Source of the DNA: a virus
IMG/VR virus record: IMGVR_UViG_3300042868_008327
Location: 1 to 22,414 of that record
Direction: 5' to 3' (one strand)
DNA length: 22,414 bases
The translations under genes and the position numbers were made by a program. Within the stretch, counting starts at the first letter, position 1. Every line of letters begins with the position of its first letter. This document shows positions 1 to 22,414 of this stretch, one piece after another. A model generated the notes under the pieces. It was not told the DNA's origin. It made no database searches and saw only the letters and a list, made by a program, of their open reading frames with translations.

Positions 1-501
1 ATTTTAATTTTTTTAAGAAATACTTCTTTTGGTCCTGAATACAATGTACAAATTACCGACCCTCAAACAGGGAAAAAATTTGGTGATGTTTTAAGATTAG
101 ACGAATTAGATTTTAGAAAACCATCTATTGAACCAAATGATGATGGTACTTTTGAGGTAAAATTACCTAAGTCCGGTGTAAATGTTAAACTTAGACCATT
201 ATTTTACAACGAATATCAAGAAATTAGTAAAAATGCTGAACAATATCCAAAAGGTAGAGTTGCACCAAGAGTTACTTGGAGATTACAAAAACAAATTGTT
301 TCTGTTGAAGGTGACACAAATCAAGGAACAATCAATAAGTTCATAGAAGGATTACCAATCATGGACTCCAAGTTTATCAGAAATTTCATAGATGAAAATG
401 AACCAAAATTAGATTTAAGAAAAACAGTAATGGCCCCGTCAGGAGTAAAAGTTGATGTAGAAATCAACTTTGGGGTCGAATTTTTTCGCCCTTTCTTCTG
501 A
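1..501 (+). CDS. gp26-like baseplate/tail assembly protein, 5' end missing
   Basis: Reading frame 1 is open from the first base to a TGA at 499-501, giving about 166 residues with the N-terminus outside the window. It resembles the T4 gp26 baseplate family: a central stretch with DSKFIRNFIDENEPKLDL, then a C-terminal strand reading VDVEINFGVEFFRPFF. Many T4-like phages have a similar acidic stretch followed by a 'GVxFFxP' ending. In T4, gp26 is needed for baseplate hub formation. Here it lies upstream of the tape measure gene, the usual place of tail assembly chaperones. All arginine codons are AGA except a single CGC near the 3' end. The frame ends just where a gp51-like segment continues in the +1 frame, so this may be the short product of a frameshifted pair. 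The family call is from pattern memory and is moderately sure. Confidence 0.65.
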   Translation: MLIFLRNTSFGPEYNVQITDPQTGKKFGDVLRLDELDFRKPSIEPNDDGTFEVKLPKSGVNVKLRPLFYNEYQEISKNAEQYPKGRVAPRVTWRLQKQIVSVEGDTNQGTINKFIEGLPIMDSKFIRNFIDENEPKLDLRKTVMAPSGVKVDVEINFGVEFFRPFF

Positions 502-637
502 TTATAAAAAATATCAACTTGACGAATATTATATTTTGTCAAAACATATGAACATGTCTTGGAGTGATTATTTAGTTATCCCAACATATGCAAGAAGGTA
601 TTTGGTTGATAAAATTATAGAATCATTTCAAAAATAA
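488..637 (+). CDS. gp51-like C-terminal segment in the +1 frame (possible frameshift product)
   Basis: Frame 2 is open from 461 (after a TAG at 458-460) to a TAA at 635-637. From 500 it encodes SDYKKYQLDEYYILSKHM, then a segment with SWSDYLVIP and ARRYLVDKI. This resembles the segment that follows the FFxP strand in gp26/gp51-type proteins of other T4-like phages, where an aromatic-rich helix, a 'mP' motif and an RRY/F motif occur. There is no good start codon: only a TTG at 470 or an internal ATG at 548, which would leave under 30 residues. The simplest readings are a +1 frameshift from the gp26-like gene around TTT-TTT-CGC (481-489), or a one-base sequencing error in the T6 run. The start given is the first codon after the proposed shift. 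It is the final gene-like segment before the tape measure gene. Confidence 0.5.
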   Translation, partial: ALSSDYKKYQLDEYYILSKHMNMSWSDYLVIPTYARRYLVDKIIESFQK

Positions 638-640
638 AAA

Positions 641-666
641 TTATTCTATTTATAGTGATAGAATAA
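641..666. repeat. Perfect 9-bp inverted repeat between chaperone region and tape measure gene
   Basis: TTATTCTAT (641-649) is the exact reverse complement of ATAGAATAA (658-666), with an 8-base loop. There is no T-run after it, so it is not a standard intrinsic terminator. It covers the TATTTATA element at 647-654 and ends 3 bases before the tape measure ATG, so it could be an operator, an mRNA processing site or a hairpin masking the start. Function is not known. Confidence 0.5.
646..666 (+). promoter_or_regulatory. Candidate late promoter element upstream of the tape measure gene
   Basis: TCTATTTATA followed five bases later by AGAATAA lies just upstream of the ATG at 670. The same composite, TCTATTTATA-N5-AGAATAA, occurs before the gene at 2553. 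Recurrence at the same distance from late-gene starts suggests a phage promoter or initiation element. T4 late promoters have TATAAATA, which is the reverse complement of TATTTATA, so equivalence on this strand is not established. Confidence 0.4.
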
Positions 667-669
667 CTT

Positions 670-2514
670 ATGCTTCAAAACAATCCAAATACACCACCAA
701 ACCCTGGACAAAATAATCCTGGTAAAAATTTGTATGAACAAGGTGTTGATGAATTAAAAAAAGGTGTACAAAAGGCTTTTAATAGTTTTAATGAAGCTTA
801 CGAAAAGTTAGACCAACAAATCTCTGACAGTAATGCTAAATTGGCGGGTGTTTTTGGAACTACACAACAAGCTGTTAGAGGGTTAAGACAAGAATTTGCA
901 ATCGCAGCACCAAGAGTCGTTGAATTAGGTGGTAATTTTAAAGATGTTGAAACAATTCAAGAAAATATTGCCAAACAACTAGGTACTAATACAATAACTT
1001 TAGGTGAAACAGTCGGTGATTTATTTGCAGGTGCCCAAGCTTTGGGAATTACAAGCGAAAACGTTGGTGGTGTTGTTAGGTCTTTTGCCGACGCTGGTAT
1101 TGAAGTTGTTAAAATCAAAGAAAATTTTCAAGAAACCGTTGATATATCAAGAAGAGTTGGTGTAAACGCTGGTGCTGTTTTTCAAAATGTACAAACAAAT
1201 TTAAGTAAACTTAATGAATATGGTTTTCAAAACGGAGCTGCGGGTTTATCCAAAATGGCCGCACAAGCCGCTGGTTTAAGGATAAATATGAATGAGATAT
1301 TTCAGTTTGCCGAAAACGTATTTGACCCTGAAAAAGCCGTTGATATGGTATCCGCTTTCCAAAGAATGGGTGTTGCTGCCGGTGATTTGGCAGACCCATT
1401 TAGATTAATGTATTTGGCATCTGAAGATGTTGGAGAATTACAAAATCAAGTAGTTCAAATGACCCAAAAATTTACATACTTTGATGAAAAATCAAAAGAG
1501 TTTAAAGTTTTCCCAAATGCTAAAAGAGATTTAAGAGAGTTATCTACTCAAATGGGTATTTCATATGAAGATTTGGTTAAGATGTCTATAGGACAACAAA
1601 AACTAAATATGTTGAGTAATGAATTTAAAATTCCTGGTGTTAGTGAAGAAACCAAACAATTGGTTGCTAATATTGCTAAGATGAATCAAGAAGGTAAGTA
1701 TGAAGTTATGGTTGATGGTCAAGCTAAAGTAATTTCAGAACTTAATGAAGATGATATTAAATCATTAGAACAAGGACCGGCAACTTTGGAAGAAATTGCT
1801 AAAGCACAATTAACCAACAGTGAATTACAAAACGCTACTTTATTAAGTATTGCAACACAATTAGGAGCGGCACCTGCTGGTGCAAGAGCAATGGGTGATT
1901 TAGATGAGTTACTTAGAGGAACTGTCTCTGCTGTTGGTGATGAAAATAAAAGAGTAATTGGGAATACAAGAGCGGGTATTGAAAATATTGATAAATTAGT
2001 TGGAAGTAGTTACGAATCAATTCAAAAAGCTCTTAGTGGTGAGGGTGGATTAGAAGGTGTTGCAAATTTGTTAGGAGTTGCAGGAAAAGATATTGAAATT
2101 GGTTTAAATAACATTGGTCAAAAATTAAACTCAGAAGATTTTTCAAAATCTTTATCAAAATATATTTCGGAAAATAATAAATTAGCCGATTTAACAAAAG
2201 CGTCCGCATCAAAATTACAAAGTCTTCTTAAAGAAGGAACACAAACTGCGATTCCTACTGATGTTGGTAAAACAACTACGGATATTAGTGCGAAACAAAT
2301 TAATCAAAAAATTGATTTTAATCCTATAGAACATAGAGGTGCTATTAAAGTTGAAGTTACCACTCCATCAGGAGCATCTCAAACTTTAACGGACAATCAA
2401 ATTTTTGAATTATTTAAAAACGAAACATTTGTTAAACAAATGAATAGAATTATTTCAGACAATGCGACTTCAAATGTTCAATATGGTACAGTACCAAATA
2501 AAGTTGGAGGTTAA
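670..2514 (+). CDS. Tail tape measure protein (T4 gp29-like)
   Basis: This 614-residue protein is largely helical and rich in Ala, Gln, Glu, Asn and Gly. It has a Pro/Asn-rich start (residues 1-20), long amphipathic helices (21-130), a Gly/Ala/Val-rich section (about 95-250) and a short Thr/Lys tail. Tape measure proteins set tail length and guide DNA ejection. At about 1.5 Å per helical residue, 614 residues predicts a tail near 90 nm, close to T4, whose gp29 has 590 residues. Position supports the call: it directly follows the gp26/gp51-like pair and precedes baseplate genes. All arginine codons I read are AGA or AGG, none CGN. The ATG has no Shine-Dalgarno and is preceded by an inverted repeat and a TATTTATA element. 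The call rests on size, composition and synteny, not on a diagnostic motif. Confidence 0.7.
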   Translation: MLQNNPNTPPNPGQNNPGKNLYEQGVDELKKGVQKAFNSFNEAYEKLDQQISDSNAKLAGVFGTTQQAVRGLRQEFAIAAPRVVELGGNFKDVETIQENIAKQLGTNTITLGETVGDLFAGAQALGITSENVGGVVRSFADAGIEVVKIKENFQETVDISRRVGVNAGAVFQNVQTNLSKLNEYGFQNGAAGLSKMAAQAAGLRINMNEIFQFAENVFDPEKAVDMVSAFQRMGVAAGDLADPFRLMYLASEDVGELQNQVVQMTQKFTYFDEKSKEFKVFPNAKRDLRELSTQMGISYEDLVKMSIGQQKLNMLSNEFKIPGVSEETKQLVANIAKMNQEGKYEVMVDGQAKVISELNEDDIKSLEQGPATLEEIAKAQLTNSELQNATLLSIATQLGAAPAGARAMGDLDELLRGTVSAVGDENKRVIGNTRAGIENIDKLVGSSYESIQKALSGEGGLEGVANLLGVAGKDIEIGLNNIGQKLNSEDFSKSLSKYISENNKLADLTKASASKLQSLLKEGTQTAIPTDVGKTTTDISAKQINQKIDFNPIEHRGAIKVEVTTPSGASQTLTDNQIFELFKNETFVKQMNRIISDNATSNVQYGTVPNKVGG

Positions 2515-2530
2515 AAAATAACCTTTAATC

Positions 2531-2550
2531 TATTTATATTTAAAGAATAA
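2531..2550 (+). promoter_or_regulatory. Candidate late promoter element upstream of the large tail protein gene
   Basis: TATTTATA at 2531-2538, preceded by TC and followed by AGAATAA at 2544-2550, repeats the composite seen before the tape measure gene and ends 14 bases before the ATG at 2553. A small inverted repeat, CTTTAA (2523-2528) and TTAAAG (2540-2545), encloses it. It lies in the 38-base gap after the tape measure stop. Confidence 0.4.
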
Positions 2551-2552
2551 AA

Positions 2553-5500
2553 ATGCCAAGTCAATTAAGTTTTAGTGCTACCAAACTTTTAAGAGATAAG
2601 TTACTTTTAAGGAATCTTACCCCTTACACAAAACCAGGCGTTTACACACCAACATCAAAACCTGCTCAAGGTGATTTAATTCAAAGTGACACATCGGTAA
2701 TTGACTCACCTGATGTTTTAATTGACAACAGTCCATTCTCGGATAAATTATATACCCTTAATGAATATGGTCCTTTAGGTGGATATGATAAAAATATTGA
2801 TGGATTAATTAACACAGTTTCTAATTTACCAAATCAAGGACCGTATGGTGCTTACCCACCTTATACAGATGCTTTAGAACTTTATTCAACAACATTCCAA
2901 AAAAGACAATACATTAAAAACGTATATGGACCACAAGGTGGTTATTTAAACATCTACGATATTGGTGATATTATTAAAGTTCAAAAAAACGCCACTTATT
3001 GGGACCCACCAAGTTTCAGACCATCATCATATTCACCATTTGCGGTTTTATTACAAGAAGACCCAACAGGTGATAATGGATTATTGTCACAAGATTCTGA
3101 AATGGCCCAATTAGCTACTGAAAGAGCTAAGTACTCATTTAAACAAAGAGTAGACCAAAATGTAAGAAATAACACAATTGGTCGTGTTAATATTTTAAAT
3201 GGTTTTCAAGACCCTGCGAATCTATCTTTAATTATTGCCGGTAGAAGACCGATTATTGATAGAGATTGGAAGATTACTTCAGGTGGAGACATACTATCTC
3301 AAGGACAAGACATTGTACAAAGAATTGCAGGTTATACTTTTCCTGTATCACCAATTCCAGGTGACTATTTCCAAGCAAGAGATATTAACTCAAGTCAGTC
3401 AGCTGTTGAAGCCGCTCTGAGAGGTACTAGGGGTGGTTTATTTGGACTATTTGGTAATAGACCTACATCACCTTCACAATTATTTTTGGACTACACTGGT
3501 TCAGGTCAAAGACAACAATTAACATCAAATCTTGATTACAACTTTTACAGACCAAAATACAATACGGGTGGAACTGGAATATTATCTGCATTAGGTAATG
3601 CAATCTTAGGTGGTTTTGCCGATTCATTTGGAGCGGGAAATTATTATGTTGGTAGTCCTGAAAGAGAACCGGGTTATTTAACATCACCTCCAGGTCAAAT
3701 TCCTATTGACCAATTTGGTGCACAAGTTAGCGCACCTGTTTACGGTCCTGATATTTTAGGTAAAGAATATGAGGGTGTAGATAAAGACTTTAGTTTTGGT
3801 TTAAACGGTAGGTCTTTTGAAAGTGATGGTAATATCACAGGTGGATTCTCATGGGTTAGTGGTAAATGGGCTCCAAACGCAGGTAGAAAACAAAAACCAG
3901 GTGGAGATTACGGAACCGAAGATTCTGATTTTTCATCTATAGCAGACCAATTTGAGTCTACAAAGTCAATAAATTATGAATTCAAAGCAGGTTCAATACT
4001 TGATGATACTCAAAGATTAATTGACTCCCAACCAAACTCAGGTGCAAGATTTGGACATGTTGGTAACGCAATTGACCAAACATCAAAAATTTTCAATGAT
4101 GGTTACAAAGAAATTACAAAAGGTTCACAAGTTATAAAATATACAGACGGACAAGCCAATGTGGGTATTGAATATTGTAGAATATTCACAAAAGATACAC
4201 CATATTACACATTTAATGATTTACAGACAAAAGATGGAAACATTCGTAAGTTTTCATATTCTGTTATGGATTCAACTTTTAGTACCAACATTGTACCTGC
4301 CAAAGGGGGAGATGCTATTGTTGACGGACAAGTTAAAAAATACATGTTCTCAATAGAAAACTTAGCTTGGAGAACAGGATATAGACCTGGATACAGAGTT
4401 GATGACTTACCAACTTGTGAAAAAGGACCAAATGGGGGTAGAGTAATGTGGTTCCCACCTTACGGATTAGAATTTTCTGAGGATACAAGACCACAATTTA
4501 ATGAAACAACTTTCTTAGGTAGACCTGAACCAATATACACATATAAAAACACATCAAGAAGTGGTACACTTAAATGGAAAATGATTGTTGACCATCCATC
4601 AGTATTAAACTTAATTGTAAATAAAGTTTTAGCTAATGAAGGTGATAGACAAAAAGTGGATTCAATTGTAAATTCATTCTTTGCTGGTTGTAAAAAATAT
4701 GATTTGTATGACTTAGCAAGAATATACAATACAGTTCCATTAACTGACTTACAAGCTTGGCAACAAATTGTAACCGACCCAAATGTTTCTCAAGAACAAT
4801 TTAAACAAGTTTCAAATAATCTTGGAAACAATTCTGTCGGAACCGATAGCACTGCTGGTGGGGGAACGGTAGCGACACCACCAACAATAGATTTTTCTAA
4901 TTATAGAAGTCTTGGTTTTTATTTTGAAAATGATATACCAACAGCTGCTGGAGTACCATTCCAAAATCTATATGAAACATATACATCTGAAGCGAATAAA
5001 ACAGTATATGCTAACCAAAGTGGAAGTGGAGAAACAACTAACGCTTTCTTTTCTAATATTGTAGAAAACAACTTTAACCAATTGGTTGAAATGGGTAATA
5101 AAATTTATGAATCATTGTCACAAAAACAAGTTTCTAAAATTACTATTGAAATGATTGCCAGTGCTTCACCACCACAAGAAAAAAGGGCAAATAAAAAGTT
5201 GGGGGATAGAAGATTAACTTCAGCGATAGAGTTTTTTAAAACATATCCTTTTGGTGGAACATCAAATTCATTAAATCAATTTATTGATGATGGTAATTTA
5301 ATTGTTAAAGGTGTTAGTGTTGGTGAAGAGACTAATGTCAGTCCAAAAGGTAATGGTACTTTCGGACCATTTAATTGTACTGACAACGACCCTAATTCAC
5401 AACCAAATAGAGAAAAATATACTCCAAGAGCAATGGCTTGTAGAACATCGTTGATTAAAAATATAACCGTTGTTCCGGCTACACAAAATGCTCAACCAAC

Positions 5501-7400
5501 TAATAATGCTCCTAACGAGACATTAACTGCCGAAGGTAAAAAACCTGAACCACAAAAACCAAAACAAAATTCAAATGTTGGTGCACAACAACCACAAAAG
5601 GATTTATATAAAGGTGCATCTAAAAAACTTTTAAGATACTTGTTAAATGAATGTGATTATTTTGAAGTATTAAAGGCGGATAACCCATTTATCTACGACT
5701 CAATTAAAGAAAAGATAAAGTATTTCCAACCTTCATTCCATTCTCAAACACCTGAAGGATTAAATGCTAGATTAACATTCTTACAACAATGTATGAGACC
5801 TGGTGATACAATACCAACAATAGGTCCAAAAGGTGAAAAATTATATAATGATGCTACTAATACATCATTTGGGGCACCACCAGTATTAGTATTAAGAGTT
5901 GGAGATTTTTACAATACAAAAATTATCCCAACATCATTGAATTTTAATTATGATAGTGTATTTGACATGAACCCCGAAGGTATCGGATTCCAACCTATGA
6001 TTGTTGAGGTTAGTTTAGGATTTAATTTCGTTGGTGGTTCAGGATTAAAGAACCCAATTGATACGTTACAAAATGCGTTATCATTCAATTATTACGCAAA
6101 TACTGAAATGTATGACGAAAGAGCCGAAGCTACCGAAGATACTAGTAAGTTAGATAAACAAATTGTGGATGCACTTAAAAATCAAAACCCTGTTGTTGGT
6201 GTTTCAAACACTCAAAACAATAGAGCCAATGATGGTGGAAACACTATTGGTGTATTAACAAGTACAGGTACAACAAGTGGTCTTACAGGTACTATTGAAT
6301 ATGCAACATTTATGAATGGTTTTGTTAATAAAACAAAAGATTATTATACCGCAACATTAAACATGATGGACAATGTGTTGTTAAATTATAATTGGGGTGT
6401 TTTATCTTTATTAAACTTTTCAGGTGATAAAAATATTGGATACAATGAAGGTAAGTTTAATGGTGTTGAAACTACGATATACGGTAAACCTTTAAAAACT
6501 GAAGAGTATATAAGACAATCATTTGTTGAACTTGAAAAAAATATTGATGATGGAACATTATCTGTGTTTACAACATTAAACAATGATAAAAAAATAACAA
6601 ACTCACAAATAAAATTGTTTAAAAAGAACTATAAAAACTACTTAAATAATGGATATAAATCATCATTCTCTTCTGATTTATTTAACACCATAAGTACTTT
6701 AGTTCAAGTAGAACAAGATTTTGTTTATAATGTTGATAGGTTAAATTTTGTTACCGAAGGAAGTTCACCAACAAGTAAGGATGGTAGAATAAATGATAAA
6801 GGAATTGCTCAAATTTTCTCAACAACAGGAACCACTGAAACATCAAATGGTAAAAATACATTAACTGCTTTACGTGAGGATTATGCAATAATTGCTGGTG
6901 ATACAAACGATTATCTTACATCACTTACAACCGCTAATATATATGTACCTAACGCCTACGATTTTAAGAACGCAGGTGCGTTTACACCACCATCAGGTTT
7001 TGTTACTTTAACTAACCCAACACAAACTAGAGAGTATTTGTTAATGTCAAAAGCGATGATGGATAAAAACAGGGAAAGTTTTGTTACAGCTCTTATTGAA
7101 GGTTTAGATATTGCAACATCTGATGTTATAAGAAGTGTTTATGAAGTTACAAGAGCTAAAGAATATAATGATTTAAATGCTAAAGGTTTACAGTTAGTTT
7201 CTTCATACAGAACAAGTCCTGACGGTAAAAAATATTTAGAATATACACCATCATTTGGTACCACCCAAACAAGAATCACAAATACAAGTGAAAACACTAA
7301 TGCATCTAATGATGTTAAAAAAACCCTTCAAAATATATATTCAGGTAAAAATGATTCAAATAAAGATAACCCATACAACTTTAAAAGTAAGTTTAACTAA
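2553..7400 (+). CDS. Large tail/baseplate structural protein with OmpA-like domain
   Basis: This 1615-residue protein fits no single T4 gene but has segments that recur in structural proteins of marine T4-like phages. Residues 1-180 are rich in Gly, Pro, Tyr and Asn, with repeated N-x-YGP-x-GGY motifs (NEYGPLGGY, NVYGPQGGY). About 607-690 contain WFPPYGLEFSED and a GTLKWKMIVDHPSVLN strand pair. About 780-900 look like an OmpA C-terminal domain: FYFENDIP, then ITIEMIASAS, then NKKLGDRR. About 1062-1190 contain RPGD, VLVLRVGDFYNTKI, DMNPEGIGFQPM and LQNALSFNYYANTEMYDER, a block resembling baseplate or tail-tube-junction proteins. A Pro/Gln/Lys linker lies near 985-1020. No signal peptide or transmembrane segment is evident. 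The stop TAA shares its last A with the next gene's ATG, suggesting coupled translation. A baseplate role is likely; the exact T4 counterpart is unclear. Confidence 0.7.
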   Translation: MPSQLSFSATKLLRDKLLLRNLTPYTKPGVYTPTSKPAQGDLIQSDTSVIDSPDVLIDNSPFSDKLYTLNEYGPLGGYDKNIDGLINTVSNLPNQGPYGAYPPYTDALELYSTTFQKRQYIKNVYGPQGGYLNIYDIGDIIKVQKNATYWDPPSFRPSSYSPFAVLLQEDPTGDNGLLSQDSEMAQLATERAKYSFKQRVDQNVRNNTIGRVNILNGFQDPANLSLIIAGRRPIIDRDWKITSGGDILSQGQDIVQRIAGYTFPVSPIPGDYFQARDINSSQSAVEAALRGTRGGLFGLFGNRPTSPSQLFLDYTGSGQRQQLTSNLDYNFYRPKYNTGGTGILSALGNAILGGFADSFGAGNYYVGSPEREPGYLTSPPGQIPIDQFGAQVSAPVYGPDILGKEYEGVDKDFSFGLNGRSFESDGNITGGFSWVSGKWAPNAGRKQKPGGDYGTEDSDFSSIADQFESTKSINYEFKAGSILDDTQRLIDSQPNSGARFGHVGNAIDQTSKIFNDGYKEITKGSQVIKYTDGQANVGIEYCRIFTKDTPYYTFNDLQTKDGNIRKFSYSVMDSTFSTNIVPAKGGDAIVDGQVKKYMFSIENLAWRTGYRPGYRVDDLPTCEKGPNGGRVMWFPPYGLEFSEDTRPQFNETTFLGRPEPIYTYKNTSRSGTLKWKMIVDHPSVLNLIVNKVLANEGDRQKVDSIVNSFFAGCKKYDLYDLARIYNTVPLTDLQAWQQIVTDPNVSQEQFKQVSNNLGNNSVGTDSTAGGGTVATPPTIDFSNYRSLGFYFENDIPTAAGVPFQNLYETYTSEANKTVYANQSGSGETTNAFFSNIVENNFNQLVEMGNKIYESLSQKQVSKITIEMIASASPPQEKRANKKLGDRRLTSAIEFFKTYPFGGTSNSLNQFIDDGNLIVKGVSVGEETNVSPKGNGTFGPFNCTDNDPNSQPNREKYTPRAMACRTSLIKNITVVPATQNAQPTNNAPNETLTAEGKKPEPQKPKQNSNVGAQQPQKDLYKGASKKLLRYLLNECDYFEVLKADNPFIYDSIKEKIKYFQPSFHSQTPEGLNARLTFLQQCMRPGDTIPTIGPKGEKLYNDATNTSFGAPPVLVLRVGDFYNTKIIPTSLNFNYDSVFDMNPEGIGFQPMIVEVSLGFNFVGGSGLKNPIDTLQNALSFNYYANTEMYDERAEATEDTSKLDKQIVDALKNQNPVVGVSNTQNNRANDGGNTIGVLTSTGTTSGLTGTIEYATFMNGFVNKTKDYYTATLNMMDNVLLNYNWGVLSLLNFSGDKNIGYNEGKFNGVETTIYGKPLKTEEYIRQSFVELEKNIDDGTLSVFTTLNNDKKITNSQIKLFKKNYKNYLNNGYKSSFSSDLFNTISTLVQVEQDFVYNVDRLNFVTEGSSPTSKDGRINDKGIAQIFSTTGTTETSNGKNTLTALREDYAIIAGDTNDYLTSLTTANIYVPNAYDFKNAGAFTPPSGFVTLTNPTQTREYLLMSKAMMDKNRESFVTALIEGLDIATSDVIRSVYEVTRAKEYNDLNAKGLQLVSSYRTSPDGKKYLEYTPSFGTTQTRITNTSENTNASNDVKKTLQNIYSGKNDSNKDNPYNFKSKFN

Positions 7401-7720
7401 TGGATGCTTATTATAACCGATACCAACAATTTTTAATCAATGGAGAACAAACCGTTGTTCCATTTGTGCCGTTACCATCTAAAACATCTGACCAAAGATT
7501 TATTTATAGAACAGGATTTAGTAGATTGGATAAAGTCTCACAACAGTATTATGGTTCACCGTTATTTGGTTGGTTAATTTTACAAGCAAATCCTGAGTAT
7601 GGTGGATTAGAATGGAATATACCTAACAATTCTATATTGACTATACCATATCCGCTTATATCTTCATTACAAGATTATAAAAACGGATTGGATAACTATT
7701 TCTTCTATTATGGCAGGTAA
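7400..7720 (+). CDS. Baseplate wedge protein, gp53-like (LysM-like fold)
   Basis: This 106-residue protein reads as a compact T4 gp53-type wedge subunit: an N-terminal YNRYQQFLINGE, then VVPFVPLPSK, a central IYRTGFSRLDKVSQQYYG, GWLILQANP, and a C-terminal SILTIPYPL-x-SLQDY. The segment 'RLDKVSQQYYG…GWLILQANP…IPNNSILTIPYP' has the layout of a LysM module (a repetitive helix pair, then an 'I..G..I.IP' strand). T4 gp53 joins neighbouring wedges around the hub. Its ATG overlaps the previous stop by one base (TAATG), and its own last 11 bases overlap the start of the hub gene, so the three genes probably form a translationally coupled cluster. Family assignment is fairly firm from the motif order and the position among baseplate genes. 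Confidence 0.8.
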   Translation: MDAYYNRYQQFLINGEQTVVPFVPLPSKTSDQRFIYRTGFSRLDKVSQQYYGSPLFGWLILQANPEYGGLEWNIPNNSILTIPYPLISSLQDYKNGLDNYFFYYGR

Positions 7721-10700
7721 CGAATTTAATACTAACGATGATATCTTTGTTGATTTTGATTACCAAAATATTGTTTTAGTTGACCCAAACAAAACAGTAC
7801 GATTAGACGGTACAGTACAAGAAAGACAAATACACCATGAAAACTTGGTTATGTATGCTAACTTGGAAGCTAAAATGTTGCCAAGAACTAAGCTAGCCGT
7901 TGGACAATCTTTGTTAGACCCAATCCAAACTACACCAATTGCTTCAATAAATTTCCTAAGACCTGGTGGTAAAACAACATTAACAAACAGTTATATTGAT
8001 GAAATAACGGGTTTAAATTCTATTAGCGGTAAAGGTACAAATCAACCTGGTAAAAACATTAGAAGTGAAAGTAAACCTGATGATTTTTATATAACTCAAA
8101 ATACTTTAAATAGACAAGATACAGGACTTTTAGGTATTGAGTCTATCCGTGTTAAAAACACAAGAAGTATGACACCTACTGTTGAAATTACCCTAATTGA
8201 TACACAAGGTAGAGCGTTATTTGAAAAAGGTGAAAATTCAGAATACGCCAGCTTTTTTAATTTACCATACCCAACATTTTATTTAACACTCAAAGGTTAT
8301 TATGGTAAGGCAATTAGATATCAATTAATTTTAACTAAATTCTCAGCCGCGTTTGAAGGTAATACAGGTAACTATAGAATTTCATTAACTTTTTATTCTT
8401 ACAAATATACAATATTAGCCGAGTCACAAGTAGGTTCTTTATTTGCGACACCATACATGTACCCAACAGATTTTAGACTTAATTCTACGGCACCACAAAG
8501 TGGACAAGTAAACGCCAGTCTGTCTTCTATTGGAAATACATCAACTCAAACTCAAAGTATTAGAACTACCAAAGGTTATCAAACAATTAGAGACGTTTAC
8601 AAAAAATATAAAGCCGAAGGGTTAATCTCACCTGATTTACCTGAGTTATCTTTTCCTGAATTAAGGGCTCGTCTTGAGGCTTTAGAAAAAAATCTACAAA
8701 TTAGTTTTGGACAAGCCGATTTCACACCATTATCTGATGTTGAAACATATTTTAAATTATTGACAAAATTAAGGGATGATATAACAGGTCCTGACGGTTG
8801 GTTCTCAAAATATGTTGACCCAAACAAACAATTTGTACTTAATTCATCATTAGTTGACGGTCAACAAAATGTTATTACGTACATTTACAACGAAAAAACA
8901 ATAAAAGACCCACAACTTAGAACAGATGCCTACAATCAATTAAAAGAACTTATTGTTAGTTATACTACTGATTTAAAAAAGAATAAAACATTAGGTTTAG
9001 GTGGTAATTTTACAGTTGAAAATGTTAAATACGATTCTGAAATTAAAGACATCAATAAAATTAATATTAAAAATTCACCACCAAATTCAATAGACCCCGA
9101 TGTTGTCAGAAAAGTAATAGATTCAAAAGAAATTAATTGGAGAGAAACATTTATTTTAAGAAATAAAAGGGAACCTGTTGGAGGAGAAGAAAATTTATTG
9201 GCAATTCAAGAATCAACATTTTTTATAGCAATTGAATCAACAAATAGTGAAGGTTCACTTGTACTACCGACATACAATTTTGTTTTTGAAGGTAAAAATA
9301 ATTTTTCAGGTATTATAGATACCGTGTTTGGTGAAATTTCACAGAAAAAAGAATTAATTGTTACTAAACTAAGTGAATTTTTATCTAAAAAAATTGAAGG
9401 TGATGATGGTTTAGGGTTTAAACCTACTCTAAGAAATATTATGGCGATGATATTTGCTTCAGTTGAGGCGTTTTATCGTTTAATGGATGATGTTCACTCA
9501 CAAGCTTGGGCTCAACGATTAAACCCAATTAGAAAAAGAGCGGTGTATGATGATACTAAAACATCTGTTAGTTCTGACAGTAAAGATTTAGTACAAAGAA
9601 CGTCTAACAATGGATTGGCAGGAATACCCGTTTACCCATGGCCTCAATATTTTGTTGAAACTAATTCAGAAAATGGTGAACAATTTGAGTTAAGATACCC
9701 TGGTGACCCAAAAGAAATATCTAGAACAAGAGCTAATAATTTTGAAGTTTGGCCTGAGGTACAATTTGTTGAAGAATATATTAGAGGTTTAGCTCAAAGA
9801 GCTAATATTGAAACAGGTCCATCAGGTAGTCAAAACGAACAAAGAACAATTAAAAGATTATCGGTAAACTCAGTTGATTTCCCGATGACAAATGTGCCAT
9901 ATAGTGATTATGATAGTGTAAAATATTTGTATGAAATATATGAAAGAATTTTAATATCTGCGTATTATGATAGAATATTAAAAACAAATTCTAAACAATT
10001 TTCAGTATTAAATACAATATCAGATATTGAAACAACAAACATACTTGAATCATTAAACACAACTAGTCCATTTTTAGTTAATTTTTTAAAAAATACTGTA
10101 TTAAACAGTGCGTCATATTTAACCATATTAAGACAAACATCTAATGATGGTACAGGACCAAGTTGGCAGGAATTTATTAGAGGTATTTTTACATCATCTT
10201 ATTTAAGAGGAATTACCAACCAAGATTTTTCAATATTAGATAACTCTTTAATACAACCACAGTCAATATCAACATCTTTAAAGGTTGACAGTCTTACAAA
10301 ATTAGAAGAGTATGTTAAATCAACACAATCAAGTGAAAATGATGTTACAGATTTATATCCGTTTATTAGTGAAACGTGGTCTCAAAATAATTTAGCTAAT
10401 TATGTAAGTTCTGCCGATAGATATGAAACAACAAAAAGTTTATTCGTTAACACTGAAAAAAGATTTATAACAAATTACCAAAGTCCTGAAAGTCAAAATG
10501 ATAATAGACCTTTTATAAACGGTTCTTTTTTATCTGCAGGACTAAGTGAAACTCAAACAACTAGTTTAACTAATCAACAGTTTGGTGATTTTTATAGACA
10601 AAGAAGGGAAAATTTCGGATTAAATTATTTTATAACAGAAGGACCTGTTAATTATGTTAATGCTGAATTTGATTCAGTGTCAAATCTACAAACAACATCA

Positions 10701-13700
10701 ATGTTGAATACACCAATTTTTATGAACGCATTTCATGAAGGTGTTCAGTTAGATAGAAATAATGGTGACCAATATCCATATGTTAAGGCGTCTTATTTAT
10801 TGTTAAACTCATTACCATTATCAACACTAAGAGAAAAATATAAAACAATTACATCACCAAAATCCGATATCGCCGAACAAGATTTAGATTATATATTTGC
10901 TTCTTTAACTAAATTTGGTGGGGTACATAAATTACCATACGCTTGGATATTAAAGTATGGTTCAATTTGGCACAGATATAAAAAGTATATTCAGACTGGT
11001 GTAGATTTGTTAGATTCAGTTTGGACTAATCTACCTGCAAACAATTATTATAACCCAACAAACGGTTTATCAAATCAATATACCTTTACATCAAAAACAA
11101 ATACAGAGTACAGTGTATATGGTCAAATTAATGTATCAAATACTAATGGTTCACAAACTGTTATGAATATGGGTTTTTATCCTGTATTAATTAATGACAC
11201 CTATTTCTTTGTTACAGGTCAAGACTTGTTAACATCATATGATAGTTCTAATATACAATCCGCAATTGATGACGGTTTAGTTATTGGTACAATACCAAAT
11301 GCGTCAATCCAACAAGATGTTTTATTTGATACCAAAAATCCTACTCGCACATTAAATTACAATAGTTGGTTTACAACTTTTAATACGGGTAATTCGCCTA
11401 AATTTAAAGAATCCTTAAACCAAAAAACCTTAGTACTCCCAAGTTTTGGAACTGAGTATAACCAAGTAAAACAAGAGTGTTTTATTGGTAATACATTACA
11501 ACTTGAAGTTTCAGGAAACACTTCATTATATAATGGTTCTGCAAGAATGTTTTGGTCGGCACCAAACTACGGTTATTTTGAACTATCAAGTGTTACAAAA
11601 CCTAATTACAATGAATACTTTAAAGAGGTTTATAGTAATAACAACGCTCAAGAACCATTTAAGTTTGGACAAACATATTCAAAAATTGAGGATATGTTTG
11701 GAGTGTTTAAAACAGAAATATTAGATGCATTTGAAAATGAATTTTTAAACTTTTCAAAATCATTTAATGATATTAGTTCTGAAAACATTACTGATAATAC
11801 TTTTGTTAATAGAAATTTTCAATCTTTACTAACTAATGCACTTACAATAAATCAAGTTGATGGTAGTGAAAACGGTGATAACTACACAAAAGATGTTAGT
11901 GAAAAACAAATGAACAATTTGACAACAATATTGAAACAATTTATCAATTATGATGTTGTCTTTAGATTTGGTAACCCGAGTAATTTTAACAGAAAATTAT
12001 TTGTTACATTTACAACTGATGCTCAATATAACATATATGACAAATATGTGTGGGAACCTTATATACAAAATACATTACCAACAAGTGGTGGAACCATAAC
12101 ACAAAATCAATCTGAGTTAATAAATCCTGATGCATGGAAAACAATGTATACCTATGTTGGATTTGCAAGTCAAAGTGGTTTAACCTATTCAAATAGTGGT
12201 AGTTATTATACCGACTTTTTTGTTGATGCAAATATGGAATTCACAAGTGTAAATATTATTACATTTGCACCAATTATAAAAATGTATGGAACTCAAAAAT
12301 TATTGAATAATGGTAATTATACTTTTGGTGATTTTAAAACAAGTGTTAACGAATACTACACTCAAAATGAAACATCTTTAAATGAAGTTCTTAATTTGGT
12401 CACATCAAATCTTAATAAAAGATTACAATCATATACTGTAGTTGCAGACAAACCAATATTATCCGCAATTGATGGAGCTCAACCAAAAATAGAATTATAC
12501 GAAGCCTTCAAATCATTTAATGACAAATGGATAGCCGGTGGGGAATTTAGAGATAGAACATTGTTCCAAGATGTCTTGTTTTTAGATAGAGCTAATAGAG
12601 ATATTGGTGATAGAGTCTATGTTGATGTTTTTAAATTAAAAGATTTCTTCTCAGGTTCAACATCAATGGATACAAGAATTATTGATTTTGTTAGTAGAAT
12701 TATTGCCGATAATAAATTTATAATGATGCCTCTTCCAGCCTACATGAATTTTTGGGGGGTTGGAGATGTTAAACAAGGTGTCCCACCAAATGCTGAAAAA
12801 TCGTCTGAATTGGCAAATTCTTTATTTGGAACATTTTTAGATGTTGACTATAGAGATTCACAACCAAAATTGGTTTGTTTTTATGCTGGTAAACCAAGTG
12901 AACATTTGGATATGAGAGAAAATGCTGACTATAGATGGAGAACAGATGCTTTTGATTTAACCAGAATATCCGACATGCCATTGGTTGATAAATTACAAAA
13001 CAAAACAGATTGGGCCCAATCCAATAAAGTTGTTGGATTTAATGTTGATTTCGGAACAAGAAATCAGGGAATGTTTTATAGTATACAGTTAGACCAAAAC
13101 ACCGCAGCGGCAACAACAGAAGCTAATATGGTGGTTACAAATATGGCCAATAGAGCTGGTGGTAGACCAACAACTAATCAAAACGTATCATTATATAATT
13201 TATATAAAAACCGAAGTTATGAGTGTAGAGTTGAGTCCATGGGTAATATGATGATTCAACCAACAATGTACTTTAACTTAAGATATGTTCCTATGTTTAG
13301 AGGACCATATATGATTCAATCGGTAGAACACAGTATTGATGGTGGTCAGTTTAGAACTTTTTTCACAGGTGTTAGGATGCCTGTATATTCATTACCGTTA
13401 ATAGAGCAACAATTAATATCTATTAACCAAAACTTATTAACTGAATTAGTTCAGAGTGTTAGACGAACTAAAGAAACCGAATCAACTGGTGCACAACCAG
13501 CTGTTAACACTATTACTATTGGTAACTCAATTCTAACTAATGTTAAATACACACCAGGGTTCCAATCTGAATGTTTTGCGGACATACAAAACGCTAATAT
13601 AAATTATCAAAGATTTACGGGTATTGAAAATACACAACAGAGTATTACGTTTAGTGATTTGTGTTCTTTAATTGGACAAAATGCTGAAACAAATCCGTTA

Positions 13701-14186
13701 AGAGCGATAATATTCTTTATAGCTTACATAAATGGCCATGATGATAATAAGGTTTATAGTTTTAATAATGATTTAGGTGGTACCCCTTTAGGTGGATTAC
13801 CATTCCCACAAATATCATATGGAGGTAGGGATGTATACTTTAAAAAAGAATATGCTTGTAAATCAAATCAAAATGGTACCGCGTTACCATATGCTATTTT
13901 TGAATCATACGAAAATTCAATAAAGTTCATTAGAGATTATTTTTCACCAAATGGTAGTACTAATACAGGTATTTTATTTAGTGACCCTGATTACACTTGG
14001 AACACTAAAGAAAAGTATATTGGTGCCATGGTTGATATCTATCTTAGATATTGGCCACAAGGAAGAACAAAAGAAGAAGTTGAAAGATGGTTAAAAACTA
14101 ATAAGACATCAGTTGAAAAAATAATAAAATACGCCGAAAGAGCAATTGAAATTTCAATACAAAATAAACTAATTAACATATCTTAA
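7710..14186 (+). CDS. Giant baseplate hub-like protein, 2158 residues
   Basis: This is the largest gene in the window. N-terminal residues 100-250 contain GLLGIESIRVKNTRSMTPTV, then ALFEKGENSEYASFFNLPYP and LTLKGYYGKAIRYQL, a pattern found in hub/tail proteins of distant T4-like phages. About 635-710 hold GIPVYPWPQYFVE and EVWPEVQFVEEYIRGLAQRA. About 1770-1892 resemble a gp27/gpD-type hub barrel: YECRVESMGNMMIQPTMYF, PMFRGPYMIQSVEHS and FRTFFTGVRMP. The rest, about 720-1770, is Asn/Thr/Ser-rich and unrecognised. About 1963-2150 form a separate C-terminal domain with SFNNDLGG, YFKKEYACK and PYAIFESYENSIKFI, faintly like a cell-wall hydrolase of the glucosaminidase type. T4 gp27 has only about 390 residues, so this is probably a fusion or expansion. 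The ATG overlaps the gp53-like stop. Hub role is inferred; the C-terminal activity is speculative. Confidence 0.7.
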   Translation: MAGNEFNTNDDIFVDFDYQNIVLVDPNKTVRLDGTVQERQIHHENLVMYANLEAKMLPRTKLAVGQSLLDPIQTTPIASINFLRPGGKTTLTNSYIDEITGLNSISGKGTNQPGKNIRSESKPDDFYITQNTLNRQDTGLLGIESIRVKNTRSMTPTVEITLIDTQGRALFEKGENSEYASFFNLPYPTFYLTLKGYYGKAIRYQLILTKFSAAFEGNTGNYRISLTFYSYKYTILAESQVGSLFATPYMYPTDFRLNSTAPQSGQVNASLSSIGNTSTQTQSIRTTKGYQTIRDVYKKYKAEGLISPDLPELSFPELRARLEALEKNLQISFGQADFTPLSDVETYFKLLTKLRDDITGPDGWFSKYVDPNKQFVLNSSLVDGQQNVITYIYNEKTIKDPQLRTDAYNQLKELIVSYTTDLKKNKTLGLGGNFTVENVKYDSEIKDINKINIKNSPPNSIDPDVVRKVIDSKEINWRETFILRNKREPVGGEENLLAIQESTFFIAIESTNSEGSLVLPTYNFVFEGKNNFSGIIDTVFGEISQKKELIVTKLSEFLSKKIEGDDGLGFKPTLRNIMAMIFASVEAFYRLMDDVHSQAWAQRLNPIRKRAVYDDTKTSVSSDSKDLVQRTSNNGLAGIPVYPWPQYFVETNSENGEQFELRYPGDPKEISRTRANNFEVWPEVQFVEEYIRGLAQRANIETGPSGSQNEQRTIKRLSVNSVDFPMTNVPYSDYDSVKYLYEIYERILISAYYDRILKTNSKQFSVLNTISDIETTNILESLNTTSPFLVNFLKNTVLNSASYLTILRQTSNDGTGPSWQEFIRGIFTSSYLRGITNQDFSILDNSLIQPQSISTSLKVDSLTKLEEYVKSTQSSENDVTDLYPFISETWSQNNLANYVSSADRYETTKSLFVNTEKRFITNYQSPESQNDNRPFINGSFLSAGLSETQTTSLTNQQFGDFYRQRRENFGLNYFITEGPVNYVNAEFDSVSNLQTTSMLNTPIFMNAFHEGVQLDRNNGDQYPYVKASYLLLNSLPLSTLREKYKTITSPKSDIAEQDLDYIFASLTKFGGVHKLPYAWILKYGSIWHRYKKYIQTGVDLLDSVWTNLPANNYYNPTNGLSNQYTFTSKTNTEYSVYGQINVSNTNGSQTVMNMGFYPVLINDTYFFVTGQDLLTSYDSSNIQSAIDDGLVIGTIPNASIQQDVLFDTKNPTRTLNYNSWFTTFNTGNSPKFKESLNQKTLVLPSFGTEYNQVKQECFIGNTLQLEVSGNTSLYNGSARMFWSAPNYGYFELSSVTKPNYNEYFKEVYSNNNAQEPFKFGQTYSKIEDMFGVFKTEILDAFENEFLNFSKSFNDISSENITDNTFVNRNFQSLLTNALTINQVDGSENGDNYTKDVSEKQMNNLTTILKQFINYDVVFRFGNPSNFNRKLFVTFTTDAQYNIYDKYVWEPYIQNTLPTSGGTITQNQSELINPDAWKTMYTYVGFASQSGLTYSNSGSYYTDFFVDANMEFTSVNIITFAPIIKMYGTQKLLNNGNYTFGDFKTSVNEYYTQNETSLNEVLNLVTSNLNKRLQSYTVVADKPILSAIDGAQPKIELYEAFKSFNDKWIAGGEFRDRTLFQDVLFLDRANRDIGDRVYVDVFKLKDFFSGSTSMDTRIIDFVSRIIADNKFIMMPLPAYMNFWGVGDVKQGVPPNAEKSSELANSLFGTFLDVDYRDSQPKLVCFYAGKPSEHLDMRENADYRWRTDAFDLTRISDMPLVDKLQNKTDWAQSNKVVGFNVDFGTRNQGMFYSIQLDQNTAAATTEANMVVTNMANRAGGRPTTNQNVSLYNLYKNRSYECRVESMGNMMIQPTMYFNLRYVPMFRGPYMIQSVEHSIDGGQFRTFFTGVRMPVYSLPLIEQQLISINQNLLTELVQSVRRTKETESTGAQPAVNTITIGNSILTNVKYTPGFQSECFADIQNANINYQRFTGIENTQQSITFSDLCSLIGQNAETNPLRAIIFFIAYINGHDDNKVYSFNNDLGGTPLGGLPFPQISYGGRDVYFKKEYACKSNQNGTALPYAIFESYENSIKFIRDYFSPNGSTNTGILFSDPDYTWNTKEKYIGAMVDIYLRYWPQGRTKEEVERWLKTNKTSVEKIIKYAERAIEISIQNKLINIS

Positions 14187-14206
14187 TAACTTGCTATAGT
14201 TAAAGA

Positions 14207-14214
14207 TATTTATA
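14207..14214 (+). promoter_or_regulatory. TATTTATA element upstream of the 74-residue gene
   Basis: TATTTATA occurs 13 bases before the ATG at 14228, in the 41-base gap after the hub gene. This is the third exact copy of the octamer at a similar distance from a late-region start. The flanking AGAATAA seen in the first two copies is absent here. Confidence 0.35.
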
Positions 14215-14227
14215 TAAAAAACAAATT

Positions 14228-14452
14228 ATGGATATTAAAACACATTTAGACAATTATCTTGGTAAAAACTCAAGATATAGTGAAAAAAATACCGGTAATG
14301 GTTATACTGAAGTATGTGATTTAAGCACTGGTGATTGTTATACCGTTAGAGATAGAGACGGATTGATTGAGAGAGTTGACAACACACTTAAAACAAATAA
14401 ACGTGTTCAAGTTGAAACACCACACGGTGTTAAACAACTTTTAAATGGATAA
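14228..14452 (+). CDS. Small hypothetical protein, 74 residues
   Basis: I do not recognise this protein. It is soluble and charged, with an N-terminal helix (DIKTHLDNYLGK), a middle strand region GYTEVCDLSTGDCYTVRDRDG, and a basic C-terminus with VETPHGVKQLLNG. Two cysteines lie six residues apart (EVC…GDC), too few for a classical zinc site. No signal peptide or membrane segment is seen. It follows the hub gene after 41 bases holding a TATTTATA element, and the next ATG begins two bases after its TAA, so the two small genes are probably cotranslated. Codon use with open length, spacing and an A-rich upstream region support it being real. Confidence 0.6.
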   Translation: MDIKTHLDNYLGKNSRYSEKNTGNGYTEVCDLSTGDCYTVRDRDGLIERVDNTLKTNKRVQVETPHGVKQLLNG

Positions 14453-14454
14453 AA

Positions 14455-15138
14455 ATGAGTATAGATTCTAAAATAATTCAAGAAATTAAAAGATATAATT
14501 CTATTAATAATTATATTTTTGAACAAGACGCGGCAGCCGTTGACCCTTTAGCTGCACCTGCAGACCCAACAGCCGCTGACCCGTTAGCAGCACCTGCAGA
14601 CCCTACAGCAGGAGCTGCGGCCGACCCAACATTAGGAGCTACCGCAACACCAACTCCTGAAGTAATTGATACCGCAACAGATACTGAGGTAGAAAAAATT
14701 GGTGATGATGGTGCAAGTGAAGAAAGTTCAGAAGGTGAAGAATTAGATATTACTGACTTAGTTAATTCTCAAAAAAAGGTAGAATCTAAACAAGAAGAAT
14801 ATTTTGACATGATGTTCAAACAAATTGAAGATATGCAAAGTAAATTAAATTCAATGGACCAAGTTTTTGAAAAATTAAATTCAATGGAAGAAAAGATTGA
14901 AAAGTATAGACCAAAAACACCACAAGAAAAATTAGAATTGAGAAGTTTAGATAGTGGACCATTCCACCAAAAACTTTCTGATTTTTTCCAAGACAAACAA
15001 GATGATATGGAAAAGGCGGGTAAGAATGAATATGTATTAACCTCAGATGAAGTTGAACAAATAGTACCATCAGACATTAAAAAGTCTTTTGATAATTATG
15101 GTGTAGAACCAACACAAACATCTTTCAAAATGGGTTAA
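14455..15138 (+). CDS. Hypothetical acidic protein with DPLAAPADPTA repeats and coiled coil
   Basis: This 227-residue protein is not assigned to a family. Residues 1-25 form a basic/hydrophobic helix ending in NNYIFEQ. Residues about 26-75 are an Asp/Pro/Ala/Thr linker with two 12-residue copies of DPLAAPADPTA(A/G) and further partial copies. About 78-102 are very acidic (Glu, Ser, Asp). About 104-150 have heptad-like spacing of hydrophobic residues (QIEDMQSKLNSMDQVFEKL), a probable coiled coil. The C-terminal 60 residues are a mixed domain (HQKLSDFFQDK…EYVLTSDEVEQIVP). The layout, a helix, flexible linker, coiled coil and small domain, would suit a virion decoration, scaffold or adaptor protein, but that is inference. 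It is the last gene before a strong terminator, at the boundary between tail and replication genes. Confidence 0.65.
   Translation: MSIDSKIIQEIKRYNSINNYIFEQDAAAVDPLAAPADPTAADPLAAPADPTAGAAADPTLGATATPTPEVIDTATDTEVEKIGDDGASEESSEGEELDITDLVNSQKKVESKQEEYFDMMFKQIEDMQSKLNSMDQVFEKLNSMEEKIEKYRPKTPQEKLELRSLDSGPFHQKLSDFFQDKQDDMEKAGKNEYVLTSDEVEQIVPSDIKKSFDNYGVEPTQTSFKMG
14542..14613 (+). repeat. Two tandem 36-bp coding repeats
   Basis: Bases 14542-14577 and 14578-14613 each encode DPLAAPADPTA plus Ala or Gly. The copies differ at third positions of four codons (all synonymous) and in the last codon (GCT versus GGA). A weaker partial copy follows (AAADPT). The stretch is GC-rich compared with its AT-rich surroundings. 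Confidence 0.8.
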
Positions 15139-15184
15139 TTTTAATAAAACCAGATTGATTTTTTAAAATTTTCAACTATATTAT

Positions 15185-15209
15185 AAGGGTCACATTCTGA
15201 CCCTTTTTT
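15185..15209 (+). terminator. Intrinsic terminator after the tail/late block
   Basis: AAGGGTCA (15185-15192) and TGACCCTT (15198-15205) form a perfect 8-bp stem with a 5-base loop, running into TTTTTT and then ATTTT. It lies 46 bases after the stop of the coiled-coil protein and ends transcription from the late block before the ssDNA-binding protein gene. Confidence 0.88.
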
Positions 15210-15232
15210 ATTTTATAGACTTGGTAACTGAT

Positions 15233-15261
15233 TTGACGATACAGATAAATTAACCTATAAT
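15233..15261 (+). promoter_or_regulatory. Near-consensus sigma70-type promoter for the gp32-like gene
   Basis: TTGACG (15233-15238) and TATAAT (15256-15261) are separated by exactly 17 bases. A start site about 7 bases downstream would give a 5' leader near 20 bases before the ATG at 15289. The element sits between an upstream terminator and the gene, as expected for an independent unit. It matches the E. coli-type consensus rather than the Bacteroidota TTG/TAnnTTTG pattern. Confidence 0.7.
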
Positions 15262-15288
15262 TAAGAATTAACTTAAACTTTTAAAATT

Positions 15289-16131
15289 ATGATGAGCTCA
15301 CTTGACGCAGTACTGGCACAGTACGAAAAAAACACACAATCATTTGGTGACACAAACAGAATGTCCCAAGAAGAAAGAATGAAAAAGTATTTTGCTTGTA
15401 TTCTCCCACAAGGACAATCACAAGGACAACGCAGAGTACGTATCCTTCCTAGTAAGGATGGTTCCTCACCTTTTAAAGAGGTTTGGTACCATGAACTACA
15501 AGTTGGTGGTAAATGGCAAAAATTTTACGACCCAGGTAAAAACGATAATGAACGTTCACCATTGAATGAAGTTCATGAAGAATTGATGGCTACAGGTAAA
15601 GAGTCAGACAAAGAATTGGCTAAACAATATAAATCTCGTAAATTCTATATTGTAAAGGTTGTTGACCGTGACGCTGAAGAAGAAGGTGTAAAATTCTGGC
15701 GTTTTAAACACAACTACAAGAATGAAGGTATTCTTGACAAAATTATTCCAATTTGGAGACAAAAGGGTGACATCACTGATTCAGATAAAGGTCGTGATTT
15801 AGTTATTCAGTTGGTTAAATCTAAAACTCCTGGAGGAAAAGATTACACAACTATTCAAACCATTATGCACGATGACCCAACAAAACTCCATGAAGATGAG
15901 AAGGTTATGAAAGAGTGGTTGATGGATGAGTTAACTTGGAATGATGTTTATTCTAAAAAACCCGTAGAATATTTGGAAGCAATTGCTCGTGGAGAAGAAC
16001 CACGTTGGGATAGTGAAACAGGTAAATATCTTTACGGTGATAGCGCAATCATGTCAATGGGTGGTGGTAAATTACAAACACCAATGGACCCACAAATGAA
16101 TGCTGAAGTTGACGAAGATTTACCATTCTAA
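15289..16131 (+). CDS. 32: Single-stranded DNA-binding protein, gp32-like
   Basis: This 280-residue protein coats single-stranded DNA during replication, recombination and repair. It matches the T4 gp32 family in layout: an N-terminal helix (SLDAVLAQYEKN), a core with RVRILPSKDGSSPFKEVWYHE, KFYIVKVVDRDAEEEGVKFWRFKHNY and DLVIQLVKSK, and an acidic C-terminal tail. T4 gp32 has 301 residues and one zinc held by His and three Cys. Only one cysteine (C37) is visible here, so the zinc subdomain is lost. The last residues, EVDEDLPF, resemble the DDxPF tip by which bacterial SSB recruits partner enzymes. ATG at 15289 is followed by a second ATG at 15292; either could be used. The gene is a single unit between a strong promoter and two strong terminators, fitting high expression. 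CGT is common among its arginine codons, unlike the tail genes. Confidence 0.85.
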   Translation: MMSSLDAVLAQYEKNTQSFGDTNRMSQEERMKKYFACILPQGQSQGQRRVRILPSKDGSSPFKEVWYHELQVGGKWQKFYDPGKNDNERSPLNEVHEELMATGKESDKELAKQYKSRKFYIVKVVDRDAEEEGVKFWRFKHNYKNEGILDKIIPIWRQKGDITDSDKGRDLVIQLVKSKTPGGKDYTTIQTIMHDDPTKLHEDEKVMKEWLMDELTWNDVYSKKPVEYLEAIARGEEPRWDSETGKYLYGDSAIMSMGGGKLQTPMDPQMNAEVDEDLPF

Positions 16132-16139
16132 TTAAACTG

Positions 16140-16179
16140 AGCTTGGACACTTACTTAAACATAGTGTCCAAGCTTTTTT
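16140..16179 (+). terminator. Strong intrinsic terminator after the gp32-like gene
   Basis: AGCTTGGACACT (16140-16151) pairs perfectly with AGTGTCCAAGCT (16163-16174) to form a 12-bp stem with an 11-base loop, followed by a run of T, an A and another T run. It begins 8 bases after the stop codon. It would isolate the gp32-like unit from uvsX, which starts 33 bases further on. Confidence 0.92.
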
Positions 16180-16212
16180 ATTTTTTATAAAAAAACAATA
16201 CACACATAGACA

Positions 16213-17220
16213 ATGGCGATTAAAAAAAATAATGACTTTGGGTCGGTAAAGAAAAAGTTTTCTTCTTCCGCAAAATATAAACCACAAAGGTTTTTTGATT
16301 TAGGAAAAGACTTTTTGGATGCTGTAGGACTTCCAGGTCCTTCTATTGGACATCTTAATATGTTCTTGGGTCACTCTGACACAGGAAAAACAACTGCTGC
16401 CGTAAAAACAGCTGTGGCTGCGCAAAAGATGGGTATTTTACCTGTTTTTATTATTACAGAACAAAAATGGAGTTTTGAACATGCTAAACTTATGGGATTT
16501 GACTGTGATGAAGTAGTTGATGAAGAAACAGGTGAAATGGATTGGGATGGTTTCTTTATCTTTAATAACAATTTCAGTTATATTGAACAAATTACTGATT
16601 ACATCAATGAGCTTTTAGATGCTCAAGAAAAAGGTGAGATTGATTATAGTTTGTGTTTCATTTGGGATTCGGTAGGTTCAGTACCTTGTAAGATGACATA
16701 CGAAGGTAAAGGTGGTAAACAACACAACGCTGCGGTACTTGCCGACAAAATTGGTATGGGCATCAACCAACGTATTTCAGGTTCAAGACGAGCCGATTCA
16801 AAACACGAAAATAGTCTTGTTATTATCAACCAACCATGGGTTGAATTACCTGACAATCCATTTGGACAACCAAAAATTAAAGCAAAAGGTGGTGAAGCGA
16901 TTTGGTTGAATTCATCTTTGGTATTCTTATTTGGAAACCAAAAAGGAGCAGGAACCAACAAGATTTCTGCAACAAAAGACAAACGTACAGTAAAGTTTGC
17001 AATTAGAACTAAGGTATCTGTACTCAAAAACCATATCAATGGTTTAGGTTATGAGGATGGTAAAATCATTGTAACACCACACGGATTCTTGGCCGGTAAA
17101 GATGCTAGCGAAGAAAAAGTTTCAATAGAATCGTATAAAAAAGAATATGCTGAATATTGGAAAGAAATCATCGGTGTTGATGGTGATTTTGATTTGAAAG
17201 AGGAAGTTGAACCAGCATAA
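16213..17220 (+). CDS. uvsX: UvsX-like RecA-family recombinase
   Basis: This 335-residue ATPase forms filaments on gp32-coated DNA and catalyses strand exchange for recombination-dependent replication. The Walker A loop is GHSDTGKTT at residues 53-61. A catalytic glutamate is likely in IITEQKW (E83), and Walker B is LCFIWDS ending at D152. MGMGINQRI (181-189) and KGGEAIWLNSSLVFLF (225-240) match the core after Walker B and the DNA-binding loop region of the family. T4 UvsX has about 390 residues; this one is somewhat shorter. The C-terminus is acidic (EEVEPA). The ATG lacks a Shine-Dalgarno and is preceded by AC-rich sequence. It follows the gp32 terminator, so it depends on readthrough or an unseen promoter, and is 9 bases from the next gene. 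Confidence 0.9.
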   Translation: MAIKKNNDFGSVKKKFSSSAKYKPQRFFDLGKDFLDAVGLPGPSIGHLNMFLGHSDTGKTTAAVKTAVAAQKMGILPVFIITEQKWSFEHAKLMGFDCDEVVDEETGEMDWDGFFIFNNNFSYIEQITDYINELLDAQEKGEIDYSLCFIWDSVGSVPCKMTYEGKGGKQHNAAVLADKIGMGINQRISGSRRADSKHENSLVIINQPWVELPDNPFGQPKIKAKGGEAIWLNSSLVFLFGNQKGAGTNKISATKDKRTVKFAIRTKVSVLKNHINGLGYEDGKIIVTPHGFLAGKDASEEKVSIESYKKEYAEYWKEIIGVDGDFDLKEEVEPA

Positions 17221-17229
17221 TAAAAAATT

Positions 17230-18240
17230 GTGAAGACACTTTTAGTAGATGGAGATAACTTATTTAAAATCGGATTCCATGGAGTCAGAGATTTATTTGT
17301 TGAAGGAAACCACATTGGGGGTGTCTTCCACTTTCTCAATGCCTTGCGTAAGCAGGTGGACGAACACAATTACGACAGGGTTATCGTATTTTGGGACGGT
17401 GACGACAACGCAGAACCAAGACGTAAATTATATCCTAACTATAAGTTAAATCGTAGACAAGGTATGAACGAGTATAAACTTGAATCATACCACGAACAAA
17501 AACAAAGAGTTAAAGAATACCTTGAAGAATGTTTTGTTAGACAAATCAAGGTTAATGTTTGTGAGGCAGATGATTTAATTGCTTACTATTGTAGTATTGC
17601 AAAAGATGAAACAAAAATCATTTTTTCCGCTGACAAAGACTACGTACAACTCATTGATGAAAAAACATCAATATATTCACCAATTGCCAAAGTAACATAT
17701 AAACTTGGTGATAAGGTTAAGATTGGTAGTCACGAATTTCCACACTATAATGTAATGACATTAAAAATATTAACTGGTGATAAGTCAGATAATATTAGTG
17801 GTATATACCGTCTTGGAGATAAGACATTAGTTAAGCTATTTCCTGAGGTACTTGATTCGGTGATTACTTATGAGTATATTTTGTCTAAGTCAAAAGAACT
17901 TTTAGAACAAGACGAAAAGAACACAACTTTAAAAAATATATTAAGTGGAAAAACAAAAGAAGGTGAATTCGGTCAAGAATTCTACAAAACAAACGAGAAA
18001 ATTGTGGACCTTAAAAATCCAATTATTTCTGATGAAGGCAGGTCAGTGGTTGAACAATATTTTTCCGATACACTAGACCCCGAAGGTAGGGGTTACAAAA
18101 ACCTAATACGTATGATGATGAATGATGGGTTCTTCAAATACCTCGGCAAGAGTGATGATGAATTCATTAAATTTATCAACCCATTTATGAAATTAACAAG
18201 AAAAGAAAAAAGACAACACAAAAACAATAACCAAAATTAA
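17230..18240 (+). CDS. rnh: RNase H / 5'-3' flap exonuclease (FEN family)
   Basis: This 336-residue enzyme belongs to the FEN/5'-nuclease superfamily like T4 RNase H, which removes RNA primers from lagging-strand fragments. Two-metal acidic residues are in place: VDGDN (D7, D9), VFWDGDD (D56), CEADDLIAYY (E112, D114, D115), FSADKDYVQL (D135, D137) and LTGDKSDNISGI (D184, D187). The last motif leads the helix-hairpin-helix region with YRLGDKTLVKLFPE. T4 RNase H has 305 residues, so the length fits. The start is GTG at 17230, giving MKTLLVDGDN; there is no better upstream ATG, and the catalytic motif starts only five residues in, which fixes the start. It sits between uvsX and the unknown gene, in a replication cluster. 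Confidence 0.9.
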   Translation: MKTLLVDGDNLFKIGFHGVRDLFVEGNHIGGVFHFLNALRKQVDEHNYDRVIVFWDGDDNAEPRRKLYPNYKLNRRQGMNEYKLESYHEQKQRVKEYLEECFVRQIKVNVCEADDLIAYYCSIAKDETKIIFSADKDYVQLIDEKTSIYSPIAKVTYKLGDKVKIGSHEFPHYNVMTLKILTGDKSDNISGIYRLGDKTLVKLFPEVLDSVITYEYILSKSKELLEQDEKNTTLKNILSGKTKEGEFGQEFYKTNEKIVDLKNPIISDEGRSVVEQYFSDTLDPEGRGYKNLIRMMMNDGFFKYLGKSDDEFIKFINPFMKLTRKEKRQHKNNNQN

Positions 18241-18246
18241 TTAATT

Positions 18247-18696
18247 ATGAAAGAAGTAGATGTAATTAAGATGGAGTTTTTAATAACTCTAAACAACAAC
18301 ATTGTAATCCAACGTTACTTTAATGTAAGAGGTTACAACCCAACAGCTAGAGCTTCAATGGAACTCTACGAGTACATTAAGTACCTTACAAACGCTTTTG
18401 CTTACGACCAAAAGATGCGTTCAGTATGTTATTTAATGGACAACGAATATGAAATTAGTGAAGACCCGACTATTTTGGAAACGTCAAATACTGATGGTCC
18501 TGAGGTGTTTAACTTTTATGTTAAGGTTGGAGAACAGACAATTTGTCATAGAGTGTTGGATGCGAAAGTTTTCCCACCTAAAATAAGATACACCGTAGAT
18601 ATACGCCAGCAAGTAAAAACTGTACTTAGGGACCTAACTGACATTTTTTCAGCTGAAAATTTAACTACGAATTATATGAACTATAGCCTTGTTTAA
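18247..18696 (+). CDS. Conserved-looking protein of unknown function, 149 residues
   Basis: I cannot name this protein. It starts with KEVDVIKMEFLITLNNNIVIQRYFNVRGYN, which looks like a pair of beta strands, then a helix (ARASMELYEYIKYLTNAFAYDQKM), a segment with VCYLMDNEYE, and a C-terminal FNFYVKVGEQ, TVDIRQQVKTVLRDLTDIFSAENLTTNYM. No nucleotide-binding, zinc or membrane motif is visible. It lies six bases after the exonuclease gene and 38 bases before the gp41-like helicase. T4 has gene 40 between uvsX and 41, but no sequence resemblance is evident to me. Placement suggests a replisome or helicase-associated role, which is inference only. Confidence 0.75.
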   Translation: MKEVDVIKMEFLITLNNNIVIQRYFNVRGYNPTARASMELYEYIKYLTNAFAYDQKMRSVCYLMDNEYEISEDPTILETSNTDGPEVFNFYVKVGEQTICHRVLDAKVFPPKIRYTVDIRQQVKTVLRDLTDIFSAENLTTNYMNYSLV

Positions 18697-18698
18697 GG

Positions 18699-18724
18699 TA
18701 TTTATCAGAACACTAAAAAGGGAG
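18699..18724 (+). promoter_or_regulatory. TATTTATC element and Shine-Dalgarno-like GGGAG before the helicase gene
   Basis: TATTTATC at 18699-18706 is one base off the TATTTATA octamer seen before late genes. Further on, GGGAG at 18720-18724 lies 10 bases before the ATG at 18735. This is the only start in the window with a purine-rich Shine-Dalgarno-like sequence; the others are simply A-rich. Spacing is slightly long, so function is uncertain. Confidence 0.3.
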
Positions 18725-18734
18725 CAAACAAACT

Positions 18735-20114
18735 ATGTCAAATAAGAATTTTGAATATCTAGGTAACACATTTCAAATACAACTTTTAAATCAAATTATT
18801 GTAGATAAAGATTTCGCACATTCTATCATTGATGTAATTGAACCGACTCACTTTGAAAACAAATATTTTAAAACATTACTTCAATTAGTTAAGGAGTATT
18901 ATTCAAAGTACGATTGTACTCCTTCTTTTGAGACTCTATCACAAATGGTGAAAAGTGAGTTTCCACAAGAGTTAATGTTGAAAATTTTGAATGATACAAT
19001 CAAACAAATCCAAAACGCTCCAACTGAAGGTTCTTCTTTTGTACAGGAAAAATCATTAAAATTCTGTAAACAACAAGAACTACAAAAAGCTATTACCAAA
19101 TCACAAAAGATATTGGATAGTGGTGAGTTTGAAAATTACGATAAACTTGAAGAGTTAGTAAGAGCGGCACTTCAAGTTGGAGAAACAGGAAACAAATTTG
19201 AAGATGTATTTAACAATCTTGATGACGTTTTAAATGAAGATTTCCGTCATCCAATACCAATGGGTATTGTTGGTATTGATAAACTGTTAAAAGGTGGTTT
19301 AGCTAAAGGGGAATTGGGTGTTATATTAGCTCCAACAGGAGTTGGTAAAACAACAATTTTAACTAAAATTGCGAATACGGCTTTTAATAACGGATACAAT
19401 GTTTTACAACTTTTCTTTGAAGACAACCCTAAAGTAATCCAAAGAAAACATTTTACAATGTGGACAGGAATTGCTCCTGATGATTTACCAAATCATCGTG
19501 AGGAAGTATTGGAAAAGGCAAGACAGGTAAAAGAAGAAATGACTAATAAATTGTTTCTTAAGAAATTACCTTCAGACCAATACACAATGACACAAATTAA
19601 AAATATGATTCGTAAAATGATTGCTGATGGACATGGTATTGATATGATTGTATTAGATTATATTGATTGTATAGTTCCTGATAGGAACTTGGGTGATGAG
19701 TGGAAAAGTGAGGGTTCAGTTATGCGTGGATACGAAGCGTTATGCCATGAATTGGGAGTTGTCGGATGGACGGCAACACAGGGTAACAGAAGCTCTATAT
19801 CTTCTGAGGTTGTTACCACCGACCAAATGGGTGGTTCTATTAAAAAAGCACAAGTAGGTCACGTTATCATTTCCGTGGCAAAGACTTTACAACAAAAAGA
19901 AATGAACTTGGCAACCATAGCTATTACCAAATCTCGTGTTGGTAAAGATGGTGTTATTTTTGAAAACTGTAAGTTCAATAACGAATTGTTAGATATTGAC
20001 ACTGAAAGTTCTGTAACTTTCTTAGGATTTGAAGAAAAGAAAGAAGAACAAAAACGTGACAGAATTAAAGAACTTATGGAAAAAAGAAAAGAACGAGAAC
20101 AAACACAAATTTAA
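18735..20114 (+). CDS. 41: Replicative DNA helicase, gp41/DnaB-like
   Basis: This 459-residue hexameric helicase would unwind DNA 5'-3' at the phage fork and work with a primase. The N-terminal part (about 1-150) is helical, like the DnaB/gp41 N-domain. The C-terminal ATPase has PMGIVGIDKLLKGGLAKGEL before Walker A APTGVGKTT (199-207), LQLFFED (E229) as the likely catalytic acid position, Walker B IDMIVLDYID (D308), GWTATQGNRSS (Q349, sensor) and GGSIKKAQVGHVIISV (366-381). A basic C-terminal tail follows (KKEEQKRDRIKELMEKRKER). T4 gp41 has 475 residues, so the size fits. It precedes nrdB by 24 bases in the same orientation. No primase (gp61) gene is seen in this window. Confidence 0.9.
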   Translation: MSNKNFEYLGNTFQIQLLNQIIVDKDFAHSIIDVIEPTHFENKYFKTLLQLVKEYYSKYDCTPSFETLSQMVKSEFPQELMLKILNDTIKQIQNAPTEGSSFVQEKSLKFCKQQELQKAITKSQKILDSGEFENYDKLEELVRAALQVGETGNKFEDVFNNLDDVLNEDFRHPIPMGIVGIDKLLKGGLAKGELGVILAPTGVGKTTILTKIANTAFNNGYNVLQLFFEDNPKVIQRKHFTMWTGIAPDDLPNHREEVLEKARQVKEEMTNKLFLKKLPSDQYTMTQIKNMIRKMIADGHGIDMIVLDYIDCIVPDRNLGDEWKSEGSVMRGYEALCHELGVVGWTATQGNRSSISSEVVTTDQMGGSIKKAQVGHVIISVAKTLQQKEMNLATIAITKSRVGKDGVIFENCKFNNELLDIDTESSVTFLGFEEKKEEQKRDRIKELMEKRKEREQTQI

Positions 20115-20138
20115 ATAAATCTTATTAAAAAAAATAAA

Positions 20139-21419
20139 ATGGATAACCTAGTTGATATGGTGTTAAAAGAGCATCGCTATGTAACAAAAAGAAGCGGTGA
20201 CAAAGTAATATTTGAATCAGACAAAATTAAAAACGCGGTTTTAAAGGCTATGGAAAGTGTCGGTAAAGTTGACGTTGAAATGGCTGAAAAAATTGCAAGA
20301 TTGGTAAAGAAAAGTATCTTTAGAGAAGATAAAGACAGAGTTCCACATGTTGATGAAATTCATGATACTGTGGAAAATAAACTTATGGATAATGGTTTAA
20401 ATGATGTTGCTAAAGAATATATTATATACCGTTCACAACATCAACCAAATATCTTCACAAAAAGAATTGCTTTAAAACCATATGAATACCCTAATTTGGT
20501 AGAATATGTTGATGCTATTAGACATTCATATTGGGTACATACAGAATTTAATTTCACATCGGATATCCAAGACTTTAAAGTTCATTTGAATGAAAAAGAA
20601 AAAACATCAGTACAAAGAGCTATGTTGGCGATTTCACAAATTGAAATTGCAGTAAAAACATTTTGGGGCGACATCTATAAGAAATTACCAAAACCTGAAA
20701 TTGGAAATGTTGGAGCAACTTTCGCTGAATCAGAGGTAAGACACGCTGATGCTTATTCACACCTAATTCAATTGTTGGGATTAAACAAAGAGTTTGAAAA
20801 TCTTCTTGAAGTACCAGCAATTCGTAGAAGAATTAAGTATTTAGAAAAATCAATTACAAATGCTAAATCAGTTGAAAATCAAGATTATTTTGAGTCTATT
20901 ATATTATTCTCAATGTTTGTTGAAAACGTATCATTATTTTCTCAATTCTTGGTTATTATGTCATTTAATAAACACAAGAATGTTTTAAAAGGTATGAGTA
21001 ATGCTGTTGAGGCTACATCTAAAGAAGAGAATATTCACGCTGAGTTTGGTTTTGATTTAATTAATTTAATTAAAAAAGAAAATCCATCATGGTGGTCAAA
21101 TGAATTAATTGAAGATTTGGTAGATGCTACCCGTGACGCTTACGAAGCTGAAAAAGAAATAGTTGAATGGATTTTTGAAAAAGGTGATTTAGATTTCCTT
21201 TCAAAGGCACAAACATTAGAGTTTATCAAACATAGATTCAATACGTCCTTGAATAATATCGGAATTGATAGTATATTTGAAATCAACCAAAGTTTGTTAG
21301 AAACAACCGAGTGGTTTGATGACGAAATTTTAACTACAAAACATACTGACTTTTTTAACAAAAGAAGTATTAATTATAGTAAGAAAAGTAAGTCAATAAC
21401 GATGAACGATTTATTTTAA
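20139..21419 (+). CDS. nrdB: Ribonucleotide reductase R2 subunit with N-terminal ATP-cone, class Id-like
   Basis: This 426-residue radical-generating subunit pairs with NrdA to make dNTPs. Residues about 12-104 are an ATP-cone: VTKRSGDKVIFESDKIKNAV, later VPHVDEIHDTVENKLMD and AKEYIIYRSQ. T4 NrdB (388 residues) has no such domain. The R2 core carries six likely metal ligands: E169 (SQIE), E199 and H202 (ESEVRH), E262 (VENVSLF), E297 and H300 (EENIH). Y206 lies where the radical tyrosine of class Ia sits. The first ligand is Glu, whereas E. coli has Asp; the E169 to E199 spacing of 30 resembles Flavobacterium johnsoniae class Id R2, which uses a dimanganese cofactor. W132 and tail Y413 fit the radical-transfer path, and NDLF ends the NrdA-binding tail. 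NrdA lacks an ATP-cone, so overall regulation appears moved to NrdB. Confidence 0.9.
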   Translation: MDNLVDMVLKEHRYVTKRSGDKVIFESDKIKNAVLKAMESVGKVDVEMAEKIARLVKKSIFREDKDRVPHVDEIHDTVENKLMDNGLNDVAKEYIIYRSQHQPNIFTKRIALKPYEYPNLVEYVDAIRHSYWVHTEFNFTSDIQDFKVHLNEKEKTSVQRAMLAISQIEIAVKTFWGDIYKKLPKPEIGNVGATFAESEVRHADAYSHLIQLLGLNKEFENLLEVPAIRRRIKYLEKSITNAKSVENQDYFESIILFSMFVENVSLFSQFLVIMSFNKHKNVLKGMSNAVEATSKEENIHAEFGFDLINLIKKENPSWWSNELIEDLVDATRDAYEAEKEIVEWIFEKGDLDFLSKAQTLEFIKHRFNTSLNNIGIDSIFEINQSLLETTEWFDDEILTTKHTDFFNKRSINYSKKSKSITMNDLF

Positions 21420-21438
21420 TATTATTAGATTATAACAT

Positions 21439-22414
21439 ATGGAAAACAGAAAACCTTTTGAATGGATTAACGATGAATCAATTACATTCCTCCGTAGAGG
21501 GTATTTGAGTGAAGGTGAAGAACCTTTGGATAGAATTAGAACAATTGCTAATCATGCGGAAAAACTTCTTGGAATGGAAGGGTTTGCGGATAAATTTTAT
21601 GAATATATGGGTAAAGGATGGTATTCATTATCATCACCTGTGTGGGCTAATTTTGGTAAAAAGAGAGGTTTACCGGTTAGTTGTTTTGGTTCAAACATTG
21701 GTGACAACATTGAATCAATCTTATTCACCCAAGCTGAAGTTGGTGAAATGAGTAAAATGGGTGGAGGTACTTCAGGATATTTTGGTAATATCAGAGGAAG
21801 AGGAGCGGCAATTACAGATAATGGACATGCACCTGGTTCAGTTCATTTTATGAATTTGTTTCAAAGTGTTGTTGATAATATTTCACAAGGTTCCACACGT
21901 AGAGGTCGTTTTTCACCATACCTTCCTATTGAACATCCAGATATTATGGAATTCTTGGAAATTGGAACAGAAGGATTCCCAATCCAAGAATTAACACATG
22001 CGGTTACCGTTACTGACAAGTTTATGGAGGAAATGGTAAATGGTGATAAAGAAAAGAGAGCTGTTTGGGCTAAAGTAATTCAACGTAGAGGAGAGATTGG
22101 TTACCCTTATATTATGTTTGCGGATACCATGAACAATAAAGCACCTCAAGTATATAAAGACAAGGGAATGAAGATTAACAATTCTAACCTATGTTCTGAA
22201 ATTGCTTTACACAACTCAGAAGATGAATCATTTGTTTGTGTTTTATCATCAATGAACGTACTTCATTATGATGAATGGAAAGATACTGACGCGGTTGAAT
22301 TAATGGTTTATTTCTTAGATGCTGTTGTTACTGAATTTATATCAAAAATAGATGACCTAAGACAAATGGGTACTATTGAAGGTCAAAGAGCGTTTTTATA
22401 TTTAGAAAGAGCTT
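21439..22414 (+). CDS. nrdA: Ribonucleotide reductase large subunit, 3' end beyond the window
   Basis: The frame runs from ATG 21439 to the window edge, giving 325 codons of the catalytic subunit, which reduces ribonucleotides. It starts MENRKPFEWINDESITFL, so there is no N-terminal ATP-cone; E. coli NrdA has about 90 extra residues there. PVSCFGSNIGDNIESI (C82) carries the N-terminal redox cysteine and specificity-site residues. GGGTSGYFGNIRGRG (108-122) and SQGSTRRGRFSPYLP follow. NSNLCSE (C252, E254) has the radical cysteine and catalytic glutamate, and SFVCVLSSMN (C267) the partner cysteine, so active-site residues are intact. The order nrdB-nrdA is the reverse of T4. It starts 19 bases after the NrdB stop, so the two are probably cotranscribed. 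The C-terminal cysteine pair lies outside the window. Confidence 0.92.
   Translation, partial: MENRKPFEWINDESITFLRRGYLSEGEEPLDRIRTIANHAEKLLGMEGFADKFYEYMGKGWYSLSSPVWANFGKKRGLPVSCFGSNIGDNIESILFTQAEVGEMSKMGGGTSGYFGNIRGRGAAITDNGHAPGSVHFMNLFQSVVDNISQGSTRRGRFSPYLPIEHPDIMEFLEIGTEGFPIQELTHAVTVTDKFMEEMVNGDKEKRAVWAKVIQRRGEIGYPYIMFADTMNNKAPQVYKDKGMKINNSNLCSEIALHNSEDESFVCVLSSMNVLHYDEWKDTDAVELMVYFLDAVVTEFISKIDDLRQMGTIEGQRAFLYLERA

Follow-up and report, generated by a model that had tools for sequence, protein, structure and literature searches.

A conserved +1 frameshift site as the best explanation for a divided T4-type tail assembly chaperone gene

Introduction

The G/GT frameshift is conserved in long-tailed phages, and T4 has been named as the exception to it (PMC5009743); the title of Vladimirov et al. 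2022 attributes the T4-like chaperones to a mechanism other than frameshifting. Is this also the case for a gp26-type gene whose reading frame ends early while a second frame stays open beyond its stop? The question is raised by the beginning of a 22,414-base virus record in IMG/VR, the whole stretch of DNA that we analysed and that we call the window, which opens inside such a gene. A preliminary description had proposed that a +1 programmed frameshift joins the gp26-like frame to a gp51-like segment. We find that this is the best explanation: a T4-type tail assembly chaperone would be made in two forms from one start by a +1 programmed frameshift, a reading to which we give a probability of roughly 0.88, and all 78 relatives that reach the junction agree with it.

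Results

Layout of the locus

The features of the locus are collected in Table 1. The 5' third of the gp26-type ORF lies off the contig and full-length relatives have around 249 aa. The gp26 frame terminates with ...FGVEFFRPFF, whereas the +1 frame is bounded by TAG at 458-460, being thus open from 461, and by TAA at 635-637. These limits, as well as the positions of the slippery stretch and of the TGA, are exactly those of the preliminary description. In the proposed slip the P-site UUU is 484-486, which could re-pair with UUC at 485-487, and the A-site codon is CGC, a rare Arg codon. Regarding codon usage, the earlier count was also correct: the partial gp26 gene has nine AGA and one CGC, and there is no CGC in 670-2514. 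Furthermore, in-frame TTT CGN occurs a single time across all the window ORFs, at 484.

Table 1. Coordinates of the features discussed, in window positions.
Feature	Positions	Strand	Evidence
gp26-type short tail assembly chaperone ORF, 3' part (166 codons)	1..501	+	PF12322 and phrog_150 matches
GGGG run: Gly codon GGG (472-474) and the next G	472..475	+	nucleotide-level conservation; begins 15 bases before CGN
Putative shift site TTT TTT CGC, gp26 frame	481..489	+	invariant TTT TTT CGN in 78 tblastn-selected relatives
0-frame stop TGA, closing the short product (tail RPFF)	499..501	+	0-frame stop 4-6 codons past the site in 78/78 relatives
+1-frame extension, 49 aa and TAA, gp51-like or 'T' segment, ALSSDYKKYQLDEYYILSKHMNMSWSDYLVIPTYARRYLVDKIIESFQK	488..637	+	dN/dS 0.08; homology to the immuto-clade extension
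614-aa ORF at the place of the tape measure gene	670..2514	+	synteny only

The downstream ORF had been taken for the tape measure gene. Its place agrees with this, since the gene after the equivalent locus is annotated as tape measure in Flavobacterium phage immuto and in LIS04; its product gave no convincing family match of its own in Pfam or PHROG, and we therefore name it putative tape measure gene by synteny.

Conservation of the site among relatives

Relatives were picked by gp26 protein similarity alone (tblastn, IMG/VR), which gave 80 loci with 58-86% identity, 78 of them reaching the junction. Every one of these 78 has an in-frame TTT TTT CGN, a 0-frame stop soon after it and a +1 frame that continues past this stop, an agreement that chance is far from explaining. 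The +1 frame stays open for 42-49 codons past the 0-frame stop (57 in one locus, L020), and the +2 frame is mostly shut within 16 codons, with a maximum of 35. L020 is peculiar in that its extension is interrupted around 70 bases past the shift site, after ...HTSWS, and gives way to different sequence resembling the beginning of the following gene, as a deletion or misassembly would produce.

The preliminary description considered a one-base error in the T6 run as the main alternative. A motif scan of the IMG/VR viral contigs found the T6 pattern in at least 120 stretches and the T5 version in none, and therefore a one-base error is ruled out. The extension was present in the 79 T6 motif matches inspected, loci which were selected by the motif and are therefore left out as evidence for its conservation. 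Among the relatives we found none with a single continuous frame. We found nothing in favour of a sequencing error or a pseudogene, which independent contigs and the strong purifying selection on the extension described below speak against; we consider it practically negligible.

Coding evidence and the lack of a conserved start

Both frames are protein-coding. In 27 non-overlapping close pairs of extensions, counted after the 0-frame stop, dN/dS was 0.08 in the +1 frame versus 1.41 and 1.50 in the other two, and among 107 distinct extensions there were 0 stops in the +1 frame versus 106 and 107 in the others. The pooled pN/pS of all pairs, which is saturated, was 0.505 versus 1.05 and 1.13. 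The extension is thus under strong purifying selection. Its length is 46-62 aa, and in the first alignment the distinct extensions have the residues S, S, P, R and L invariant in common.

The extension could also be an independently initiated small gene. In favour of this, a homologous domain is a separate ATG-started ORF in LR756511, and Pseudomonas phage Cygsa01 has a TAATG-coupled ORF at the equivalent place. In the +1 frame of the window there are a TTG at 470 and ATGs further in, so that the earlier claim of no credible start has to be restricted: potential starts exist, although none of them is conserved. In nine window-clade loci (L009-L011, L028, L033, L034, L048, L049 and L081) the +1 frame has a stop three codons ahead of the end of the site, and none of ATG, GTG and TTG occurs between this stop and the conserved SSD motif; initiation at the first inner starts would remove the SSD...LDEF part. 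Moreover, the shift site is exactly where conservation sets in, and keeping T6-CGN would be pointless for an independently initiated gene. A separate gene is therefore very improbable, and a shift from the gp26-type frame remains our preferred reading.

Selection on the nucleotides of the site

We counted codons in 37 variants with distinct extensions, which are related to each other, so the counts are descriptive. The last two codons before the proposed A site were TTT TTT in 37/37, whereas elsewhere in the gene 77% of the Phe codons are TTT and 23% TTC. The next codon was Arg CGN in all 37, versus around 18% CGN and 82% AGA or AGG elsewhere in the gene. Its third base varies (CGC 18, CGT 12, CGG 6, CGA 1). 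The proposed slow codon after the slippery one is conserved as CGN, and not specifically as CGC.

Upstream, the Gly codon at 472-474 was GGG in 35 of the 37 variants, compared with 7% of the Gly codons elsewhere. GGG stands at the equal offset in 37 of the 83 distinct members of a second clade described below (11% elsewhere). A Shine-Dalgarno role for this GGG was considered; its spacing is unlike that in prfB, and most of the window starts have no Shine-Dalgarno sequence, both of which speak against such a role. No conserved RNA structure was found around the site in either clade (alifold energy around 0, mean z around -0.3).

A sister clade and other phages with the +1 relation

Using the window piece as query we reached Flavobacterium phage immuto and, through it, a second clade of around 115 IMG/VR loci. 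In the readable loci the gp26-type ORF ends after TTT TTT TGG, TTT CTT TGG, TTT CTA TGG or TTC TTT TGG, with TTT CTT TAC as the single exception, and the open +1 frame carries the motif FFGLT...MPIWLRxFTF. In all 83 distinct members the +1 frame is open and an in-frame UUU has U or C after it, and 28 of them have no start upstream of the site. The extensions of the two clades are homologous (hhalign E=1.5e-11).

The +1 relation at UUU_Y was also found in distant relatives, phages of Flavobacterium, Microcystis, Rhodothermus, Bacillus, Listeria and Streptococcus. Among the named genomes are immuto, SP-15 (UUU_CAC), GXN1 (UUU_CGU), LR756508 (UUU_CUA), Mel-JY01 and RM378 (UUU_UGG), LIS04 (UUU_UUU_AGU) and QdP_Psa3 (UUU_CCC). 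The annotations of immuto, SP-15 and LIS04 omit the extension or start it wrongly. For GXN1 and RM378 hhalign detected no sequence relation of the extensions, so that they agree in frame and place only, and the agreement of QdP_Psa3 is likewise limited to the frame and place of its extension.

These variant sites bear on two further explanations. RNA polymerase might slip on T6, so that a fraction of the mRNAs with five U would encode the fusion, and the invariance of T6 in the window clade fits this. Nevertheless, the T runs are of at most three or four in GXN1 (TTCTTTCGT), LR756508 (AACTTTCTATTC) and immuto (TTTCTTTGG), where the +1 relation is kept, and the conserved CGN would be superfluous for transcriptional slippage, which we regard as a very unlikely cause. 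A ribosomal shift of -2, in the manner of phage Mu, leads to the equal frame with one extra residue, and the frame alone cannot separate it from +1 (PMC3498833). However, a -2 slip on GAR TTT TTT needs tRNA-Phe to pair with ART-like triplets, and the sites TTC TTT TGG, TTC TTT CGT and TTT CTA TGG re-pair poorly at -2 and always contain UUU_Y. The -2 shift is consequently unlikely, if somewhat less so than polymerase slippage, and we go on with the +1 shift.

Protein family and architecture

The window piece matches PF12322 just above the cut-off (E=2.2e-5; 24.7 bits, cut-off 24.5) and the full-length relative L003 matches it with 37.1 bits. In PHROG the match is phrog_150, 'baseplate hub' (E=1.7e-7 for the window piece, E=2.1e-14 for the short form). 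The short product is, judging from these profiles, a T4 gp26-type protein and putative chaperone. T4 gp26 consists of PF12322 alone, whereas T4 gp51 is PF12322 (1-201) plus 48 residues. Over the 282 positions of phrog_150, gp26 covers 14-235, the window-clade short form 10-234 and gp51 13-280; fusing the extension in L003 lengthened the match to 264/282. The extension thus appears to occupy the position of a C-terminal region present in gp51 and missing from gp26.

When BFVD was searched with an AlphaFold model of the short form, whose pLDDT is 86.9, gp26-type proteins were matched, namely the hub protein of SP-15 (E=5e-19) and gp26 of Aeromonas phage 25 (E=1.3e-5); the PDB holds no solved structure for the short form, by sequence or by fold. 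In the gp51 model there are helices at 206-221, 226-230 and 234-248, and in this region lies an MxPxxR-like motif common to gp51 and the extension. Compared with the C-terminus of T4 gp51, the extension gave a marginal hhalign match (E=0.003, probability 11%) with a plausible register around MxPxxxR, so direct homology was not significant by HMM, and the extension alone gave only chance-level matches in Pfam and PHROG. The gp51 link made in the preliminary description therefore stands on position, architecture and the shared motif, direct sequence homology being marginal. A connection with the small eCIS protein family DUF6760 was considered, and a literature search found no paper on it.

The -1 branch and the tree

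At the equivalent FF position, S-RIM8, Bellamy, Aeromonas 65.2, KVP40, SRB7757 and Atu_ph07 have U_UUU_UUC followed by an extension in the -1 frame; in XacN1 the site is T-rich and the open frame is likewise -1. Poly-T -1 signals have already been reported for T4-like TAC genes (PMC12846349). We observed -1 sites joining gp26 to a gp51-like frame in L217 (3669-3869), L343 (2663-2869), L344 (3277-3489) and L220 (3178-3357), loci which belong to the cyanophages S-RIM8 and Bellamy, KVP40 and Aeromonas 65.2. Where small gp51-like genes are annotated in these -1 phages, they begin inside the -1 frame after the site. Phrog_634, 'baseplate hub assembly catalyst', is matched both by the -1 extension of S-RIM8 (E=2e-30) and by residues 147-246 of T4 gp51 (E=1e-23).

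In the tree, built from 32 short forms, two label changes are needed for the +1 users, which have LR756511 and its separate ORF among them and may have a single origin. The -1 users fall outside them, several branches being long, and T4 gp26/gp51 lies among the -1 users, a join flagged as possibly false. As the +1 users are grouped, the -1 users are outside and the two genes of T4 are among the latter, the direction of the shift would have changed about once. We consider it likely that the gp26/gp51-type pair is made in bacteria by +1 shifting at UUU_Y in a large branch of contractile-tailed phages of the T4 type, most of them uncultured, with the window clade using a UUU_CGN site of the PA-X class, and that the direction switched about once without loss of the extra domain.

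Rest of the window

Downstream of the place of the tape measure gene there are two very large ORFs, 2553-7400 (1615 aa) and 7710-14186 (2158 aa), neither with a PHROG match and the second also without a Pfam match. T4-like replication genes occupy 15289-21419, namely a gp32-like gene, a RecA/UvsX-like gene, a 5'-3' exonuclease, a DnaB-like helicase and the small chain of ribonucleotide reductase. Shine-Dalgarno-like sequence was nearly absent from the 13 ORF starts checked, the start at 18735 having AAAGGGAG. This scarcity, as in Bacteroidota-type initiation, may hint at the host group; a search of genome contigs for a host found no relative.

Discussion

Some T4-like phages are reported to have a short gene and a longer gene fusing the short and the downstream part (PMC10885494, citing Vladimirov et al. 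2022). Together with the gp26/gp51 architecture this leads to the reading that here one gene would yield both forms by a +1 shift. Most ribosomes would stay in the gp26-type frame, terminate early and release a short G-like form, of around 249 aa in the full-length relatives. On some of them tRNA-Phe would slip from UUU to UUC ahead of the rare CGN codon and enter the +1 frame, giving the longer fused form, hence a G/GT-like pair encoded upstream of the tape measure gene. Both forms would then act on the tape measure protein, the putative product of the next gene. We infer the slippage itself, its direction (+1 and not -2), its efficiency and the chaperone function. Points that weigh against this reading are the absence of a conserved RNA structure at the site, the low efficiency of PA-X given below, the spacing of the GGG and the marginal sequence match to the gp51 C-terminus.

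If this is right, the family holds +1, -1 and two-gene branches, and it becomes testable how the direction of recoding changes while the product is kept. A +1 site, UUU_CGN, known from RNA viruses of eukaryotes would be placed in bacteria, and cultured phages with the site would make it possible to study how efficient it is and how tRNAs and ribosomes affect it. Many phage genomes would also gain a corrected annotation.

Comparison with known systems

Lambda gpG/gpGT is the classic case of such a pair; lambda shifts -1, whereas +1 is proposed here. Relatives by family are T4 gp26 and gp51, the short and the long tail assembly chaperone of T4 (Vladimirov et al. 2022, as cited in PMC10885494), both with PF12322: the short form matches gp26 and the fused form has the gp51 architecture, but T4 has two separate genes where we propose one gene and a +1 shift. 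The -1 T4-like chaperones of cyanophages, KVP40 and Aeromonas 65.2 belong to the common gene family, have their site at the same FF position and have the extension unannotated or mis-started as well; they differ in using U_UUU_UUC and the -1 frame instead of UUU_Y and +1. For a +1 precedent among tail chaperones, Listeria phage PSA had been invoked; its +1 case concerns the Tsh gene (PMC3498833). The archaeal myovirus HSTV-2, with a 'very likely +1' chaperone frameshift (PMC5009743), is a closer precedent, being +1 in the tail chaperone of a contractile-tailed virus.

Regarding the site itself, the closest model is influenza A PA-X, UCC_UUU_CGU, in which tRNA-Phe passes from UUU to UUC with a rare CGN codon next in line, and in which the shift is only around 1% (PMC3498833). 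Both have UUU_CGN, a P-site UUU going to UUC, a rare A-site Arg codon and no known 3' structure. Similar sites occur in fijiviruses, bee paralysis virus and amalgaviruses, and Firth et al. predicted the CGN-preferring class in other eukaryotic viruses and left its use in cellular genes open (PMC3498833). All those are RNA viruses of eukaryotes, and in PA-X the E-site codon is UCC where here it is UUU.
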